Positions 1 through 64,000 of a stretch of 64,000 bases of DNA are shown here, one piece after another. The notes under the pieces were generated by a model, which was not told the origin of the DNA, did not search any database, and worked only from the letters and a program-made list of their open reading frames with translations. The stretch comes from Oceaniglobus roseus. GTDB taxonomy: Bacteria > Pseudomonadota > Alphaproteobacteria > Rhodobacterales > Rhodobacteraceae. Both the position numbers and the translations under genes were made by a program. The number at the start of each line of letters is the position of its first letter. The stretch's first letter is position 1. Location of the stretch: the NCBI RefSeq assembly GCF_002869745.1, contig NZ_PNOS01000008.1:1-64000 (forward strand), given 5' to 3'.

Positions 1-22
1 GGGGAGAGGGTCTCCTCTCCCC
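1..22. repeat. Short GC-rich inverted repeat upstream of alr
   Basis: Nine-base arms GGGGAGAGG and CCTCTCCCC enclose a four-base loop. The same arm sequence recurs in the hairpin at 5313-5335, so it looks like a dispersed palindromic element. It may also act as a terminator for whatever gene precedes the window (often dnaB in relatives, by family knowledge). No T-run follows. Confidence 0.5.
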
Positions 23-123
23 CGCCGCCCGGACGCGACGGTCCCGGAACACCGCGCCGGAAAAAGCGGCCGCCCGCCTCGCCGCCTCTTGCCCTGCCCG
101 GCGGGCTTGGTCACAACACCGCC

Positions 124-1179
124 ATGGGCACCGGCACACTCTCCATCGACCTCGACGCGCTCTGCGCGAACTGGCGCGCGCTCGACGCGCTTTCGGCCCC
201 GGAGGTCGAGACGGCCGCGGTGGTCAAGGCCGACGGCTACGGCCTCGGCGCGGGGCGCGTCGCGCGGGCGCTGACGCGGGCGGGGGCGCGGCGGTTCTTC
301 GTCGCCGTGGCCGAGGAAGGCGCGGCGCTGCGCCAGGCCCTCGGCCCCGATCCCGAGATCTGCGTCTTCGCGGGCCACATGGCGGCGGACGCCGACATGC
401 TCCACGATCTCGCCCTGACGCCGATGCTGAACTCGATCGAGCAGATGACCCGCCATTTCGAGGCGCTGCCGGGTCATCCCTTCGGCGTGCAGCTCGATTC
501 GGGGATGAACCGGCTCGGGCTCGAACCGACGGAATGGCAGGCGGCGCGCGGCATCGTCATGGCGCAGCGCCCGGTCCTGGTGATGAGCCACCTCGCCTGC
601 GCGGACGAGCCCGACGATCCGATGAACGCCCGCCAGCTCGCCGCCTTCCGCGAGATGACGGAAGGGCTGGACGTGCCGCTGTCGCTCTCGGCCACGGGGG
701 GGATCCTGCTCGGCCCCGACTACCACTTCGATCTCGTGCGCCCCGGCATCGGGCTTTACGGCGGCCTGCCCTTCGCCGAGGCGCGGGCGGTCGCGCATCT
801 CGCGCTGCCCGTCGTGCAGGTGCGCGAGGTCGCGGCCGGGGAGCCGGTGGGCTACGGCTGCGCCTTCACGGCCGAGGAACTGTCGCTGATCGCCACCGTC
901 TCGGCGGGCTATGCCGACGGGCTGATCCGCGCCATGGGCGCGCGGGCGGTGCTGTTCGCGGGCGAGGTGCCCTGCCCGCTCGCCGGGCGGGTGTCGATGG
1001 ACCTTCTGACCGTCGACGTGACCCACCTGCCGAGCGTCCCGAGCCACCTCGACATCCTCTGCGCCCACCAGTCGGTGGACGACCTGGCCGAGGCGGCGGG
1101 CACCATCGGGTACGAGATCCTGACCTCCCTCGGCGCCCGCTACGGCCGCCGCTACGGCGGCGACGGCACCCCCTCCTGA
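124..1179 (+). CDS. alr: Alanine racemase
   Basis: This PLP-dependent enzyme interconverts L- and D-alanine in the cytoplasm and supplies D-alanine for peptidoglycan. The protein has 351 residues, normal for the family. Lys35 lies in the PLP-binding motif [10 protein letters not shown], and the second catalytic residue, a tyrosine, lies in SAGYADG about two thirds along. The N-terminal part is the TIM barrel and the C-terminal part the beta domain. ATG at 124 is chosen because it begins the conserved N-terminal strand (LSIDLDAL). Upstream there is no strong Shine-Dalgarno sequence. The gene lies just before radA, an arrangement common in Rhodobacterales, where dnaB usually precedes it. Confidence 0.96.
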
Positions 1180-1186
1180 CGACCCT

Positions 1187-1213
1187 GCACTGTCGGTGCT
1201 CCGGAAACAGTGC
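1187..1213 (+). terminator. Possible hairpin terminator after alr
   Basis: Perfect seven-base arms GCACTGT and ACAGTGC flank a 13-base loop, starting 8 bases after the alr stop codon. There is no following T-run, so termination is only a guess. Confidence 0.3.
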
Positions 1214-1330
1214 GTTCGCGCCATTGTCCCTCTCTGGCCGCTGAACGGGTTCACGCGCCCCGGCTTTGCCGTATGCTTGCCACAATGCCGCCACGATGTC
1301 CGGCCGGCATCCATTGCGGGAGTGAGTGCC

Positions 1331-1571
1331 ATGACCGACATCGACAGGCCGCGGTCTCGGGGGATCGGCGACGTCGGAGGAAGCTCTGGGGCGCCGCCAC
1401 CTCGCCCGGCTCGAATCCGACCTGCTGGAACTCTTGCCGAAGCTCGGCTTCGAGACGACGATCGAGGACCGCCGTCGCAAGGCCGATACCGTGGTTCCGC
1501 TGAACCGGCGCATCGGCGAAATGGCGCAGAGGCCGTCGCTGCACGGCACGTCCCGGACCGGCGAAACCTGA
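1331..1571 (+). pseudogene. Possible frameshifted small ORF between alr and the next gene
   Basis: ATG 1331 follows a GGGAG motif at good spacing and opens MTDIDRPRSRG. That frame then loses coding character. A second frame running to TGA 1569-1571 encodes a coherent charged, probably helical segment (RRHLARLESDLLELLPKLGF, then ETTIEDRRRKADTVVP). A single frameshift near 1350-1390 would join the two into a protein of about 80 residues. I do not recognise the family. It could be a decayed gene, a sequencing frameshift, or chance in high-GC DNA. The rest of 1214-1674 shows nothing else I can support. Confidence 0.3.
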
Positions 1572-1674
1572 CCTACGGCCGGTTCGTTCGCCTTAGTTCA
1601 CAAATGCATGCAACCATATCACCGCATCGTGTGTTCCCTCGGCGGAGATGTGCCGAGAACGAAGGATGAGTGAT

Positions 1675-2439
1675 ATGAAAACGGGCAACCGCACCGCCGT
1701 CGACCGGATCGGTCGATGGGCTCAGGGACTGGCCACCTTGGGACTTGGCGCGGCGGCGCTCGCGGCCCTCGGCACCGTCGCCCTCTCCGCCGCCGGTGTC
1801 CTTCCCTGGCTGACCCTCCCGCTGACCTTCGGCGACGTCACCTATCCTGCCGCGGGGATCGCGGTCCAGTGCGGGCTGGCGCTGCTGCTGCTGTTCATCG
1901 CCTTCCTCGTGCCCTCGGGCCATCGGGTCATGGCGCTGGAGCGCACCCACCGCGACTTCCGCATCTGCATGAGCGACGTCGCCGACGCCTACCGCGCCTG
2001 CCATGCCGCGGACCGGGGCGGCGTGTTCCAGCTGTCCGAGCAGTACGACGCGGTGAAGGAGAGGCTGCTCTACCTCCGCAAGCACCCCGATCTCGGCCAT
2101 CTCGAGTTCGACGTGCTGGAGGCGGCGGCGCAGATGAGCAGCGTGTCGCACGAGCTGGCCGAGACCTACTCGGACGAGAAGGTGGCCCGCGCCCGCAGCC
2201 TGCTGGCCGAACGCCAGGCCGAGATCGAGCGTTTCCAGGACCAGATCGCCGAGGCCAACACCGTCGCCCATGAACTCCGCCGCTGGCAGGAGGCGATCGG
2301 CGTGGACGAGGACATCCTGCGCAGCCAGCTCGACCGGCTGCAGGACCAGCTTGGCGACGTGCTCCAGCCGCTCGGCTTCAGCCGTCAGCGGCCCCGCGGC
2401 AACGTGGTGAGCTACCCGCACGCGACGGCCGCCGAATAG
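1675..2439 (+). CDS. Two-TM, coiled-coil membrane protein of unknown function
   Basis: The family is not recognised. ATG 1675 is preferred over ATG 1666 because GAAGGA at 1661-1666 then sits nine bases upstream. The 254-residue product has two hydrophobic segments (about residues 15-45 and 55-80) with a short periplasmic loop between them. A long cytoplasmic region rich in Glu, Gln, Arg and Leu follows (about residues 140-240). It reads as an amphipathic coiled coil (LLAERQAEIERFQDQIAEAN, and later LDRLQDQLGDVLQPLGF). This layout suggests a membrane-anchored scaffold, but no catalytic motif is visible. It sits alone between alr and radA. Confidence 0.7.
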   Translation: MKTGNRTAVDRIGRWAQGLATLGLGAAALAALGTVALSAAGVLPWLTLPLTFGDVTYPAAGIAVQCGLALLLLFIAFLVPSGHRVMALERTHRDFRICMSDVADAYRACHAADRGGVFQLSEQYDAVKERLLYLRKHPDLGHLEFDVLEAAAQMSSVSHELAETYSDEKVARARSLLAERQAEIERFQDQIAEANTVAHELRRWQEAIGVDEDILRSQLDRLQDQLGDVLQPLGFSRQRPRGNVVSYPHATAAE

Positions 2440-2479
2440 GCGGTCTTGCAACCGGCTGGCCGGGGCGTCACAAGGCGCC

Positions 2480-3844
2480 ATGGCCAGATCCCCCGCCTTC
2501 GTCTGCAACGCCTGCGGCGCCGTCCACACCAAGTGGTCCGGGCGCTGCGATGCCTGCGGCGAGTGGAACTCGATCGTCGAGGACGTGCCGCTCTCGTCCG
2601 GCCCGGCCGCGCAGAGCCTCGGGGCGAAGCGCGGCGCGCGCATCCAGCTGACCGACCTCGCCGGGGAGGAGGCGCCGCCGCCACGCACCGCCTCGGGCCT
2701 CGGGGAACTCGACCGGGTGCTCGGCGGCGGGCTCGTCCCCGCCTCGGCGATCCTCGTCGGCGGCGATCCCGGCATCGGCAAATCCACCCTCCTCCTCCAG
2801 GCCGCCGCCAGTTTCGCCCGCGCGGGGCTGAAATCTGTCTACGTCAGCGGCGAGGAGGCCTCGGCCCAGGTCCGGATGCGCGCGCAGCGCCTCGCGCTCG
2901 CCGACGCGCCGGTGAAGCTCGCCGCCGAGACCAACCTGCGCGACATCCTGACGATGCTGGAGGCCGAGAAGCCCCAGCTCGCCATCATCGACTCGATCCA
3001 GACCATGTGGAGCGACCAGGTGGGCTCGGCCCCCGGCTCCGTCTCCCAGGTGCGCGCCGCGGCCCACGAGCTGACGAGCTTCGCCAAGCGCCACGGCGTC
3101 GCGGTGATCCTCGTCGGCCATGTCACCAAGGACGGCCAGATCGCGGGCCCCCGGGTGGTCGAGCACATGGTGGACACCGTGCTCTACTTCGAGGGCGAGC
3201 GCGGCCACCAGTTCCGCATCCTGCGCGCCGTGAAGAACCGCTTCGGCCCCGCCGACGAGATCGGCGTGTTCGAGATGACGGGCGGCGGGCTGTCCGAGGT
3301 CGCCAACCCCTCGGCCCTGTTCCTGTCCGACCGCGAGGATCCCGCGCCGGGCTCGGTCGTCTTCGCGGGGATCGAGGGCACGCGGCCCGTCCTGTGCGAG
3401 TTCCAGGCGCTGGTCGCCCCCGCCCCCGCGGGCCAGGCCCGCCGCTCGACCGTGGGCTGGGACGGCGGACGGCTCGCCATGATCCTCGCCGTGCTGGAAG
3501 CCCGATGCGCCATCCCCTTCGGCGGGCTCGACGTCTACCTCAACGTCGCCGGGGGCCTCCGGATCAGCGAACCGGCCGCCGACCTCGCCGTGGCCATGGC
3601 CCTGCTCAGCGCCCGCGAGGACATCGCGGTGCCGCCGCAGACGGTGGTTTTCGGGGAAATAAGCCTCAGTGGCGCGTTGCGTCCCGTCAGCCAGACCGAA
3701 AACAGGTTGAAAGAGGCGCAAAAACTTGGTTTCTCGGCGGCGATTGCGCCCGAGCGCAGCAAGCCTTCGGCGGATGCCGGGCTGTCCATGCGCCGCTACA
3801 AGGACCTGACCGGCCTCGTCGGCGATCTGTTCGGGGCGGGGTGA
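2480..3844 (+). CDS. radA: DNA repair protein RadA
   Basis: This RecA-like ATPase promotes branch migration of recombination intermediates. The 454-residue protein has all the family parts. There is a C4 zinc finger at Cys9, Cys12, Cys23 and Cys26, a Walker A motif GGDPGIGKST at 94-103, a Walker B-like AIIDSIQT near 168, and the RadA-specific KNRFG motif at 252-256. The C-terminal region is a Lon-protease-like P domain without a full protease dyad (VYLNVAGGLRISEPAADLAV). Length is typical. It precedes cvpA by 43 bases, as expected for this neighbourhood in alphaproteobacteria. Confidence 0.97.
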   Translation: MARSPAFVCNACGAVHTKWSGRCDACGEWNSIVEDVPLSSGPAAQSLGAKRGARIQLTDLAGEEAPPPRTASGLGELDRVLGGGLVPASAILVGGDPGIGKSTLLLQAAASFARAGLKSVYVSGEEASAQVRMRAQRLALADAPVKLAAETNLRDILTMLEAEKPQLAIIDSIQTMWSDQVGSAPGSVSQVRAAAHELTSFAKRHGVAVILVGHVTKDGQIAGPRVVEHMVDTVLYFEGERGHQFRILRAVKNRFGPADEIGVFEMTGGGLSEVANPSALFLSDREDPAPGSVVFAGIEGTRPVLCEFQALVAPAPAGQARRSTVGWDGGRLAMILAVLEARCAIPFGGLDVYLNVAGGLRISEPAADLAVAMALLSAREDIAVPPQTVVFGEISLSGALRPVSQTENRLKEAQKLGFSAAIAPERSKPSADAGLSMRRYKDLTGLVGDLFGAG

Positions 3845-3887
3845 CAACCAGGCGGTCCGCAGGCGGCGCCAAAGGGAAGGCTGAGGC

Positions 3888-4445
3888 ATGGAAGGTTTTA
3901 CCGTCATCGACGGGGTGGTGGCCGCGGTCATCGTGATTTCGGCGATCCTCGCCTATTCCCGCGGTCTCGTGCGCGAGCTGATGTCGATCGTCGGCTGGGT
4001 CGCCGCCGCGGTGCTGGCCTTCATCTTCGCTCCCCAGGCGGAACCTCTGGTGCGCCAGATCCCGGTGCTCGACAAGTTCCTGAACGACAGTTGCGAGCTG
4101 TCGATCATCGCCGCCTTCGCCGCCGTCTTCGCCGTGGCGCTGGTGCTGGCCTCGATCTTCACACCGCTCTTCGCGGGGGCGGTGCAGCGTTCGGCCATCG
4201 GCGGCATCGACCAGGCGCTCGGCTTCCTGTTCGGCGTCGTGCGCGGCGTGATCCTGGTGGCCGTCGCCTTCGTGGTCTACGACCGCGTCGCCACCACGGC
4301 CGCCTTCCCGATGGTCGACAACTCGCGCACCGCCGCGATCTTCGCCCAGTCCCAGGCCAGCATCGACGAGCAGATCCCGACCGACGCGCCGGGCTGGATC
4401 GTCGGCCGCTACGAGGAACTGGTGGGCAACTGCGGCGCGATCTGA
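3888..4445 (+). CDS. cvpA: CvpA family membrane protein
   Basis: This inner-membrane protein belongs to the CvpA family, known from colicin V production and stress or envelope phenotypes. Its molecular role is unsettled. The 185-residue product starts with the hallmark TVIDGVVAAVIVISAILAYS and RGLVRELMSIVGWV, and has about four membrane segments. The C-terminal tail is soluble. A purine-rich stretch (GGAAGG) precedes the ATG. In many proteobacteria cvpA is directly followed by purF; here three unrelated genes lie between them. Confidence 0.93.
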   Translation: MEGFTVIDGVVAAVIVISAILAYSRGLVRELMSIVGWVAAAVLAFIFAPQAEPLVRQIPVLDKFLNDSCELSIIAAFAAVFAVALVLASIFTPLFAGAVQRSAIGGIDQALGFLFGVVRGVILVAVAFVVYDRVATTAAFPMVDNSRTAAIFAQSQASIDEQIPTDAPGWIVGRYEELVGNCGAI

Positions 4446-4475
4446 GCCCGGAACTCCGCCCCCCGTCCCCGGGTT

Positions 4476-4505
4476 GGTCTGACAGCTGAAAGAAGGAGTC
4501 AGACC
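4476..4505 (+). promoter_or_regulatory. Hairpin presenting the ribosome-binding site of the 78-aa gene
   Basis: Perfect eight-base arms GGTCTGAC (4476-4483) and GTCAGACC (4498-4505) enclose 14 bases. The Shine-Dalgarno sequence AGAAGGAG (4491-4498) lies in the loop and touches the stem, and the right arm abuts ATG 4506. The stem would therefore cover the bases between the SD and the start codon. This placement suggests translational control, although it could be coincidence. Confidence 0.5.
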
Positions 4506-4742
4506 ATGGCCGAACGACAGAGATCGACCTCCGGCACCCGCGAGACCGAGCGTTTCACCTCCGACACCCCGACCCCCGGCCAGCAGGGCCGCGCCCAGGG
4601 CAACCTCGAGCGCGACGTCGGCACCCGCAGCGAGGCGGAGGCCGCGCGCCAGGGCGAGAGCAACGAGCGCGTGCGCAAGTCCGACGAAAAAGGCGAGGGC
4701 AACCTCGGCGGCCACCACGGCACCGGGGAGGGCCAGCGATGA
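4506..4742 (+). CDS. Small hydrophilic, probably disordered protein
   Basis: The 78-residue product is rich in Gly, Glu, Arg, Gln, Thr and Ser, with no hydrophobic core, cysteine or aromatic cluster. It is likely intrinsically disordered and resembles stress-associated small proteins in composition only. I do not recognise a family. An AAGGAG ribosome site precedes it inside a hairpin. Its stop codon overlaps the next start by four bases (ATGA), so it is translationally coupled to the host-attachment-like gene and probably works in the same context. Confidence 0.72.
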   Translation: MAERQRSTSGTRETERFTSDTPTPGQQGRAQGNLERDVGTRSEAEAARQGESNERVRKSDEKGEGNLGGHHGTGEGQR

Positions 4743-5209
4743 CCACCCTCAAGAACGGCACCTGGGTGCTGATCGCCGACGGGGAAAAGGCGCTGTTCCT
4801 CGAGAACGTGACCGACGGCGAGGATCCGCACCTCCAGGTCCGCCGGAAGGAGGAGCAGGACAATCCCTCGGATCTCGACCAGTCCGCGAACCGTCCCGGC
4901 CGGATGCAGGAGGGCCGCCCGGGCGGCGAGGCCTCGGGGCCCCGCTCGGCCTTCCAGGACACCGACTGGCACCAGCTGGCGAAGGACCGTTTCGCCGACG
5001 ACCTGGCCGAGCTGCTCTACAAGCAGGCGCACAGGGGGAAGTACGATTCGCTCGTGCTGGTGGCCGCGCCGGGTGTCCTGGGCGAGATCCGCGACAAGAT
5101 GCACCAGGAGGTGCGCCAGAAGGTCATCGGCGAGGTCGCGAAGACGCTGACCAACCACTCCATCGACGACATCGAGAAGATCGTGAAGGAGGACCTGGCG
5201 GCAGCCTGA
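4739..5209 (+). CDS. Host attachment family protein (baeRF-like)
   Basis: The 156-residue protein matches the family annotated as protein required for attachment to host cells. Later family work relates it to bacterial eRF1-like (baeRF) domains. Features are the N-terminal WVLIADGEKALFLEN strand-helix unit, a variable charged insert (about residues 35-75), and a C-terminal half with YDSLVLVAAPGVLGEIRDKM and HSIDDIEKIV. The biochemical role is not established; a role in ribosome rescue or stress has been proposed for related domains. It overlaps the preceding small gene by four bases. No signal peptide is present. Confidence 0.82.
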   Translation: MTTLKNGTWVLIADGEKALFLENVTDGEDPHLQVRRKEEQDNPSDLDQSANRPGRMQEGRPGGEASGPRSAFQDTDWHQLAKDRFADDLAELLYKQAHRGKYDSLVLVAAPGVLGEIRDKMHQEVRQKVIGEVAKTLTNHSIDDIEKIVKEDLAAA

Positions 5210-5280
5210 TCCTCCCGCGCTTGTGCCCGCCGCAGACACTGCCCGGCGGACGTGACGCGGCGCACCCCCATGCGCTTGAC

Positions 5281-5335
5281 CCTCTCCCGCCGCCCGGCCC
5301 GGAGAGGGGTGCGGGGAGAGGAGGATCCTCTCCCC
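5281..5335. repeat. Compound palindromic repeat upstream of the LysE-type gene
   Basis: The strongest hairpin is 5313-5335, with ten-base arms GGGGAGAGGA and TCCTCTCCCC and loop GGA. A second inverted pair, CCTCTCC and GGAGAGG, spans about 5281-5307. The arms match the element at 1-22. The gap 5210-5409 contains no gene that I can support; an in-frame extension of the LysE ORF back to 5221 would run straight through this repeat and is not believable. Confidence 0.55.
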
Positions 5336-5409
5336 GCATTTCCGCAAAAATCCGTCCGCCCGACGCTTTTCGCGGGCGCCCGCCGCGCAAGCTGCTACAT
5401 CCTTGCGCC

Positions 5410-6018
5410 ATGAGCCTCGACCTGATCCTCGCCCTTGCCCTCTTCGCCCTCGTCTCCTCGGTGACGCCGGGGCCGAACAACCTGATGCTCATGGCCTCGG
5501 GCGCCAACTTCGGACTGCGCCGCACCCTGCCCCACATGCTCGGCGTCGCGCTCGGCTTCACGCTGATGGTGGCGCTGGTGGGCGCCGGGGTCGGACAGCT
5601 GTTCCAGAGGTTCCCGCTGGCCGACATGCTGCTGAAGGTCTTCGCGGTCGTCTACCTGCTCTACCTCGCCTGGAAGATCGCGACCGCCGCGCCGCCCGAG
5701 CGGAAGCTGGCGCCCGAAGGCCGCCCCTTCACCTTCCTGCAGGCCGCCGCGTTCCAGTGGGTCAACCCGAAGGCCTGGGCGATGGCGCTGACCGCGACCA
5801 CCGCCTATGCCCCCGACCGCTCGCTCGTCTCGGTGCTGCTGGTGGCGGCGGTGTTCGGCCTCGTGAACCTGCCCTCGGTCGGCGTCTGGACGATCCTCGG
5901 GCGCGAGGTGGCGCGCCTCCTGCGTCAGCCGCGGCATCTGCGGGCCTTCAACCTCGCCATGGCGGCGCTGCTTGTCGCCTCGCTCTGGCCGATCCTGACG
6001 CACCATGCCCCGCTCTGA
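5410..6018 (+). CDS. LysE family amino-acid exporter (RhtB-type)
   Basis: This inner-membrane exporter has 202 residues, the usual family length. ATG 5410 is chosen because it opens the first membrane helix directly (MSLDLILALALFALVSS). The family signature SVTPGPNNLMLMASGANFG follows at once, and the middle carries the typical QWVNPKAWAMALT motif. About six membrane helices are predicted by eye. Substrates of such proteins are amino acids or derivatives (homoserine, threonine, lysine, cysteine metabolites); which one cannot be told here. Confidence 0.9.
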   Translation: MSLDLILALALFALVSSVTPGPNNLMLMASGANFGLRRTLPHMLGVALGFTLMVALVGAGVGQLFQRFPLADMLLKVFAVVYLLYLAWKIATAAPPERKLAPEGRPFTFLQAAAFQWVNPKAWAMALTATTAYAPDRSLVSVLLVAAVFGLVNLPSVGVWTILGREVARLLRQPRHLRAFNLAMAALLVASLWPILTHHAPL

Positions 6019-6117
6019 GGCCACGGCACGGAAAGTTTGATGATCCTTTCGTGACACCGGGCCGGGAACGTCCTATGTGACGCGCAGTTGCCCCACAGGA
6101 TTCGGAGTCCCGATCCC

Positions 6118-7587
6118 ATGCGCCAGTTGCCCCCCGCCCATCCGTTCGACGTCGACGCCGACAAGCTGAAGGAGGAATGCGGGGTCTTCGGCGTCGTCGG
6201 CGTGGCCGACGCAGCCAATTTCGTCGCCCTCGGCCTGCACGCGCTCCAGCACCGCGGCCAGGAGGCCGGCGGCATCGTCAGCCACGACCCCGAGCACGGC
6301 TTCAACTCGGCCCGCCGTTTCGGCTATGTCCGCGACAACTTCACCAAGCAGTCGCTGATGGATACGCTTCCGGGGCCGCTCGCCATCGGCCATGTCCGCT
6401 ATTCCACCGCCGGCTCGAAGGGCAACACCCAGATCCGCGACGTGCAGCCGTTCTTCGGCGAGTTCTCCATGGGCGGTGCGGCCATCGCGCACAACGGCAA
6501 CATCGTCAACGCCGACGCGCTCCGGCGCGAGCTGATCGAGCGCGGCTCGATCTTCCAGAGTTCCAGCGACAGCGAGTGCATCATCCACCTGATGGCCCGC
6601 TCGTTGCAGCGCAAGGTGCCCGAGCGGATGCAGGACGCGCTGCGCCGGGTCGAGGGCGCCTTCTCCATCGTCGCCATGACCCGCACCAAGCTGATCGGCG
6701 TGCGCGATCCCCTCGGCGTGCGCCCGCTGGTGCTGGGCCAGCTCGGCGAGGGCTTCGTGCTGAGTTCCGAGACCTGCGCGCTCGACATCATCGGCGCCCA
6801 GTTCCTGCGCGAGATCGAGCCGGGCGAGATGGTGGTGATCGAGGACGGCAAGGTGGCGAGCCACCGCCCCTTCGCCCCCCAGCGTCCGCGCTTCTGCATC
6901 TTCGAGCACGTCTATTTCTCCCGCCCCGATTCGATCATCGGCGGCCGCTCGGTCTACGAGACGCGCCGCGCCATCGGGGTGGAACTGGCCCGCGAGGCGC
7001 CGGTCGAGGCCGACCTGGTCTGCCCCGTTCCCGACAGCGGCACCCCGGCCGCCATCGGATACGCCGCGGAATCGGGCATCCCCTACGGCATGGGGATCAT
7101 CCGCAACCAGTACATGGGCCGCACCTTCATCGAGCCGACCGAGCAGATCCGCAACATGGGCGTGCGCCTGAAGCTGAACGTCAACCGCGCGCTGATCCGC
7201 GGCAAGCGGGTGATCCTGGTGGACGATTCCGTGGTGCGCGGCACGACCTCGATCAAGATCCGCGAGATGATCCTCGACGCCGGCGCGGCCGAGGTGCACT
7301 TCCGCATCGCCTCGCCCCCCACCGCCTGGCCCTGCTTCTACGGCGTCGACACGCCCGAGCGGGAAAAGCTTCTGGCCTCGCACATGAGCGAGGACGAGAT
7401 GCGCGACCACCTGAAGGTCGACTCGCTACGCTTCATCTCGCTCGACGGTCTCTACCGTGCCGTGGGCGAGGCCCAGGGCCGCGATCCGGCCAGCCCGCAA
7501 TACTGCGACGCCTGCTTCTCCGGCGAATATCCGGTGGCGCCTTCGGACCAGATCGAGAAGGGTTTCCTGCTGAAGGCCGCGGAGTAG
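6118..7587 (+). CDS. purF: Amidophosphoribosyltransferase
   Basis: This is the first committed step of purine synthesis: PRPP plus glutamine gives phosphoribosylamine. ATG 6118 is preferred over TTG 6088. The nucleophile is Cys21 in KEECGVFGVVG, so a 20-residue propeptide is probably removed, as in Bacillus-type enzymes. The glutaminase domain is followed by a PRTase domain with the PRPP loop VILVDDSVVRGTTS near residues 366-379. Four cysteine contexts typical of [4Fe-4S] PurF are present: FCIFEHVYFSRP, WPCFYGVD and the C-terminal CDACFSGEYP pair. The 489-residue length fits. Confidence 0.97.
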   Translation: MRQLPPAHPFDVDADKLKEECGVFGVVGVADAANFVALGLHALQHRGQEAGGIVSHDPEHGFNSARRFGYVRDNFTKQSLMDTLPGPLAIGHVRYSTAGSKGNTQIRDVQPFFGEFSMGGAAIAHNGNIVNADALRRELIERGSIFQSSSDSECIIHLMARSLQRKVPERMQDALRRVEGAFSIVAMTRTKLIGVRDPLGVRPLVLGQLGEGFVLSSETCALDIIGAQFLREIEPGEMVVIEDGKVASHRPFAPQRPRFCIFEHVYFSRPDSIIGGRSVYETRRAIGVELAREAPVEADLVCPVPDSGTPAAIGYAAESGIPYGMGIIRNQYMGRTFIEPTEQIRNMGVRLKLNVNRALIRGKRVILVDDSVVRGTTSIKIREMILDAGAAEVHFRIASPPTAWPCFYGVDTPEREKLLASHMSEDEMRDHLKVDSLRFISLDGLYRAVGEAQGRDPASPQYCDACFSGEYPVAPSDQIEKGFLLKAAE

Positions 7588-7690
7588 CGGCCGCTTCGCG
7601 TGAAGCCTCAAGAGCCCCACGCAAGCGGCTGAGAAGGATCAACAACTTCCGGATTTCAAAGGGACATCCTGATCCTTGCGCACCCGTCCT

Positions 7691-7726
7691 GCCCGGCGTT
7701 ACCGCCCGGCGCGACATCTCTGCGGG
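7691..7726 (+). repeat. Dispersed intergenic repeat, copy A
   Basis: This 36-base stretch matches the reverse complement of 62531-62566 at 29 of 36 positions. Both copies lie between genes. The shared core contains GCCCGGC followed by GACATC. Confidence 0.45.
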
Positions 7727-7732
7727 TGCGCC

Positions 7733-7753
7733 CCGGAGTTCCCCGAACTCCGG
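7733..7753. terminator. Bidirectional terminator-like hairpin between purF and thuA-like gene
   Basis: Eight-base arms CCGGAGTT and AACTCCGG enclose CCCCG between two convergent genes. A closely similar hairpin (CGGAGTTT, CCC, AAACTCCG) lies at 36237-36255, and both are followed within about 30 bases by CGACAGGCC. No clear T-run. Confidence 0.5.
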
Positions 7754-7770
7754 CACCGACAGGCCAATCC

Positions 7771-8478
7771 CTACGCCGCCCCCCGCGCCGCCCAGAGCGC
7801 GCCGCGGCGGATGATCTCGGTCACCTGCGGCACCTTCAGGTCGTCGAGCGTGTGGCCGATCGAGCAGTAGAACACCCGCCCCCGGTCCCACCGCCGCTTC
7901 CAGACCACCGGGATCACCGTGCCCTCGATCCACCACAGGTGATCGCCCGAGAAGGTGGTGGTCGCAAGCACCTCGTTCGAGGGGTCGACCAGCATGTAAT
8001 ACTGCTCGGAATGCAGCCTGAAGCTGCGGATGCCTTCCACGATCGGATCGGCGGGCCGGCAGATCGTCACGTCGTAGTCGACGTAATCGTCCGAGGGCAC
8101 CGCGTTGTCCGGCCAGCCCGGCGGATGGGCCACGAACTGGCCGCCGATCAGGAAGTGATAGGTCGGCCGGTCGCGGAAGGCGTCGCCCATGTGCCCGTGC
8201 CATCCCGCCAACCCGCAGCCGTTCGCGACCAGCTGCAGAAGCCCGTCCTCCTCGGCCTTGGTCATGTTGCCGAACTCGGGCCGGTGAGCCGAGCGGGCCG
8301 AGGACCAGATCGGCACGATCAGGTCGACATCGGCCATCTTCTCCGGCTCCGCCAGCGGCGCGAGCGTATCGTGCACCACGACCTCGAAGCCGTTCCCGGC
8401 CAGCAGGTCGCGGCACCAGTCGGAAAAGGCGGTGGGGGTGTGGCCTTCCCAGCCTCCCACGAACAGGGCTGCTTTCAT
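7771..8478 (-). CDS. ThuA domain-containing protein
   Basis: The 235-residue protein has the ThuA/trehalose-utilisation fold, related to class I glutamine amidotransferases: MKAALFVGGWEGHTP at the start, and the mid-protein segment CGLAGWHGHMGDAF in the position of the amidotransferase nucleophile elbow. The true catalytic role of this family is not settled; members are linked to sugar catabolism. It is the last gene of the minus-strand ABC operon and overlaps the dehydrogenase-like gene by four bases (ATGA). This supports a role in the same sugar or polyol pathway. Confidence 0.85.
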   Translation of the reverse strand: MKAALFVGGWEGHTPTAFSDWCRDLLAGNGFEVVVHDTLAPLAEPEKMADVDLIVPIWSSARSAHRPEFGNMTKAEEDGLLQLVANGCGLAGWHGHMGDAFRDRPTYHFLIGGQFVAHPPGWPDNAVPSDDYVDYDVTICRPADPIVEGIRSFRLHSEQYYMLVDPSNEVLATTTFSGDHLWWIEGTVIPVVWKRRWDRGRVFYCSIGHTLDDLKVPQVTEIIRRGALWAARGAA

Positions 8479-9344
8479 CGTCTCGTCTTCCTCATGTAAT
8501 CCAGCATCGCCGCCATGTCGCGCCCGGCGTATCCACCGGCCTCGGCGGCCTTCAGCGTTTCCAGCGTCACCGCGCCCTGGGGCACCGCGACGCCATGTTC
8601 GGCGGCCAGTTCCGCCATCAGTCCCATGTCCTTCCGCGCCAGTGCCACGGTGAAGGTCACGTCGTGGTCAGCCTCGTGCAGGTAGAGCGGGCGGCGATAG
8701 CGCAGCATCGGCGCCGCCGCGGCCGAGGCCTCGATCACGTCGAAGGCGCGCTCGGGGTCGATCCCCGTCGCCTCGGCCAGCGTCATCGCCTCGGCCAGCG
8801 TCTGGTTCAGTCCGTGGATCAGGGCGTTGACGGACAGCTTCATCACCGCGCCCCGACCTGGCGCGCCGAGGCAGATCACCCTCCTGCCGAGGGCCTCCAG
8901 AACCGGCATCACCGGCGCCGCCTCGGCTTCGGTGCAGCCCGCCATGATCAGAAGCGCAGCCTCCGCCGCCGCCTGCGTGGCGCCCGACACCGGCGCGTCG
9001 ATCACCCGCGCGCCGTCCGGCACCCGCTGGACCAGCGAGGCGATGTGGCCGGGGCTCATGGTCCCCATCTCGAGGAACACCGACGCCCCCCGCCCGGCGA
9101 AAAGCCCGCCGGGGCCCAGGTGCACCGCCTCGGACGCGGCGTCGTCGGCCAGCATCGTGACCACGACCTCGCAGCCATCGGTCAGACCCACGGGCGCCGC
9201 GGCCACCGCGCATCCCGTCTCCTCCGCCAGCGCCTCCGCCGCCGCGGTCGTGCGGTTCCAAACCGTCACCGCGTGGCCCGCCGCGACGAGGTTCCTCACC
9301 ATCGGCGCGCCCATCCGCCCGAGCCCGGCAAACCCGACCCGCAT
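8475..9344 (-). CDS. NAD(P)-dependent oxidoreductase, 3-hydroxyisobutyrate dehydrogenase family
   Basis: The 289-residue protein starts MRVGFAGLGRMGAPMVRN, a Rossmann GxGxxG motif directly followed by the family's MG.PM signature. The substrate loop DAPVSGATQAAAEA (normally DAPVSGG) lies near residue 120, and the conserved lysine lies in MKLSVNALIHG. It probably oxidises or reduces a 3-hydroxyacid or a tartronate-semialdehyde-like product. Its ATG overlaps the stop of the ATPase gene by one base (TGATG), so it is translated with the importer. The exact substrate cannot be read from sequence. Confidence 0.88.
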   Translation of the reverse strand: MRVGFAGLGRMGAPMVRNLVAAGHAVTVWNRTTAAAEALAEETGCAVAAAPVGLTDGCEVVVTMLADDAASEAVHLGPGGLFAGRGASVFLEMGTMSPGHIASLVQRVPDGARVIDAPVSGATQAAAEAALLIMAGCTEAEAAPVMPVLEALGRRVICLGAPGRGAVMKLSVNALIHGLNQTLAEAMTLAEATGIDPERAFDVIEASAAAAPMLRYRRPLYLHEADHDVTFTVALARKDMGLMAELAAEHGVAVPQGAVTLETLKAAEAGGYAGRDMAAMLDYMRKTRR

Positions 9345-10858
9345 CACGCCACCTTCCCGGCGCCGATGCCGGAGATCGCCTGCACCAGGCTGTCCTCCGA
9401 CACCTCCGCGGCCGTGAAGATGCGCATCAGCTGACCGTGGTACATCGCCGCGATCCGGTCGCTGACCGACAGCACCTCGGGCATTTCCGAGCTGATGACG
9501 ATCACCGCATAGCCCTGCTTCGCCAGGTCCCGGATCAGCGCGTGGATCTCCGACTTCGAGCCCACGTCGATCCCCCGCGTCGGTTCGTCCACGATCAGCA
9601 CCTTCGGCTGCATCGACAGCCACTTGCCGATCACGATCTTCTGCTGGTTCCCGCCCGAGAGGTTGCCGACCGCCTGCCGCCATCCCGGCGTCTTGATCGC
9701 CAGCTTGTCGCGGTACTGGTCGAAGATCGCGATCTCGGCCCCGTCCGACACGAAGGGACCGGCGGTCAGGTCGCCCACCTGCGGCAGGGTCATGTTGTCC
9801 TTGCAGCTCATGCCCAGGATCAGCCCCTGCTCCTTCCGGCTTTCGGGCACCAGCGAGATGCCGAGCCGGATCGCGTCGCCGGGCGAGCGGATCGTCACCG
9901 CCTGCCCGTCCACCCGGATTTCCCCGGCCGAGGGCGCGCGCAGGCCGAACAGCGTCTCGGCGATCTCGGTGCGCCCGGCGCCGACCAGCCCGTAGAAGCC
10001 CAGCACCTCGCCCGCCCGCACCTCGAAGCCGACATCGCGGTAGAGCTTGCCGCAGGACAGCCCCTGCACCTCTATCGCCACCGGCCCCAGCTCGCCCGCC
10101 ACGATGTTGCGCGTCAGGTCCAGCGAGCGGCCGATCATCAGCTTCGTCACCTCGTCCTCGTCCGTCTCCTTCGTGATCAGCGTCCCGCGATGGGCGCCGT
10201 CCCGCAGAACCGAGATCCGGTCGGACAGGGTGAAGATCTCGTCCATCCGGTGCGAGATGTAGACGATCCCGACACCCCGCGCCGTCAGGTCGCGGATCAC
10301 GTCGAACAGCACGACCTTCTCGGCATCGGTGAGCGAGGCCGTCGGCTCATCGAAGATCACGGCCTTGGCGTCCACCGTTAGCGCGCGGGCGATCTCCACC
10401 ATCTGCTTGTTCGCGATGGACAGGTCGCCGACGATGGTCTTTGGGCCGAAACTGCAGTTCAGCCGCTTCAGGATCCCGCCCGCCCGGTCATAGAGCGTCG
10501 CCCAGTCCACCCGCCCGAAGCTCTTCCTCGGCAACTCGCCGAGGTAGATGTTCTCGGCCGCGGACAGCTCCTCGGCGAGGCTCAGCTCCTGGTGGATCAG
10601 CACCACGCCCTTCGCCTTGGCGTCCAGCGGGTTGCGCATCACCACCTTCTCTTCCTCGATGAAGATGGCGCCCTCGTTCGGCTGGTGGATGCCGGCCAGC
10701 ACCTTCATCAGCGTCGACTTGCCCGCCCCGTTCTCGCCCAGGAGCGCGTGGACCTCGCCGGGCCGCACGTCGAAGCTGACGCCGTCGAGGGCACGCACGC
10801 CGGGGAAGGTCTTGACGATCCCCGACAGCCGCAGGGCCGGTTTGCTCTCGGTCGTCAT
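9344..10858 (-). CDS. Sugar ABC transporter ATPase (CUT2, double nucleotide-binding domain)
   Basis: The 504-residue ATPase of RbsA/XylG type energises uptake of a sugar, polyol or related compound. The first domain has Walker A GENGAGKST and motif DLSIANKQMVEIARAL. The second domain has the degenerate Walker A GLVGAGRTE typical of CUT2 proteins, and signature LSGGNQQKIVIGKWL. Start ATG 10858 opens MTTESKPALRLSG and overlaps the permease stop by four bases. The gene order binding protein, SDR, permease, permease, ATPase is one operon on the minus strand. Confidence 0.95.
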   Translation of the reverse strand: MTTESKPALRLSGIVKTFPGVRALDGVSFDVRPGEVHALLGENGAGKSTLMKVLAGIHQPNEGAIFIEEEKVVMRNPLDAKAKGVVLIHQELSLAEELSAAENIYLGELPRKSFGRVDWATLYDRAGGILKRLNCSFGPKTIVGDLSIANKQMVEIARALTVDAKAVIFDEPTASLTDAEKVVLFDVIRDLTARGVGIVYISHRMDEIFTLSDRISVLRDGAHRGTLITKETDEDEVTKLMIGRSLDLTRNIVAGELGPVAIEVQGLSCGKLYRDVGFEVRAGEVLGFYGLVGAGRTEIAETLFGLRAPSAGEIRVDGQAVTIRSPGDAIRLGISLVPESRKEQGLILGMSCKDNMTLPQVGDLTAGPFVSDGAEIAIFDQYRDKLAIKTPGWRQAVGNLSGGNQQKIVIGKWLSMQPKVLIVDEPTRGIDVGSKSEIHALIRDLAKQGYAVIVISSEMPEVLSVSDRIAAMYHGQLMRIFTAAEVSEDSLVQAISGIGAGKVA

Positions 10859-11856
10859 ATCCGCAACTCCTCCTTGCCCTTCCGGTTCAGCTGCTTGTCG
10901 AGGTAGAGCACCGCGATCAGGATCAGGCCGATCACCAGGTTCACCGTCTCGGTGTCCGCGCCGATGTAGCCGAGACCCTTCCTCAGCAGCTGGATCGCGA
11001 TCACCCCCCCGAAGGTCGAGATGACCGAGCCGCGCCCGCCGGTCAGCTTCGTGCCGCCGAGGACCACCGCCGTGATCGCCCAGAGTTCGTAGAGCGAGCC
11101 GTCGTTCGGGTTCACCGAGCCGCTTTCGGAGTAGAACACCGCCGCCGACAGCGCGGCGAGGAAGCCGATGATCATGAAGTTGATCATCATGTGCGGCCCG
11201 ACGCGGATACTGGCGTTCACCGCCGCCTCGCGGTTGTCGCCGATGGCATAGGCGTTGCGCCCGTGCACGGTCCGGTTCAGCAGCCACCACAGCACCGCCG
11301 TGCAGCCCAGCAGGAACCACGTCGCCGTGTGCAGGCCCAGGGGCTGCGCCTCGGCGAAGTCGACCAGCGTCCAGTTCAGGTTCGAGGTCGGCTGTTCGCC
11401 GTTGTACATGAAGACGAGGCCCCGGTAGCCCAGCATCGACCCCAGCGTGACGATGAAGGCATCCACCCCCGTCTTCCACACGATCAGCCCGTTCAGCGCG
11501 CCAAGGGCCGTGCCCGTCGCCAGCGCCAGCAGCCACGAGACGGGGATCACCCAGTCGCCCAGACCCTCGAAGATCGGCCAGGTCATGCTGTCCAGGAGGA
11601 TCACCGCCGACAGGGCGAAGATCGCGCCGACCGAGAGGTCGATGTTGCCGTTGATCATCACGATGGTCATGCCAAGCGCGATGATCCCGATGGGCGCCGA
11701 CTGCTTCAGGAGCAGCAGCATGTTGTCGAGGTCCATGAAGGCGCCGTCGGACAGCGACAGGAACTTGCCCGCGACGCTGAAGAAGATCAGCTCCAGCACG
11801 ATGAAGCCCCAGATCGCCCCCTGCTTCAGGAGCCGCGCGGTGTTTTCGTTCTGCAT
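10855..11856 (-). CDS. Sugar ABC transporter permease (CUT2)
   Basis: The 333-residue inner-membrane permease of the RbsC family starts at ATG 11856 (MQNENTARLLKQG); an in-frame TTG at 11874 lies inside the upstream gene and is rejected. Hydrophobic helices alternate through the protein. The family motif GNIDLSVG (about residue 75) and GRGSVISTFGGVIAIQLLRKGL near the end identify it. It overlaps the ATPase gene by four bases and follows the sister permease, with which it probably forms a heterodimer. Confidence 0.94.
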   Translation of the reverse strand: MQNENTARLLKQGAIWGFIVLELIFFSVAGKFLSLSDGAFMDLDNMLLLLKQSAPIGIIALGMTIVMINGNIDLSVGAIFALSAVILLDSMTWPIFEGLGDWVIPVSWLLALATGTALGALNGLIVWKTGVDAFIVTLGSMLGYRGLVFMYNGEQPTSNLNWTLVDFAEAQPLGLHTATWFLLGCTAVLWWLLNRTVHGRNAYAIGDNREAAVNASIRVGPHMMINFMIIGFLAALSAAVFYSESGSVNPNDGSLYELWAITAVVLGGTKLTGGRGSVISTFGGVIAIQLLRKGLGYIGADTETVNLVIGLILIAVLYLDKQLNRKGKEELRI

Positions 11857-11866
11857 GGCGTGTCCC

Positions 11867-12841
11867 TCAGGCAATCGGCGACCAGAGCCGGCCGCGCTTG
11901 GCCGCGACGTCCAGCCAGACGGCGAGGATGATGATGACCCAGGTGACGACGTACTGGACGTAGAACTCGAGCCCGACCAGCAGCAGTCCGTTCTGGATGA
12001 AACCGAGGATCAGCACCCCGATCACCGTCTTGAACACGGTCCCCGATCCGCCGAGCAGCGAGGCGCCGCCAAGGATGACCGCCGCCAGGACCTCCAGCTC
12101 CAGCCCCTGCCCCACGGTGTTCTGCGAGCCGAGCGAGCGGCTGGCCTGCAGGAGACCCGCGCAGGCGACGCAGAAGGCCGAGATCAGGTAGGTGCAGAAG
12201 ACGATCCGCGCCCGCGGGATGCCCGAGAAGGTGGCCGCCGTCCCGTTACCGCCGACGGCATAGACCTTGCGCCCGAAGGGGGTCCGCGCCAAGAGCACGC
12301 TCAGCACCACGGCGAGCAGCACGAAGACCAGGATCGGCACCGGCACGCCCAGCATCTCGTCCTGACCGAAGATGCCGAACCAGGTGCCCTGCTTGTCGGC
12401 GATGTCCATGTTCTTGCCGCCCGACCAGGTCAGCGTCAGCCCGTGGATCGCCGACAGCATCCCGAGCGTCACGATCAGCGAGTTCAGCCGGAGATAGCCG
12501 ACGAGGAAGCCGATCAGCGCGCCAAGGCAGAGCGTCAGCGCGAACATCGCCGGAATGGCGAGCGCGGGGCCGATCTTGTCGTGCAGGTCCAGCACCACGA
12601 TGGTCGAGAAGGACATCATCGAGCCGACCGAGAGGTCGAGGTTGCCGCTGATGACCACGAAGGTCACGCCAAGCGCCATCACCCCGAGGATCGCCGAGGA
12701 GCGCACCACCCCCAGCACGTTGTCGATGTCCAGAAACCGCGCGTTCGCCAGCGCGAAGCCGAACATGAACAGCGCGAAGGCGATCAGGATTCCCTGTTTC
12801 GCCAGCACCTGCGTGATGTTCGACCATGTCAGAGCCGCCAT
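11867..12841 (-). CDS. Sugar ABC transporter permease (CUT2)
   Basis: This 324-residue membrane protein is the paralogue of the next permease, with motif GNLDLSVGSMMSFSTIV and the C-terminal GGSGTVFKTVIGVLILGFIQNGL. Around eight to ten membrane helices are visible. Having two different permeases is common in this transporter class. It is separated from the upstream SDR by a very GC-rich hairpin (12884-12901), which may set its expression below that of the binding protein and SDR. Confidence 0.94.
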   Translation of the reverse strand: MAALTWSNITQVLAKQGILIAFALFMFGFALANARFLDIDNVLGVVRSSAILGVMALGVTFVVISGNLDLSVGSMMSFSTIVVLDLHDKIGPALAIPAMFALTLCLGALIGFLVGYLRLNSLIVTLGMLSAIHGLTLTWSGGKNMDIADKQGTWFGIFGQDEMLGVPVPILVFVLLAVVLSVLLARTPFGRKVYAVGGNGTAATFSGIPRARIVFCTYLISAFCVACAGLLQASRSLGSQNTVGQGLELEVLAAVILGGASLLGGSGTVFKTVIGVLILGFIQNGLLLVGLEFYVQYVVTWVIIILAVWLDVAAKRGRLWSPIA

Positions 12842-12883
12842 GTTCTCCCCTCCCCATGTCCCCCGGTCCGGGGGGCGTCCGTC

Positions 12884-12901
12884 CGCCCCCCGCGGGGGGC
12901 G
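12884..12901 (-). other. Intra-operon GC hairpin between SDR and permease
   Basis: A perfect 18-base palindrome, CGCCCCCC-GC-GGGGGGCG, abuts the SDR stop codon on the minus-strand transcript. A further GC-rich inverted stretch follows. There is no T-run, so mRNA stabilisation or partial attenuation is more likely than full termination. Confidence 0.45.
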
Positions 12902-13699
12902 TCAAACCAGTGTCATGCCGCCGTCTATCATGACGATCTGCCCGGTCATGTAGTCGCTGTCCCTCGAGGCGAGGAAGGTCGTCGTGCCGGTGATGTCCAC
13001 GGGCTGCGCGACGCGTCCCTTCAGGATGTCGGCCGAGAATTCCTCCATCGCCTGGCCGGGCCGCTCCGACGCGCCGATACTCATCAGGTCGCGGTCGACC
13101 TCCTCCCACATCTCGGTGGCGACGACACCGGGGGCGAAGCCCGTCACGGTGATGTCGTGCTTGGCGAGGTCGCGGGCGCCCGACTGGGTCAGCGACACCA
13201 CCGCCCATTTCGAGGCGCAGTAGGGCGCGACGTTGTCGAAGCCCTGGCGGCTGGCGATCGACGCGGTGTTGACGATCTTGCCGCCCGACCCTTGCGCGAT
13301 CATCTGCCGCGCCGCCTCCTGCATGCCGATCAGCACGCCGAGGCCGTTGATGTCCATTATGAACCTCCAGTTGTCCTCGGTGACATCCATGAAGTTCATC
13401 GGCTTGTTCACGCCCGCGTTGTTGAACACGACGTCGACCTTGCCGAAGGTGACCGCGGCATGGGCGATCATCGCCCGGACCTGGGCGCGGTCGGTGACGT
13501 TGACCGCCGCGTGGGTGACCTTGCCACCGGCCGCCCGGGCGCGGTCGGCGTTGGCCTTCGCCACCTCGGCCACCTTGTCGGCATTGATGTCGGCGAAACA
13601 GACGTCGGCGCCCTCGTCCAGCAGCGCCTCGCCGATGGCGCGCCCGATGCCCTGGGCTGCGCCGGTGACGATGCAGGATCGCCCGGAGACTCGTCCCAT
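12902..13699 (-). CDS. SDR family oxidoreductase
   Basis: A 265-residue short-chain dehydrogenase/reductase. It has the cofactor motif TGAAQGIG at residues 12-19, NNAG, a serine in TASIASRQG, and the catalytic YCASK tyrosine-lysine pair. The cofactor is probably NAD, judged from acidic residues (FADIN) at the end of strand two. ATG 13699 is used; it has GGGAGG about seven bases upstream, and GTG 13702 is the alternative. It sits second in the importer operon. It is clearly paralogous to the SDR at 16795 across the divergent promoter (shared NKP.-F-MD, EDNW, QMIAQG, DYMTGQ and IDGG positions), which argues for consecutive or stereospecific steps in one pathway. Confidence 0.93.
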   Translation of the reverse strand: MGRVSGRSCIVTGAAQGIGRAIGEALLDEGADVCFADINADKVAEVAKANADRARAAGGKVTHAAVNVTDRAQVRAMIAHAAVTFGKVDVVFNNAGVNKPMNFMDVTEDNWRFIMDINGLGVLIGMQEAARQMIAQGSGGKIVNTASIASRQGFDNVAPYCASKWAVVSLTQSGARDLAKHDITVTGFAPGVVATEMWEEVDRDLMSIGASERPGQAMEEFSADILKGRVAQPVDITGTTTFLASRDSDYMTGQIVMIDGGMTLV

Positions 13700-13732
13700 C
13701 ACAGGACCTCCCTCGAAAAGTGCAGGAAAGAA

Positions 13733-13762
13733 TGCGCGGGACGAAACACGCCGCCCCGCGCA
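13733..13762 (-). other. Hairpin downstream of binding-protein gene
   Basis: Eight-base arms TGCGCGGG and CCCGCGCA enclose 14 bases, starting on the minus-strand transcript just after the binding-protein stop. Such stem-loops commonly stabilise the binding-protein mRNA so that it is made in excess of the permeases. Confidence 0.45.
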
Positions 13763-13775
13763 CCCCGGGAGGGGA

Positions 13776-14741
13776 TCAGAACACGGGTTTCGTGAACTGA
13801 TCCATGTTGTCCTGAGTGATCTTCGGCGTGTCGAAGTAGTTCAGGAACGGGACATCCTTCTTGTCCAGGACGTCGATGGCGGTCTGCAGCGCCGCCTTTG
13901 CGTCGTCCACCGGCGACTGGTAGATCGAGCCCCAGTAGTCGCCCGCCTCCATCGCCTCGTAGCCCACCGCGAAGTTGGTCGCGCCGACGAAGATGATCCC
14001 GTCACGCCCCGCGGCCTTGGCGGCGTTCAGCGCGCCGACGCCCATGTTGTCGTCGCCGGCATAGACGCCGTCGATCTTGTCGTACTTCACCAGGAAGGCT
14101 TCCATGACCTTCTGCGACTTTTCGCGGTTCCAGTCGCCGGGCTGCGTCTCGACCAGCTTCACGTCCGGGCAGACCTCGGGCAGACGGTCCTCGAAGCCCT
14201 TCGCCCGCTCGATCGCGGTGGTATAGCCGGGCTGGCCCGAGATCTGGACGATCTGCGCGCTGTCCGCGATGCCCATGTCCTTGAACTTGTCGCACATGAT
14301 CTCGGCCGCGCGGGCGCCCTGGGTGATGTTGTCGGGGCCGGAGAAGGAGGCGACGAAGTCGAAGCCCTCCTCGGCGATGTTCGAATTGGTCACGATCACC
14401 GGGATGCCGGCCTTCTGCGCCTTCCTGACGGCCGGGATCACCGCCTCGCCGTTGGTCGGCCAGATGATGATGGCGTCGACCTGCTGCTGGATCAGGTCCT
14501 CGACCTGGGCGATCTGGCGGGCGACGTCGCCGCCGGCATCCAGCACCACGGCCTCGACGTTTTCGTTGGCGTTGGCGGCCTCGATGAAGGCCTTCTCGTA
14601 GGTGGTCTGATAGCTGTCGACGCCCACGTTGTTCTGGGTGATGCCGATCTTCATCTTGCCGTGGGCCTCCGCCAGCACGCCGGTCGCCGAAGCGGCCAGG
14701 GCGGTGGTGGCGACAAGCGCTGCCTTCAGGGTCGTGTTCAT
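13776..14741 (-). CDS. Sugar ABC transporter substrate-binding protein (ribose/RbsB type)
   Basis: The 321-residue periplasmic protein has a clear Sec signal peptide (MNTTLKAALVATTALAASAT, cleaved around GVLAEA). The mature part is a type I periplasmic-binding fold: MKIGITQNNVGVDSYQTTYEKAF opens it, and AIIIWPTNGEAVIPAVRKAQKAGIPV, GVYAGDDNMGVGAL and YQSPVDDAKAAL follow. GGAGGAGA lies about eight bases before ATG 14741. It is the first gene of the minus-strand operon. The ligand is unknown; the family binds sugars, polyols and also autoinducer-like compounds. Confidence 0.94.
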   Translation of the reverse strand: MNTTLKAALVATTALAASATGVLAEAHGKMKIGITQNNVGVDSYQTTYEKAFIEAANANENVEAVVLDAGGDVARQIAQVEDLIQQQVDAIIIWPTNGEAVIPAVRKAQKAGIPVIVTNSNIAEEGFDFVASFSGPDNITQGARAAEIMCDKFKDMGIADSAQIVQISGQPGYTTAIERAKGFEDRLPEVCPDVKLVETQPGDWNREKSQKVMEAFLVKYDKIDGVYAGDDNMGVGALNAAKAAGRDGIIFVGATNFAVGYEAMEAGDYWGSIYQSPVDDAKAALQTAIDVLDKKDVPFLNYFDTPKITQDNMDQFTKPVF

Positions 14742-14877
14742 CCGATTTCTCCTCCCAGGGTGTTGTTCTCTGTTCCTCGGTCGATCCCCGCTGCCCTCCT
14801 TGGCCCGGGGATTCGCCGGTCGGCCATGTGCCACGAACATGATTGCCGAGCGCCCCTGCCGTATCCGCCGCCAATAT

Positions 14878-14911
14878 GTCCATTTCGGACTTTGAAGTAT
14901 CCAGTTCGGAT
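14878..14911. promoter_or_regulatory. Tandem operator candidate in the divergent promoter
   Basis: Two matching palindromes, GTCC-N5-GGAC at 14878-14890 and ATCC-N5-GGAT at 14899-14911, share the core TCC-N5-CGGA pattern. Their centres are 21 bases apart, two helical turns. They lie between the binding-protein gene (minus, start 14741) and the fused regulator gene (plus, start 14965). Outer TATGTCC (about 14875-14881) and GGACATA (about 14917-14923) form a further inverted pair. The neighbouring regulator is the obvious candidate ligand; this is inference. Confidence 0.55.
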
Positions 14912-14964
14912 TTTTAGGACATACTCCCCCCGGACCAATTTGAACAAAGTCGAGAGGCGACCGG

Positions 14965-16773
14965 ATGACCGAGTCGACACCGAAGTATTCCGATCAAACC
15001 GGACGATCCAAAGTGAATGTCATGCCCCCCCACGCCAGCACGCCCGGAAAGGTCGACGGCACCGCCGCCGACCCGGGCACGGCACCGGCCCGGGCGGAAC
15101 TTCTCACGGTGATCGAGTTTCTGGAAGCCCTGAGCGACGAGATCGACACCACGCTCGAACCCGCCGCGCCGAACCCCTACCTCAACATGAGCATCCACCT
15201 GCTGCGCTGCCACCTCGAAGGGCGCGCGGTCACCGCATCGGCCCTCGTCGCGGCCTCGGGCGTGCCCTATGCCACCGCAGTCCGCAAGCTGGCCGAGATG
15301 AAGGAGGCGGGGCTGATCGAGCAGCGGCCGCGCTCGCGCAGCGGCAAGAGCTTCTCGCTCCACCCCAGCCCGTCGCTGCTGGCCACCTGGACACGCCTTG
15401 CCGACCGCGTCCACCGCCTGGCCGGCACCCGCTTCGGCGGCGGTCAGGCCGCAGGCGGAGATTACTACTTCGGCGGCTCCTACATGGAGAGCCAGTCGAC
15501 GATCCAGCCGCCCCGGGTGCTGAGCCGGCCGCTGACCCTGCCCGGCGGCCTCCGCATCCTCGTGCACGGCGACCCGACCTTCATGGTCATGGAGAACCTG
15601 AAGCGCCAGTTCGAGCAGGTGATCGGCACCAAGATCAACCAGCGCGCCTTCTCCATCGACCGCCTCCGCGAAGAGACGCTGAGGAACGCCGCCCGCCCCG
15701 CCAGCCGCTACGACCTGATCGCGGTGGACCTGCCCTGGATCGGCGAGTTCGCCGAGCGGAACATCCTGCTGCCGCTCGATTCCGTCATGGACATCTCGCG
15801 GCTCGACCCGGCGGACTTCCACACCGCCGGCTGGCGCGCGGCCCACTGGGGCGGCCACCCCTACGGCGTGCCCAGCCAGACGACGCCCGAGCTGCTGTTC
15901 TACCGCCGCGACTGGTTCGCCGAGGCGGGGCTCGAGCCGCCTGCGACCACCGACCAGCTGCTCTCCGCGGCGAAGGCGCTGAGCGATCCGCGCCACGGCC
16001 GCTACGGCATTGCCTGGAACGCCGCGCGGGGCACGGCGCTCGGCCACACCTTCATGATGACCTGCGCCGATTTCGGCCAGCCGATCATCGAGATGCCGAA
16101 GAACGCCGGCGGCTACGACCTCGACAGCCTTGCCGCCACGACCGCGGTGCCCAGCATCGACACGCCCCGCGCGCGGGAGGCGGCGGAATACCTGATGGCG
16201 CTGCTCGAATTCTCGCCGCCCGACATCCTGTCGATGTCCTGGTACGAGCGCGTCCGCCCCTATGCGGCGGGCAGGATCGCCATGGCCTACGGCTATACCC
16301 TGCTCGCCCCCTATTTCGAGCTCGACCCCGGATCGCCCGCGAACGGACAGACCGGATACCTGCCCCACCCGGCGGGACCGCACGGCGCGCCGCTGGCCCC
16401 GGTCGGCGGCTATGTCCTCGGGATCCCGGCCAACCTCGCCGAGGAGCGGATCGAGGACGCGGTCGAGGCGCTGGTCGCCTTCACGTCCCCCGCGGCGCAG
16501 AAGCTCTACATCCAGAACGGCAGCCGCACCGCGCCGCGCTATTCCGTCGGCGCCGATCCCGAGGTGCGGCGCCTGTCGCCGATCTTCGAGGCGGTGGACG
16601 GCATGTCCTGGCGCGACGAGCTGCAGTTCTGGCCGCGCCCGCCGATCCCGGAGATCTGCGAGATCATCCGCATCTGCGGCACCGAGATGCACGACATGCT
16701 GCGCGGGGTGATCCCCCCGGCCGAGGCGCTGAGGCGCGCCCAGGCGGCAGCGGAAGCGGCCTTGCGAACATGA
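14965..16773 (+). CDS. Winged-helix regulator fused to an ABC solute-binding-protein domain
   Basis: The 602-residue protein has no signal peptide or membrane segment. After a disordered start, residues about 75-135 form a MarR/IclR-like winged helix (TASALVAASGVPYATAVRKL, then EMKEAGLIEQRPRSRSGKSF). Residues about 195-590 resemble a family-1 (COG1653-type) extracellular solute-binding protein: LRILVHGDPTFMVMENLKRQ at the start, and later YGVPSQTTPELLFYRRDWF, MSWYERVRPYAAGRIAM and VGGYVLGIPANL. A cytoplasmic binding-protein domain would serve as the effector sensor. GAGAGG lies seven bases before ATG 14965. It is divergent from the importer and first in the catabolic operon, fitting a local one-component regulator. 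Confidence 0.82.
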   Translation: MTESTPKYSDQTGRSKVNVMPPHASTPGKVDGTAADPGTAPARAELLTVIEFLEALSDEIDTTLEPAAPNPYLNMSIHLLRCHLEGRAVTASALVAASGVPYATAVRKLAEMKEAGLIEQRPRSRSGKSFSLHPSPSLLATWTRLADRVHRLAGTRFGGGQAAGGDYYFGGSYMESQSTIQPPRVLSRPLTLPGGLRILVHGDPTFMVMENLKRQFEQVIGTKINQRAFSIDRLREETLRNAARPASRYDLIAVDLPWIGEFAERNILLPLDSVMDISRLDPADFHTAGWRAAHWGGHPYGVPSQTTPELLFYRRDWFAEAGLEPPATTDQLLSAAKALSDPRHGRYGIAWNAARGTALGHTFMMTCADFGQPIIEMPKNAGGYDLDSLAATTAVPSIDTPRAREAAEYLMALLEFSPPDILSMSWYERVRPYAAGRIAMAYGYTLLAPYFELDPGSPANGQTGYLPHPAGPHGAPLAPVGGYVLGIPANLAEERIEDAVEALVAFTSPAAQKLYIQNGSRTAPRYSVGADPEVRRLSPIFEAVDGMSWRDELQFWPRPPIPEICEIIRICGTEMHDMLRGVIPPAEALRRAQAAAEAALRT

Positions 16774-16794
16774 TGAATACCAAGGGAGGAAACC

Positions 16795-17604
16795 ATGGAC
16801 CCCAATCGGCTCAAGGGTAAGAACATTCTGATCACCGGCGCGGCCCGCGGCATGGGCGCGGCCAACGCCGAAGCCTTCGCGGCCCAGGGCGCCAACGTCT
16901 GCCTCGGCGACCTCGACGGCGACGCGGCCGAAGCCATGGCCGGGAAGATCAACGGCGCGGGCGGCGGCAAGGCGATCGCGGTGAGGATGGACGTGACGAA
17001 GCGCGCCGACAACGCCGCCGCCGTCGCCGCCACGGTCGAGGCCTTCGGCTCGATCAACGTCGGACTGTTCAACGCGGGGCTCAACAAGCCGCGGTTCTTC
17101 ATGGACATCGACGAGGACAACTGGGACCTCATCATGAACGTGAACACCAAGGCGATGTGGCTCGGGATGCAGGAGACCGCGAATCAGATGATCGCCCAGG
17201 GTCCGATGGAGGGGCATCCCTACAAGCTGATCAACGTCGGCTCCATCGCCTCGAGAAAGCCCCTGGTGGATGTGACGGTCTACTGCACCTCGAAATACGG
17301 CTGCCTCGCCCTGACCCACTGCGGCGCCATCGCGCTTTCCGAGCACAACATCACCGTCAACGGCTACGCCCCCGGCGTCGTCGTGACCCCGCTGTGGGAG
17401 CAGCTCGACAAGGATCTCGTGGACATCGGCTTCAAGCAGAAGGAAGGCCAGGCCTACGAGGACATCGTCCGCGACGCGCTCCAGATCAAGCGGGTCTCCT
17501 ATCCGAACGACATCACCGGCACCGCGTCCTTCCTCGCCAGCGACGACAGCGACTACATGACCGGCCAGATGATCCACATCGACGGCGGCTGGTGCATCCA
17601 GTGA
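16795..17604 (+). CDS. SDR family oxidoreductase
   Basis: A 269-residue short-chain dehydrogenase with cofactor motif TGAARGMG, LGDLDGD at the end of the second strand (NAD preference), NAGLN, the serine in VGSIASRKP, and YCTSKYG as catalytic Tyr-Lys. AAGGGAGG precedes ATG 16795. The final residues DYMTGQMIHIDGGWCIQ are typical. It is paralogous to the SDR at 12902-13699, on the other arm of the divergent locus. It follows the regulator by 21 bases and is likely co-transcribed with it. Confidence 0.93.
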   Translation: MDPNRLKGKNILITGAARGMGAANAEAFAAQGANVCLGDLDGDAAEAMAGKINGAGGGKAIAVRMDVTKRADNAAAVAATVEAFGSINVGLFNAGLNKPRFFMDIDEDNWDLIMNVNTKAMWLGMQETANQMIAQGPMEGHPYKLINVGSIASRKPLVDVTVYCTSKYGCLALTHCGAIALSEHNITVNGYAPGVVVTPLWEQLDKDLVDIGFKQKEGQAYEDIVRDALQIKRVSYPNDITGTASFLASDDSDYMTGQMIHIDGGWCIQ

Positions 17605-17611
17605 TGCCGCA

Positions 17612-17674
17612 GGGTGCGTGCCCGCACCCAGCTTCCCCCGAAATCCAACCAAGCGGTGCGTGCCAGCGCGCACC
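17612..17674 (+). repeat. Two similar tandem hairpins between SDR and M24 gene
   Basis: Hairpin one (17612-17629) has arms GGGTGCG and CGCACCC with a four-base loop. Hairpin two (17655-17674) has arms GGTGCG and CGCACC. Both contain GGTGCGTGCC. They lie within an operon, so they may affect mRNA processing or relative expression. Confidence 0.45.
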
Positions 17675-17688
17675 CTGAGGAGAACGCC

Positions 17689-18987
17689 ATGTCACGCGCA
17701 TTGATGCCGAACCTGCTGACCCCCAAGGACCTGGAACCCAACTGGGAATGGCGCGAGCGCCTGCCCGCCTGGGGCCACACCTCGGTCGATTTCGAACGCC
17801 GGATCGACCACGACCGCCTGCGCCGCTACCGCCTCGCGCGCACCCGCCAGTCGCTCCAGAACTCGCAGGCGGGCTCGCTGCTGCTGTTCGACGTGAACAA
17901 CATCCGCTACGTCACCGCCACCAAGATCGGCGAGTGGGAGCGGGACAAGATGTGCCGCTTCTGCCTGCTGACCGGCGACGACAGCCCCTATGTCTGGGAC
18001 TTCGGCTCGGCCGCCGTCCACCACAAGCGCTATTCCGACTGGCTGGAACCCGACCACTGCCTTGCCGGCGTCGTCGGCATGCGCGGCACGATCCCGCCCG
18101 ACTTCGGGCTGATGCAGAAATACGCCAAGATGATCGCCCAGCTGATCAAGGACGCGGGCATGGCCGACATGCCCGTCGGCGTGGACTATGCCGAAACCGC
18201 GATGTTCCACGCACTCCAGGCGGAAGGGATCAAGGTGGTGGACGGCCAGCAGATCATGCTGGCGGCGCGCGAGATCAAGAACTGGGACGAAATCCAGCTT
18301 CTGACCCAGGCGGCCAGCATGGTCGACGGCGTCTATCACATGATCTACGAGGAGCTGAAGCCGGGCGTGCGCGAGAACGACATCGTCGCGCTCAGCAACA
18401 AGATGCTCTACGAGATGGGCAGCGACGACGTCGAGGCGATCAACGCCATCTCGGGCGAGCGCTGCAACCCGCATCCCCACAACTTCACCGACCGGCTGAT
18501 CCGGCCCGGCGATCAGGCGTTCTTCGACATCCTCCAGTCCTATCAGGGGTACAGAACGTGCTACTACCGCACGTTCAACGTCGGCCGCGCGACGCCCTCG
18601 CAGAACGACGCCTACGTGAAGGCGCGGGAATGGATCGACGCCTCGATCGCGATGATCAAGCCGGGCGTGACGACCGACAAGGTGGCCGAGGTCTGGCCCA
18701 CCGCGGAATCGCTCGGCTTTCCGAACGAGGATGCCGCCTTCGGCCTCCAGTTCGGGCACGGCCTGGGCCTTGCGCTTCACGAACGCCCGATCATCAGCCG
18801 CGCGATCAGCCTCGACCACCCGATGGAGATCCAGACCGGCATGGTCTTCGCGCTGGAAACCTACTGCCCCGCGACGGACGGCTATTCCGCCGCCCGGATC
18901 GAGGAAGAGGTGGTGGTGACCGAGACGGGGTGCGAGGTCATCTCGCTGTTCCCGGCGGAAGAGCTGCCGATCGCCAACCGCTACTGA
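17689..18987 (+). CDS. M24 family (Xaa-Pro peptidase / creatinase-like) hydrolase with altered metal site
   Basis: The 432-residue protein has an N-terminal creatinase-like domain (SLLLFDVNNIRYVTATKIGEW) and a C-terminal pita-bread domain. Four of five metal ligands align: Asp280 in FFDIL, His357 in FGHGLG, Glu390 in FALETY, Glu405 in RIEEEV. The second aspartate is replaced by Cys291 in YRTCYYRTF, eleven residues after Asp280, exactly the PepP spacing. It may therefore be a hydrolase or lyase that works with an unusual metal or none, as creatinase does. It is related to but distinct from DddP. The position between an SDR and 2-oxo-acid dehydrogenase genes suggests C-N or C-X bond cleavage in a catabolic pathway. 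Confidence 0.85.
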   Translation: MSRALMPNLLTPKDLEPNWEWRERLPAWGHTSVDFERRIDHDRLRRYRLARTRQSLQNSQAGSLLLFDVNNIRYVTATKIGEWERDKMCRFCLLTGDDSPYVWDFGSAAVHHKRYSDWLEPDHCLAGVVGMRGTIPPDFGLMQKYAKMIAQLIKDAGMADMPVGVDYAETAMFHALQAEGIKVVDGQQIMLAAREIKNWDEIQLLTQAASMVDGVYHMIYEELKPGVRENDIVALSNKMLYEMGSDDVEAINAISGERCNPHPHNFTDRLIRPGDQAFFDILQSYQGYRTCYYRTFNVGRATPSQNDAYVKAREWIDASIAMIKPGVTTDKVAEVWPTAESLGFPNEDAAFGLQFGHGLGLALHERPIISRAISLDHPMEIQTGMVFALETYCPATDGYSAARIEEEVVVTETGCEVISLFPAEELPIANRY

Positions 18988-19001
18988 GCCCCGTTCCAGC
19001 T

Positions 19002-19067
19002 GTCATCCTCGGGCCTGACCCGAGGATCTCCCGGCCAGCAGATCCTCGGGTCGAGCCCGAGGATGAC
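19002..19067. repeat. REP/BIME-like compound palindrome
   Basis: Two 28-base arms (19002-19029 and 19040-19067) are inverted copies matching at 26 of 28 positions, separated by ten bases. Each arm itself contains the palindrome CCTCGGG...CCCGAGG. The element fills the space between the M24 gene and the E1 alpha gene. It would fold into a strong mRNA structure. Confidence 0.7.
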
Positions 19068-19092
19068 GGCCTGCATCTTTCGAGGACCCGCC

Positions 19093-20064
19093 ATGTCCAA
19101 GACGAACACCGAAGACTACCTGCGCATGTATACCCAGATGGTGCGGATCCGCGCCTTCGAGGACAACGCCAACCAGCTTTACCTCTCGGCCAAGATGCCG
19201 GGCCTGACCCACATGTATTCGGGCCAGGAGGCGGTCGCCGTCGGCATCTGCGAGGCGCTGACCCCCGAGGACAAGATCACCTCGACCCACCGCGGCCACG
19301 GCCATTGCGTGGCCAAGGGCGCGAACTTCAGGGAGATGTTCTGCGAGCTTCTCGGCAAGGAAGAGGGATATTGCCGCGGCAAGGGCGGCTCGATGCACAT
19401 CGCCGACCAGGGCAACGGCAACCTCGGGGCCAATGCCATCGTCGGCGGCTCCATGGGCATCGCCACGGGCGCCGCGATGTCGGCGAAGATGCAGAAGAAC
19501 GGCCGCGTCGCCGTCTGCTTCTTCGGTGACGGCGCGACGGCCCAGGGGCTCTGGTACGAGGTGATGAACATGGCCGCCCTCTGGGGCCTGCCGGTGATCT
19601 ATGCCTGCGAGAACAACGGCTATTCCGAGTACACCAAGACCGAGGAGATCGCCGCCGGCTCGATCACCGCGCGCGCCGAGGCCTTCGGGATCGAGAGCTT
19701 CGAGGTCGACGGGCAGGACGTGCTGGCGGTGAACCAGCTGACCCAGAAGCTGGTCGAGCGGTGCAGGAAGGGCGAAGGGCCGTTCTTCATGAATCTCAAG
19801 ACCTACCGCTACCACGGCCACCACGTGGGCGACATCAACCGCGACTACTACCGCGCGAAGGACGAGGAGGCCGAGTGGAAGACCACCCGCGACCCGATCA
19901 CCAACTTCGGCAAGTGGCTGGAATCCGAGAAGATCGTCACCACCGACGAGCTGGTGGAGATCAACGAGAAGATCCGGAAGGAGGCGGAAGACGCCGTCGC
20001 CTACGCGCTGGACGCGAAATATCCCGACGTGTCCGAAGTCGACATGCACGTCTACGCGGCCTGA
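19093..20064 (+). CDS. 2-oxo-acid / acetoin dehydrogenase E1 component, alpha subunit
   Basis: A 323-residue thiamine-diphosphate-dependent subunit close to AcoA/PdhA. ATG 19093 is chosen (MSKTNTEDYLRMYTQMVRI); an upstream in-frame ATG lies in the repeat. The TPP motif runs GDGATAQG to ENNGYSEYT. HRGHGHCVAKG and the phosphorylation-loop-like YRYHGHHVGD fit the family. Acetoin, pyruvate and branched-chain enzymes look alike at this level; AcoA-like is my best guess because of the short N-terminus and gene order. The beta subunit follows after 11 bases. Confidence 0.9.
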   Translation: MSKTNTEDYLRMYTQMVRIRAFEDNANQLYLSAKMPGLTHMYSGQEAVAVGICEALTPEDKITSTHRGHGHCVAKGANFREMFCELLGKEEGYCRGKGGSMHIADQGNGNLGANAIVGGSMGIATGAAMSAKMQKNGRVAVCFFGDGATAQGLWYEVMNMAALWGLPVIYACENNGYSEYTKTEEIAAGSITARAEAFGIESFEVDGQDVLAVNQLTQKLVERCRKGEGPFFMNLKTYRYHGHHVGDINRDYYRAKDEEAEWKTTRDPITNFGKWLESEKIVTTDELVEINEKIRKEAEDAVAYALDAKYPDVSEVDMHVYAA

Positions 20065-20075
20065 GGAGAGACGAG

Positions 20076-21071
20076 ATGCGAGAGATCACCCTGTCCAAGG
20101 CCGTGAACGAGGCAATCGCCGAGGAGATGCGCCGCGACCCCACCGTGTTCCTGCTGGGCGAGGACGTGGCCGAGGCCGGCACGCCCTTCAAGGTCCTGTC
20201 GGGCCTTGTCGAGGAGTTCGGCACCGAGCGCGTCATCGACACGCCGATTTCCGAGCCGGGATTCGTCGGCCTCGCCGTCGGCGCCGCGATGACCGGCACC
20301 CGGCCCATCGTCGACCTGATGTTCGGCGATTTCATCTTCCTCGTCATGGACCAGCTCTGCAACCAGGCAGCCAAGACCCACTACATGTCCGGCGGCAAGC
20401 TGAACGTGCCGATGGTGCTGCGGACCAACATGGGGGCGACACGGCGGTCTGCCGCCCAGCACTCGCAGTCGCTGCATGCGCTGGTGGCCCATATCCCGGG
20501 GCTGAAGGTGGCGATGCCGTCCTCGGCCTACGAGGCGAAGGGGCTGATGAAGACCGCGATCCGGGACAACAACCCGGTCGTGATCTTCGAAGACAAGCTG
20601 ATGTACCAGGACAAGGCCCCGGTGCCGGAGGAGGAATACCTGATCCCCTTCGGCGTCGCCAACATCAAGCGCGAGGGGACGGACATCACCCTGATCGCCA
20701 CCTCCTCCATGGTGCAAGTGGCCGAGAAGGCCGCCGAGATCCTGGAAAAGGAGGGCATCAGCGCCGAGGTCATCGACCCCCGCACCATCGTGCCGCTGGA
20801 CGAGGAGACGCTGCTGAAGTCGGTCAGGAAGACCTCCCGCGCCATCGTCATCGACGAGGGGCACCAGAGCTATGGCATCACCGGAGAGATCGCGTCGCGG
20901 CTGACCGAGAAGGCGTTCTACCACCTCGACGCGCCGGTGATGCGGATGGGAGCCATGGACGTGCCGGTGCCGTTCTCGCCCGCGCTGGAGGATGTCACCG
21001 TTCCGACGCCCGAGGGGGTCGCGGCCAATGCGCGCAAGCTTTGCGGCGGCGAGTTGATCCATGCCGCATGA
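20076..21071 (+). CDS. 2-oxo-acid / acetoin dehydrogenase E1 component, beta subunit
   Basis: A 331-residue E1 beta with the conserved opening REITLSKAVNEAIAEEMRRD, VFLLGEDVAEAGTPFKVLSGL, and ETPISEPGF-like DTPISEPGFVGLAVGAAMTG. The middle has FGDFIFLVMDQLCNQAAK and the C-terminal transketolase domain has IDEGHQSYGITGEIASRL. GAGGAG lies upstream of ATG 20076. It overlaps the lipoyl protein gene by 11 bases, so the complex subunits are translationally coupled. Confidence 0.92.
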   Translation: MREITLSKAVNEAIAEEMRRDPTVFLLGEDVAEAGTPFKVLSGLVEEFGTERVIDTPISEPGFVGLAVGAAMTGTRPIVDLMFGDFIFLVMDQLCNQAAKTHYMSGGKLNVPMVLRTNMGATRRSAAQHSQSLHALVAHIPGLKVAMPSSAYEAKGLMKTAIRDNNPVVIFEDKLMYQDKAPVPEEEYLIPFGVANIKREGTDITLIATSSMVQVAEKAAEILEKEGISAEVIDPRTIVPLDEETLLKSVRKTSRAIVIDEGHQSYGITGEIASRLTEKAFYHLDAPVMRMGAMDVPVPFSPALEDVTVPTPEGVAANARKLCGGELIHAA

Positions 21072-22419
21072 AGTGATCATGCCGGCCCTCGGGATGGCCC
21101 AGGACAGCGGCGTCATCGTCTCGTGGCTGAAGCAGCCCGGCGACGCCGTGGCCGAGGGCGACGCGCTGTTCGAGGTCGAAACCGACAAGGCGACAATGGA
21201 GGTCGAGGCCCAGGGCAGCGGCTATCTCACCGGCGTGACCGCCAGTGCCGGGGACGCCGTGCCGGTGGGCCAGGTGATCGCCATGATCACCGAGACGGCA
21301 GAGGAGGACTCGGCCCCTTCCCCCGCGAACGGAGCCGAAGCCCCGCCCGACGCTGAACCGGCTTCGGGGGACAGGACAATGCCCGAGGGGAAGACCATCA
21401 TCATGCCGGCCCTCGGCATGGCGCAGGACACCGGGCTTCTCGTCAGCTGGCAGAAGCAGCCCGGCGATGCCGTCTCCGCCGACGACACGCTGTTCGAGGT
21501 CGAGACCGACAAGGCCGCCATGGAGGTCCCCGCGGGCTTCGACGGCTACGTCGCCGCCCTGCTGGCCGAGCCGGGGGAAGAGATCCCGGTCGGCGGTTCC
21601 GTGGCGATCATCAGCGCCAAGAAACCCGGCGCGCCCTTCATGCAGAGCGCGAAGGCCGGGGGCGCTCCGGCGGCCAAGGCGCCCGGGAAAGCCGCCGAGG
21701 CGAAAGCGCCGGAAGCCAAGGCCGAGGCGTCCGCGAAACCGGCGAAGGAAGCAACGCCTGCCATGGCACGCAGCGACGGCCGCATCCTCGCCTCGCCGAA
21801 GGCGCGCAGGCTGGCGCTGGAGCGGGGACTCGACCTGCGGCGGCTGGCCGAGGCGGGGCATCCGCAGCCGTTCCACGTCAAGGATCTGGAAACCCTTGCC
21901 GCCCTGCCCGCCGAGGCGCCGGGGACGGAGACCTCCACGGCGGCCGGCACCGCGCCCGCCGCAGCATCCCGCCGCCTCTGCGCCGAGGTGCCGGAAGCGG
22001 GCTTCACGGCCTTCTGCGCCTGGGCGAAGGACAAGCTCGGGATCACCGACGCCGCATCGCTTCTCGCGGGGTTCGCCGCCGCGGGGCTCAGGACCGGTGA
22101 CAGCCCCCTGACCATCGCCGTCAGCGCCTTCGGCAGCACACGGCACTACGCCGACCCAGACCGCCCGTGGCTGGGCCGGGCCAGGGCCGAGGCCCCGGAG
22201 GGCACGCCGCATCTCCTGCTGCGCGACCTGCGCCACGCGCCGCTCTCCTTCGTCTCGCTCGGGGCCGAAGACTGCCCCGTCCTGACCCTGACCCGGCACG
22301 GCGAGACCCTGACCATCACCCTCGAGTGCGGCGCCGGTCAGCTCGGGGCCGAGGCGGCGCTCACCCTTCTCACCGGCTTCGCGGGGAGGATGGAGCAGCC
22401 GCTCCGCCACCTGCTCTAA
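21061..22419 (+). CDS. Double-lipoyl E2-like protein with degenerate acyltransferase domain
   Basis: The 452-residue protein carries two lipoyl domains with attachment lysines Lys43 and Lys151 in ETDKATMEV and ETDKAAMEV. An Ala/Pro/Lys linker follows, then a peripheral-subunit-binding domain near residues 240-278 (RILASPKARRLALERGLDLR). Residues about 300-452 align loosely with an E2 catalytic domain but lack the DHR..(D/N)G active-site motif; the matching place reads LECGAGQLGAEAAL. It can therefore carry the acyl group but probably not catalyse transfer. The catalytic partner is the lipoyl-less E2 at 23894, two genes on. Confidence 0.85.
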   Translation: MPHEVIMPALGMAQDSGVIVSWLKQPGDAVAEGDALFEVETDKATMEVEAQGSGYLTGVTASAGDAVPVGQVIAMITETAEEDSAPSPANGAEAPPDAEPASGDRTMPEGKTIIMPALGMAQDTGLLVSWQKQPGDAVSADDTLFEVETDKAAMEVPAGFDGYVAALLAEPGEEIPVGGSVAIISAKKPGAPFMQSAKAGGAPAAKAPGKAAEAKAPEAKAEASAKPAKEATPAMARSDGRILASPKARRLALERGLDLRRLAEAGHPQPFHVKDLETLAALPAEAPGTETSTAAGTAPAAASRRLCAEVPEAGFTAFCAWAKDKLGITDAASLLAGFAAAGLRTGDSPLTIAVSAFGSTRHYADPDRPWLGRARAEAPEGTPHLLLRDLRHAPLSFVSLGAEDCPVLTLTRHGETLTITLECGAGQLGAEAALTLLTGFAGRMEQPLRHLL

Positions 22420-22435
22420 CGAAACGGAGTTCACC

Positions 22436-23884
22436 ATGGACGCCACGTTCCAGATCGACCACACCGACCTCTTCATCGACGGCAAGTGGAAGCAGGGCGC
22501 CGAGGGCGCGCGCTTCGACGTCATCAACCCGGCCAACGAGACGGTGCTCGCCTCCGTCGCCTCGGCCGAGATCGCCGATGCCGACGCGGCCCTCGACGCT
22601 GCCGAAGCGGCGATGAAGGACTGGGCCGCCCGCACGCCCCGCCAGCGCTCGGAAGTGCTGCGCAAGGCGTGGGAGCTGATGGCCGCGCGGCTCGACCATT
22701 TCGCCCGGCTCATCACGCTGGAGAACGGCAAGGCCAGGAACGACGCCATGGGCGAGGCGACCTATGCCGCCGAGTTCTTCCGCTGGTTCGCCGAGGAAGC
22801 GGTGCGCGCCGATGGCCTGCTGACCCACGCCCCCGCCTCGGGCGCGCGGATCATGGTGCAGCACAAGCCCGCGGGCCTCGCCGTGCTGGTGACGCCCTGG
22901 AACTACCCCGCCGCCATGGGCACGCGGAAGATCGCCCCGGCGCTGGCCGCGGGCTGCGGCGTCATCATCAAGCCCGCCTCGGAAACGCCCCTGACCATGC
23001 TCGCGCTGATGCCGCTGCTGGCCGAGGCCGGGGTGCCGGACGGCCTTGTCAACGTGCTGCCCAGCCGCCGCACCGGCGCGCTGGTCGATCACATGCTGCA
23101 CGATCCGCGGGTGCGCGTCGTCAGCTTCACCGGCTCCACCGGGGTCGGCCGAAAGCTGCTGCACTCCGCCGCCGACCAGGTGCTGAAACCGGCGATGGAG
23201 CTTGGCGGCAACGCGCCGCTGATCGTGTTCGAGGACGCCGACCTCGACACGGCCGTCACCGGCACGATGCTCGCCAAGATGCGGAACCTCGGCGAGGCCT
23301 GCACGGCGGCGAACCGGATCTACGTCCACGCCGACATCGCAGAAGCCTTCACCGCGAAGCTGACCGAGGCGATGGCGAAGCTGAAGGTCGGCGACGGCAC
23401 CGATCCCAGCGTCGACGTCGGCCCGCTGGTCAACGCCGACACCCGCGACAAGGTGGCGGCCTTCGTGGCCGATGCCGTGGCGAAGGGCGCGAAGATCGAA
23501 TGCGGCGGCAAGGCGCCCGAGGGCAAGGGGTATTACTACCCGCCCACGGTGCTGTCGAACGTTCCCGAGACCGCCGACTGCGTCCATGACGAGATCTTCG
23601 GCCCCGTCGCCGCGCTCCAGACCTTCACCGACACCGAGGACGTGATCCGCCGCGCGAACGACACCGAGTACGGCCTTGTCGCCTATGTGTTTTCCGAGGA
23701 TTTCAAGCGCGCGCTGCAGGTCTGCGAGCGGCTGGACTACGGCATGGTCGGGCTGAACCGCGGCCTCGTCTCGGACCCCGCGGCGCCCTTCGGCGGCACC
23801 AAGCAGTCGGGCCTCGGGCGCGAGGGGGGGCACGAGGGGATGCTGGAATTCATGGAAAGCCAGTACATCTCGGCAAGCTGGTGA
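22436..23884 (+). CDS. NAD(P)-dependent aldehyde dehydrogenase (succinate-semialdehyde dehydrogenase-like)
   Basis: A 482-residue aldehyde dehydrogenase of the GabD class. Visible motifs are TPWNYPAAMGTRKIAPALAAG, the glycine turn FTGSTGVG, the general-base glutamate in MELGGNAPLIVFEDAD, and catalytic cysteine in GEACTAANRIYVH. The end GLNRGLVSDPAAPFGGTKQS is typical of succinate/glutarate semialdehyde enzymes. It lies between the two halves of the E2, so it probably oxidises an aldehyde intermediate of the same pathway. An intact ribosome site precedes ATG 22436. Confidence 0.93.
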   Translation: MDATFQIDHTDLFIDGKWKQGAEGARFDVINPANETVLASVASAEIADADAALDAAEAAMKDWAARTPRQRSEVLRKAWELMAARLDHFARLITLENGKARNDAMGEATYAAEFFRWFAEEAVRADGLLTHAPASGARIMVQHKPAGLAVLVTPWNYPAAMGTRKIAPALAAGCGVIIKPASETPLTMLALMPLLAEAGVPDGLVNVLPSRRTGALVDHMLHDPRVRVVSFTGSTGVGRKLLHSAADQVLKPAMELGGNAPLIVFEDADLDTAVTGTMLAKMRNLGEACTAANRIYVHADIAEAFTAKLTEAMAKLKVGDGTDPSVDVGPLVNADTRDKVAAFVADAVAKGAKIECGGKAPEGKGYYYPPTVLSNVPETADCVHDEIFGPVAALQTFTDTEDVIRRANDTEYGLVAYVFSEDFKRALQVCERLDYGMVGLNRGLVSDPAAPFGGTKQSGLGREGGHEGMLEFMESQYISASW

Positions 23885-23893
23885 GGAGCTGAC

Positions 23894-24784
23894 ATGGCTG
23901 ACGTGATCGCAAGCCCCTCGGTCCGGGCGATGGCCCGCAACAAGGGCATCGACATCGACCGGCTGGCCGAGGGCCTCGGCCGCCAGACCATCGGGCCGGA
24001 GGATCTGGGCGGCGGTGCCGCCCCTGCATCTACCGCGCCTGCTGCGCCGGATGCTGCGAATTACTGGGACGTGGACCATACCGGGTACGGCCCCGTGACC
24101 GAGGAGCCGATGAGCCGCTTCGCGCAGGCCGCCGCCCGCAACCTCGCCGCCGCGCAGGCGCTGATCCCGGCGGTGACCCACCACGACCGCGCGGACGTGA
24201 CGGCGATCGAGGCGCTCAGGGCCGAGTTGAAGCCGGAAGCGCAGGCGCGCGGCGTCCGGCTGACCGCCCTCGCCTTCCACGTCAAGGCGCTGGCCCGGGC
24301 GCTGCGCGAGTTCCCCAAGTTCAACGCCGCGCTCTCGACCGATGGCAAGACGCTGTACCTGCGGGAGTACGTGCACATCGGCATCGCCGTGGACACGGCG
24401 CATGGGCTGATGGTGCCGGTGATCCGTGACGCCGACCGGAAGGGCCTCTGGCGGATCGCGGCCGAGATCGCCGACCTTGCCTTCCGCGCCCAAGGCCGCA
24501 AGATCAGGCAGGACGAGATGGGCGGCGCGTCGATGACCATCACCAATCTCGGCGGCATCGGCGGCACGGCCTTCACCCCCATCGTCAACCCGCCCGAGGT
24601 TGCGATCCTCGGGATCACCCGCACCGTCACGGAAACGGTCTGGGACGGCGAAACGCCGCGTCCCGTCCCCATGGTGCCGCTCGACCTCAGCTACGACCAT
24701 CGCGTCATCAACGGCGCCGACGCCGCCCGATTCCTCGGCTTCTGCGGCCAGTTGCTGGGCGAACCCTTCAGAATGATGTTCTGA
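23894..24784 (+). CDS. E2 dihydrolipoamide acyltransferase lacking a lipoyl domain
   Basis: The 296-residue protein begins directly with a peripheral-subunit-binding domain (residues about 5-37, ASPSVRAMARNKGIDIDRLA), a short Ala/Pro linker, and a complete 2-oxo-acid dehydrogenase acyltransferase domain (about 60-296). The active-site motif YDHRVINGA places the catalytic His at 269. MTITNLGGIGGTAFTPIVNPPEVAILG is also conserved. No lipoyl domain exists, so substrate must be delivered by the double-lipoyl protein encoded at 21061. GAGGAG precedes the ATG. It is the last gene of the operon. Confidence 0.93.
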   Translation: MADVIASPSVRAMARNKGIDIDRLAEGLGRQTIGPEDLGGGAAPASTAPAAPDAANYWDVDHTGYGPVTEEPMSRFAQAAARNLAAAQALIPAVTHHDRADVTAIEALRAELKPEAQARGVRLTALAFHVKALARALREFPKFNAALSTDGKTLYLREYVHIGIAVDTAHGLMVPVIRDADRKGLWRIAAEIADLAFRAQGRKIRQDEMGGASMTITNLGGIGGTAFTPIVNPPEVAILGITRTVTETVWDGETPRPVPMVPLDLSYDHRVINGADAARFLGFCGQLLGEPFRMMF

Positions 24785-24788
24785 GCCG

Positions 24789-24818
24789 CCGCGGCAGGAC
24801 CAAAACCTCCTGCCGCGG
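24789..24818 (+). terminator. Terminator-like hairpin after the E2 gene
   Basis: Perfect ten-base arms CCGCGGCAGG and CCTGCCGCGG flank ACCAAAACCT, five bases after the E2 stop codon. No T-run follows, as is common in high-GC genomes. Confidence 0.6.
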
Positions 24819-24912
24819 CCGCGGCCCCGGGCCCCGCATCCTCACTTCGCTGGATTGTACGACAACTCTGCCGCATTTTTCAGCAGCGGGGAAGGTTTCT
24901 GACGGCCGGGGT

Positions 24913-24935
24913 GTCAAATCAATTTGACTAGTCAA
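24913..24935. promoter_or_regulatory. Overlapping palindromes upstream of the peptide ABC operon
   Basis: GTCAAAT-CA-ATTTGAC (24913-24928) and TTGACTAGTCAA (24924-24935) are both perfect palindromes and overlap by five bases. They share the TTGAC half-site, so three half-sites lie in a row about 90-110 bases before the binding-protein start. In an otherwise very GC-rich region this is a strong operator candidate, perhaps for the ArsR-like regulator at 30424 (inference). Confidence 0.5.
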
Positions 24936-25024
24936 TCCGAACCGTCGTCCCCTGAGGGGGCAGGCCCGCGGGCCGGCCAACGCAAACGAAACGCCCCATT
25001 CCTTCCAACAAGGAGGTGACGGCC

Positions 25025-26587
25025 ATGCGCCGCTTCGTTCGACCCCTTCTCCTGACGCCGATCTGTGCCGCCGCCCTCGCCACGGCGGCCTCCGCCCAGA
25101 CCGTGAACCTGCGCCTCGGCGAGGATCCCGAAAGCCTCTACAACGTCCAGACAAACTCGCTGACCGCGAACAGCGTCATCAACTACGTCGTGGAACGGCT
25201 GGTCTACATCGACCTCGACGGCACGCCGAAGCCATGGCTCGCCAGCGGCTGGGAGGTCTCGGACGACCAGACCCGGATCACCTTCACCCTGCGCGACGGG
25301 CTGACCTTCACCGACGGGACGCCCTTCAACGCCGATGCCGTGGTCGCCCAGTTCAACACGATCCTCGACCCCGATACCGCCTCGCCGCAGCTGGCGACGC
25401 AGGGGCCGCTGAAATCGGTCGAGGCGAAGGACGACAAGACCGTCGTCTTCACCTATTCCGAACCCTTCGCCCCCGCCTTCAACGCACTCTCGGGCGTGGG
25501 CGCCGGCATCAACTCTCCCACCGCGGTCGAGAAGGCGGGCGACGATTACGCCCGCGCGCCCGTCGGCACCGGCCCCTTCACCGTGGAACAGTGGATCCCC
25601 GGCACCTCGATCACGCTGGCGAGGAACGACGCCTATCACGAGCAGTACCGCGACGATGTCGAGAACCCCGGCCCCGCCCACATCGAGGGCATCGTGCTGA
25701 ACGTCATCCCCGAGGAAGGCGTGGCCCAGGCGGCGCTGGAGACGGGCGAGCTTTCGGCGGCCTCGCTCCAGGCGGATGCCATCGGGCAGTTCGTCGACAA
25801 CCCGGATTTCAAGACGATCATCGACAAGTCATCGGGCAACCTCGTGTTCCTCGAGTTCAACATGCAGCAGAAGCCGTTCGACGACGTCACGGTGCGCAAG
25901 GCCATCGGCTATGCCATCAACCGCGAGGCGGCAGTGGCCGCGGCCTGGAACGGCTACGGCCAGCCGGCCTACAGCCTGCTGTCAGCGGCGATCCCGGGCT
26001 ACGATCCCGAGGTGGCGAAGGAGTATGGCACCCCCTACGACCCCGAGAAGGCGAAGGCGCTGTTCGCCGAGGCGGGCTGGACCGACAGCGACGGCGACGG
26101 CACGCTCGACAAGGACGGCACGCCCGCCGAGTGGACCATCCTTTCCTACGCGGGCTTCACCCACATCGACCGGACGCTGCAGGTGATCCAGGCCAACCTC
26201 GCCGACATCGGCATCAAGATCGACCTCCAGACCTCGGACTGGGGCGCGTTCTACCCCTCGCTGCTGGAAGATGGCTGGGACATGGACCTGATGCGCTGGA
26301 CCTGGAGCGATGCCGACGTGCTGAACCAGATCTTCCAGGGCGACGGCCACCGCGACAAGACGATCCCGAACGAGGCGGTGGATTCGGTGCTGAAGCGCTG
26401 CTCGACCACCATGGAGCCCGAGGCACGGCTCGACTGCATCTCGGAGGCGCAGAAGGTGCTGCTGGAAAACATGGTGGCCGTGCCGGTGCTGACCAACTGG
26501 GGCGTCTATGCCACCCAGGCCAACATCGAGGGCTACAAGCTCGACCACTCCGGCTACCTGCTGGCGACCGACCTGAAGGTCGAGTGA
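25025..26587 (+). CDS. Peptide ABC transporter substrate-binding protein (family 5)
   Basis: A 520-residue periplasmic protein. ATG 25025 is preferred over GTG 25016 because AGGAGG at 25011-25016 is then eight bases away. The Sec signal runs MRRFVRPLLLTPICAAALAT to about ASAQ. The mature protein is of DppA/OppA type: LRLGEDPESLYNVQTNSLTA, TFTLRDGLTFTDGTPFNADAVV and VRKAIGYAINREAAV. An insert DSDGDGTLDKDGTPAEWTIL, common in this family, is present. Substrates are peptides or similar amphiphiles; the linked D-aminopeptidase suggests peptides with D-residues. Confidence 0.94.
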   Translation: MRRFVRPLLLTPICAAALATAASAQTVNLRLGEDPESLYNVQTNSLTANSVINYVVERLVYIDLDGTPKPWLASGWEVSDDQTRITFTLRDGLTFTDGTPFNADAVVAQFNTILDPDTASPQLATQGPLKSVEAKDDKTVVFTYSEPFAPAFNALSGVGAGINSPTAVEKAGDDYARAPVGTGPFTVEQWIPGTSITLARNDAYHEQYRDDVENPGPAHIEGIVLNVIPEEGVAQAALETGELSAASLQADAIGQFVDNPDFKTIIDKSSGNLVFLEFNMQQKPFDDVTVRKAIGYAINREAAVAAAWNGYGQPAYSLLSAAIPGYDPEVAKEYGTPYDPEKAKALFAEAGWTDSDGDGTLDKDGTPAEWTILSYAGFTHIDRTLQVIQANLADIGIKIDLQTSDWGAFYPSLLEDGWDMDLMRWTWSDADVLNQIFQGDGHRDKTIPNEAVDSVLKRCSTTMEPEARLDCISEAQKVLLENMVAVPVLTNWGVYATQANIEGYKLDHSGYLLATDLKVE

Positions 26588-26618
26588 GGCACAGGTAGAA
26601 CAGCGCAGGATCCCGCCC

Positions 26619-27551
26619 ATGACCGCCTACATCATCCGCCGCATCGCGATGACCGTTCCGGTCCTGTTCGGGATCCTGTTCGTGACCTTCCTGATGAAGG
26701 CGCTGATCCCCACCGACGCCGTGCTCGCCCTCTACTCGGGCCAGGTCTCCGAGGAGAAGGCGGCCGAGGCCATCGCCCAGATCCGCGCCAAGTACGACCT
26801 CGACAAGCCCTGGTATCAGCAGTTCGCGATCTACGTCGGCGACGTGGCGCGGGGCGACCTGGGCGAGTCGATCCGGACACGCCAGCCGATCGTGGACGAG
26901 ATCGGCTATCGCTACTGGAACACCCTGGTGCTGACCTTCGCCTCGCTGGTGGTGGCGCTGGTGGTGGGGCTTTCGACCGGCATCGCCTCGGCCTACTGGA
27001 AGGGCACGTGGATCGACGAGGTGGCAATGGGCATCGGATTGCTCGGCATCTCGATGCCCGCCTTCTTCTTCGGGCTGATCCTGATCTTCTTCTTCGCGGT
27101 GCAGCTTCGATGGCTGCCGGTGATGAACGCGGGCGACTGGAAGGGGCTGATCCTGCCCGCCGTCACGCTGGGGCTGATCGAGGCGGCGCCGCTGTCGCGC
27201 ATCACCCGCGCCAGCATGGTCGAGGTGCTGAGCCAGGATTACGTCAAGGCGATCCGCGCCAAGGGCCTGCCCGAGCGGCACGTCATCTTCCGCCACGCCC
27301 TGCCGAACGCGCTCCTGTCGATCCTGACGATCCTCGGGCTGCAGATCGGCGGCCTGCTGGGCGGGGCCTTCATCATCGAGGTGGTGTTCGGCTGGCACGG
27401 CATCGGCGAGCTGGCGGTGAAGGCCATCGGCTGGCGCGACTTCACGATCACCCAGGCAATCATCCTCGTCTCCGCGACGACCTATGTGCTGGTCAACCTC
27501 GTGGTCGACATCCTCTATGCCTGGGCCGATCCCAGGATCAAGCTGGGCTGA
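26619..27551 (+). CDS. Peptide ABC transporter permease (DppB-like)
   Basis: A 310-residue inner-membrane permease with the family N-terminus YIIRRIAMTVPVLFGILFVT, a periplasmic insert, and the cytoplasmic coupling EAA loop RASMVEVLSQDYVKAIRAKG (about residue 200). The C-terminal half contains GGAFIIEVVFGWHGIGELAV. It pairs with the DppC-like permease that starts five bases after its stop. Confidence 0.94.
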   Translation: MTAYIIRRIAMTVPVLFGILFVTFLMKALIPTDAVLALYSGQVSEEKAAEAIAQIRAKYDLDKPWYQQFAIYVGDVARGDLGESIRTRQPIVDEIGYRYWNTLVLTFASLVVALVVGLSTGIASAYWKGTWIDEVAMGIGLLGISMPAFFFGLILIFFFAVQLRWLPVMNAGDWKGLILPAVTLGLIEAAPLSRITRASMVEVLSQDYVKAIRAKGLPERHVIFRHALPNALLSILTILGLQIGGLLGGAFIIEVVFGWHGIGELAVKAIGWRDFTITQAIILVSATTYVLVNLVVDILYAWADPRIKLG

Positions 27552-27555
27552 GCCG

Positions 27556-28473
27556 ATGACCTTGGCAGACCCCCGCGAACTCGCCGCCGCCGACCTCGGC
27601 ACAGCGCTGGATGAAGTGCCCGCAGGCCCGCCCCGGGGCGGTTTCCGCGCCGCGCTGCGCCGCCTCTGGCGGCACCGGTCGGGGAAGATCGGCGGCGGGC
27701 TGGTGGCGCTGATCGTCTTCTGCGCGATCTTCGCGCCTTGGCTGACGCCCTACGATCCGCTGAAGCTCGACATGATCGACCGGCTGCAACCGCCCTCCTG
27801 GTCCCACTGGCTCGGCACGGACGAGCTGGGGCGCGACCTGCTGACCCGGGTGATCTACGGCACCCGCTACATGCTGCTGGTCAGCTGCGTCGCCACCGCC
27901 ATCGGCGCGACGGGCGGCATCCTGCTGGGCCTGCTCGCCTCGGCCGGAGGCAAGTGGACGGACATGGCGGTGATGCGGATCGTCGACATCATGCTGGCCT
28001 TTCCCTACATCCTGCTGCTCCTCGCCATCATCGCGATCCTCGGGCCATCGCTGGTGACAGCGCTGGTCGCCGTCGGCGTCGCCTCGATGCCCGGCTATGC
28101 CCGCCTCGTCCGGGGCGAGGCGCTGAGCGTGCGCGAAAGCGAATACGTCGAGGCGATGCGCGTCCTCGGCGCGGGGAACTGGCGGATCACCTTCGGCACC
28201 GTGCTGCCGAACATCGCCTCGCCCCTCGTCATCTACACAAGCTATACCATGCCGCTTGCCGTCCTCTCCGCCGCCGCGCTGTCCTTCCTCGGCCTCGGCG
28301 CGCAGCCGCCGCTGCCGGAATGGGGGGCGATGCTGGTGCAGTCGCGTTCGTTCCTGCGCACCGCCTCGTGGGTCGTCGCCGCGCCGGGCTTCGCGATCTT
28401 CTTCGCGATCCTCGGGCTGAACCTTCTCGGCAACGCGCTCCGCGATGTCCTCGACCCGAAGGCCAGGACATGA
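27556..28473 (+). CDS. Peptide ABC transporter permease (DppC-like)
   Basis: A 305-residue permease with a hydrophilic N-terminal extension (about 35 residues), then helix one GGGLVALIVFCAIFAPWLTP, the DppC hallmark HWLGTDELGRDLLTRVIYGT, and coupling loop VRGEALSVRESEYVEAMRVLG. C-terminal ALSFLGLGAQPPLPEWGAML is diagnostic. It overlaps the first ATPase gene by four bases. Confidence 0.94.
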   Translation: MTLADPRELAAADLGTALDEVPAGPPRGGFRAALRRLWRHRSGKIGGGLVALIVFCAIFAPWLTPYDPLKLDMIDRLQPPSWSHWLGTDELGRDLLTRVIYGTRYMLLVSCVATAIGATGGILLGLLASAGGKWTDMAVMRIVDIMLAFPYILLLLAIIAILGPSLVTALVAVGVASMPGYARLVRGEALSVRESEYVEAMRVLGAGNWRITFGTVLPNIASPLVIYTSYTMPLAVLSAAALSFLGLGAQPPLPEWGAMLVQSRSFLRTASWVVAAPGFAIFFAILGLNLLGNALRDVLDPKART

Positions 28474-29459
28474 GCGAGTTGTTGCAGGTCGAGGGGCTGA
28501 AGACCCACTTCCAGACCGAAAGCGGGCTGGTCCGGGCGGTCGACGGCGTGGACCTCTCGGTGAACGAGGGCGAGGTGCTGGGCCTCGTCGGCGAAAGCGG
28601 CTCGGGCAAGACGATCACCGCGCTCTCGCTGATCCGCCTGGTCTCTCCGCCGGGCAAGATCGTCGCGGGCCGGGTGATGTTCGGCGGGCAGGACCTGCTT
28701 CAGGCCAGCGAGCGCGAGATGGTGCAGCTTCGCGGCGACCGCATCTCGATGGTGTTCCAGCAGCCGAAGGCCAGCCTGAACCCCGTGCGCCGGGTCGGCG
28801 CGCAGATCGCCGAGCTGTTCATCCACCACCGCGGCGCCTCGCGCAGGGCGGCGATGAATCAGGCGGTGGAGCTTCTGGCCCGCGTCGGCATCCCCGCCCC
28901 CGAGAGGAAGGCGCTGGCCTATCCGCACGAGCTGTCGGGCGGCCAGGCGCAGCGGGTGATGATCGCCATGGCGCTGGCCCTGAAGCCGCGCCTGCTGATC
29001 GCGGACGAGCCGACAACAGCCTTGGACGTCACCATTCAGGCGCAGATCCTCGACCTTCTGCGCGAGCTCTGCCGCGACACGGGGACGGCGATGATCCTCG
29101 TCACCCACGACCTCGGCGTGATCGCCCAGACCGCCGACCGGGTGTCGGTGATGTACGCGGGCCAGATCGTGGAGGAGCGCCCCGTGGCCCGCCTGTTCGA
29201 CGACCCGCGTCACCCCTATACCCGCGCCCTCCTCGCCTCGATGCCGGTGCAGGGGCGCGTCGCACCGCGCCTCGGCGCGATCCCCGGCAGCGTGCCGCCG
29301 CCGGGCCGGATGCCCGCGGCCTGCCGCTTTGCCCCCCGCTGCGCCGTGCGCGCCGAGAGGAACATGACCATCTGCACCCACGAGATGCCCGCGCTGTATC
29401 CCGTCGAAGGCGGCGTGTCGCGCTGCTGGTGCGATGCCCCGGCGGAGGCCACGACATGA
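28470..29459 (+). CDS. Peptide ABC transporter ATPase (DppD-like)
   Basis: A 329-residue ATPase with Walker A GESGSGKT, signature [15 protein letters not shown] and Walker [13 protein letters not shown]. The C-terminal oligopeptide-transporter extension has [13 protein letters not shown]-like [13 protein letters not shown] and the cysteine-rich [21 protein letters not shown] 28470 overlaps the permease stop, and its own stop overlaps the next ATPase start, so the whole importer is tightly coupled. Confidence 0.95.
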
Positions 29460-30427
29460 CCGCGCTCCTGTCCATGGAAGAGGTCAGCGTCCACTATCCC
29501 GTCAAGGGCGGCGTCCTGCGGCGGCCGACGTCCTGGGTGAAGGCGGTGGACGAGGTGACGCTGTCGATCGCGCCGGGCGAGACCCTGGGACTGGTGGGCG
29601 AATCAGGCTGCGGCAAGTCCACGCTCGGGCGCGCGGTGCTTGGCCTGCGCGACCTCGCCAAGGGCCGCATCACCTTCGACGGGCAGGAGCTGAAGAACCT
29701 CTCGGCCCTCGACACCCGCGCGCTCAGGCGCGACATGCAGCTGATCTTCCAGGATCCCTACGCCTCGCTCGATCCCCACGCCACCATCGGCGCGACGATA
29801 CGAGCGGGGCTCGACATCCACCGCATCGGCAGCCGCGCCGAGCGCGCGGAACGGGTCACCGAAACGATGCGGCAGGTCGGCCTCGACCCCAGCCTTGCCG
29901 ACCGCTATCCGCACGAATTCTCGGGAGGGATGCGCCAGCGCGTCGTCATGGCCCGCGCCCTCGTGCTGCGCCCCCGCCTCGTCGTCTGCGACGAGCCGAC
30001 CTCGGCCCTCGACGTGTCGATCCAGAGCCAGATCCTGAACCTTCTGAAGGACTTGCAGGACGAACTTGGCCTGACCTACCTGTTCATCTCCCACAACCTC
30101 GCGGTGGTCGAGCACATGGCCGACCGCGTCGCGGTCATGTACCTCGGTCGCATCGTCGAGGTCGCGCCCCGCGCCGCGCTGTTCGCAGCGCCGCGTCACC
30201 CCTATACGCAGGCGCTGATGCAGGCGATCCCGCAGCCCGACCCGGCCCGCCGGACTCCGCCGCCGCTGACCGGCGACATCCCCAGTCCCGACGACCTGCC
30301 TCAGGGATGCCGCTTTCGCGGCCGCTGCCCGTATGCGATGGCCAGATGTGCCGAAGCCGAACCGCCGCTGCTCGGGAGGGAGCACAGGGCGGCGTGCTGG
30401 CTGGTGGAGGAGGAGAGTACCAGGTGA
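29456..30427 (+). CDS. Peptide ABC transporter ATPase (DppF-like)
   Basis: A 323-residue ATPase, partner of the DppD-like protein. Motifs are GLVGESGCGKSTLGRAVLGL, FSGGMRQRVVMARALVLRP and VVCDEPTSALDVSIQSQIL. The C-terminal extension includes RHPYTQALMQAIPQPDP and the metal-site-like CRFRGRCPYAMARC. Its stop codon overlaps the GTG start of the regulator gene. Confidence 0.95.
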   Translation: MTALLSMEEVSVHYPVKGGVLRRPTSWVKAVDEVTLSIAPGETLGLVGESGCGKSTLGRAVLGLRDLAKGRITFDGQELKNLSALDTRALRRDMQLIFQDPYASLDPHATIGATIRAGLDIHRIGSRAERAERVTETMRQVGLDPSLADRYPHEFSGGMRQRVVMARALVLRPRLVVCDEPTSALDVSIQSQILNLLKDLQDELGLTYLFISHNLAVVEHMADRVAVMYLGRIVEVAPRAALFAAPRHPYTQALMQAIPQPDPARRTPPPLTGDIPSPDDLPQGCRFRGRCPYAMARCAEAEPPLLGREHRAACWLVEEESTR

Positions 30428-31080
30428 TCGAAGACGAAACCCGCGCCCCCGAAAGCGCGGCGCCGGAGGGGGAGCCGGTGCCCGATGTGTATTTCCTGGA
30501 GGATATCGAGCAGGTGAAGGTGCTGGGCGATCCGCTGCGCTACCGCATGGCGCTGCTGCTGGCGCGGCCGATGACCTGCGCGGGGCTCGCCCGGGCGCTG
30601 GACCTGACCCGGCCGAAGGCGCATTACCACCTGAAGCAGCTGGAAGCGGTGGGTGTGGTCAAGCCGCACTCGCAGGCGCTGTCCAACGGCATCCTCGAAA
30701 AGTTCTATGTCACCGCGGGCCGGATGCTGCATTTCGGCAAGCTGATGCCCAGGGGCGGCGCCCTGCCCGGCAACGTCTCGCCCGAGACGGTGGGCGCGAT
30801 CTCGGCCTTCCTCGCCGCGATGCTCCAGGTCTCGGGCGACCGCACGCGCGCGGTGGCCGACGCGGAGGGGCTGGAAGACGGCTATTACTTCGACTTCGAG
30901 GCACGGCTGACCCGCGACCAGTTCGAAGACGTGCGCGACCGGCTGGTGGCGCTGAGCGAGGACATCATCGCGATGACCAAGGGGCAGGACGGCGGCGCCG
31001 ATACCGTGCCCTTCCACCTGACCAACTACCTGACCCGGCTGACCGATCCGCCGGGCGAGACCGGGGGAGAGACCGAGTGA
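30424..31080 (+). CDS. ArsR-like helix-turn-helix regulator
   Basis: A 218-residue protein starting at GTG 30424 in a GTGA overlap. Residues about 25-85 form a winged helix of ArsR type (EQVKVLGDPLRYRMALLLAR, then LDLTRPKAHYHLKQLEAVGV). The C-terminal 130 residues are helical with YYFDFEARLTRDQFEDVRDR, as in HTH_20/YdfI-like proteins whose second domain probably senses a ligand. It lacks the metal-binding ELCVC motif. Being embedded in the peptide-importer operon, it most likely regulates that operon, possibly through 24913-24935. Confidence 0.85.
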   Translation: MIEDETRAPESAAPEGEPVPDVYFLEDIEQVKVLGDPLRYRMALLLARPMTCAGLARALDLTRPKAHYHLKQLEAVGVVKPHSQALSNGILEKFYVTAGRMLHFGKLMPRGGALPGNVSPETVGAISAFLAAMLQVSGDRTRAVADAEGLEDGYYFDFEARLTRDQFEDVRDRLVALSEDIIAMTKGQDGGADTVPFHLTNYLTRLTDPPGETGGETE

Positions 31081-32669
31081 AAGATGCCGAAACCCTGAAG
31101 CGGCCGAGCGAGGAAGACTTCCGCGCCTGCCTGCCCGAAACCGCCGAAGGCCCCGGCTGCGCCATGGCCGTGCTCCACAAGGGCGAGGTCGCGGCCGAGT
31201 TCTGCACCGGCATGGCCAGCGTCGAGCACGGCGTGCCGATCACGCCCGACACGGTGTTCCGCATCGCCTCGGTCACGAAGCAGTTCCTCTGCGCCGCGGT
31301 GATGACGCTGGCGGACGCCGGGAAGCTGTCGCTCGACGACAGGCTCGGACAGCACCTGCCCGAGTTGCAGGGCACTCCCGCCACCGTGACCATCGCGCAG
31401 GCGATGTCGAACACCTCCGGCATCCGCGACCACCTGGAACTCTGGTACATCGCGGGTGGCGGCCTGCCGGTGCCGCACCGCCTGCGCGACAGCGTGGCGA
31501 TGTGCGCGCGGCAGACCGAGACCAACTTTCCCCCCGGCTCGTCCTACCTCTATTCCAACGCGAACTTCCTGCTGCTGTCGCGGATCGCCGAACAGGCGGC
31601 GGGCGAACGGATCGAGGATTACATCGAGCGGCGCTTCTTCACCCCCCTCGGCATGACCTCGACGAAGCTGCGCCCGGGCCACCACGACGTGATCCCGCAC
31701 CTCGCCGCGGGCTATGTCGAGAAGGACGGGAAGATCTCCCGCGGCCAGATCACGACCGAGCTCTGGGGCGAAGGCTCGGCCCACTCGACGCTGAACGACC
31801 TGGTGAAATGGGCCCGCTACTACCGCGAGGATCCCGACGGGCTGATCGCCCGGATGCGCGTTCCGGCGGCCTTCAGCGGCGGCGGTGCCGGCTACTACGG
31901 TTTCGGCCTGTTCGCCGAGCCCTGGCGGGGCATGTCCAGCGTCGGGCACACCGGCCTCTGGCCCGGCTACCAGGCCGAGATCGTCTGGTTCGACGACCCC
32001 GACGTCACGCTGGTCTGCCTGTCGAACCTCAGCACGCTGGTGCCGCGTCTCGTCAACCGCAAGCTGGCCGAGCGGCTGTTCGACGGCACCCTCGCCCCGG
32101 CGCCCGAGGGGTCGCCCGACATGGACCTCTGGGCCGAGGGCGCGGCGCAGGGGCCGTACTTCAGCCCCGAGACGCTGACCATGGTGGGTCTCTGCATCGA
32201 GGACGGCACGCCGAAGCTCGAGATCCACGGCGGCAAGGTGGAGGTGCTGGCCGAGAGCCCGACCCGCCTCACCCCGGCCGCGGGCGCCGCCGAGACCGCC
32301 TGGTTCGACATCGCCGGCATCCCCGAGGGATACATCGAGATGCAGCGCAGGAACGGAGAGGTGGTCCGGTTGCAGGCCCTCGACACCCTGCCCCCCCTCG
32401 GCGAGGAGGGCGCGCTGGCGGGGTCATGGTGGTGCGGGGAAACGGCAAGCCGGTTGATCGTCACCAGGGACGCGGACGGCTACCGCGTGCGCACGCCGCA
32501 GTACTGGGCCCACGCCTGGGTCTCCCCCCCCCTGCCCGCCGGGATCATGGCGATCGAGGATTTCACCGGCCCCTGGCCCCGCCGCTTCCTGCTGGTGCCG
32601 ACCGGCCCGGACGAGATGGCGGTGGCCGGCCCCCGCGTGACGCGCCTCCGCTTCAAGCGCGAAGGCTGA
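31077..32669 (+). CDS. Serine hydrolase, probable D-aminopeptidase
   Basis: A 530-residue beta-lactamase-fold protein starting at GTG 31077 (GTGA overlap). The active site shows Ser65 and Lys68 in RIASVTKQF, Tyr159 in LYSNANF and a later GHTGLWPGY. Overall length and the C-terminal beta-rich 190 residues match Ochrobactrum D-aminopeptidase (Ser62, Lys65, Tyr153; about 520 residues with two extra beta-barrel domains). It has no signal peptide, so it would act in the cytoplasm, releasing N-terminal D-amino acids from imported peptides. A general esterase or carboxypeptidase activity cannot be excluded. Confidence 0.82.
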   Translation: MKDAETLKRPSEEDFRACLPETAEGPGCAMAVLHKGEVAAEFCTGMASVEHGVPITPDTVFRIASVTKQFLCAAVMTLADAGKLSLDDRLGQHLPELQGTPATVTIAQAMSNTSGIRDHLELWYIAGGGLPVPHRLRDSVAMCARQTETNFPPGSSYLYSNANFLLLSRIAEQAAGERIEDYIERRFFTPLGMTSTKLRPGHHDVIPHLAAGYVEKDGKISRGQITTELWGEGSAHSTLNDLVKWARYYREDPDGLIARMRVPAAFSGGGAGYYGFGLFAEPWRGMSSVGHTGLWPGYQAEIVWFDDPDVTLVCLSNLSTLVPRLVNRKLAERLFDGTLAPAPEGSPDMDLWAEGAAQGPYFSPETLTMVGLCIEDGTPKLEIHGGKVEVLAESPTRLTPAAGAAETAWFDIAGIPEGYIEMQRRNGEVVRLQALDTLPPLGEEGALAGSWWCGETASRLIVTRDADGYRVRTPQYWAHAWVSPPLPAGIMAIEDFTGPWPRRFLLVPTGPDEMAVAGPRVTRLRFKREG

Positions 32670-32818
32670 CGGGGCAGAGGGCGCCGCCCGGCCAGTGTTT
32701 GTACTCGTCGTCGGCGGTGTGTTCCCGTGGGGAATGATACGGGTCTGCGTTGTGTTGGTGGGTAGCGCAGGCCGCTGAAAAGCCTTGCCTTTGCGCGCTG
32801 GATTGGTTTCCTGGCGGC

Positions 32819-33742
32819 ATGGTCAAGCTGGTTCTGCTGCACAAGGCGGACTCGATCTACGAGGACGAGCCCGACGTCGTCTACGACTTCCCCAGGTCTT
32901 ACCTGAAGGCGGTCGAGGAGGCCGTTGGCGACTGGGTCGTCTACTACGAGCCGGTGAAGGCGGGACCGCGCGGGTACTTCGCCGTCGCCAAGATCTCGCG
33001 GGTCATCCCCAAGCCGGGTGTCGAGGGCCGCTTCCTCGCCCTGATCGAACCGGGGAGCTTCCTCCCCTTCGACAGCGAGGTGCCGCGCCTCGTGAACGGG
33101 CGCCCGCTGGAGGCTGCGCTGACCGAGCCGGACGGGTCGCCGAAGAAGGGCGGGTCCGTCCAGCTTGCCGTGCGCCGGTTGCAGGAGGCGGACTTCGCAC
33201 GGATCGTGAACCTTGGCCTGCCGCAGGACCTGGAGCGGAAGGAGGCAACCCGCTACGACCCGCAGCCGGCGGAGCTTGCCGAGGGCGCCGAGCTTTTCGA
33301 GCGCCCCGTCCTGGAACGCCTGACGCGCCGGCCCTACCGCGAGGTCGCCTTCCGCCGGAAGGTCCGCGAGGCCTACGGTTACCGCTGCGCCATGTCCGGC
33401 CTGCACCTGCGCAACGGCGGCGGACGGCCCGAGGTCCAGGCAGCCCATATCCGGCCCGTGGAGCGGCAGGGCAGCGACTCCGTCCGCAATGGCCTCGCGC
33501 TGTCGGGCACGCTGCACTGGATGTTCGACCGCGGCCTGATCTCCGTCGCCGACGACTGCGAGACCATCCTCGTCTCGCGCAACAAGGTCCCGGGCGATGT
33601 CGTCGACCGCCTGCTGGCGCCGGACGGCAAGCTGCTGAAGCCCGAGGATCCGCGCAACGCCCCGCACCCCGAGAACCTGCGCTGGCACAGGGAGAACGTC
33701 TTCGGGCAAGTCATGGGCGGCGAGCCCCTCGACTGGGGCTGA
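32819..33742 (+). CDS. HNH endonuclease (HNH_2 type)
   Basis: A 307-residue protein. The C-terminal domain (about 195-290) has the HNH_2 pattern: YRCAMSGLHL, EVQAAHIRPVERQG, NGLALSGTLHWMFDRGLIS. This places a histidine in AAHI, an asparagine in RNGLAL and histidine in LHWMFD. The N-terminal 180 residues contain YFAVAKISRVIPKPGVEGRF, reminiscent of PUA/EVE-like modified-base readers (inference). ATG 32819 has only a weak ribosome site, and 32670-32818 is less GC-rich than its neighbours. No methyltransferase is nearby. It may be an orphan modification-dependent restriction enzyme or a mobile accessory gene. Confidence 0.8.
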   Translation: MVKLVLLHKADSIYEDEPDVVYDFPRSYLKAVEEAVGDWVVYYEPVKAGPRGYFAVAKISRVIPKPGVEGRFLALIEPGSFLPFDSEVPRLVNGRPLEAALTEPDGSPKKGGSVQLAVRRLQEADFARIVNLGLPQDLERKEATRYDPQPAELAEGAELFERPVLERLTRRPYREVAFRRKVREAYGYRCAMSGLHLRNGGGRPEVQAAHIRPVERQGSDSVRNGLALSGTLHWMFDRGLISVADDCETILVSRNKVPGDVVDRLLAPDGKLLKPEDPRNAPHPENLRWHRENVFGQVMGGEPLDWG

Positions 33743-33840
33743 GCACAGTCGGTTGAAGTTTCCGCCAGCGCTCGGTCCCAATTAGGAAGGGGCGCAACCT
33801 CCCGGCCACGCCCATCGGCAGCCTTACGCAGCACACGCGC

Positions 33841-34077
33841 TCAGCCTTCGTCCGCCGCGGCCTGCGGCCGCGGCTTCTGGTTCGGCAGCGTCGCATCGTT
33901 CGCCGGCTTCTCGGCGCGCTGGGCGACGGCCTCGACGATCGAGGGCGGGCACAGCGGATGCCGGGCGATCTTGCGGGCATCCGCCAGGGAGGCCGCGTCG
34001 GTCCAGGCCCGGAACAGCGCTTCGAGCATCCGCTCGTCCGCGATGCTGTCCAGCATCGGGTCCGGCGTGCCGCGCAT
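33841..34077 (-). CDS. Small hypothetical protein, possibly the 3' end of a decayed gene
   Basis: From ATG 34077 a 78-residue product reads MRGTPDPMLDSIADERMLEA and continues with ADARKIARHPLCPPSIVEAV, which is plausibly folded and helical, then a polar Ala/Gln/Pro tail. The frame stays open upstream past ATG 34077 (ARIGAQQDKAHRAILQAM) without a good start. In another frame ATG 34189 opens MIFAILSSSLASFSPP. A truncated or frameshifted gene is therefore likely. Family not recognised. Confidence 0.35.
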   Translation of the reverse strand: MRGTPDPMLDSIADERMLEALFRAWTDAASLADARKIARHPLCPPSIVEAVAQRAEKPANDATLPNQKPRPQAAADEG

Positions 34078-34241
34078 GGCTTGCAGGATCGCGCGGTGCG
34101 CCTTGTCCTGCTGTGCGCCGATCCGGGCTTGCCGCGGTCGCGGGCGGGGAGAAGCTGGCGAGCGATGAAGAGAGGATAGCGAAGATCAACTGCTGACTGG
34201 AGAAGCGAAGTCACCGCGGCGGCAGAGGCGACCTTGCGCCC

Positions 34242-34979
34242 TCAGCCCTGCGCGGTTGGCCGGATCACGATCGACCCCACATCGACCTCTCGCGGCTGGG
34301 CGATGGCAAAGCGTATGGCGCGGGCGATCGCCTCGGGCGGCAGGCCGGTGGCCTTCATCGTTTCGGAGACCGCCGCCAGAACCTCGGGGTCGGTGACGCT
34401 GTCCCCGAACTCGGTGCGGACGTAGCCGGGCGAGACCTCGGTGACGCGCAGGTCCGGTCCCGCTTCCTGCCGGAAGCCTTCCATCAGCGTGCGCACCGCG
34501 TTCTTCGTCGCGGCATAGACCGCCATCGTCGGCAGGATCTTCAGCCCGGCGGTCGAGACGGTGGCGATGAAATGCCCGTCCTTCTGCGCCCGGAACACGG
34601 GCAGCGCCGCGCCGATGCAATGCAGCACGCCCTTCAGGTTCACGTCGACCATCGCCGCCCAGTCGTCCTCCCTCAACTTGTCGAGGCGCGAGATCGGCCC
34701 GACCCCGGCATTCGCGATCATCACGTCGAGCCGGCCGCAGGTCGTCACCGCCGCATCGACCAGGCCGCCCACGGACGCGCGGTCTCGCACGTCGGTCTCG
34801 ACCGCGATTGCCCGGCCACCGGCGGCGGTGATCTCGTCCACCAGCGCCATCAGCCGGTCCTGCCGCCGGGCGCCAAGCACCAGCGCCGCGCCTGCCGACG
34901 CGAGATCCAGCGCCACCGCGCGGCCGATGCCGCTGCTGGCCCCGGTAAGCGCCACGACCTTGTCCTGGATGCCATCCAT
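34242..34979 (-). CDS. SDR family oxidoreductase
   Basis: A 245-residue classical SDR: ALTGASSGIG (cofactor), ANAGVGP, STAGLK, and YAATKNAVR as catalytic Tyr-Lys. GARRQDR after strand two, with arginines, suggests NADP. The last 25 residues (QPREVDVGSIVIRPTAQG) are typical of the YdfG/serine-dehydrogenase-like subfamily. It is divergent from an AraC-type gene 92 bases away, a frequent regulator-target pair. No other gene belongs to its transcript. Confidence 0.92.
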   Translation of the reverse strand: MDGIQDKVVALTGASSGIGRAVALDLASAGAALVLGARRQDRLMALVDEITAAGGRAIAVETDVRDRASVGGLVDAAVTTCGRLDVMIANAGVGPISRLDKLREDDWAAMVDVNLKGVLHCIGAALPVFRAQKDGHFIATVSTAGLKILPTMAVYAATKNAVRTLMEGFRQEAGPDLRVTEVSPGYVRTEFGDSVTDPEVLAAVSETMKATGLPPEAIARAIRFAIAQPREVDVGSIVIRPTAQG

Positions 34980-35070
34980 GTCCTGTCTCCTTCCGTTCGG
35001 GGCACAGGTATTGGCAGCGCGTCGGAGCTTCGATAGCCTTGGCTCCAGATAACTCTCGCGATCGTCCGAA

Positions 35071-35985
35071 ATGACCGACACGCTGACCTGCGTCTTCCGC
35101 CTGCTCGACCTGCAAAGCGCGCGCACGCATCGCTTCGAGGCGGCCGGCGACTGGTCCTTCCGCTTCCCGGCGCGCGAGGCGCTGAAGTTCGCGGCGGTCC
35201 TGCGCGGCGCCTGCTGGATGCTGCACGACGGCGCGCCGCCGCTGCGGCTGAGCGCCGGCGACGTCTTCCTGCTGACCGAGAGCCCGGCCTATGTGCTGGC
35301 CAGCGATCCCGCCCTGCCGCCGGAGGACGGCGTTCCGCTGTTCGCGGGCGGCAGCACCGGGCGCTACGGCGGCGACGAGGTGGTGCTGATCGCCGGCAGC
35401 TTCTCGGCCAGTGCGCAGCACCGCGCGCTGCTGACCGGGGCCTTGCCGCGCGTGCTGCACCTCCCGGCCGGCACTCCCGCCGCGCCGGCGCTGCGGCGGA
35501 CGCTGGAGACGATGGCGGAGGAGTTCGATCGCCCGGGTCTGGGGACCGATCTGGTACTCCAACACCTTGCGGACCTGCTTTTGGTCCACGTCCTCCGCGC
35601 CCATGCCCACGAGGGCGACGGCGCGCGGCGAAGCGGCTGGATCGGCGCGTTGGCGGACCAGCGGCTGGGCGCGGCGCTCGACGCCCTTCACGCAGCGCCA
35701 GAGCGTCCCTGGACGGTGGCCGAGATGGCGCGCGTGGCCGGCATGTCGCGATCGAGCTTCGCCGCCGCGTTCCGGGAGCGGGTCGGCCTCGCACCGATGG
35801 CCTACCTCAATGGCTGGCGGATGCAGCTCGCGGACGAACTGCTGCGGCAGGGGACAGGCGTCGGACAGGTCGCTACCCGGCTTGGGTATACATCCCAAAG
35901 CGCGTTCGGCGCAGCCTTCCGCCGGGCGCGGGGCATCACGCCCCGTGCGGCGGCCGCGGCAGAGCTGCGGTCCTCACGGGAATGA
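35071..35985 (+). CDS. AraC family transcriptional regulator with cupin domain
   Basis: A 304-residue regulator. The N-terminal cupin_6 domain (about 1-180) contains FRFPAREALKFAAVLRGACW and LSAGDVFLLTESPAYVLASD. The C-terminal AraC double helix-turn-helix (about 205-300) includes VAEMARVAGMSRSSFAAAFR and GVGQVATRLGYTSQSAFGAA. It probably activates the divergent SDR gene. Ligand unknown; no strong ribosome site is visible before ATG 35071. Confidence 0.92.
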   Translation: MTDTLTCVFRLLDLQSARTHRFEAAGDWSFRFPAREALKFAAVLRGACWMLHDGAPPLRLSAGDVFLLTESPAYVLASDPALPPEDGVPLFAGGSTGRYGGDEVVLIAGSFSASAQHRALLTGALPRVLHLPAGTPAAPALRRTLETMAEEFDRPGLGTDLVLQHLADLLLVHVLRAHAHEGDGARRSGWIGALADQRLGAALDALHAAPERPWTVAEMARVAGMSRSSFAAAFRERVGLAPMAYLNGWRMQLADELLRQGTGVGQVATRLGYTSQSAFGAAFRRARGITPRAAAAAELRSSRE

Positions 35986-36017
35986 CTGGTCCGGAGCCGA
36001 GGCCGAAATGCGCGACG

Positions 36018-36040
36018 GGGCCTTCCAAGGTGGAAGGCCC
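36018..36040 (+). terminator. Hairpin terminator after the araC-type gene
   Basis: Perfect nine-base arms GGGCCTTCC and GGAAGGCCC flank AAGGT, 32 bases after the stop codon. No T-run follows. The rest of the gap 35986-36338 holds the hairpin at 36237-36255 and GC-rich sequence, with no gene that I can support. Confidence 0.6.
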
Positions 36041-36236
36041 GGCCAACGCTAGCGGATGTAGTGCCCTCGCGGGTCGCAATGCCCACATCCTGCGCCCGGA
36101 AGACTTCAAACGCCGTCCGGGCACGGGATGCCGCCCCATGACACCGCAACCCCACCGCTCCGCGGGAAGGACCGGCCCGGCCGCAGGCGGGGGCGGTCCG
36201 GCGTCGAGGCCGGGCGGACCGCTGCCGCGGGGCGGG

Positions 36237-36255
36237 CGGAGTTTCCCAAACTCCG
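36237..36255 (-). terminator. Terminator-like hairpin after the minus-strand peptide ABC operon
   Basis: Arms CGGAGTTT and AAACTCCG enclose CCC, about 85 bases beyond the last gene of the operon. It resembles the hairpin at 7733-7753, indicating a repeated element type. Confidence 0.5.
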
Positions 36256-36338
36256 TCACCTCGACGCCCGCGGCGACAGGCCGGGGACGGCGAAGGCGCG
36301 GCGCGCGGTCGCCGTGAACGGGGCGGGCCGCGAGGGCG

Positions 36339-37325
36339 TCAGGAGTTTGCAGCACCCTCCGGCGCGCGCACGCGGCAGCGCACCCGGTGGCCTTCGTCCA
36401 CGTCCACCAGCGCCGGGCGCGCCTCGCGGCAGGCGGGCTCGGCGATGGGGCAGCGGGTGACGAAAGGGCAGCCGGGCGGCGGGTCCAGCGGGCTCGGCAG
36501 GTCGCCCTCCAGCCGGATGCGCTGCCGCCTGCCCTTCAGCGCCGGATCGGGCACCGGGATCGCCGAGAGCAGCGCCTCGGTATAGGGGTGCTGCGGGTCG
36601 CCGAAGACCTTTGACGCGGGCCCCTCCTCCACCACGATCCCGAGGTACATCACCGCCACCCGGTCGGCGATGTGGCGCACCACCGACAGGTCGTGGGCGA
36701 TGAAGAGATAGGCGAGCCCCAGCTCCTCCTGCAGCCGCATCAGCAGGTTCAGGATCTGGCTCTGGATCGACACGTCCAGCGCCGACACCGGCTCGTCGCA
36801 GATGACGAGCTTCGGCGACAGTGCCAGCGCCCGCGCGATCACCACCCGCTGCCGCTGCCCGCCCGACAGCGCGCCGGGGCGGCGGTTCCGCTGGTCGGGG
36901 TTCAGGCCGACGAGTTCCATCAGCTCGTCCACCCGGCCCGGAATCTCGGCGGAGGGATGGCCGTGGATCACCAGCGGCTCGGCGATCGATCGCGCGATGC
37001 TCTGGCGCGGATTCAGGGCCGAGACGGGATCCTGGAACACCACCTGCATCTCGCGCCAGGCGGCCTTCCGCTCGGCCTCGTCGAAGCGGGCCATGTCGCG
37101 CCCCTCGAACAGGATGCGCCCCGCCGTCACCGGGGCGAGGCCCAGCACCGCGTTGCCGGTGGTGGACTTGCCGCAGCCCGACTCGCCCACGACGGCCAGC
37201 GTCTCGCGTTCCGCAAGCGACAGCGAAACGCCGTCCACCGCCTTGACCAGCCCCTTCGCCCCGCCGAAGCGGCCGGTGCGCACGGGGAAATGCACCTTCA
37301 GGTCCTCGATGCTCAGAAGCGTCAC
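36339..37325 (-). CDS. Peptide ABC transporter ATPase (DppF-like)
   Basis: A 328-residue ATPase starting at GTG 37325 (GTGA overlap with the upstream ATPase). It has AVVGESGCGKSTTGNAVLGL, LSGGQRQRVVIARALALSP and VICDEPVSALDVSIQSQIL. The C-terminal oligopeptide extension has QHPYTEALLSAIPVPDP and CPFVTRCPIAEPAC. It is the last gene of the second peptide importer. In this operon the ATPase genes follow the enzymes rather than the permeases. Confidence 0.95.
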   Translation of the reverse strand: MTLLSIEDLKVHFPVRTGRFGGAKGLVKAVDGVSLSLAERETLAVVGESGCGKSTTGNAVLGLAPVTAGRILFEGRDMARFDEAERKAAWREMQVVFQDPVSALNPRQSIARSIAEPLVIHGHPSAEIPGRVDELMELVGLNPDQRNRRPGALSGGQRQRVVIARALALSPKLVICDEPVSALDVSIQSQILNLLMRLQEELGLAYLFIAHDLSVVRHIADRVAVMYLGIVVEEGPASKVFGDPQHPYTEALLSAIPVPDPALKGRRQRIRLEGDLPSPLDPPPGCPFVTRCPIAEPACREARPALVDVDEGHRVRCRVRAPEGAANS

Positions 37326-38296
37326 TGGGGCCCCTCCAGCGGATGGAAACAGGCGGCGCGCCGGTCGCCCTCGCCTGCGGCATCCAGTGGCGGAAGGGCG
37401 GTGCAGGCGGCATCGGCGCGGGTGCAGCGGGTGCGGAACCGGCAGCCCTCGGGCCAGTCGCGCGGCGAGGGCACGTTGCCCGCGATGGAGTAGAGCGCCC
37501 GCTTCGGCGGCTGGTCGAGCCGCGGGATCGTCCTGAGCAGCATTCCCGTGTAGGGATGGCGCGGGGCGGCGAACAGCGGCACCGCCGCCGCCTCCTCCAC
37601 CACGCGGCCGCCGTACATCACGCAGACCCGGTCCGCCGTCTCGGCCACCACGCCCATGTCGTGGGTGATGAGCAGGATCGCCGTCCCCGCCTCGGCCCCG
37701 AGTTCCGCCAGCAGGTCGAGGATCTGCGCCTGGATCGTCACGTCGAGCGCCGTCGTCGGCTCGTCCGCGATCAGGAGCCGCGGGCGCGAGATCAGGGCCG
37801 CGGCGATCATCACCCGCTGGCACATGCCCCCCGACAGCTCGGTCGGCAGCTGTCGGGCGCGGCGGGCGGGTTCGGGGATGCCGACGCGCTTCAGCATCTC
37901 CACCGCCCGCTCCCGCGCCTCCGCTCCCGAGGCGCGGCCGTGGACGATCAGGCTCTCGGCCACCTGGTCGCCCACCGTGACCAGCGGATTGAGCGAGGAC
38001 ACCGGCTCCTGGAAGATCATGGCGAGGTCGGCGCCGCGCAGCCTGCGCAGCTCTTCGGGCGCCAGTGTCGCCAGGTCGCGCCCGTCGAACAGGATCCGCC
38101 CCGCCGTGGGCGTCAGCCCCTCGCCCAGCAGTCCGAGGATCGACAGCGCCGTCAGCGACTTGCCCGAGCCGGACTCGCCCACCAGCGCCACCGTCTCGCC
38201 TGCCTTCACGCTCAGCGACACGCCGTCGACCAGCCTCAGCCGGTCGCCGGGCGGTCCCGCCTCGATGGTCAGATCGGAGACCGAGAGCAGCGTCAC
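37322..38296 (-). CDS. Peptide ABC transporter ATPase (DppD-like)
   Basis: A 324-residue ATPase starting at GTG 38296, overlapping the gamma-glutamyltransferase stop by four bases. Motifs are [40 protein letters not shown] and [12 protein letters not shown]. The extension carries [17 protein letters not shown] and [14 protein letters not shown]. It pairs with the DppF-like protein downstream. Confidence 0.95.
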
Positions 38297-39855
38297 GAGG
38301 CCACGGCCCGCGTCCAGGGGTTGTTCGGATGTACCGCGCCCAGGTTCGGCGCCCCGTCCCGTCCTGCCTGCACGATGGAGGGCACGGCGAACTGCACGGG
38401 ATAAAGCGCGTCCTCGGTGATCTGCACCGGGTGGTTGGCCGAGATGGCGGAGGCCGTGGCGGGATCGGCGCGGCGGTTGACGAGGATCGTCGGCGTGCTG
38501 GCGTCGATCCTCGGCGCGTGGAGCGCCTGCCCCGGACTCTCGCCGCGGTCGATCATCCGGGTCAGCAGCTGCACGATGGCCGGGAAGATCTGCCGTCCCC
38601 CCGCCGCGCCGATGGCGATGTCGGGCCGGCCGTCTCGCGTGGTGATGACCGGCGCCATGTTCGCCAGCGGCTTCGCCCCCCCGGCGATGGAGTTCGGCTG
38701 GCCGGGGCGCGGGTCGAACCACATCATGCCGTTGTTCAGCAGCATGCCCAGCGAGGGCGCCACCACCTTCGAGCCGAAGCGCGACAGGAGCGTGTTGGTC
38801 AGCGCGACCATGTTGCCCGCCCGGTCGATCACCGACAGGTGGCTGGTGCAGTCGCCCCCCGCCGCCGCGTGCCCCATGGTCCTGAGCCGCCGTTCGTACA
38901 CGGCGCGGATCGCGTCGGCATGGGCGGCGGAGAAGGCCGCCTCGCCGAGCCTGGCCATGTCCTGCCCCGACAGCGCCTCGAGCACCGCCAGCAGGCTCGG
39001 CCCGCCGGAGAGGCCGGGGATCGTGTGCACCTCGCGTCCCCGGTAGGCTCCGGTGGCGGGCGCGTTCCAGACCGGCACATAGGTTTCGAGGTCTTCCCGG
39101 CTCAGTTTCGATCCCGCCGGCTGGAGATCGGCCACCAGCGCTTCGGCGGTGCCGCCGGTGTAGAAGTCGTCGGCGCCCCTCTCGGCCAGCCGCCGCAGCA
39201 TCGCCGCCTTCTTCGGCATCGGCAGGAACTGCGCGGTGCGGTCGCGGGGATCGGGCCGCCGCGCGGCGGGATCGAGGAACAGCGCCTTCGCGGCGGCATT
39301 GCCCGACAGCCCCGGCGTGTCGATGGCAAAGGCGAGGTCGGCGAACCAGTCCACCCGCATCCCCCGCTCGGCCAGCGCGATGGCGGGGGCCAGCGCCTCG
39401 TCCCAGCCGATGGAGCCGTGCCGCTCCAGCGCGGCCGACAGCCCCGCGACGGCGCCCGGCACGCAGACCGAGAGCGGGCCGATCAGGTTCCGGTCGCCCT
39501 CGACCTGGGGCCAGTTGAACCAGTCGCCCCCGTCCCCTCCCGCCAGCGGATAGTCGGCGGGATCGGCGGCCATCGGCGCGCGCAGGTTGAAGTCCAGCGT
39601 CTCGACCTTCCCGTCTGCCGCGGCGTGCAGCAGGAAGCCCCCGCCGCCGACGCCCGAAAGCCAGGGTTCGACCACCGAAAGCGCCAGCGCCGTGGCGACG
39701 GCGGCGTCCATGGCGTTGCCGCCCTTCGCCAGCACCGCGGCGCCGACCTCGGCCGCCTCGTAGTGCTGGCAGGCGACGATGCCGCCCTCGCCCGTCACCT
39801 CGGGTTTCGTCACCTGCCAGGTCTGGTGGGACGGTGCGGAATCGAAATCAGCCAT
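38293..39855 (-). CDS. Gamma-glutamyltransferase family protein
   Basis: A 520-residue Ntn hydrolase. The family opens [20 protein letters not shown], with [20 protein letters not shown] next. The autocatalytic nucleophile is Thr337 in [11 protein letters not shown], giving a large subunit of about 336 and a small one of about 184 residues after cleavage. The substrate motif [20 protein letters not shown] is conserved. No signal peptide is present, so it likely works in the cytoplasm on imported gamma-glutamyl peptides or similar amides. It lies inside a peptide-importer operon and overlaps its neighbours on both sides. Confidence 0.93.
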
Positions 39856-40720
39856 GGGCGCGCCTCCGCTGCTCGACCGGCACCACCTCTGCCGTCTCCA
39901 CCTCCAGCGCGTCGCCGACCCGGTCGTGATGGGCCGCGATCTCGCCGCAGGTGGCGAACCAGACCGCCTCGTCCTCGACCAGGGGCCGCAGCACCCGCTC
40001 CAGCATCTCGACCCGCGCCGCGCGGCCGCTGATCCAGTCGTGCACCGTCAGCATGAACATCCCCCCGCTCCGTCCCTGCGCCGCGGCGTCCGACGCCCAC
40101 TGCGCCTCGACCTCGCGGTCCGGGCGCGGGGACTTGTCGCCGCCGCCTAGGAACTTGAAGAAGATCGCATCGTCGTTGTCCCACCTCACCGGCACCTCGG
40201 TCACGCCGTTGATCCGGTAGGGCGTGTCCGACCCCATCAGCGAGCTGTCCCACAGCCCGTGCTTCCTCAGCTCGGACAGCATGTGCTCCGTCATCTCCCA
40301 GGCGGGCGAGCGGAAGCCCTTCGGCGTCTCCCCCGTCTGCCGCCGGAACACCTCCAGCGCCGCCTCCAGCGCCTCGGTGAAACGCGCGTCCGAGCTTTCG
40401 GCGACGATCTCGTGATAATAGCCGTGCAGCGCAATCTCGTGGCCCCGCGCCAGCAGCCCCGGCAGCAGATCGGGGTTCTCCTCGGCCACCACGCCGGGCA
40501 CGAAGAAGCTGCCGCGGATGCCCAGCCGGTCGAGCATCGCCACCATCCGTGCAAAGCCCTGCCGCATCCCGTACTGGCGATGCTCCCGCGCGGCGAGACC
40601 GGCCGGAATGCCGTCGCGGTGCTGCCAGAGCCAGGGCGACGTCGCGTCGACGTCGACGCTGAAACAGGCTGCCGCGCTCTTGCCCGAGGGCCACGGATAG
40701 GGGGCGGGATCCCAGATCAT
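39848..40720 (-). CDS. Polysaccharide deacetylase family protein (PgdA/HP0310-like)
   Basis: A 290-residue NodB-fold protein. It shows FSVDVDA near residue 21 (metal aspartate), SFFVPG, the metal-binding HGYYHE histidine pair, GFRSPAWEMTEHML and VHDWISGRAARVEML. This arrangement matches the Helicobacter HP0310-like branch, whose members act on cyclic imides or amides as well as acetylated sugars. There is no signal peptide, so a cytoplasmic amide or N-acyl substrate is likelier than cell-wall glycan. It overlaps both neighbouring genes. Confidence 0.86.
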   Translation of the reverse strand: MIWDPAPYPWPSGKSAAACFSVDVDATSPWLWQHRDGIPAGLAAREHRQYGMRQGFARMVAMLDRLGIRGSFFVPGVVAEENPDLLPGLLARGHEIALHGYYHEIVAESSDARFTEALEAALEVFRRQTGETPKGFRSPAWEMTEHMLSELRKHGLWDSSLMGSDTPYRINGVTEVPVRWDNDDAIFFKFLGGGDKSPRPDREVEAQWASDAAAQGRSGGMFMLTVHDWISGRAARVEMLERVLRPLVEDEAVWFATCGEIAAHHDRVGDALEVETAEVVPVEQRRRAHG

Positions 40721-41475
40721 AGCGCCCTCTTCTTGTCCTGGAACACGTCCATGGTGCCGGCCGAGTTGCCACCGTCCACCGCCAGCGAGGTACCGGTGAC
40801 GTTCTTCGCCGCCGACGAGGCGAGGTAGAGCGCCGCCTGCCCCACGTCCTCGGGCTGCGTCGTGTGGCCCAGCGGGATGCCCTTCGTCACCCGGTCGATA
40901 TGCTCCTGGCTCAGCTGCGAGACCGAGGATCCGGCGGCAAAGCCGGGCTCGAGGCAGTTCACCCGGATGCCGTATTCGGCCAGTTCCAGCGCGAAGCCCT
41001 TGGTCATCCGGTCGAGCGCGGTCTTCGACATGCAATAGGTCACCGCCGTGCGCCGCATCTTCCGCGCCGCGCCGGACGAGATGTTGATGAACGACCCCGC
41101 CACGCCCTTCTCGATCATCTGGAGCGCGAAGCCCCGCATCAGCACGAAGGGCGCGCGGACGTTGACGCCCATGATCCGGTCCCAGTCCTCCACGCTCATG
41201 TCGAGCAGGAAGGCCGAGGGGTAGATCCCGGCGTTGTTCACGACCACGTCGGGCGCGCCCCATTCGGCCTTCACGGCGTCGAGCAGCGTCTGCAACCCCT
41301 CGTCCGTCGTCAGGTCGGCGGCGACGGCGAAGCCCGACAGCCCCTCGGTGCTGCGGTCGGCCGAGCACACAGTGGCCCCCGCCCCCGCGAAATGGTCCAC
41401 GAAGGCGCGGCCCATGACGCCCGACGCGCCCGTGACCACGACCCGCTTGCCGTGGAACTCCTCTCCGAAATCCAT
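40717..41475 (-). CDS. SDR family oxidoreductase
   Basis: A 252-residue SDR with TGASGVMG as a slightly altered glycine motif, NNAGIYP, a serine in NISSGAARK, YCMSKTALD as Tyr-Lys pair, and AVDGGNSAG near the end. CSADRS at strand two fits NAD or NADP. The 5-base gap to the permease and the ATGA overlap with the deacetylase gene place it in the peptide-importer operon. Its substrate is unknown. Confidence 0.91.
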   Translation of the reverse strand: MDFGEEFHGKRVVVTGASGVMGRAFVDHFAGAGATVCSADRSTEGLSGFAVAADLTTDEGLQTLLDAVKAEWGAPDVVVNNAGIYPSAFLLDMSVEDWDRIMGVNVRAPFVLMRGFALQMIEKGVAGSFINISSGAARKMRRTAVTYCMSKTALDRMTKGFALELAEYGIRVNCLEPGFAAGSSVSQLSQEHIDRVTKGIPLGHTTQPEDVGQAALYLASSAAKNVTGTSLAVDGGNSAGTMDVFQDKKRAL

Positions 41476-41479
41476 ACCC

Positions 41480-42328
41480 TTACCCCTTTCCGATACGGTC
41501 GCTCAGCCGGTCGCCGATCATGTTGGCGCTCAGCACGAGCAGGAACAGCGCGAGGCCCGGGAAGGTGGCGATCCACCAGGCCGTCGCGAGATAGTTGCGC
41601 CCGGTCGACAGCATCGATCCCCAGCTGGCCGTGGGAGGCTGCACCCCGAGCCCGAGGAACGACAGCCCCGCCTCGAACAGCACCATCAGCCCGAATTCCA
41701 GCGTGGCGACGACCAGCAGCGGGCCCACGATGTTCGGCAGGATGTGCACCGCGATCACCCGCGCGGGCGAGGCGCCCATGGCGCGGGACAGGCGCACGAA
41801 GGGCCGCTCGGCGATCGCCAGCGTCTGGCCGTAGGCGACGCGGGCGTAGCGCGGCCAGCGGGTCAGCGCGAGGACGAGGATGACGTTGACGAAGCCCGGC
41901 CCCAGCACCGCCACGGTGATGATCGCCAAGAGGATCGCCGGGATCGACAGGAAGATGTCGACGAGCCGCATCAGCACCGTCTCGGTCCAGCCGCGCAGGT
42001 ATCCCGCGGCCATGCCCACCGTCACGCCGACGACGCCCGAGAGCAGCACCGACAGCACCGCGACCGACAGCGAGATCCGCGCGCCGTAGATCAGCCGGCT
42101 CAGCACGTCGCGGCCCAGTTCGTCGGAGCCGAGGTGATAGACGGCGCCCCGCGCCTCGAACCCCGGCGCCTTCAGCCGGGCGAGCAGGTTCTGGCGGTCC
42201 GGATCCATCGGCGCGAGCCAGGGCGCGAAGAGCGCGCAGAGCACCAGCGCGAACAGCAGCCACGCGGGCCACCAGGACAGGAGGTCGGCGGCGCGGAAGG
42301 ACCGGCGGGCGGGCGCGGCGGCGCTCAT
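41480..42328 (-). CDS. Peptide ABC transporter permease (DppC-like)
   Basis: A 282-residue permease: WPAWLLFALVLCALFAPWLA is helix one, then the DppC motif YHLGSDELGRDVLSRLIYGA. The coupling loop reads AYGQTLAIAERPFVRLSRAM and the end has AGLSFLGLGVQPPTASWGSM. ATG 42328 overlaps the DppB-like stop by four bases. Confidence 0.94.
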   Translation of the reverse strand: MSAAAPARRSFRAADLLSWWPAWLLFALVLCALFAPWLAPMDPDRQNLLARLKAPGFEARGAVYHLGSDELGRDVLSRLIYGARISLSVAVLSVLLSGVVGVTVGMAAGYLRGWTETVLMRLVDIFLSIPAILLAIITVAVLGPGFVNVILVLALTRWPRYARVAYGQTLAIAERPFVRLSRAMGASPARVIAVHILPNIVGPLLVVATLEFGLMVLFEAGLSFLGLGVQPPTASWGSMLSTGRNYLATAWWIATFPGLALFLLVLSANMIGDRLSDRIGKG

Positions 42329-43251
42329 GCCTTGGCCCCCAGACGCACGCGCGGATCGACCACGGAATAGAGGATGTCGGCGGCAAGGTTGGCGCCGATG
42401 GTGACGAAGGCGCCCAGCAGCACCACCGCCTGCACCACCAGGAAGTCGCGCGAGGCGATGGACTGCACCGTGAGCAGCCCGAGCCCCGGCCAGGCGAAGA
42501 CCGTCTCGACGATCACCGCCCCGGCCAGAAGCTGCGACAGCTCCAGCGCGGTGATCGAGATGATCGGGATCAGCGCGTTCCGCAGCAGATGCTTCCGGAC
42601 CAGCCGCCCCGTCCCCACGCCCCGTGCACGGGCCGAGCGGACGTAGTCGCGCAGCAGCTCGTCGATGACCGAGGCGCGGGTGATCCGCGCATAGGTGGCG
42701 AGCGACAGGAGGCCGAGGGCGATGGAGGGCATGACGAGATGCGCAAGGCTCCCGGTGCCCGAGGGCGGCAGCCATTGCAGCCAGACGCCGAAGACGAGGA
42801 TCATCATGATGCCGGACCAGAAGGTCGGCATCGACTGGAACGCCAGCACCGCCCCCATGATCCAGCGCGACACGGCACGCTCCCGCGCCAGCGCCATGAT
42901 GAGCCCCAAGGGGAGCCCGATCAGCAGCGCGACGCACAGCGCGCCCGCGGCGAGTTGCAGCGTGCGCGGCAGGCGCGACAGGATGATGTCCCACACGTCC
43001 GCGTTCTGCACGAAGGACCGGCCGAGGTCGAACCGGGCCATGTCCCAAAGGAAATCGACGTATTGCACCCAGAGGGCGCGGTCGAGGCCAAGCGCGCTGC
43101 GCATGGCCTCGATATCCGCCTGCGTCGCGGTTTCCGGCAGCAGCAGCGCCGTCGGGTCACCGGTCAGGCGCTGGATGAAGAACACCAGCGTGACCACCCC
43201 GAAGGCCGCCACCAGGGCCTGCCCGCCGCGATGCAGGAGGAAGCGGAGCAT
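42325..43251 (-). CDS. Peptide ABC transporter permease (DppB-like)
   Basis: A 308-residue permease with N-terminal FLLHRGGQALVAAFGVVTLV and FFIQRLTGDPTALLLPETAT. The coupling loop is RASVIDELLRDYVRSARARG; AGAVIVETVFAWPGLGLLTV follows. Its ATG overlaps the binding-protein stop by one base (TAATG). Confidence 0.94.
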   Translation of the reverse strand: MLRFLLHRGGQALVAAFGVVTLVFFIQRLTGDPTALLLPETATQADIEAMRSALGLDRALWVQYVDFLWDMARFDLGRSFVQNADVWDIILSRLPRTLQLAAGALCVALLIGLPLGLIMALARERAVSRWIMGAVLAFQSMPTFWSGIMMILVFGVWLQWLPPSGTGSLAHLVMPSIALGLLSLATYARITRASVIDELLRDYVRSARARGVGTGRLVRKHLLRNALIPIISITALELSQLLAGAVIVETVFAWPGLGLLTVQSIASRDFLVVQAVVLLGAFVTIGANLAADILYSVVDPRVRLGAKA

Positions 43252-44744
43252 TACTCTTCCCAGGTCATGCGGTTGAGGAACATGCTCTCGTTCGCCGTCG
43301 GCTCGAACCCGAGCTTCGCCGACGCCCCATAGAGCACCGCCGCCTGGTAGATCGGCAGGACGTAGTACTGGTCACGCACGATCTGCGCCACCTCGGCATA
43401 GGCGTCCTTCCTCACCTGCTCGTCCAGCGAGACGCGCGCCTTCTCCAGCAGCTCGTCGATCTTCGGATCGTTCACCCGGCTCCACGAGCTGTCGGACTTC
43501 AGCAGCGGATAGGCGATCCCGTCGGCGTCCTGGCAGGCGCAGGACCAGCGGCCGAAGCTCGCGCCGGGGCGCTGCGCGCGGTCCTCGGCACGGGCGGCGG
43601 CAAGGTAGGTCGGCATGTCGGTCATGCTGATCTCGACGTTGAAGCCGACGTCGTTCAGCATCTGCTGAAGCGCCTGCACCACCCGCTGGTCGAACACCGG
43701 CGCCGTGCCGAAGCTGACCGGCGTCGCGGCGAGGTCGGGATGCGCCTTGACGATCTCGGCCGCCTGCTCGGGGTCGTACTCGAAGGGCGCGATGTCCTCG
43801 GCATAGCCGAAGTGCGCGGGGCTCGCCAGTTGCGCCACCGGCTGCTCGCCCGCCTGCAGCAACCCGTCGATGATCCCCTGCCGGTCGATGGCGAGGCTTG
43901 CCGCCTTGCGCATGTCGAGGTTGTTGAACGGCGGGATGTCGAGGTTCAGGCCCAGGTAGGCCACCCGCTCGGTCGGGGCCGAAAGCACCTTGACCGACGG
44001 GTTATTTTGCAACTGCGCCGCGGCATCGCTGTCGATGCTGACGACAAGATCCGCCGCCCCGGCCTGAAGGTCGGCCACCCGCGTCGCGGCATCGGGCACG
44101 GCGCGGAAGATCGCCGCGTCGAACGGCCCCTCCTCGCCCCAGTAATCGGCGTTCTTGGTCAGCGTCACCGACACGCCGCGGTCCCAGCTTTCGAACTTGT
44201 AGGGGCCCGATCCGACAGGCGCGGCGTTGAACGCCTCGTCGCCCACCTCCTCGACCACCGCCTTCGGCACGATCGACAGCTTCACGAGCTGCGCCAGCAG
44301 CGCCGGGTAGGGTCCGTTCGTGGTCAGCTTGACCTTGTTGCCCTCCATCACCTCGGCCCCGGTGATCTGGTTGAACTGGCCGAGCTGCGGCGAGGCGAAG
44401 GCGGGATCGGTGATCCGCTTGACCGAGAAGACAACGTCCTCGGGCGTCAGGGCCGAGCCGTCGTGGAAGGTCACGCCGTCACGGATCGTCAGCACCAGCT
44501 CGTTGTCCGACACCTGCTCCCACTCGGTCGCGATCTCCGGCACGATCTCGCCCTCGTTGCTGCGGGTCACGAGGTTGTCGAAGATGTTGCGATAGACGTA
44601 ATAGCTGTCGGGGTTCCACTGCACCTGCGGGTCCAGCGAGGACGGCTCGCCCGCAAGGTCCACGGTCAGGTCCTTGGCGAAGGCCGGCAGGGCGAAGACC
44701 GCCAGCGCGGCGCCCGTCAGCAGGGCTCTCATCGTGTGTTTCAT
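43251..44744 (-). CDS. Peptide ABC transporter substrate-binding protein (family 5)
   Basis: A 497-residue periplasmic protein with signal MKHTMRALLTGAALAVFALPAFA, cleaved before KDLTV. The family 5 pattern is clear: EPSSLDPQVQWNPDSYYVYR, TIRDGVTFHDGSALTPEDVV and DMRKAASLAIDRQGIIDGLL. Two cysteines (SCACQDADG) lie near residue 405. It is the second gene of the operon, after the regulator. The ligand may be a gamma-glutamyl or N-acylated peptide, judged only from neighbours. Confidence 0.94.
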   Translation of the reverse strand: MKHTMRALLTGAALAVFALPAFAKDLTVDLAGEPSSLDPQVQWNPDSYYVYRNIFDNLVTRSNEGEIVPEIATEWEQVSDNELVLTIRDGVTFHDGSALTPEDVVFSVKRITDPAFASPQLGQFNQITGAEVMEGNKVKLTTNGPYPALLAQLVKLSIVPKAVVEEVGDEAFNAAPVGSGPYKFESWDRGVSVTLTKNADYWGEEGPFDAAIFRAVPDAATRVADLQAGAADLVVSIDSDAAAQLQNNPSVKVLSAPTERVAYLGLNLDIPPFNNLDMRKAASLAIDRQGIIDGLLQAGEQPVAQLASPAHFGYAEDIAPFEYDPEQAAEIVKAHPDLAATPVSFGTAPVFDQRVVQALQQMLNDVGFNVEISMTDMPTYLAAARAEDRAQRPGASFGRWSCACQDADGIAYPLLKSDSSWSRVNDPKIDELLEKARVSLDEQVRKDAYAEVAQIVRDQYYVLPIYQAAVLYGASAKLGFEPTANESMFLNRMTWEE

Positions 44745-45511
44745 GTCGCTCTCCTGTCAGTGGCAGTCGTTACGCTCCAGTGCCCGACCACCCCGCTGCC
44801 AGGGGTGAGCGGGGCGTCGCTTTTCAGCAGCTGGCGCAGGAAGAAGGCTTCCTGGCTGGCGATGAGGTTCAGCCGGCTCTCGGCGATGGCGGCGCGGTCG
44901 CCCGCGAGGATCGCCTCGGCCAGGGCCAGCACGTTCACACGGTGGAACAGCACCCCCGCCTCGGCATCCTCGAGAAACCGGGTGATGCGGGCGGAATGGT
45001 GCCAGAGCTTCCTGAGGTGCCGCGCGGTGAAGGGGTTGATCGCGCCGAGGAGCAGCCCGTCGATCCGGTCGACATAGCTCCTGTGCGTGGCGACCGCCGC
45101 CGCCTCGGGGCGGCCCCTGAGCGCGGTCAGGATGGCGGCGATCTGCGCCACCTCCTTCAGCGCCCTGTCGTTCAGCGTCGCGTCGGCCAGCGCCGGTTCG
45201 ACGCTGCGCCGGGCCTGCAGGACATGGCCGATCAGCGCGCCGGTGACGGGCAGCACCTGCCAGCCCGCCCGCGCCTGGGGCTGCGCCCAGCCGTCATAGC
45301 CGAGCCGGGCGAGCCCCGCGCGGGCGGCGGCGCGGGTCAGGCCGAAGCGCTCCATCACGTCGGCCTCGGTGACGGTGGCGCCGGGGCGGATCTCGCACCA
45401 GATGACGGCATCCAGCAGCCGGTCCTCGGCGAACCGTGCCTTGGCCTCGGGGGCCGGGGGCGCTCCGGCGCCGACGGCGCTGCGCAGGAGGGGCGAACTC
45501 GGATCGTACAT
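44741..45511 (-). CDS. GntR family (FCD domain) transcriptional regulator
   Basis: A 256-residue protein from ATG 45511; ATG 45538 is an alternative, adding nine residues, and neither has a convincing Shine-Dalgarno sequence. The N-terminal winged helix (about 25-90) reads LLDAVIWCEIRPGATVTEAD then VMERFGLTRAAARAGLARLG. The C-terminal helical FCD-like domain has RRSVEPALADATLNDRALKE and metal/ligand histidines in LRKLWHHSARITRFLEDAEA. It is the first gene of the operon and overlaps the binding-protein gene (ATGA), so it is likely autoregulated with the importer. Confidence 0.87.
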   Translation of the reverse strand: MYDPSSPLLRSAVGAGAPPAPEAKARFAEDRLLDAVIWCEIRPGATVTEADVMERFGLTRAAARAGLARLGYDGWAQPQARAGWQVLPVTGALIGHVLQARRSVEPALADATLNDRALKEVAQIAAILTALRGRPEAAAVATHRSYVDRIDGLLLGAINPFTARHLRKLWHHSARITRFLEDAEAGVLFHRVNVLALAEAILAGDRAAIAESRLNLIASQEAFFLRQLLKSDAPLTPGSGVVGHWSVTTATDRRAT

Positions 45512-45591
45512 GCGGCGTCCAACTTGCTTCCCTGACATGTTGAACAAGCCGTTTTGACATTGCAATCCGAATCCGTGCGCAACGCGGCTCC

Positions 45592-45616
45592 AGGCATCGC
45601 GCCGGTGCGGATGCCT
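45592..45616. promoter_or_regulatory. Inverted repeat upstream of the GntR-type gene
   Basis: Arms AGGCATC (45592-45598) and GATGCCT (45610-45616) form a 25-base inverted repeat, about 80-105 bases upstream of the regulator start and 70 bases beyond the previous gene's stop. It could be an operator or the terminator of the preceding minus-strand gene. Confidence 0.35.
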
Positions 45617-45684
45617 CCAAATTAGGCAAAGGGGAGGATGGCACCGCGCGCCCTGTGTCGGGGCGCGACGCTCCGGGACGCGGC

Positions 45685-46395
45685 TCAGTCGGCGAGCAGC
45701 TGGCGCACCTGGGCGAAACGGGCCTCGGCCATGCGGATGTCGTGCGCGACGCAGAGCCGGGCCGCCTCGGTCAGCAGCGCATCGACCCTCAGATCGCGGC
45801 TGCGGCCCTTCTCGTCCGCCATCGCCAGGAGGGCGTCCCGGCGACGGGTGCAGATCGGCGGGACGGCGACCGTGGCCGAAACCAGGTCCTCGCCCTTTAC
45901 CGCCGCGCCACCGGGGGCCGAGGCCTGGTCCGGGGCGGGCCCGGCATCCTTTGCAGCGGGCGCAGGCGCTGCCGGATCGGAGGGATCGTTGTCGCGGATC
46001 AGCGGCATCCCGAGCGCGGCACCGAGTTCGATCAGGCGGATGCGCAGCGTCGTCGTGTCCGCCGAGCCGCCGTTCAGCGCCTCCGAGGCCCCATCGGCCG
46101 CGGCCTCGATCACGCCGAACCCCACCTCGTCCACCGCGCGCAGCCCCGGTGCCGCGGCGTCGAGCCGTTTCGTCAGCTCGGCCATCCGCGCGCGGGCGGC
46201 GTCCATGTCGTCGGCCTCCACCCGGTCGCGGACGTCGCGCAGGATCGCCTGCAGGTGCTCCATCGTGCGCACCGTGTCGCTGGCCGAGGTCTCGCCCATG
46301 CGCCCCTGCCCCGGCGCGTCCGGCCCCGCGGCAAGGCCGGGCGTGGCCACCAGAAGGGCGACGGCAAGGGCGGAAAGGATCGTGCGATGTGTCAT
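45685..46395 (-). CDS. Periplasmic protein of unknown function
   Basis: A 236-residue product with a signal peptide (MTHRTILSALAVALLVATPG, cleavage near LAAG). The mature protein has an amphipathic helical region (about 45-110), a disordered Ala/Pro/Gly linker (about 135-170), and a second helical part with two cysteines, in PPICTRRRD and ARLCVAHD, possibly a disulfide. I do not recognise the family. It stands alone between the bdhA-type gene and the GntR operon. Confidence 0.7.
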   Translation of the reverse strand: MTHRTILSALAVALLVATPGLAAGPDAPGQGRMGETSASDTVRTMEHLQAILRDVRDRVEADDMDAARARMAELTKRLDAAAPGLRAVDEVGFGVIEAAADGASEALNGGSADTTTLRIRLIELGAALGMPLIRDNDPSDPAAPAPAAKDAGPAPDQASAPGGAAVKGEDLVSATVAVPPICTRRRDALLAMADEKGRSRDLRVDALLTEAARLCVAHDIRMAEARFAQVRQLLAD

Positions 46396-46427
46396 GGTCG
46401 TTGCTCCTGCAGGGATCCCGGGACGGC

Positions 46428-47210
46428 TCAGGTCATCGACCAGCCGTGGGAGACGTTCAGCGACTGGCCGGTCAGCGCGTTCGTCGGGAAGGCGGCGAAG
46501 ACCCAGGCCACCTCGGCCACGTCCTCGACCGTCGTGAACTCGGTGTCGACGGTCTGGCCCAGCATCACCCTGTTGACCACCTCCTCCTCGGAGATCCCGA
46601 GATCCTTCGCCTGCTCGGGGATCTGCTTCTCGACCAGCGGCGTCTTGACGAAGCCCGGGCAGATGACGTTGGCGCGCACGCCCTTCTTGCCGCCCTCCTT
46701 CGAGATCACCCGCGCAAGGCCGAGCAGCCCGTGCTTGGCCGTGACATAGGCCGACTTCAGCGCCGAGGCCTCCTTCGAATGGACCGAACCCATGAAGATG
46801 ATGCTGCCCGCGCCCTTCTCGTACATGTGCGGGATCACCGCCTTCGAGGTCAGGAACGCGCCGTCGAGGTGGATCGACAGGAGCTTCTTCCACTCGTTGT
46901 AGGGGAAATCCTCGATCGGGTGGACGATCTGGATGCCGGCGTTCGACACCAGCACGTCGACGCCGCCCCATGCGCCGACCACCTTCTCGACCCCGGCGTT
47001 CACCTGGTCCTCGTTCGTGACGTCCATCTCGACCGCCATCGCCTTGCCCGGACCCTTCGCCGTCAGCTCCTCCGCGGCCTTCTCGGCCGCCTCCATCTTC
47101 AGGTCGGCGATGGCGACGCGGGCGCCGTCGGCGACATAGCGTTCGGCGATCGCCTTGCCGATGCCGCTGGCCGCGCCGGTGACGATGCAGACCTTGTCCT
47201 TGAGGTTCAT
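46428..47210 (-). CDS. bdhA: 3-hydroxybutyrate dehydrogenase
   Basis: A 260-residue SDR that oxidises D-3-hydroxybutyrate to acetoacetate with NAD in polyhydroxybutyrate turnover. Motifs are [35 protein letters not shown] and [15 protein letters not shown] (both highly typical of BdhA), [17 protein letters not shown], and the lid [32 protein letters not shown] is the usual BdhA C-terminus. It follows the small gene and patatin gene on the same strand. Confidence 0.95.
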
Positions 47211-47233
47211 GGTGCTTCTCCTTTCTGCGGCCG

Positions 47234-47437
47234 TCAGGCGGCCAGGTGATCGTGAGGATCGAGGTCCGACGCGGCGGGACTCTCCGAAGCCCCCTCCCGC
47301 GCGACATCGACCGGGTGACAGCGCATCAGTTCGCAGATGCGCGGCGGACAGTCCACGGCGGGAACGATCCCCGGCACAAGGCCCGGCCCGCCGGGTGGGA
47401 TGGGATGTGCCCGTGCGATGGCATCCGCGGACGTCAT
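47234..47437 (-). CDS. Small conserved-looking protein between patatin and bdhA
   Basis: A 67-residue product. AGGAGA lies about seven bases before ATG 47437, and the start overlaps the patatin stop by four bases (ATGA), strong signs of translation. The sequence has a Gly/Pro-rich part ([20 protein letters not shown]) followed by three cysteines in [11 protein letters not shown], then a polar tail. I do not recognise a family. The position argues for a link to polyhydroxybutyrate or 3-hydroxybutyrate metabolism. Confidence 0.6.
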
Positions 47438-48558
47438 GTCCGTTTCTCCTGTCTGCCGGTCCCGGCGGCGCCCGGATCGAGGATCTGCAGCCCGTCCTGC
47501 CCGGTCTTGCGCGCCAACCACTTCGGATGGGCGAGCGTGCGGGCAACGTCCGCGGCGCCTTCGGCCCAGTGGCGGGTCATGCTGTCGCGGGAGAAGTCGT
47601 AGTCCTTGGCCCCGCCCTCGAAGCCCTGCTTGCGGTGGATCAGCTCGACCAGCTTAATCGGCGCCTCCGGGCCCGCGGCGGTCAGGCGCTTCAGGTCGGG
47701 ATCGTCCTGCATCTCCTTCGGCAGCCTGGCGGCAAGGCGCGAGGCGGCCCGGCGCAGGGCGTGAAGCTCGGCATAGCGGTCGGTGGTCAGGCGGGTGCGC
47801 GAGGAATACTGGATGTCCTTCTGGCGCTGGCCCACGTCGGTCATCGCGTCCGGCGCCATGCCGCGCGCGGCGAAGAGGTCGACCTGGAAGATCACCACCG
47901 GTTCGGCGCCGAGGTTGTCCATCACGTATTGCAGCGGCGTGTTCGACACCAGCCCGCCGTCCCAGTAGAGCCGCCCGTCGATGGCGACCGGCGGAAAGCC
48001 CGGCGGCAGCGCGCCGCTGGCCATGACATGCTCGGGGCCGATCGTCCGCTCGCGGCTGTCGAAATAGGCGAAGTTCGCGGTCTCGATGTCGACGGCGCCG
48101 ACCGAGAGGCGCGGACCCGCGTCGTTCAGGTAGTCGAAATCCACGAGGTCGAGCAGCGTGTCGCGCAGCGGCGCGGTGTCGTAGACCCCGAGCGCCGGGT
48201 GCGGCAGGACCGGGGCGAAGGCGAAGGGCAGGTTCGGGCGGAAGAAGCCGGGCACGCCGGTCATCGTAACGCTTGCCGCGGCGACCTCGCCGTAGAGCTT
48301 CCTCACGGTGGGCCCGAGCGCGAAGGGTGGCGCGGGCAGGCTGGCGGTGATGCCCTCCCAGAAGTGCCGCAGCGCGGCTTCGCGGCGGGCGGGCGGGTTG
48401 CCGCAGATCAGCGCGGCATTGACCGCGCCGATGGAGATGCCCGCGACCCACCCCGGCTCGTGTCCCGCCTCGGCCAGCGCGGCATAGGCGCCGGCCTGGT
48501 AGGCGCCAAGCGCCCCGCCGCCCTGAAGGACGAGGATCGTCTGTTCGGGAATCTCCAT
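47434..48558 (-). CDS. Patatin-like phospholipase / hydrolase
   Basis: A 374-residue patatin-fold protein. It has the oxyanion [16 protein letters not shown], the nucleophile serine in [11 protein letters not shown], and the dyad aspartate in [17 protein letters not shown]. The C-terminal region (from about 285) is a DUF3734-type extension with [20 protein letters not shown]. No signal peptide is visible. In relatives this gene is paired with bdhA, and a role in granule lipid or 3-hydroxyalkanoate mobilisation is plausible but not shown. It is the first gene of a three-gene operon. Confidence 0.92.
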
Positions 48559-48651
48559 GGGTGCGGGTCCTTGTGACTGCGGCGCCCTTTCGACGGGGGT
48601 CGCTGTTGCATGTCGCCAGCCAAGCGCCGCCCGGGACGTCGGAGTTCCGGG

Positions 48652-48667
48652 ATTACAAACTTGTAAT
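48652..48667. promoter_or_regulatory. AT-rich palindrome upstream of the patatin-bdhA operon
   Basis: ATTACAA-AC-TTGTAAT is a perfect 16-base palindrome in the 149-base gap before the patatin gene, about 94 bases upstream of its ATG. Its low GC content stands out. It is a candidate operator for the operon. Confidence 0.45.
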
Positions 48668-48707
48668 GATCCGAACAGGTTGGCGGCAGCATCCCGGTCG
48701 CCGCGCC

Positions 48708-49325
48708 TCAGACGCGGGCCACGGTCCAGCCCGCGATCTCGGGCAGGAGCCGGTCCATCGCGGCCTGGAAGGCGGCGACGACGGCTTTCGGGCTGTCGTC
48801 GGCCGCGGGGGCCGTCGCCTCGAACCTGCGGCCCCCGATCACCCGCTGGTCGCGGTCGCGGATCAGGCTCAGGGCGATGGCCGTGCGCGCCGTCAGCGCA
48901 CCGTCCGGCGCCACCTCGATCTCGAAGGCGTCGAGCCGCGCCAGCGCGACCACGTCCGGCACCGGCCCGCCCTCGCTGCGCCCGACATAGCCGAGCCGCC
49001 CGGTGCCCGCGAGCGTACGCACAAGCAGCGACTGGACCAGCAGCGGCGCCTCGTCGCTCCACTGCGCGGCGGGGAGATAGGCGATGGCGGCGGGATCGGG
49101 CCGCACCATGATACGGTCCGAGGTCAGCGCGGCCGAGGCCTCGGGGCGCGCGATCAGCAGCGTCGTGCCGCCACCGCGGCCCGCGGGGCCCGCGGGAGGC
49201 GGCGACAGGTCGTAGGTGTCGAGGGGCACGGCGGCCGAGTTCAGCGCCGAGACCGCCGAGCAGCCGGAGAGCGCGGCAAGACCGCCGAGAAGGACCAGTC
49301 TGCGGGTCGGGGCGTGGCGCGCCAT
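48708..49325 (-). CDS. ABC-type transport auxiliary lipoprotein (PqiC-like)
   Basis: A 205-residue lipoprotein. ATG 49325 is chosen, with GGAG nine bases upstream; ATG 49331 and 49334 are alternatives. The signal MARHAPTRRLVLLGGLAALS ends in lipobox LSGC. The mature domain matches the ABC_trans_aux/PqiC family (VPLDTYDLSPPP, then VRPDPAAIAYLPAAQWSDEA). Such lipoproteins sit on the outer membrane's inner face and cooperate with MCE proteins in lipid transport. It is the last gene of the mla-type operon. Confidence 0.88.
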   Translation of the reverse strand: MARHAPTRRLVLLGGLAALSGCSAVSALNSAAVPLDTYDLSPPPAGPAGRGGGTTLLIARPEASAALTSDRIMVRPDPAAIAYLPAAQWSDEAPLLVQSLLVRTLAGTGRLGYVGRSEGGPVPDVVALARLDAFEIEVAPDGALTARTAIALSLIRDRDQRVIGGRRFEATAPAADDSPKAVVAAFQAAMDRLLPEIAGWTVARV

Positions 49326-49330
49326 GGGCA

Positions 49331-51046
49331 TCATCTCCGGTATTCGGGAACGCGGTTGTCGAGCAGGAAGCGGGCGGGATCGCGGCCGAGCTTGCGCACC
49401 AGCGAGTCGAGCGTGGAGACGAGGCCCCGCGCCTCGGTGCCGAGGCGGGTCAGCTCGGGCAGGCCGGTGCGGCTGAACTCGCCGATGCCGGGCGCGGCGC
49501 CGTCGACCGCGCGCTGCACGTCGCCGACCAGCGCGTCGGTGCGCGCGATCAGGGCGCGCAGGTCGGCGGCGATGGCGGGCACGTCGCGGGCCACGTCCTC
49601 GACCGCCGCACCGATCCGGGCCGAGGCGGTGCGCACGTCCTCCAGTACCGGGGCGAGGTCGGTGCGCATCAGCCCGTCGGCGGTGTCGAAGGCGCGCTCG
49701 GCCGAGGCCAGCGCGCCCTTCGTGTTTGCAAGCGCCGTGTCGAGCCCGTCGAGACTGCCGCGCGCCCGGGTCAGCAGCTGGTTGGCGGAGGCGAGCGCGG
49801 TGCGGGTGTCGGTCGCGATGGGGTCGAACTGCCCGGTCAGGCCGGTGACGTCGGCCGCCACCCGGTCGACCGCCGCGGCCGCGCGGGAGACGGCGCCGCG
49901 CACGTCCGCGACGATCCCCGGCAGGTCGTTCCTCACCACCGCGTCGATGCCGCCGATGGCGGATTTCGCGTCGGCCAGCACGTCCCGCGCCTCGGCCACC
50001 ATCAGCGTGCCGTCGCCGTCCACCAGCGTGTCGAAGGTGTCCGAGGCCTCGGTCACGGCGACGAAGGCGGTGTTGGCGTTCAGCAGCGTGTTCTCCAGCT
50101 CGGCGAGGCGCGTGTTCAGCAGCCCCGCCGTCTGCCCGAACCCGTCGAGCACGCCGCCCGTCTTCGCCTGCAGATCGGCGATGGCGCTGCGGGTGTCGGT
50201 CACGGTCTGCGCCACCTCGTCGAGGATGCCGGGCACGCGGGTCGCGAGCAGGGACTCGGCCTCGGCGAAGGTGCCCTCGATCCGCGCGACCGCGCCGGCG
50301 GACGAGGTCAGCGTCGTGCTGGCCGCGTCGAACGCCCGCTGCGCCGAGGCGAGCGTGCCGTTCGCCCCCTGCAGCGTCGTCTCGACCGCCGCGCCGATGC
50401 TGTCGAGCCGGTCGGTGAAGCGGGTGATCTGCTGGGTGGCGGTGCCGACCGTGTCGGTGATCCGCGTGAAATCGGCCAGCGCCTGGTCCAGCCGCTCGGA
50501 CGAGGCGGCGAGGTTTCTGAGGATGTTGCTGACATAGGCCTGGTTCTCGGTCCCGGTCAGCAGCTGGAGCTGGCGCAGGAGCTTCGCCGTCTCGGCCAGG
50601 AGGTCGGGCGCATCCTCGACCAGCACCTGCACGGTCGAGCGGCGGGAAGGGATGATCGGCAGCTCTCCGTCGATCCCCTCCAGCAGCGGCGCTTCCGGTG
50701 TGCCGCCCGAGAGCGAGATGTAGGCGACGCCGGTCACGCCCTGGGACTGGAGCTGCGCGACGGTGTCGGCGCGCACCGGCACCGTGGCGTCGACCTCGAT
50801 CGTGGTGAAGACCTTCGAGGGATCCTTCTCGTAGATCCTGAGCCCGATCACCTGCCCGACGGGGATCCCGTTGAACAGCACGGCGCCCGAAGGATCGAGG
50901 CCCGAGACGTCGTCGAAGAGGATGCCGTAGGTGGCATACTGCCGGTCGATCTGCACGCTGGCGAGCCACACGAAGAAGGCGAGCGCCCCGGCGAGCGCGG
51001 CGAGGGTGAAGGCGCCGATCAGGATGAAGTTGGCCCGCGTCTCCAT
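49331..51046 (-). CDS. MlaD family (MCE domain) protein, extended
   Basis: A 571-residue protein with an N-terminal membrane anchor (ANFILIGAFTLAALAGALAF), a single MCE domain (about 38-120, with GLDPSGAVLFNGIPVGQVIG), and about 420 residues of long amphipathic helix. The helix has recurring Leu/Ala/Thr/Asp heptads such as ASSERLDQALADFTRITDTV. This resembles PqiB/LetB- or Mce-type tails that build a tunnel across the periplasm. It is far longer than E. coli MlaD (about 183 residues). It lies between the ATPase and lipoprotein genes. Confidence 0.9.
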   Translation of the reverse strand: METRANFILIGAFTLAALAGALAFFVWLASVQIDRQYATYGILFDDVSGLDPSGAVLFNGIPVGQVIGLRIYEKDPSKVFTTIEVDATVPVRADTVAQLQSQGVTGVAYISLSGGTPEAPLLEGIDGELPIIPSRRSTVQVLVEDAPDLLAETAKLLRQLQLLTGTENQAYVSNILRNLAASSERLDQALADFTRITDTVGTATQQITRFTDRLDSIGAAVETTLQGANGTLASAQRAFDAASTTLTSSAGAVARIEGTFAEAESLLATRVPGILDEVAQTVTDTRSAIADLQAKTGGVLDGFGQTAGLLNTRLAELENTLLNANTAFVAVTEASDTFDTLVDGDGTLMVAEARDVLADAKSAIGGIDAVVRNDLPGIVADVRGAVSRAAAAVDRVAADVTGLTGQFDPIATDTRTALASANQLLTRARGSLDGLDTALANTKGALASAERAFDTADGLMRTDLAPVLEDVRTASARIGAAVEDVARDVPAIAADLRALIARTDALVGDVQRAVDGAAPGIGEFSRTGLPELTRLGTEARGLVSTLDSLVRKLGRDPARFLLDNRVPEYRR

Positions 51047-51047
51047 C

Positions 51048-51863
51048 TCAGTGCACTCCCCCGGCGTCCAGCGCCGCCCGGGCGCGGGGACCGTGGAAGT
51101 ATTCGCGCACCCAGGGGTGATCCACCTCCATCATCTCGGCCATGGTGCCCACGGCCAGCACCCGCTTCTCGGCCAGCACCGCGATCCGGTCGCAGATGGC
51201 GTGCAGGCTGTCGAGGTCGTGGGTGACAAGGAACACGGTCAGCCCGAGCGCCGCCTGAAGCTGGCGGATCAGCGTGTCGAAGGCGGCGGCGCCGATGGGA
51301 TCGAGGCCGGCGGTGGGTTCGTCCAGAAACACGATCTCGGGGTCGAGCGCGATGGAGCGCGCGAAGCCCGCGCGCTTGCGCATGCCCCCCGACAGCTCGG
51401 CCGGGAACTTGTCCATGGCGACCTCGGGCAGGCCGACCATGCGCACCTTGATCGCCGCCAGCGTCTCGCGCAGGGGGGTGTCGAGGTGCAGCTGCTCCTT
51501 CATCGGCGCCTCGACGTTCTGGCGCACGGTCAGCGACGAGAACAGAGCGCCGTCCTGGAACATCACCCCCCAGCGGCGGCGCAGGCGCCGGTAGTCGGCG
51601 TCGGAGGTGTCGCGCACGCTCTGGCCCAGGACCTCGATCCCCCCCTCGGCGGGCTTCAGCAGTCCGACGATGGCGCGCAGCAGCACCGACTTGCCGGTGC
51701 CCGAGCCGCCGACGACGCCGATGATCTCGCCCCGCCTGACGTCGAGGTCCAGCCCGTCGTGCACGGTGTGGCTGCCGAACCGGGTGACGAGTCCGCGCAC
51801 GCGGATCGCCGGTGCCTCTCCCGCCCGGGTGTCGCGCGGCGTTTCGGCGGCGGCGGTGTCCAT
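51048..51863 (-). CDS. mlaF: Mla-type ABC transporter ATPase
   Basis: A 271-residue ATPase from ATG 51863; GTG 51866 is an alternative. Motifs are VVGGSGTGKSVLLRAIVGLL, the MlaF-type MFQDGALFSSLTVRQNVEAP, signature LSGGMRKRAGFARSIALDP and Walker B VFLDEPTAGLDPIGA. It powers glycerophospholipid movement between membranes together with the MlaE permease, whose stop overlaps its start (TGATG). Confidence 0.93.
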   Translation of the reverse strand: MDTAAAETPRDTRAGEAPAIRVRGLVTRFGSHTVHDGLDLDVRRGEIIGVVGGSGTGKSVLLRAIVGLLKPAEGGIEVLGQSVRDTSDADYRRLRRRWGVMFQDGALFSSLTVRQNVEAPMKEQLHLDTPLRETLAAIKVRMVGLPEVAMDKFPAELSGGMRKRAGFARSIALDPEIVFLDEPTAGLDPIGAAAFDTLIRQLQAALGLTVFLVTHDLDSLHAICDRIAVLAEKRVLAVGTMAEMMEVDHPWVREYFHGPRARAALDAGGVH

Positions 51864-52999
51864 CACACCCCCACCACCGCGAAGAAGATCGAGAACAACG
51901 CATCCATCACGATCACCATGAAGATCGAAAGCACCACCGAGGTCGAAGTCAGCCGCCCGAGGGAGTCCGTGTCGCCGCCGACGCTCAGGCCCTCATAGCA
52001 GCCGATGATGGCGATGATCAGGGCGAAGAACGGCGCCTTTATCATCCCGACGCCGAAATGCCACACGTCGGTGTTGGTCACGAGACGGCTCTGGAACACG
52101 GCCGGAGAGACGCCGAGCTCGATCCAGGACATCAGCGCGCCGCCGATCAGCCCCGAGACGTCGGCGATGAAGCCGAGCACGGGCAGCATCACGATCAGCG
52201 CCAGCACCCGCGGCACCACCAGGATCTCGATCGGGTCGAGCCCGAGGGTCTTCAGCGCGTCCACCTCCTCGCGCATCTTCATCGCCCCGATGGCGGCGGT
52301 GAAGGCCGAGCCGGACCGGCCCGCGACGATGATCGCGGTCAAGAGGATCCCGAGCTCGCGCAGCACCGAGATGGCGATCAGGTCGACGACGAAGACCTCG
52401 GCCCCGAACTGGCGCAGCTGCGTGGCGCCCTGGAACGCCAGCACCACGCCGATCAGGAAGGCCATGAGCGCGACGATGGGCACCGCGGCCAGCCCCGCCT
52501 CCTGGCAGTGATGTACCATCGCGGTCAGGCGCAGGCGGCGCGGGCGCACAGGGAGCATGGCGATGGCGGCGACCACCTGGCCCAGGAACGACACGAGGCT
52601 CAGCGCCTTGCGCCCCGCCCGGTCGCTCTTGCGCCCGAACGCCTCGAGCCGGTCGAGCAGCGGCGTGGCGCGGCCCTTCGCCGCGGCGGGCGGGGCGAGG
52701 TTGCGGCGGACGGTTTCGATCAGCTGCGCGGTGCCCGGCGCGGCGCCGGTGATCGCCACGCCCTCCCCGGCCCTTTGCTGCAGCGCAACGAGAAACCAGG
52801 CGCCCGCGGTGTCGACCCGCTCCAGCCCGGCGACGTCGATGCCGCGGCACCCCTCGGCCATGCGCAGGCTCCGGGGCCGGTCAAGTCCTTCGAGCGCCGC
52901 GATATCCAGCCTTCCCGACAGCGCCAGCCGCGGGCCTTCGAGGATGAAGCGGACCGGCTGGGCCGGCGGGGCGGAAGGCTGGTGCACCGTCTTTCGCAT
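51863..52999 (-). CDS. mlaE: Mla-type permease with N-terminal STAS domain
   Basis: A 378-residue protein. Residues about 15-105 form a STAS-like domain (LALSGRLDIAALEGLDRPRS), replacing the separate MlaB subunit. Residues about 125-378 are the MlaE permease with GSAFTAAIGAMKMREEVDAL, TLGLDPIEILVVPRVLALIV and LIGGALMSWIELGVSPAVFQ. It is the first gene of the operon. No MlaC gene is present in the window. Confidence 0.93.
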   Translation of the reverse strand: MRKTVHQPSAPPAQPVRFILEGPRLALSGRLDIAALEGLDRPRSLRMAEGCRGIDVAGLERVDTAGAWFLVALQQRAGEGVAITGAAPGTAQLIETVRRNLAPPAAAKGRATPLLDRLEAFGRKSDRAGRKALSLVSFLGQVVAAIAMLPVRPRRLRLTAMVHHCQEAGLAAVPIVALMAFLIGVVLAFQGATQLRQFGAEVFVVDLIAISVLRELGILLTAIIVAGRSGSAFTAAIGAMKMREEVDALKTLGLDPIEILVVPRVLALIVMLPVLGFIADVSGLIGGALMSWIELGVSPAVFQSRLVTNTDVWHFGVGMIKAPFFALIIAIIGCYEGLSVGGDTDSLGRLTSTSVVLSIFMVIVMDALFSIFFAVVGV

Positions 53000-53077
53000 C
53001 TGCAGAGACCAGGGGTGTTCGCACTGTCCTGCACTTTCCCTGCCGCTTCAAGGGGGCCGCCCAGGCCGCGCCGGCCC

Positions 53078-53126
53078 TTGATCGAGATCAAGGCCGCGCC
53101 GCGCGCCGCCCCCTAGGGTCGAACCG
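53078..53126 (+). promoter_or_regulatory. FNR/FnrL-type site and class II promoter for the universal stress gene
   Basis: TTGATCGAGATCAA at 53078-53091 is a perfect FNR consensus (TTGAT-N4-ATCAA). A -10-like TAGGGT lies at 53114-53119. If transcription begins near 53126, the box centre (53084.5) is at -41.5, the usual class II spacing. The stress-protein ATG is at 53248; the other side carries the mlaE start (52999, minus). The -10 and start point are inferred. Confidence 0.7.
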
Positions 53127-53247
53127 ATCCCGAAGGACCCCGGAACCCCCGGAAGGAGGCGCGCGACACAGCCGGATTTCCCTGCCCCCGACGCCCCGCG
53201 GTCCCGTCCGCGCCCCCCCCGCCTTCGCCTCTTCACAGGAGACCACC

Positions 53248-54087
53248 ATGACCATCAAGACCCTTCTCGCCGTCCTCACCGACAAGGACACCGCCGCCGC
53301 GGTGATGCAGGCTGCGGCGCTTCTCGCGCGGCGCCACGATGCCCACCTGATCGTCGCGCATCCGCTGGAGGCGCTCGACATCTATCCCGGCGTCGCGGTG
53401 CACATCCCGGAATCCGTCTACGAGTCCTTCCGCCGCTCGCAGGCCGAGCAGTCGACGGCGCTGAAGGAGATCTTCACCCGCCACACCCATGCCGAGGACT
53501 TCGTGTCGGAATGGCGGCTGCTCTCGACCGAGGCGCAGACCGCCGCCGACCGGATCGCCGAATGCGCCCGTTCGGCCGACGCGGTGGTGATGCCCGCCGT
53601 CGCGCCGGGCCGCAACGCCGCCTTCCATGGCCAGATGCTCGACACCGTGATCCGCACCGCCGGGCGGCCAGTGATCGTGGTGCCCGCGGATTTCAAGGGC
53701 GACAGCCTGGGCCGTTCGGTGCTGATCGGCTGGAACGGCACCCGCGAGGCGGTGCGCGCCGCCCACGACACGCTGGCGCTGATGCAGGAGGGCGACAAGG
53801 CCCACATCCTGCGGATCAACGACCGCAGCCACGCGATGGAGCACGACGCGACCACCGCCGACCTCGCCGCCGCCTTCGCCCGCCACGGGATCGAGACGAC
53901 CCTGGCCGAGGTGGCCTGGGAGACGGGCGGCGTCGCCGAGATGCTGAACCGGTCGGCGCTGGAAAAGGGCGCGGACATGATCGCGGTCGGCGCCTTCGGC
54001 CATTCGCTGGTCTACGACTTCATCGTCGGCGCCGCGACCCGCGACCTGTTGCGCCACCTCGAACTTCCGGTCCTGTTCTCGCGCTGA
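53248..54087 (+). CDS. Universal stress protein, tandem UspA domains
   Basis: A 279-residue protein made of two Usp folds (about 1-145 and 150-279). The second carries the nucleotide-loop-like GAFGHSLVYDFIVGAATRDLL near the C-terminus. The first begins IKTLLAVLTDKDTAAAVMQA. Such proteins aid survival under energy or oxygen stress. The FNR box upstream fits induction at low oxygen. ATG 53248 has a purine-rich AGGAGA upstream. Confidence 0.9.
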   Translation: MTIKTLLAVLTDKDTAAAVMQAAALLARRHDAHLIVAHPLEALDIYPGVAVHIPESVYESFRRSQAEQSTALKEIFTRHTHAEDFVSEWRLLSTEAQTAADRIAECARSADAVVMPAVAPGRNAAFHGQMLDTVIRTAGRPVIVVPADFKGDSLGRSVLIGWNGTREAVRAAHDTLALMQEGDKAHILRINDRSHAMEHDATTADLAAAFARHGIETTLAEVAWETGGVAEMLNRSALEKGADMIAVGAFGHSLVYDFIVGAATRDLLRHLELPVLFSR

Positions 54088-54096
54088 GCGAACCGG

Positions 54097-54125
54097 GAGC
54101 GGTCCGGGACCGTTCCGAACCGCTC
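54097..54125. terminator. Bidirectional terminator between usp and cytochrome genes
   Basis: GAGCGGT and ACCGCTC arms, extended inward by CGG/CCG with one mismatch, flank GACCGTT. The hairpin spans the 36-base gap between the convergent genes and touches the cytochrome stop codon. Confidence 0.6.
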
Positions 54126-54534
54126 AAGGCCGCTGGATCGACCGGAGATGACGGGCGATCAGCAGGATGCGGCCCTGCGCGTCGATCAGCGCCGCGTCGC
54201 TGCCGGGACCGTCCGGCGCGGCGCGGCCCAGCATCGGGCCGAAGAAGGGCATCGGGCCGACATGGCCCCGCCGCTTCGCCCGCCCGTCGATCACGTCAAG
54301 CACGCGGCCCATCGGGAAGGCGCCGCCGTTGCCGCGCGACAGCGCGGTGAGGTCGGGCACGGGGATGCTGAGGAAGGCCACCATCTCGCCGTCGCCCTCG
54401 CCGCCTGCGCCGTGGCAGACGGCGCAGTGCTGGGCATAGAGCGCCGCGGCGAGCGTGCGCTCGTCCGCCGCCGCGCCTGCCGCGGCCAGCCCGAGGAGAG
54501 CCGCCGCCGCCACGCCGCCGATCCGGTATCCCAT
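54124..54534 (-). CDS. Class I c-type cytochrome
   Basis: A 136-residue secreted cytochrome. ATG 54534 has GGGAGGG upstream and opens the signal peptide MGYRIGGVAAAALLGLAAAG (cleavage near AAADE). The haem site is CAVCH, about residue 37-41. The sixth ligand is probably a Met in FPMGRVL or GPMPFFGPMLG. It would carry electrons in the periplasm. It is alone on its transcript and convergent to the FNR-linked stress gene. Confidence 0.88.
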   Translation of the reverse strand: MGYRIGGVAAAALLGLAAAGAAADERTLAAALYAQHCAVCHGAGGEGDGEMVAFLSIPVPDLTALSRGNGGAFPMGRVLDVIDGRAKRRGHVGPMPFFGPMLGRAAPDGPGSDAALIDAQGRILLIARHLRSIQRP

Positions 54535-54612
54535 CGCCTGCCCTCCCCCCGAGTCCACCGTTGCGCCCCCAGTCTCCGCCGCCGGGCGCGCGCGATCAAG
54601 CGGCCGCGTCGC

Positions 54613-55542
54613 TCAGGCGGGGTCGCGGAACACCGGGTTGCTCCAGGCCCGCCGCCCCGCGCGGTCGATCACCGACACCCGCATCCAGGGACTGTTGCCG
54701 AGCCGGGCCAGCGGTACCTCGGCCTCGGTCATGCTCTCTCCGTGCCGCGCCACCGCGGCCGAGCCCGCACCAAGCGCGATCACCGTCGCCGCGGCCGAGC
54801 AGGAGACGCGCACGCTCTCGCCGCTCCACCGCACGTCGTGAATCAGCGGCCCGGTCGAGGAGTAGAAGCGACCGGCCTTCAGCGCGGCCAGCAGCGCCTC
54901 GGGCGTGTTCTCTTCCGCGCGCACCATGACCCAGCCGCCGAAATGGTCGGGCTCGGTGAAATGCGCGTCGTCCGTGGCGCAGAGCGTCAGCCGCCGCCCC
55001 TCGGTCAGAAGCTGGTCGAGCGTCCAGAACCCGTGCGGCCGGTCCGCCCCGACGGCGCAGCCGTGGTTGTAGACCTCGACGGCATGGGCGGCCGAAAGGC
55101 TGCGGGCGTCCTCCAGCGTCAGGCCCGACCATTCGGGATGCGCGATGGCGACGAAGGCGCCCGCGTCGCGCGCCCGCCGCGCCAGTGCCGCGCCGCTCTC
55201 CTGCCCCTCGACGGGCACGAAGCCCGGCGCCTCGGGCGGGGTGAAGTCCTGCGGCAGGCCGACGGCGAGGATGTGCCACAGCTCGCCGTTCGCCATGGCA
55301 CCGGAATGCAGTTCGGCGCCAAGGAGCGTGGTGAAGCCCTCGGTGCGGAAACGCCGGGTGTCGGTCACCGGATAGCCGTAGAGGCCGATGAAGTGGTCGG
55401 TCAGGGCGATGAAGTCGTAGCCTTCCGCGCGGTAACGGCGGCAGACCTCTTCGGGCGGCAGCACGCCGTCGGAGCGGTCGGAGTGGGTGTGGAGGTTGCC
55501 GCGCCAGAAGCGGCCCTTGGCGGAGAAGGCGGGGTCGATCAT
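54613..55542 (-). CDS. PHP-domain metallohydrolase (CehA/McbA-like)
   Basis: A 309-residue protein. Metal-binding PHP motifs are NLHTHSDRSDG near residue 17-26, ALTDHFI near 47, AIAHPEWSG and CATDDAHF. The CehA/McbA branch acts on phosphodiesters or carbamates; the substrate here is unknown. The C-terminal about 90 residues are beta-rich (RFYSSTGPLIHDVRWSGESV), as in this branch. No signal peptide. Confidence 0.88.
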   Translation of the reverse strand: MIDPAFSAKGRFWRGNLHTHSDRSDGVLPPEEVCRRYRAEGYDFIALTDHFIGLYGYPVTDTRRFRTEGFTTLLGAELHSGAMANGELWHILAVGLPQDFTPPEAPGFVPVEGQESGAALARRARDAGAFVAIAHPEWSGLTLEDARSLSAAHAVEVYNHGCAVGADRPHGFWTLDQLLTEGRRLTLCATDDAHFTEPDHFGGWVMVRAEENTPEALLAALKAGRFYSSTGPLIHDVRWSGESVRVSCSAAATVIALGAGSAAVARHGESMTEAEVPLARLGNSPWMRVSVIDRAGRRAWSNPVFRDPA

Positions 55543-55619
55543 GTGGTCTCTCGTCCGTGCGATGGTCCGCGGTCGCTAGCGCGGGAAGACGACAGCGGTG
55601 TGACGGTTCCCGGCGCGCC

Positions 55620-56387
55620 TCAGGCCAGCATCTGCGTGTCGCCGCAGACCGAGATCGCCTGCCCCGAGATCGTGCGTCCCCGTTCGGAGGCCAGGAACAG
55701 GATCTGGTCGGCGATCTGGCGCGGCGTGACGTAGTCCTTGATCGAGGTATAGGAAAAGGCCTGCGCCTCGGTCTCGGCAAAGCTCTGGCCGCGCGCCTGG
55801 GCCTTGGCCTCCAGCACCCGCCGCTGCCGGTCCCCCGCGACGAGGCCGGGCAGGATCGCGTTGACCCGAACCCCCGCGCCGCCAAGCTCGATCGCGAGCG
55901 ACCTGGTGAACCCGATCACCCCCCACTTCGCCGCCGCGTAGGGAGAGCGCAGCGCGAAGCCGACCCGTCCCGCCAGCGAGGAGACGTTGACGAGCGAGCC
56001 GTTGGCGCTGGCCTTCAGCGCCGGAACGGCAAGGCGCGCCATGTTGAACTGGCCGGTGAGGCAGACCTGCAGGCAGGTGTCCCAGGCCTCGGGCGGGATC
56101 TCCTCGACCGGGCCGGTGGGCCCGGCGATGCCCGCGTTGTTCACCAGCGTGTCGAGCCCCCCGAGCCGGTCGAGCGCCTGTTCCATGAATGTGCCCACCG
56201 CCGCGCGGTCGGCGACGTCGCAGGCCAGCCCCTCGATCCCTCCGGGCAGCGCGGCCAGCGCACCGGCGTCGACGTCGCAGACGACCACCCGCGCGCCCTC
56301 CTCCGCGAAGGCCTCGGCGATGGCGAGGCCGATGCCCCCCGCCCCCGCGGTCACGATGACGCGGTGCCCCGCCAGTCCCAGCTCCAT
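55620..56387 (-). CDS. SDR family oxidoreductase
   Basis: A 255-residue SDR: TAGAGGIG (a slightly altered glycine motif), VCDVDAG indicating NAD, NNAGIAGPTGPVEEIPPEAW, VSSLAGRVG, and YAAAKWGVIG as Tyr-Lys pair. The MNAR-like VRVNAILPGLVAGDRQRRV loop fits the 3-ketoacyl/hydroxyacyl or gluconate-type SDRs. GGAGGA precedes ATG 56387, and a perfect 26-base palindrome lies immediately upstream, suggesting tight control. Confidence 0.92.
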   Translation of the reverse strand: MELGLAGHRVIVTAGAGGIGLAIAEAFAEEGARVVVCDVDAGALAALPGGIEGLACDVADRAAVGTFMEQALDRLGGLDTLVNNAGIAGPTGPVEEIPPEAWDTCLQVCLTGQFNMARLAVPALKASANGSLVNVSSLAGRVGFALRSPYAAAKWGVIGFTRSLAIELGGAGVRVNAILPGLVAGDRQRRVLEAKAQARGQSFAETEAQAFSYTSIKDYVTPRQIADQILFLASERGRTISGQAISVCGDTQMLA

Positions 56388-56406
56388 CCGGTGTCCTCCC
56401 TTGCCA

Positions 56407-56432
56407 CAGGATGGGTGATATCACCCATCCTG
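56407..56432. promoter_or_regulatory. Perfect 26-base palindrome in a divergent promoter
   Basis: The two 13-base halves meet at GATATC (centre between 56419 and 56420); outer arms read CAGGATGGGT and ACCCATCCTG. It starts 20 bases upstream of the SDR start (minus strand) and ends 86 bases upstream of the DUF1330 gene (plus strand). An operator serving both genes is the simplest reading; a REP-like element is the alternative. Confidence 0.6.
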
Positions 56433-56518
56433 CGCCCGCAGAAGCCCGCGCGCCCTTGCCCCCCGCCGCGCCGCCGGTAAGCTGCGGCGGCAACCGAAAT
56501 CTCCGCAGGACCACCGCC

Positions 56519-56812
56519 ATGCCCAAAGGCTACTGGATCGCCAACAACATCGTCCACGACCCCGAGACCTACGAGAGATACAAGGCGGCCAACGGCCCGG
56601 TCTTCGCCCGCTACAACGCACGCTTCGTCGTGCGCGGCGGGCAGCAGAAGGGCGTCGAGGGCGAGGTCTTCCCGCGCACCGTCGTGATCGAGTTCCCGAG
56701 CTATGCCGAGGCGCTGGCCTGCTACGAGGATCCCGAATATGCCGCCGCCAAGGCGATCCGCGACCCCGTCTCGGAAGGCCGTCTGCTGATCGTCGAGGGC
56801 TACGAGGGCTGA
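56519..56812 (+). CDS. DUF1330 domain-containing protein
   Basis: A 97-residue dimeric alpha-beta barrel-type protein: MPKGYWIANNIVHDPETYER, VRGGQQKGVEGEVFPRTVVI, FPSYAEALACYEDPEYAAAK, and the closing RLLIVEGYEG. All are typical of DUF1330, a family of the ABM fold with no proven general function. Its gene shares a promoter region with an SDR on the opposite strand. Confidence 0.93.
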   Translation: MPKGYWIANNIVHDPETYERYKAANGPVFARYNARFVVRGGQQKGVEGEVFPRTVVIEFPSYAEALACYEDPEYAAAKAIRDPVSEGRLLIVEGYEG

Positions 56813-56852
56813 AGCCCTTCCGCAGACCGGCAAAACCGGCTAGCAGCGCGCC

Positions 56853-57632
56853 ATGCTCTCCTATCAGCACGGCTATCACGCCGGGAACCTCGCCGATGTC
56901 CACAAGCACGCGCTGCTCGCCGCGGTGCTGTCCTACCTGACGCGGAAGGACAAGCCGCTGAGCTACTTCGAAAGCCACGCGGGCCGCGGGCTCTACGATC
57001 TCGCGGCGCCCGAGGCGATCAAGACCGGCGAGGCGGCGGCGGGGATCGCCCGGGCCGGGGCGCTGCTGCCCGCCGATCACCCCTACCGCGCCTGCCTCGC
57101 CGCCCTGCGCGCCCGCCACGGCGCCACCGCCTATCCCGGCTCGCCGCTGATCGCCGCCCACCTGCTGCGCCCCACCGACACGATCCACCTTGCCGAGCTG
57201 CACCCCGCCGAGCACCGGGCGCTCTCCGACGTCATGGCGGGCACGGGTGCCCACGTCGTGAGGGAGGACGGGCTGGCCTTCGCGGTGTCCCGCCTGCCGC
57301 CGATGCCGCGGCGGGGGATGCTGCTGATCGACCCGAGCTTCGAGGTGAAGGACGACTACATGTCCCTCGCCCGCCTCCTGCCGCAGTTGCACGCGAAGTG
57401 GAACGTGGGGATCCTGATGCTCTGGTATCCGATCCTGGCAGACGGACGCCACCGCCCCATGCTCTCGGCCCTGCGCCGCGCCCTGCCCGGGACGCTGGTC
57501 CACGAGGTGGGCTTCGCGCCGATGCGCCCGGGCCACGGCATGACCGGCAGCGGCGTGGTGCTGGTCAACCCGCCCTTCGGAATCGAAAAAGAGACCGCCC
57601 TGCTGGACGGTCTCTTCGAAAAACTCCGGTAA
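56853..57632 (+). CDS. rlmJ: 23S rRNA (adenine2030-N6)-methyltransferase RlmJ
   Basis: A 259-residue SAM-dependent methyltransferase that modifies A2030 of 23S rRNA. The start MLSYQHGYHAGNLADVHKHA is the family hallmark. ESHAGRGLYDL is the SAM region, LIDPSFEVKDDY is the catalytic DPP(F/Y)-like motif, and MLWYPI and GSGVVLVNPPFGIE close the fold. It converges on the outer-membrane protein gene with a 15-base gap that contains a short GC hairpin. Confidence 0.95.
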   Translation: MLSYQHGYHAGNLADVHKHALLAAVLSYLTRKDKPLSYFESHAGRGLYDLAAPEAIKTGEAAAGIARAGALLPADHPYRACLAALRARHGATAYPGSPLIAAHLLRPTDTIHLAELHPAEHRALSDVMAGTGAHVVREDGLAFAVSRLPPMPRRGMLLIDPSFEVKDDYMSLARLLPQLHAKWNVGILMLWYPILADGRHRPMLSALRRALPGTLVHEVGFAPMRPGHGMTGSGVVLVNPPFGIEKETALLDGLFEKLR

Positions 57633-57647
57633 GGCCGGCAGCCCGGC

Positions 57648-58484
57648 TCAGAAGTCCAGCGTGATCCGCCGGGTCAGGCCGATGCGCACGCCGTACTGGT
57701 CCTTCGTGCCCTGCTGCACGATCGGGCTGTCGGCGGCGTCGCCGGTGAAACGATCGTAGGTCACGGCGCCCTCGACGCCCCAGTTCTCGTTGATGCGGTA
57801 CTTGGCGCCGAGTTCGACGCCGGCGCTGACCACGCCGCCGCTCGCGTCATAGGCCGCGAGCGCGCCGCCGCTGGCCGCCGATTCGGCCGGCGAGACGCCG
57901 AAGTAGGTCGAGGCGTACTTGTTCGAGCCCAGCGTCAGGCGCGGCCCGATCGAGAGCGTCAGCTTGTCGGTCGGATGCGCCTTCACGTCCGCGCCCAGCT
58001 CGCCGACCCAGGCGTGGTGGCCGATCACGCCGTAGCGGGCATCGGCGTAGGCGTCGAAGTAACGCGACTGGTAGCCGATCCCGAGACCCAGCTCGACGCT
58101 GGCATCGACGGTGTTCAGGCCGGTCAGCTCGGGATAGTCCGCCGCGTTCCGCTCGCCCACGTAGCCGAAGGCGCCGCGCAGGCCGAAGCCGGAGGGTTCG
58201 TAGAACGGATCGGGCGAGCCGAAGGTGCGCCCGCCGGGCAGCCGCAGGAAACCGAAGCCGAGCGAGAAGTCGGGCCCGACCGCGTAGTCGTCGGAGCCGA
58301 AGTATTCCGGGTTCACCGCCACGCCGCCGCGGACCGAGAAGATCAGGTCGGGGCTGGAGGCCGGGGGCGCGTACTGCGTCGCCGGGACGGCGCCCGCGGT
58401 GGCGGTCGGCCCCCCGGCCAGCGCCAGAGCGGGGCAGGCGACGGTGGCGGCAAGGATCGCAAGGGTGCGGGTGGCTCGGATCAT
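57648..58484 (-). CDS. MipA/OmpV family outer-membrane protein
   Basis: A 278-residue beta-barrel. Signal MIRATRTLAILAATVACPAL is cleaved near ALAGG. The mature part has the MipA pattern VRGGVAVNPEYFGSDDYAVG and alternating hydrophobic strands, ending RRITLDF with the C-terminal phenylalanine recognised by the outer-membrane assembly machinery. The family includes MltA-interacting and osmotic or envelope-stress porins. ATG 58484 opens the signal directly; an in-frame upstream ATG is rejected. Confidence 0.9.
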   Translation of the reverse strand: MIRATRTLAILAATVACPALALAGGPTATAGAVPATQYAPPASSPDLIFSVRGGVAVNPEYFGSDDYAVGPDFSLGFGFLRLPGGRTFGSPDPFYEPSGFGLRGAFGYVGERNAADYPELTGLNTVDASVELGLGIGYQSRYFDAYADARYGVIGHHAWVGELGADVKAHPTDKLTLSIGPRLTLGSNKYASTYFGVSPAESAASGGALAAYDASGGVVSAGVELGAKYRINENWGVEGAVTYDRFTGDAADSPIVQQGTKDQYGVRIGLTRRITLDF

Positions 58485-58643
58485 GGCAGCATGATTCCCT
58501 GTGGCAGAGGAGAACTTGACGCACAACATAGAGTATTTGGCGGCACACTACAGGGGCAAGGCGGCAATCCTCCCGGTCGTGACATTTTCGCATGACTCCG
58601 CCGCCCCTTTCCCGCTGCCCTCCCCCGGCTTATATCGCAGGGC

Positions 58644-59084
58644 ATGTTCGCAGATTTCCTCAGCCGCCTGACGGCCCCGCGCCCCGATCCCCTGCCCGAT
58701 GCCGACGCCCGCCTCGCCCTTGCCGCGCTGCTGGTGAGGATCGCCAGGACCGACGGCGACTATTCCGCCGCGGAGGTCGACCGCATCGACCGCGTGCTCT
58801 CGCGCCGCTACGCGCTTTCGCCGTTCGAGGCCGCGGCCCTGCGCCGCGACGCCGAGGGGCTGGAGGCCGAGGCGCCGGACACGGTGCGCTTCACCCGCGC
58901 GATCAAGGAGGCGGTGCCGCTGGATCATCGCACGGAAATCATTGAATCGCTTTGGGAAATCGTGCTGGCCGACGGCAGCCGCGACGCCGAGGAGGATGCG
59001 CTGATGCGCCTTGTCGCACCGATGCTGGGTCTCAACGACCGCGACAGCAACCTGGCGCGGCAGCGGGTGGAAGCGCGTCGGTGA
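58644..59084 (+). CDS. TerB family protein
   Basis: A 146-residue all-helical TerB/DjlA-like protein with ARLALAALLVRIARTDGDYS and the acidic metal-site repeat ADGSRDAEEDALMRLVAPML (about 108-128). A TATATC element sits just before the ATG and no Shine-Dalgarno is obvious. The GTGA overlap couples it to the PhnD-like gene. Relatives are tied to tellurite resistance or membrane stress sensing; the role here is unknown. Confidence 0.9.
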   Translation: MFADFLSRLTAPRPDPLPDADARLALAALLVRIARTDGDYSAAEVDRIDRVLSRRYALSPFEAAALRRDAEGLEAEAPDTVRFTRAIKEAVPLDHRTEIIESLWEIVLADGSRDAEEDALMRLVAPMLGLNDRDSNLARQRVEARR

Positions 59085-59821
59085 TCGCCAGCCTGCCCAT
59101 GTACGACCGCCCCGAGACGGCAGCGGCCCACGACGCGCTCTGGGCCGGGATCCGCGAGGGGCTGCGTGCGCGGGGCGGGCAGGCGCCGGACGGGCTGACC
59201 CGCTCGGACGACCTCTGGGCGGTGTGGGAGGATCCGGGCCTGGTGCTGGGCCAGACCTGCGGCCTGCCCTTCCGCAGCCGTCTTCACGATCGCGTCACCC
59301 TGGTCGGCGCGCCCGACCTGCGCCTGCCCGATGCCGCGCCCGGGCACTACTACAGCGTGTTCGTGATCCGCCGCGGCGACTCCGGCGATCTCGCCGACTA
59401 TGCCGCGCGCCGCTTCGCCTTCAACCAGGGCCACTCCCATTCCGGCTGGGCCGCGCCGCAGACCGTCGCCGCACGTCAGGGCTTCCGCTTCACGCAGGGG
59501 GTCGAGACCGGGGCCCATGCGCAGTCGGCCCGCGCGGTGGCCGAGGGGCGCGCCGACATCGCCGCCATCGACGCCCACACATGGCGCGCGCTGACCGCCT
59601 TCGACGGCGACATGGTGCAGCGGCTCGAGGTCATCGGGCGCACCGACACCACCCCCGCCCCGCCCTACATCGCCGCCCGTGGCGCCGATGCCGACCTTCT
59701 GGCCGAGGTGCTGGAGCGCGCCTTCGACGGCCTCGCCGCGGCCCATGCCGACAGGCTCGGGATCGGGGGCGTGGTGCGGGTGCCGAAGGCCGCCTACATG
59801 GCCGTCCCCACACCGCCCTGA
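59081..59821 (+). CDS. PhnD-like substrate-binding-fold protein without signal peptide
   Basis: A 246-residue protein beginning at GTG 59081 (VIASLPMYDRPETAAAHDAL). It has the PhnD/phosphonate-binding pattern VWEDPGLVLGQTCGLPFRSR, SVFVIRRGDSGDLADYAARR and FAFNQGHSHSGWAAPQTVAA. In true transporters such proteins are exported, but this one has no signal sequence and no transporter gene beside it, so a cytoplasmic ligand-binding role is more likely. It overlaps the TerB gene by four bases. Confidence 0.85.
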   Translation: MIASLPMYDRPETAAAHDALWAGIREGLRARGGQAPDGLTRSDDLWAVWEDPGLVLGQTCGLPFRSRLHDRVTLVGAPDLRLPDAAPGHYYSVFVIRRGDSGDLADYAARRFAFNQGHSHSGWAAPQTVAARQGFRFTQGVETGAHAQSARAVAEGRADIAAIDAHTWRALTAFDGDMVQRLEVIGRTDTTPAPPYIAARGADADLLAEVLERAFDGLAAAHADRLGIGGVVRVPKAAYMAVPTPP

Positions 59822-59948
59822 AGGCGGGCAGGCGCGCGGCGAAAGGCGGTTTCGCAGGCATTTCCCCACGTCATTTGACGAATAGGAATTGCAATGCCCG
59901 GGGTTCTCCGCCCTAAATGCGGGCAAATGCAGCAAAACAGATCACCGC

Positions 59949-60725
59949 GTGCCTGACACCGCCCCGCCCGTCATCGAGATCCGCGACCTGCACAAGAGCT
60001 ATGGACCGCTCGAGGTGCTGAAGGGCATCGACCTGACCGCGCCCAAGGGCCATGTCGTGTCTCTCATCGGCTCCTCGGGGTCGGGGAAGTCCACGCTGCT
60101 GCGCTGCGCCAACCTGCTGGAGGACAGCCAGCAGGGCGAGATCCTGTTCGAGGCCGAGCCGATCCGCTGGAAGGGCACCGGGGCGAACCGGCATCCGGCG
60201 GACCGCAGGCAGGTCACGCGCATCCGCACCAACCTGTCGATGGTGTTCCAGCAGTTCAACCTCTGGGCCCACATGACGATCCTGCAGAACGTGATGGAGG
60301 CGCCGGTGACGGTGCTGAAGCGCGACCCGAAGGAGGTCGAGGAGAAGGCGCGCGGCTATCTCGACAAGGTCGGCATCGGCGACAAGTGCGACGCCTACCC
60401 GGCGCAGCTTTCGGGCGGCCAGCAGCAGCGCGCCGCCATCGCCCGGGCGCTCTGCATGGAGCCGAGGGCGCTGCTCTTCGACGAACCCACCTCCGCCCTC
60501 GACCCCGAGCTCGAACAGGAGGTGGTGCGCGTCATCAAGGCGCTCGCCGACGAGGGGCGCACGATGCTGCTCGTCACCCACGACATGAACATGGCCCGCG
60601 ACTGCTCGGACCATGTCGTGTTCCTGCACCAGGGCCGGATCGAGGAACAGGGCGCGCCCGCCGACCTGTTCGGCGCGCCGAAGACCCAGCGGCTGCAGCA
60701 GTTCCTCAACGCGACCGGCGCCTGA
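59949..60725 (+). CDS. Amino-acid ABC transporter ATPase (HisP/GlnQ type)
   Basis: A 258-residue ATPase starting at GTG 59949; no clear Shine-Dalgarno is seen and no in-frame ATG lies upstream. Motifs are LIGSSGSGKSTLLRCANLLE, MVFQQFNLWAHMTILQNVME, LSGGQQQRAAIARALCMEPR and LLFDEPTSALDPELEQEVVR. The insert IRWKGTGANRHPADRRQVTR is the HisP-type loop. It is the first gene of an operon with a binding protein and two permeases. Confidence 0.94.
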   Translation: MPDTAPPVIEIRDLHKSYGPLEVLKGIDLTAPKGHVVSLIGSSGSGKSTLLRCANLLEDSQQGEILFEAEPIRWKGTGANRHPADRRQVTRIRTNLSMVFQQFNLWAHMTILQNVMEAPVTVLKRDPKEVEEKARGYLDKVGIGDKCDAYPAQLSGGQQQRAAIARALCMEPRALLFDEPTSALDPELEQEVVRVIKALADEGRTMLLVTHDMNMARDCSDHVVFLHQGRIEEQGAPADLFGAPKTQRLQQFLNATGA

Positions 60726-60761
60726 CGCCGCCGCCAATAAACCACCCAAAGGGAGACCAAG

Positions 60762-61496
60762 ATGAACAGACTGATCCTCACCGCCGCGGCCCTCGGCCTC
60801 AGCGCGGCCATGACGATGGGCGCCTCCGCCCAGCAGACCGTGCGCATGGGCACCGAGGGCGCCTATCCTCCGTACAACTTCATCAACGACAAGGGCGAGG
60901 TGGACGGCTACGAGCGCGAGCTTGGCGACATGCTGTGCGAGATGGTCGGCGTGACCTGCGAATGGGTGACGAACGACTGGGATTCGATCATCCCGAACCT
61001 CGTCTCGTCCAACTACGACACGATCATGGCCGGCATGAGCATCACGCCCGAGCGCTCCGAGGTCATCGCCTTCACCCAGAACTACATCCCGCCCGCCGCC
61101 TCGGCGTATGTCGCGCTGTCGGACGGCGTCGACGTGACCAGCGGCGTCATCGCCGCCCAGACCTCGACCATCCAGGCCGGCCACGTCGCCGACAGCGGCG
61201 CGACGCTGCTGGAGTTCGCGACCCCGGACGAAACCGTGGCCGCGGTGAAGAACGGCGAGGCCGACGCAGTCTTCGCCGACAAGGACTACCTCGTGCCGAT
61301 CGTCGAGCAGTCGGGCGGCCAGCTCGTCTTCGTGGGCGAGGACGTGCCGCTTGGCGGCGGGGTCGGCATGGGCCTGCGCCAGAGCGACACCGAGCTCCGG
61401 GACAAGTTCGACGCCGCCATCGGCAAGCTGAAGGAAGAGGGCAAGCTGAACGAGATGATCAAGAAGTGGTTCGGCGAGAACGCCACCGTATACTGA
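60762..61496 (+). CDS. Amino-acid ABC transporter substrate-binding protein (family 3)
   Basis: A 244-residue periplasmic protein with signal MNRLILTAAALGLSAAMTMG, cleaved near ASAQ. The fold opens VRMGTEGAYPPYNFINDKGE, followed by GYERELGDMLCEMVGVTCEW (two cysteines, probably a disulfide), NYDTIMAGMSITPERSEVIA and YLVPIVEQSGGQL. It belongs to the histidine/arginine/ornithine-type group. A hairpin (61510-61530) lies just downstream. Confidence 0.94.
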   Translation: MNRLILTAAALGLSAAMTMGASAQQTVRMGTEGAYPPYNFINDKGEVDGYERELGDMLCEMVGVTCEWVTNDWDSIIPNLVSSNYDTIMAGMSITPERSEVIAFTQNYIPPAASAYVALSDGVDVTSGVIAAQTSTIQAGHVADSGATLLEFATPDETVAAVKNGEADAVFADKDYLVPIVEQSGGQLVFVGEDVPLGGGVGMGLRQSDTELRDKFDAAIGKLKEEGKLNEMIKKWFGENATVY

Positions 61497-61509
61497 TCGC
61501 GAACCTGCG

Positions 61510-61530
61510 GGGGCGGAGGACCGCCGCCCC
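61510..61530 (+). other. Hairpin between binding-protein and permease genes
   Basis: Arms GGGGCGG and CCGCCCC flank a seven-base loop and are followed by TGCTTCTTCCTTGT, giving a weak T-rich tract. Partial termination or mRNA stabilisation, giving more binding protein than permease, is likely. Confidence 0.5.
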
Positions 61531-61600
61531 TGCTTCTTCCTTGTAAAGATACCCGAATCCCCGGCGCCCGCCGCCGGAGCTGCCCGAAGGACGACGCGCC

Positions 61601-62482
61601 ATCCTTTCCTGCACCGATCCGAAGACGCTGGAAGGTCTCCACTGGCTGGCCTGCTACCTGCTGACGGGCAAGCACATGGCCTTCTACGGCTCCTTCGGCA
61701 CGGTGCTGCTGCTGCTTGCCGTCACCGCGCCGGTGGCGCTGGCCTTCGGCTTCCTCGGGGCCATGGCCGCGCGCTCGCACTTCCTGCCGCTGCGGTGGTT
61801 CGGCAAGGGCTACACCGCGATCGTGCGCGGCGTGCCCGACATCGCCTTCTTCCTGTTCTTCGTCATCGCCCTCGACCAGGGGATCGAGTACCTGCGCCTG
61901 CTCTACAAGTGCCCGGGCTGGGACCAGCCGGTGCGCCAGGGCAACGACTTCGTCGTCTGCGCCGCGGCGAAGATGCCGCTCTCCTCGGCGCCCCAGTGGG
62001 TGCACGAGGTCTACGGGTTCGCGCTGGCCGTCTTCACCTTCGCCATCGTCTTCGGCGCCTTCGCGGCCAACGTGCTTTACGGCGCGATGCGCGCCGTGCC
62101 CCGCGCCCAGCTGGAAACGGCCGAGGCCTACGGCATGACGAACCGCCAGAGCTTCTGGCGCATCCTCGTGCCGCAGATGTGGGTCTATGCGCTGCCGGGG
62201 CTGTCGAACCTCTGGATGATCCTGATCAAGGCGACGCCGCTGCTGTTCCTGCTCGGGGTCGAGGACATCGTCTACTGGGCGCGCGAACTGGGCGGCGCCA
62301 AGACGCAGATCTACGAATACCCCCACGGCGACTGGCGCCTCTACTACTTCCTCGCGCTGCTGGTCTTCTACCTCGGCCTCACGCGGATCTCGGAAATCGT
62401 GCTGGCCCGGCTCTCCGCCCGCCTGTCCCACGGGCAGGCCACGGCGGCGGGCGAGGCGCAGCGGAAGGCGGCGGCGGCATGA
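61601..62482 (+). CDS. Amino-acid ABC transporter permease with apparent AUC start
   Basis: A 293-residue HisM/HisQ-type permease if read from ATC 61601. The protein-like N-terminus (SCTDPKTLEGLHWLACYLLT) lies upstream of the first ATG (61676). Between the in-frame stop at 61544 and 61676 there is no ATG, GTG or TTG. GAAGGA lies nine bases before ATC 61601; CTG 61580 is an alternative. The permease has helix FYGSFGTVLLLLAVTAPVAL, IVRGVPDIAFFLFFVIALDQ and coupling loop LETAEAYGMTNRQSFWRILV. From ATG 61676 the product would be 268 residues and lack about 25 N-terminal residues. Confidence 0.88.
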   Translation: MLSCTDPKTLEGLHWLACYLLTGKHMAFYGSFGTVLLLLAVTAPVALAFGFLGAMAARSHFLPLRWFGKGYTAIVRGVPDIAFFLFFVIALDQGIEYLRLLYKCPGWDQPVRQGNDFVVCAAAKMPLSSAPQWVHEVYGFALAVFTFAIVFGAFAANVLYGAMRAVPRAQLETAEAYGMTNRQSFWRILVPQMWVYALPGLSNLWMILIKATPLLFLLGVEDIVYWARELGGAKTQIYEYPHGDWRLYYFLALLVFYLGLTRISEIVLARLSARLSHGQATAAGEAQRKAAAA

Positions 62483-62522
62483 GACCCGTCAACATCCCGC
62501 ACCTGGCGACCTCACTTTCCGC

Positions 62523-62566
62523 GACATCGTTCCGCCGCGATGTCACGCCCGGCGGCAAAGCCGGGC
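62523..62566. repeat. Two tandem hairpins, including dispersed repeat copy B
   Basis: Hairpin one: GACATCG (62523-62529) and CGATGTC (62538-62544). Hairpin two: GCCCGGC (62547-62553) and GCCGGGC (62560-62566) with loop GGCAAA. The minus-strand reading of 62531-62566 matches 7691-7726 at 29 of 36 bases. It sits in the 112-base space between two permease genes. Confidence 0.5.
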
Positions 62567-62594
62567 AGTCCCCCACGGACGGAGGCGCCCGGCC

Positions 62595-63434
62595 ATGAGC
62601 TGCCTCGACACCATCCATGCCTACGCCTTCCGCTCCCTCGGCTATGGCGAGCGGCTGCTGCCCCGGACCGACTTCACGCTCTGCGAGCAGTTTACGCTGA
62701 TCGGCTCGGGGCTGATCTGGAACCTTTACTTCGGCATCCTGGCCCTCGCCTTCGGCTTCTTCCTCGCCACCGCCGTCGGCCTTGCCAAGGCCAGCCCCTC
62801 GGCATGGCTCCGGAAACCCGCCGAGTGGTTCGTCTTCGTCTTCCGGGGCTCGCCGCTCTTCATCCAGTTCTTCCTGGCCTACGAGTCCTTCGTGCTGCTG
62901 CCGAAGCTCGGCTACGACCTGAACCTCGGCTTCACCCAGATCACGCTCGGCACCAGCTGGCTGACCAAGGCCTGGGCGGGGGCGCTGATCGTGCTGTTCC
63001 TGAACACCGCCGCCTACACGGGCGAAATCTTCTACGGCGCGCTGCGCTCGATCCCGAAGGGCGACCTCGAGGCGGCGGACGCCTACGGCTTCACCGGCTG
63101 GAACCGGTTCCGCAAGATCACCTGGCCGACCATGCTGCGCCTGGCTTGGCCCGCCTACACGAACGAGGCGATCTTCCTCTTCCACGCCACCACGCTCGTC
63201 TATTTCTCGGGCTTTCCGGCCTGGCAGCAGCGGGGCGACGCGCTCTATTACGCCAGCTACTTCGCCGACAAGACCTTCAACCCCTTCATCCCCTACCCGA
63301 TCCTCGCGGGCTATTTCATCCTGCTGACGCTCTGCGTCATCACGGTGTTCGGCCTTGTGAACCGGCGCCTGAACCGGCATCTGCCTTCGGACCGGCGGGG
63401 CAAGCTCCGCATCCGACCCCAGGTGATCCGATGA
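62595..63434 (+). CDS. Amino-acid ABC transporter permease (HisQ-like)
   Basis: A 279-residue permease starting at ATG 62595 with GGAGG nine bases upstream. It contains LIGSGLIWNLYFGILALAFG, EWFVFVFRGSPLFIQFFLAY, the coupling loop LEAADAYGFTGWNRFRKITW and several membrane helices. It forms the transport channel with the permease before it. Its stop overlaps the next ATG by four bases, so the glutamine-synthetase-like gene is part of this operon. Confidence 0.94.
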   Translation: MSCLDTIHAYAFRSLGYGERLLPRTDFTLCEQFTLIGSGLIWNLYFGILALAFGFFLATAVGLAKASPSAWLRKPAEWFVFVFRGSPLFIQFFLAYESFVLLPKLGYDLNLGFTQITLGTSWLTKAWAGALIVLFLNTAAYTGEIFYGALRSIPKGDLEAADAYGFTGWNRFRKITWPTMLRLAWPAYTNEAIFLFHATTLVYFSGFPAWQQRGDALYYASYFADKTFNPFIPYPILAGYFILLTLCVITVFGLVNRRLNRHLPSDRRGKLRIRPQVIR

Positions 63435-64000
63435 ACCTCGAAGACCATCCCGAAATCCGCACGATCCGCGTCGCCGCGGCCGACCTGAACGGCCAGGCGC
63501 GCGGCAAGCGCATGCCGGCGCACCTCGCGGGCAAGGTGATGGAGGACGGCACCCGCTTTCCGCTGTCGGTCATGTTCCTCGACATCTGGGGCGAGGACAT
63601 CGACGACAGCCCGCTGGTCCACCAGGCGGGCGACCCCGACGGTGTGCTGTTCCCGACCGAGCGCGGGCTGCTGCCGATGCCCTGGCTCGACGCCCCCACG
63701 GCGCTGCTGCCGCTCTGGATGTTCTACGAGGACGGCCGCCCGTTCGAGGGCGATCCCCGCCACGCCCTCGCCTCCGTCCAGCGCCGCTTCAAGGAGATGG
63801 GGCTGACCCCCGTGGTCGCGACCGAGCTGGAGTTCTACCTGATCGACGATTCCGGCAAGGACCTGCGCGTGCCGCTCTCCCCCCGCTCGGGCAAGCGGCG
63901 CACGGGGGCCGAGATCCTGAGCCTGCGCGCCCTCGACGCCTGGGACAACTTCTTCACCGATCTCTACCGCGCCTGCGAGGCGATGGACATCCCGGCCGAG
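63431..64000 (+). CDS. Glutamine synthetase family protein (partial, cut by window end)
   Basis: The first 190 codons are open to the end of the window. The N-terminal half of the GS fold is clear: IRVAAADLNGQARGKRMPAH, SVMFLDIWGEDI, LFPTERGLLPMPWLDAPTAL and the metal-binding TELEFYLIDD near residue 130. The type resembles PuuA/GlnT-like gamma-glutamyl-amine ligases rather than housekeeping GlnA, because of the truncated N-terminal domain pattern. Encoded in an amino-acid importer operon, it may gamma-glutamylate an imported amine or amino acid. The catalytic C-terminal half is not visible. Confidence 0.88.
   Translation, partial: MNLEDHPEIRTIRVAAADLNGQARGKRMPAHLAGKVMEDGTRFPLSVMFLDIWGEDIDDSPLVHQAGDPDGVLFPTERGLLPMPWLDAPTALLPLWMFYEDGRPFEGDPRHALASVQRRFKEMGLTPVVATELEFYLIDDSGKDLRVPLSPRSGKRRTGAEILSLRALDAWDNFFTDLYRACEAMDIPAE

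Follow-up and report, generated by a model that had tools for sequence, protein, structure and literature searches.

The M24 gene and its divergent neighbours

In the window, the whole stretch of 64,000 nucleotides that was analysed, the reading frame at 17689..18987 of the forward strand is open throughout and encodes a protein of 432 amino acids, with a GAGGAG motif immediately 5′ of its ATG. The translation, the Pfam profile PF00557 and a Foldseek search with a moderate-confidence domain model identify the product as an M24 (pita-bread) enzyme. Directly upstream on the same strand lies a gene for an SDR dehydrogenase (16795..17604; Pfam adh_short), preceded by a gene for a putative regulator of 602 amino acids (14965..16773) with a weak MarR-like HTH match and an SBP_bac_1 match. 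The lack of any strongly hydrophobic stretch in this HTH-SBP protein suggests a regulator that resides in the cytoplasm and senses through its solute-binding domain. Downstream of the M24 gene, the forward strand encodes E1 alpha (19063..20064) and E1 beta (20067..21071) of a 2-oxo acid dehydrogenase, both with an unsure start, a protein that carries two lipoyl domains and weakly matches an E3-binding domain (21061..22419), an aldehyde dehydrogenase that is succinate-semialdehyde-like at a score below the cut-off (22436..23884), and an E2 acyltransferase catalytic domain (23894..24784). The E2 component is split over 21061-24784 into a lipoyl/E3-binding gene and an acyltransferase gene, and the aldehyde dehydrogenase gene lies between them.

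The regulator through E2 form the forward set of two divergent gene sets; the other runs on the reverse strand from 14840. It starts with a CUT2-type sugar-binding protein (13776..14840; Peripla_BP_4); the solved structures closest to it are of sugar-binding proteins, several of which are named CUT2. Then come a second SDR (12902..13702), acetoin reductase- or L-iditol dehydrogenase-like at scores below the cut-offs, two ABC permeases of the BPD_transp_2 type (11867..12841 and 10855..11874), an ABC ATPase with two ABC_tran domains (9344..10858), a dehydrogenase resembling HIBADH or tartronate-semialdehyde reductase with an unsure start (8475..9383), and a ThuA-domain protein (7771..8478). On the other side of the island, 25016-31080 encodes an Opp-type ABC importer together with an HTH_20-type regulator. 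In the 80 genome-contig loci from the best 80 of 403 relatives, no OppA/B/C-like genes were found, and one plasmid (L148) was the sole other case in which they adjoined the island.

Linkage was counted in those genome-contig loci, from the best 80 of 403 relatives, that had enough flanking DNA. Where the upstream flank reached 900 bases or more, the upstream SDR was present in 78 of 78 loci; where it reached 2.7 kb or more, a homologue of the HTH-SBP regulator was present in 76 of 76. The CUT2 permease at 11867..12841 and the CUT2 binding protein were each found in 68 of 69 loci, the second SDR in 62 of 73 (missing in 11), and the HIBADH-like protein, at 50% identity or more, in only 29 of 69. 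E1 alpha was found in 50 of 74 loci. The full set of E1 alpha, E1 beta, aldehyde dehydrogenase and E2 catalytic domain was present in 41 of 62 loci and E1 alpha was absent from 20 of the 62; all 20 loci without E1 alpha carried at least two SDR-like matches just 3′ of the M24 gene. In one such locus (L008), the genes that follow M24 encode two SDRs, an FMN-dependent dehydrogenase and a flavoprotein. Taken together, these results show a conserved island with two forms, in which the M24 gene is followed either by the E1, lipoyl, aldehyde dehydrogenase and E2 genes or by two further SDRs. The preliminary description had read the gene context as pointing to small-molecule catabolism, and the linkage of CUT2 sugar ABC, SDR and 2-oxo acid dehydrogenase genes supports that reading. 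In marine bacteria, the genes around M24 appear suited to the import and degradation of a small sugar-like molecule.

A cysteine at a metal-ligand position

The M24 protein scored 126.6 bits against Peptidase_M24 (PF00557; cut-off 23), which places it in this Pfam family, while its Creatinase_N match was weak (20.7 bits, cut-off 22). Among the NCBIfam models, the top match was DddP (NF043017; 122 bits, cut-off 600) and the second best was the ectoine hydrolase DoeA (TIGR02993, 66.9 bits against 613; NF038259, 58.2 against 575). The scores for PRK10879 (PepP; 33.4 against 465), PepQ_Arch (66.7 against 630) and MetAP I (56.1 against 171.35) also fell below the cut-offs. DddP-type DMSP lyase, ectoine hydrolase and PepP or MetAP were therefore ruled out as family names. 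In public records the gene product is named Xaa-Pro peptidase or M24 metallopeptidase. The genome of the window holds eight M24 genes in all by the Pfam model, and four other places in it match the window protein at 24-28% identity.

The full-length AlphaFold model, built from 32 near-identical rows as input, had a pLDDT of 49. A model of the domain at residues 175-432 reached a pLDDT of 65, which was the best of five (the other four, 37-48). This domain model matched 4ege in Foldseek (E 4.7e-14) and aligned with 2zsg over 218 residues (Z 13.6, rmsd 4.8), which places it in the pita-bread fold at that model confidence. Its closest fold matches are Xaa-Pro peptidases, and creatinase and EutD/DoeA structures are also among the matches; by sequence, the best solved relative is DddP.

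In a MAFFT alignment with PepP of E. coli MG1655, residues D280, C291, R294, H357, E390 and E405 of the window protein stand opposite D-D-R-H-E-E. Asp280 (codon 18526..18528), His357 (18757..18759), Glu390 (18856..18858) and Glu405 (18901..18903; all on the forward strand) had been put forward as M24 ligands, and the alignment with PepP confirms these four as kept ligand positions. It had also been noticed that Cys291 (18559..18561, forward strand), 11 residues past Asp280, takes the place of a PepP aspartate. This proved correct, and the residue corresponds to Asp271 of PepP, where the PDB titles give the numbering Asp260, Asp271, His354 and Glu383, and to Asp307 of DddP. In PepP, Asp271 and Glu406 bridge the two metals. 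In HMMER alignments, C291 lies opposite Asp in the solved DddP chains, at residue 307 counted along 4rzy. We take 4rzy and 4b28 to be DddP structures; 4s00 and 4s01 are DddP by their PDB titles.

An excerpt of PMC4108388 gives the ligands of RdDddP as Asp295, Asp297, Asp307, His371, Glu406 and Glu421. In the HMMER alignments, the window protein departs from this set of six at two places: Cys291 stands at Asp307, and the Asp-x-Asp pair is without its second Asp. It shares with DddP similarity over most of its length, the His and two Glu ligands and what appears to be small-molecule rather than peptide chemistry. With PepP and PepQ it shares the pita-bread fold, a second ligand position 11 residues past the first, an Arg three residues further on, and the His and Glu...Glu motifs, whereas it differs from them in the cysteine at the Asp271 place and in its oxidative catabolic gene context. 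Compared with the Asp-Asp-His-Glu-Glu set of intact dinuclear M24 enzymes, four residues are present and the second Asp is Cys291.

Judged by these alignments, the change is real: one ligand position has gone from Asp to Cys, and the rest of the site is intact. Cys291 probably serves as a thiolate metal ligand, and a cysteine in place of the bridging aspartate would suit a thiophilic metal or hold the two metals together less tightly. B1 metallo-beta-lactamases, whose fold is unrelated to that of M24, provide a precedent for Cys-for-Asp, having Cys in a dinuclear site where their relatives have a bridging Asp.

Conservation and spread of the cysteine clade

An alignment of homologues had been suggested as the check on Cys291. 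Clade membership was set at 34% identity or more and above 150 bits, and the residue itself was not a criterion. C291 was invariant in all 113 distinct clade proteins from all loci fetched, the window protein included (35-100% identity), and no other Asp was found at this place. Asp was found in all 22 matches below the 34% identity/150-bit line. C291 and the other ligand positions were also identical in 81 of 81 orthologous loci (that of the window and the best 80 of 403 relatives). The diversity of the 113 proteins is carried by 22 of them, as 91 share 80% identity or more with the window protein; 10 lie at 60-80%, 4 at 50-60% and 8 at 35-37%. The hosts include alphaproteobacteria, another proteobacterial lineage, actinobacteria and haloarchaea. 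One protein from the other proteobacterial lineage has 63% identity; Streptomyces, Paenarthrobacter and Rhodococcus plasmid proteins have 52-62%, alphaproteobacterial Cys-type paralogues 37%, and six haloarchaeal plasmid proteins about 36%. A 14-row alignment over this identity range gave the motif GY(R/K)(T/S)CYYRT, in which C291, Y292, Y293, R294 and T295 are invariant. In two genomes, a Cys-type paralogue of 37% identity accompanies the orthologue (L124, 9285-10541; L125, 9162-10418), and the one in L124 adjoins PPDK-like, UPF0261, Gfo/Idh and zinc ADH genes.

Metal-free M24 enzymes of the creatinase type are defined by loss of metal ligands, and no such loss was seen here, since the four other ligand positions are invariant in 113 of 113 clade proteins. 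DoeA/EutD and creatinase are likewise M24-fold enzymes of small-molecule catabolism, and the window protein differs from them in keeping four of the five metal-ligand positions. Position 364, at the place of PepP His361, varies within the clade (His, Trp or Tyr). As controls, 31 M24 proteins outside the clade were used (30 of 37 M24 matches, and L203): 29 have Asp at the Cys291 position, one has Glu and one has Ala, and the latter two, as aligned, also lack other ligands. In a 68-row tree, one branch splits 44 Cys rows from 24 Asp rows with an SH-aLRT of 97, by a quick method that gave long-branch warnings and with the site column included. The tree took in 12 of the 80 genome-contig loci; near-copies (L115-L121, L150-L154), exact duplicates, matches below 60 bits and rows shorter than 330 amino acids were left out. 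By the conservation, the tree and the controls, the change is old, is confined to one group among the proteins examined, and left the rest of the site intact. In these proteins the aligned cysteine is invariant across two domains of life, which makes the observation stronger than first noted.

Among seven island proteins compared in loci from the best 80 of 403 relatives, the M24 protein varies least. Its median identity to the window protein was 95.4% (80 loci), compared with 89.4% for E1 beta (50 loci), 87.9% for the SDR (78), 86.9% for the aldehyde dehydrogenase (48), 80.6% for E1 alpha (54), 71.6% for E2 (45) and 68.6% for the regulator (77). The median identity at four-fold degenerate sites was similar for all seven (0.53-0.62). 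Since these sites are only about 60% identical, the conservation of the M24 protein reflects strong constraint and not recent copying or transfer, and on these comparisons it is under strong purifying selection.

In sampled genomes, scored on up to 8 first-look candidates per genome for the family, 6 for the class and 4 for the phylum, the M24 gene was found in at least 34 of 198 genomes of the family, an orthologue at 64% identity or more in at least 11 of 289 genomes of the class, and a match to the clade profile at E 1e-70 in at least 6 of 398 genomes of the phylum, the genome of the window included each time. The gene was not found in the only other genome of the genus sampled. Among 16 of the 50 matching plasmid records, the island was seen on plasmids of Phaeobacter, Tritonibacter, Marinovum, Pacificitalea and strain SC52. 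Viral contigs scanned with the clade profile gave 45 pattern matches and no relative. In the literature searched, by titles and abstract openings and partly only among the matches listed, none of the papers describes the subfamily, a Cys at this M24 ligand or the island.

Substrate clues and a proposed route

In a genome of 1.41 Mb (G030), the gene order is SDR, M24, E1 alpha, E1 beta, lipoyl protein and aldehyde dehydrogenase. The operon in G030 continues without large gaps into genes for a Gfo/Idh protein, an IolC-type kinase (296 bits, cut-off 300), an IolB-type isomerase (152 bits, cut-off 205), a class II aldolase and an aldose epimerase; the IolC- and IolB-type scores are both below their cut-offs. 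Upstream of the operon, IolE scored 401 bits, above its cut-off of 290. A second genome (G259) has this same gene order. The lipoyl protein of G030 is a lone short domain (L126, about 12470-12700), and an E2 catalytic domain was not found in the G030 stretch examined (L126). IolD scored above its cut-off in three of nine tested genomes with the M24 gene, G030 included, and not in the genome of the window. Because G030 has IolD elsewhere, the M24 enzyme is not needed there as an IolD substitute, and a role as IolD replacement was ruled out by these matches.

LacI-type regulators were found near the M24 gene in Streptomyces and in the other proteobacterium (L164). Among the haloarchaeal and Paenarthrobacter neighbours are flavin-dependent enzymes, EthD, VOC, RidA and enoyl-CoA hydratase instead of sugar genes. 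E1 alpha/beta-like genes were found in two of the six haloarchaeal loci (L142, L146), and an NAD(P)-dependent oxidoreductase is named in the records of five of the six. The HIBADH-like protein of the window had no match in the six haloarchaeal loci (tblastn, E 1e-8). In Paenarthrobacter sp. R1, the M24 gene lies near a flavin reductase annotated as SulR of sulfonamide breakdown, and in P. ureafaciens near genes for a flavin reductase, RidA, enoyl-CoA hydratase and an NAD(P)-dependent oxidoreductase. In the part of PMC10873849 covered by a term look-up, 'peptidase', 'M24' and 'RidA' are not mentioned.

For the window and its close relatives, we lean towards a polyol- or cyclitol-like substrate on the basis of the CUT2 ABC genes, the polyol/2,3-butanediol dehydrogenase-like SDRs, ThuA and the inositol-pathway genes of one lineage. 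The gene surroundings in haloarchaea and Paenarthrobacter, which do not resemble those of sugar metabolism, count against a sugar role. Of the other compounds named in the preliminary description, amides may be substrates, and no specific support was found for betaines or sulfonium compounds.

We propose, with a probability of roughly one half and from sequence and gene context, that the clade is a thiolate-ligated M24 subfamily of metal-dependent hydrolases or lyases acting on a small oxidised polyol- or cyclitol-like molecule. The substrate would be imported by the CUT2 ABC transporter, its hydroxyl groups would be oxidised by the SDRs, and the M24 enzyme would cleave the oxidised molecule at its Asp/Cys/His/Glu/Glu metal site. 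The E1/lipoyl/E2 complex and the succinate-semialdehyde-type aldehyde dehydrogenase would then take over the product; in islands of the other form, this would fall to the further SDRs and, in L008, also to the FMN-dependent 2-hydroxyacid dehydrogenase. The reaction may be a hydrolysis or an elimination, as either is compatible with the sequence. Besides the haloarchaeal and Paenarthrobacter surroundings, points against this proposal are the setting of the 37% paralogue in L124, the IolD of G030, the IolB- and IolC-type scores there, and the loci without a HIBADH-like match or the second SDR. In the Thermotoga inositol pathway (IolM/IolN), two oxidations of a cyclitol are followed by a ring-opening hydrolase; by description, this would match the island's logic of SDR, SDR and hydrolase.

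In another reading, the M24 enzyme binds little or no metal and the cysteine acts as catalytic nucleophile or acid/base. Creatinase and ectoine hydrolase are described as functioning without a dinuclear centre, and the fold matches to creatinase and EutD/DoeA, the second-best NCBIfam match to ectoine hydrolase and the variable position 364 all fit this reading; we consider it unlikely given that the other four ligands never vary in the clade, whereas the two controls without this Asp had lost several. Oxidoreductive glycoside cleavage, in which oxidation comes first and elimination follows, is a model for a DddP-like lyase that would perform a base-promoted beta-elimination after the SDRs have oxidised the substrate. 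DddP as both the top NCBIfam match and the best solved relative by sequence, together with the ThuA gene of the window and the Gfo/Idh genes of relatives, is consistent with such a lyase, but at 122 bits against 600, and with neither the second Asp of the Asp-x-Asp pair nor the later Asp, we find it quite unlikely. Least probable is that the enzyme is an ordinarily active peptidase despite the cysteine, either a dipeptidase or a form of aminopeptidase P, as public annotation, the fold matches to Xaa-Pro peptidases and the downstream Opp-type importer would suggest, since the PepP, PepQ and MetAP scores are far under the cut-offs, the linked genes serve oxidation and the metabolism of 2-oxo acids, and that importer is not a regular neighbour of the island.

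Returning to the thiolate-ligated hydrolase or lyase, a more far-reaching form of the proposal, which we regard as very unlikely, is that this deep M24 subfamily of bacteria and archaea would use its Cys thiolate ligand for retro-Claisen C-C hydrolysis of an SDR-made cyclitol or polyol diketone. Such a reaction would be new to the fold and part of an unrecognised carbohydrate-type route, carried on roseobacter plasmids and, within an operon, by an alphaproteobacterial lineage with a streamlined genome (1.4 Mb). The M24 gene, which is labelled as proteolysis in the plasmid records examined, marks a catabolic island. With four ligands intact, the invariant Asp-to-Cys swap is a clean experiment of nature on the way in which one first-shell ligand sets metal choice and chemistry in the M24 fold.
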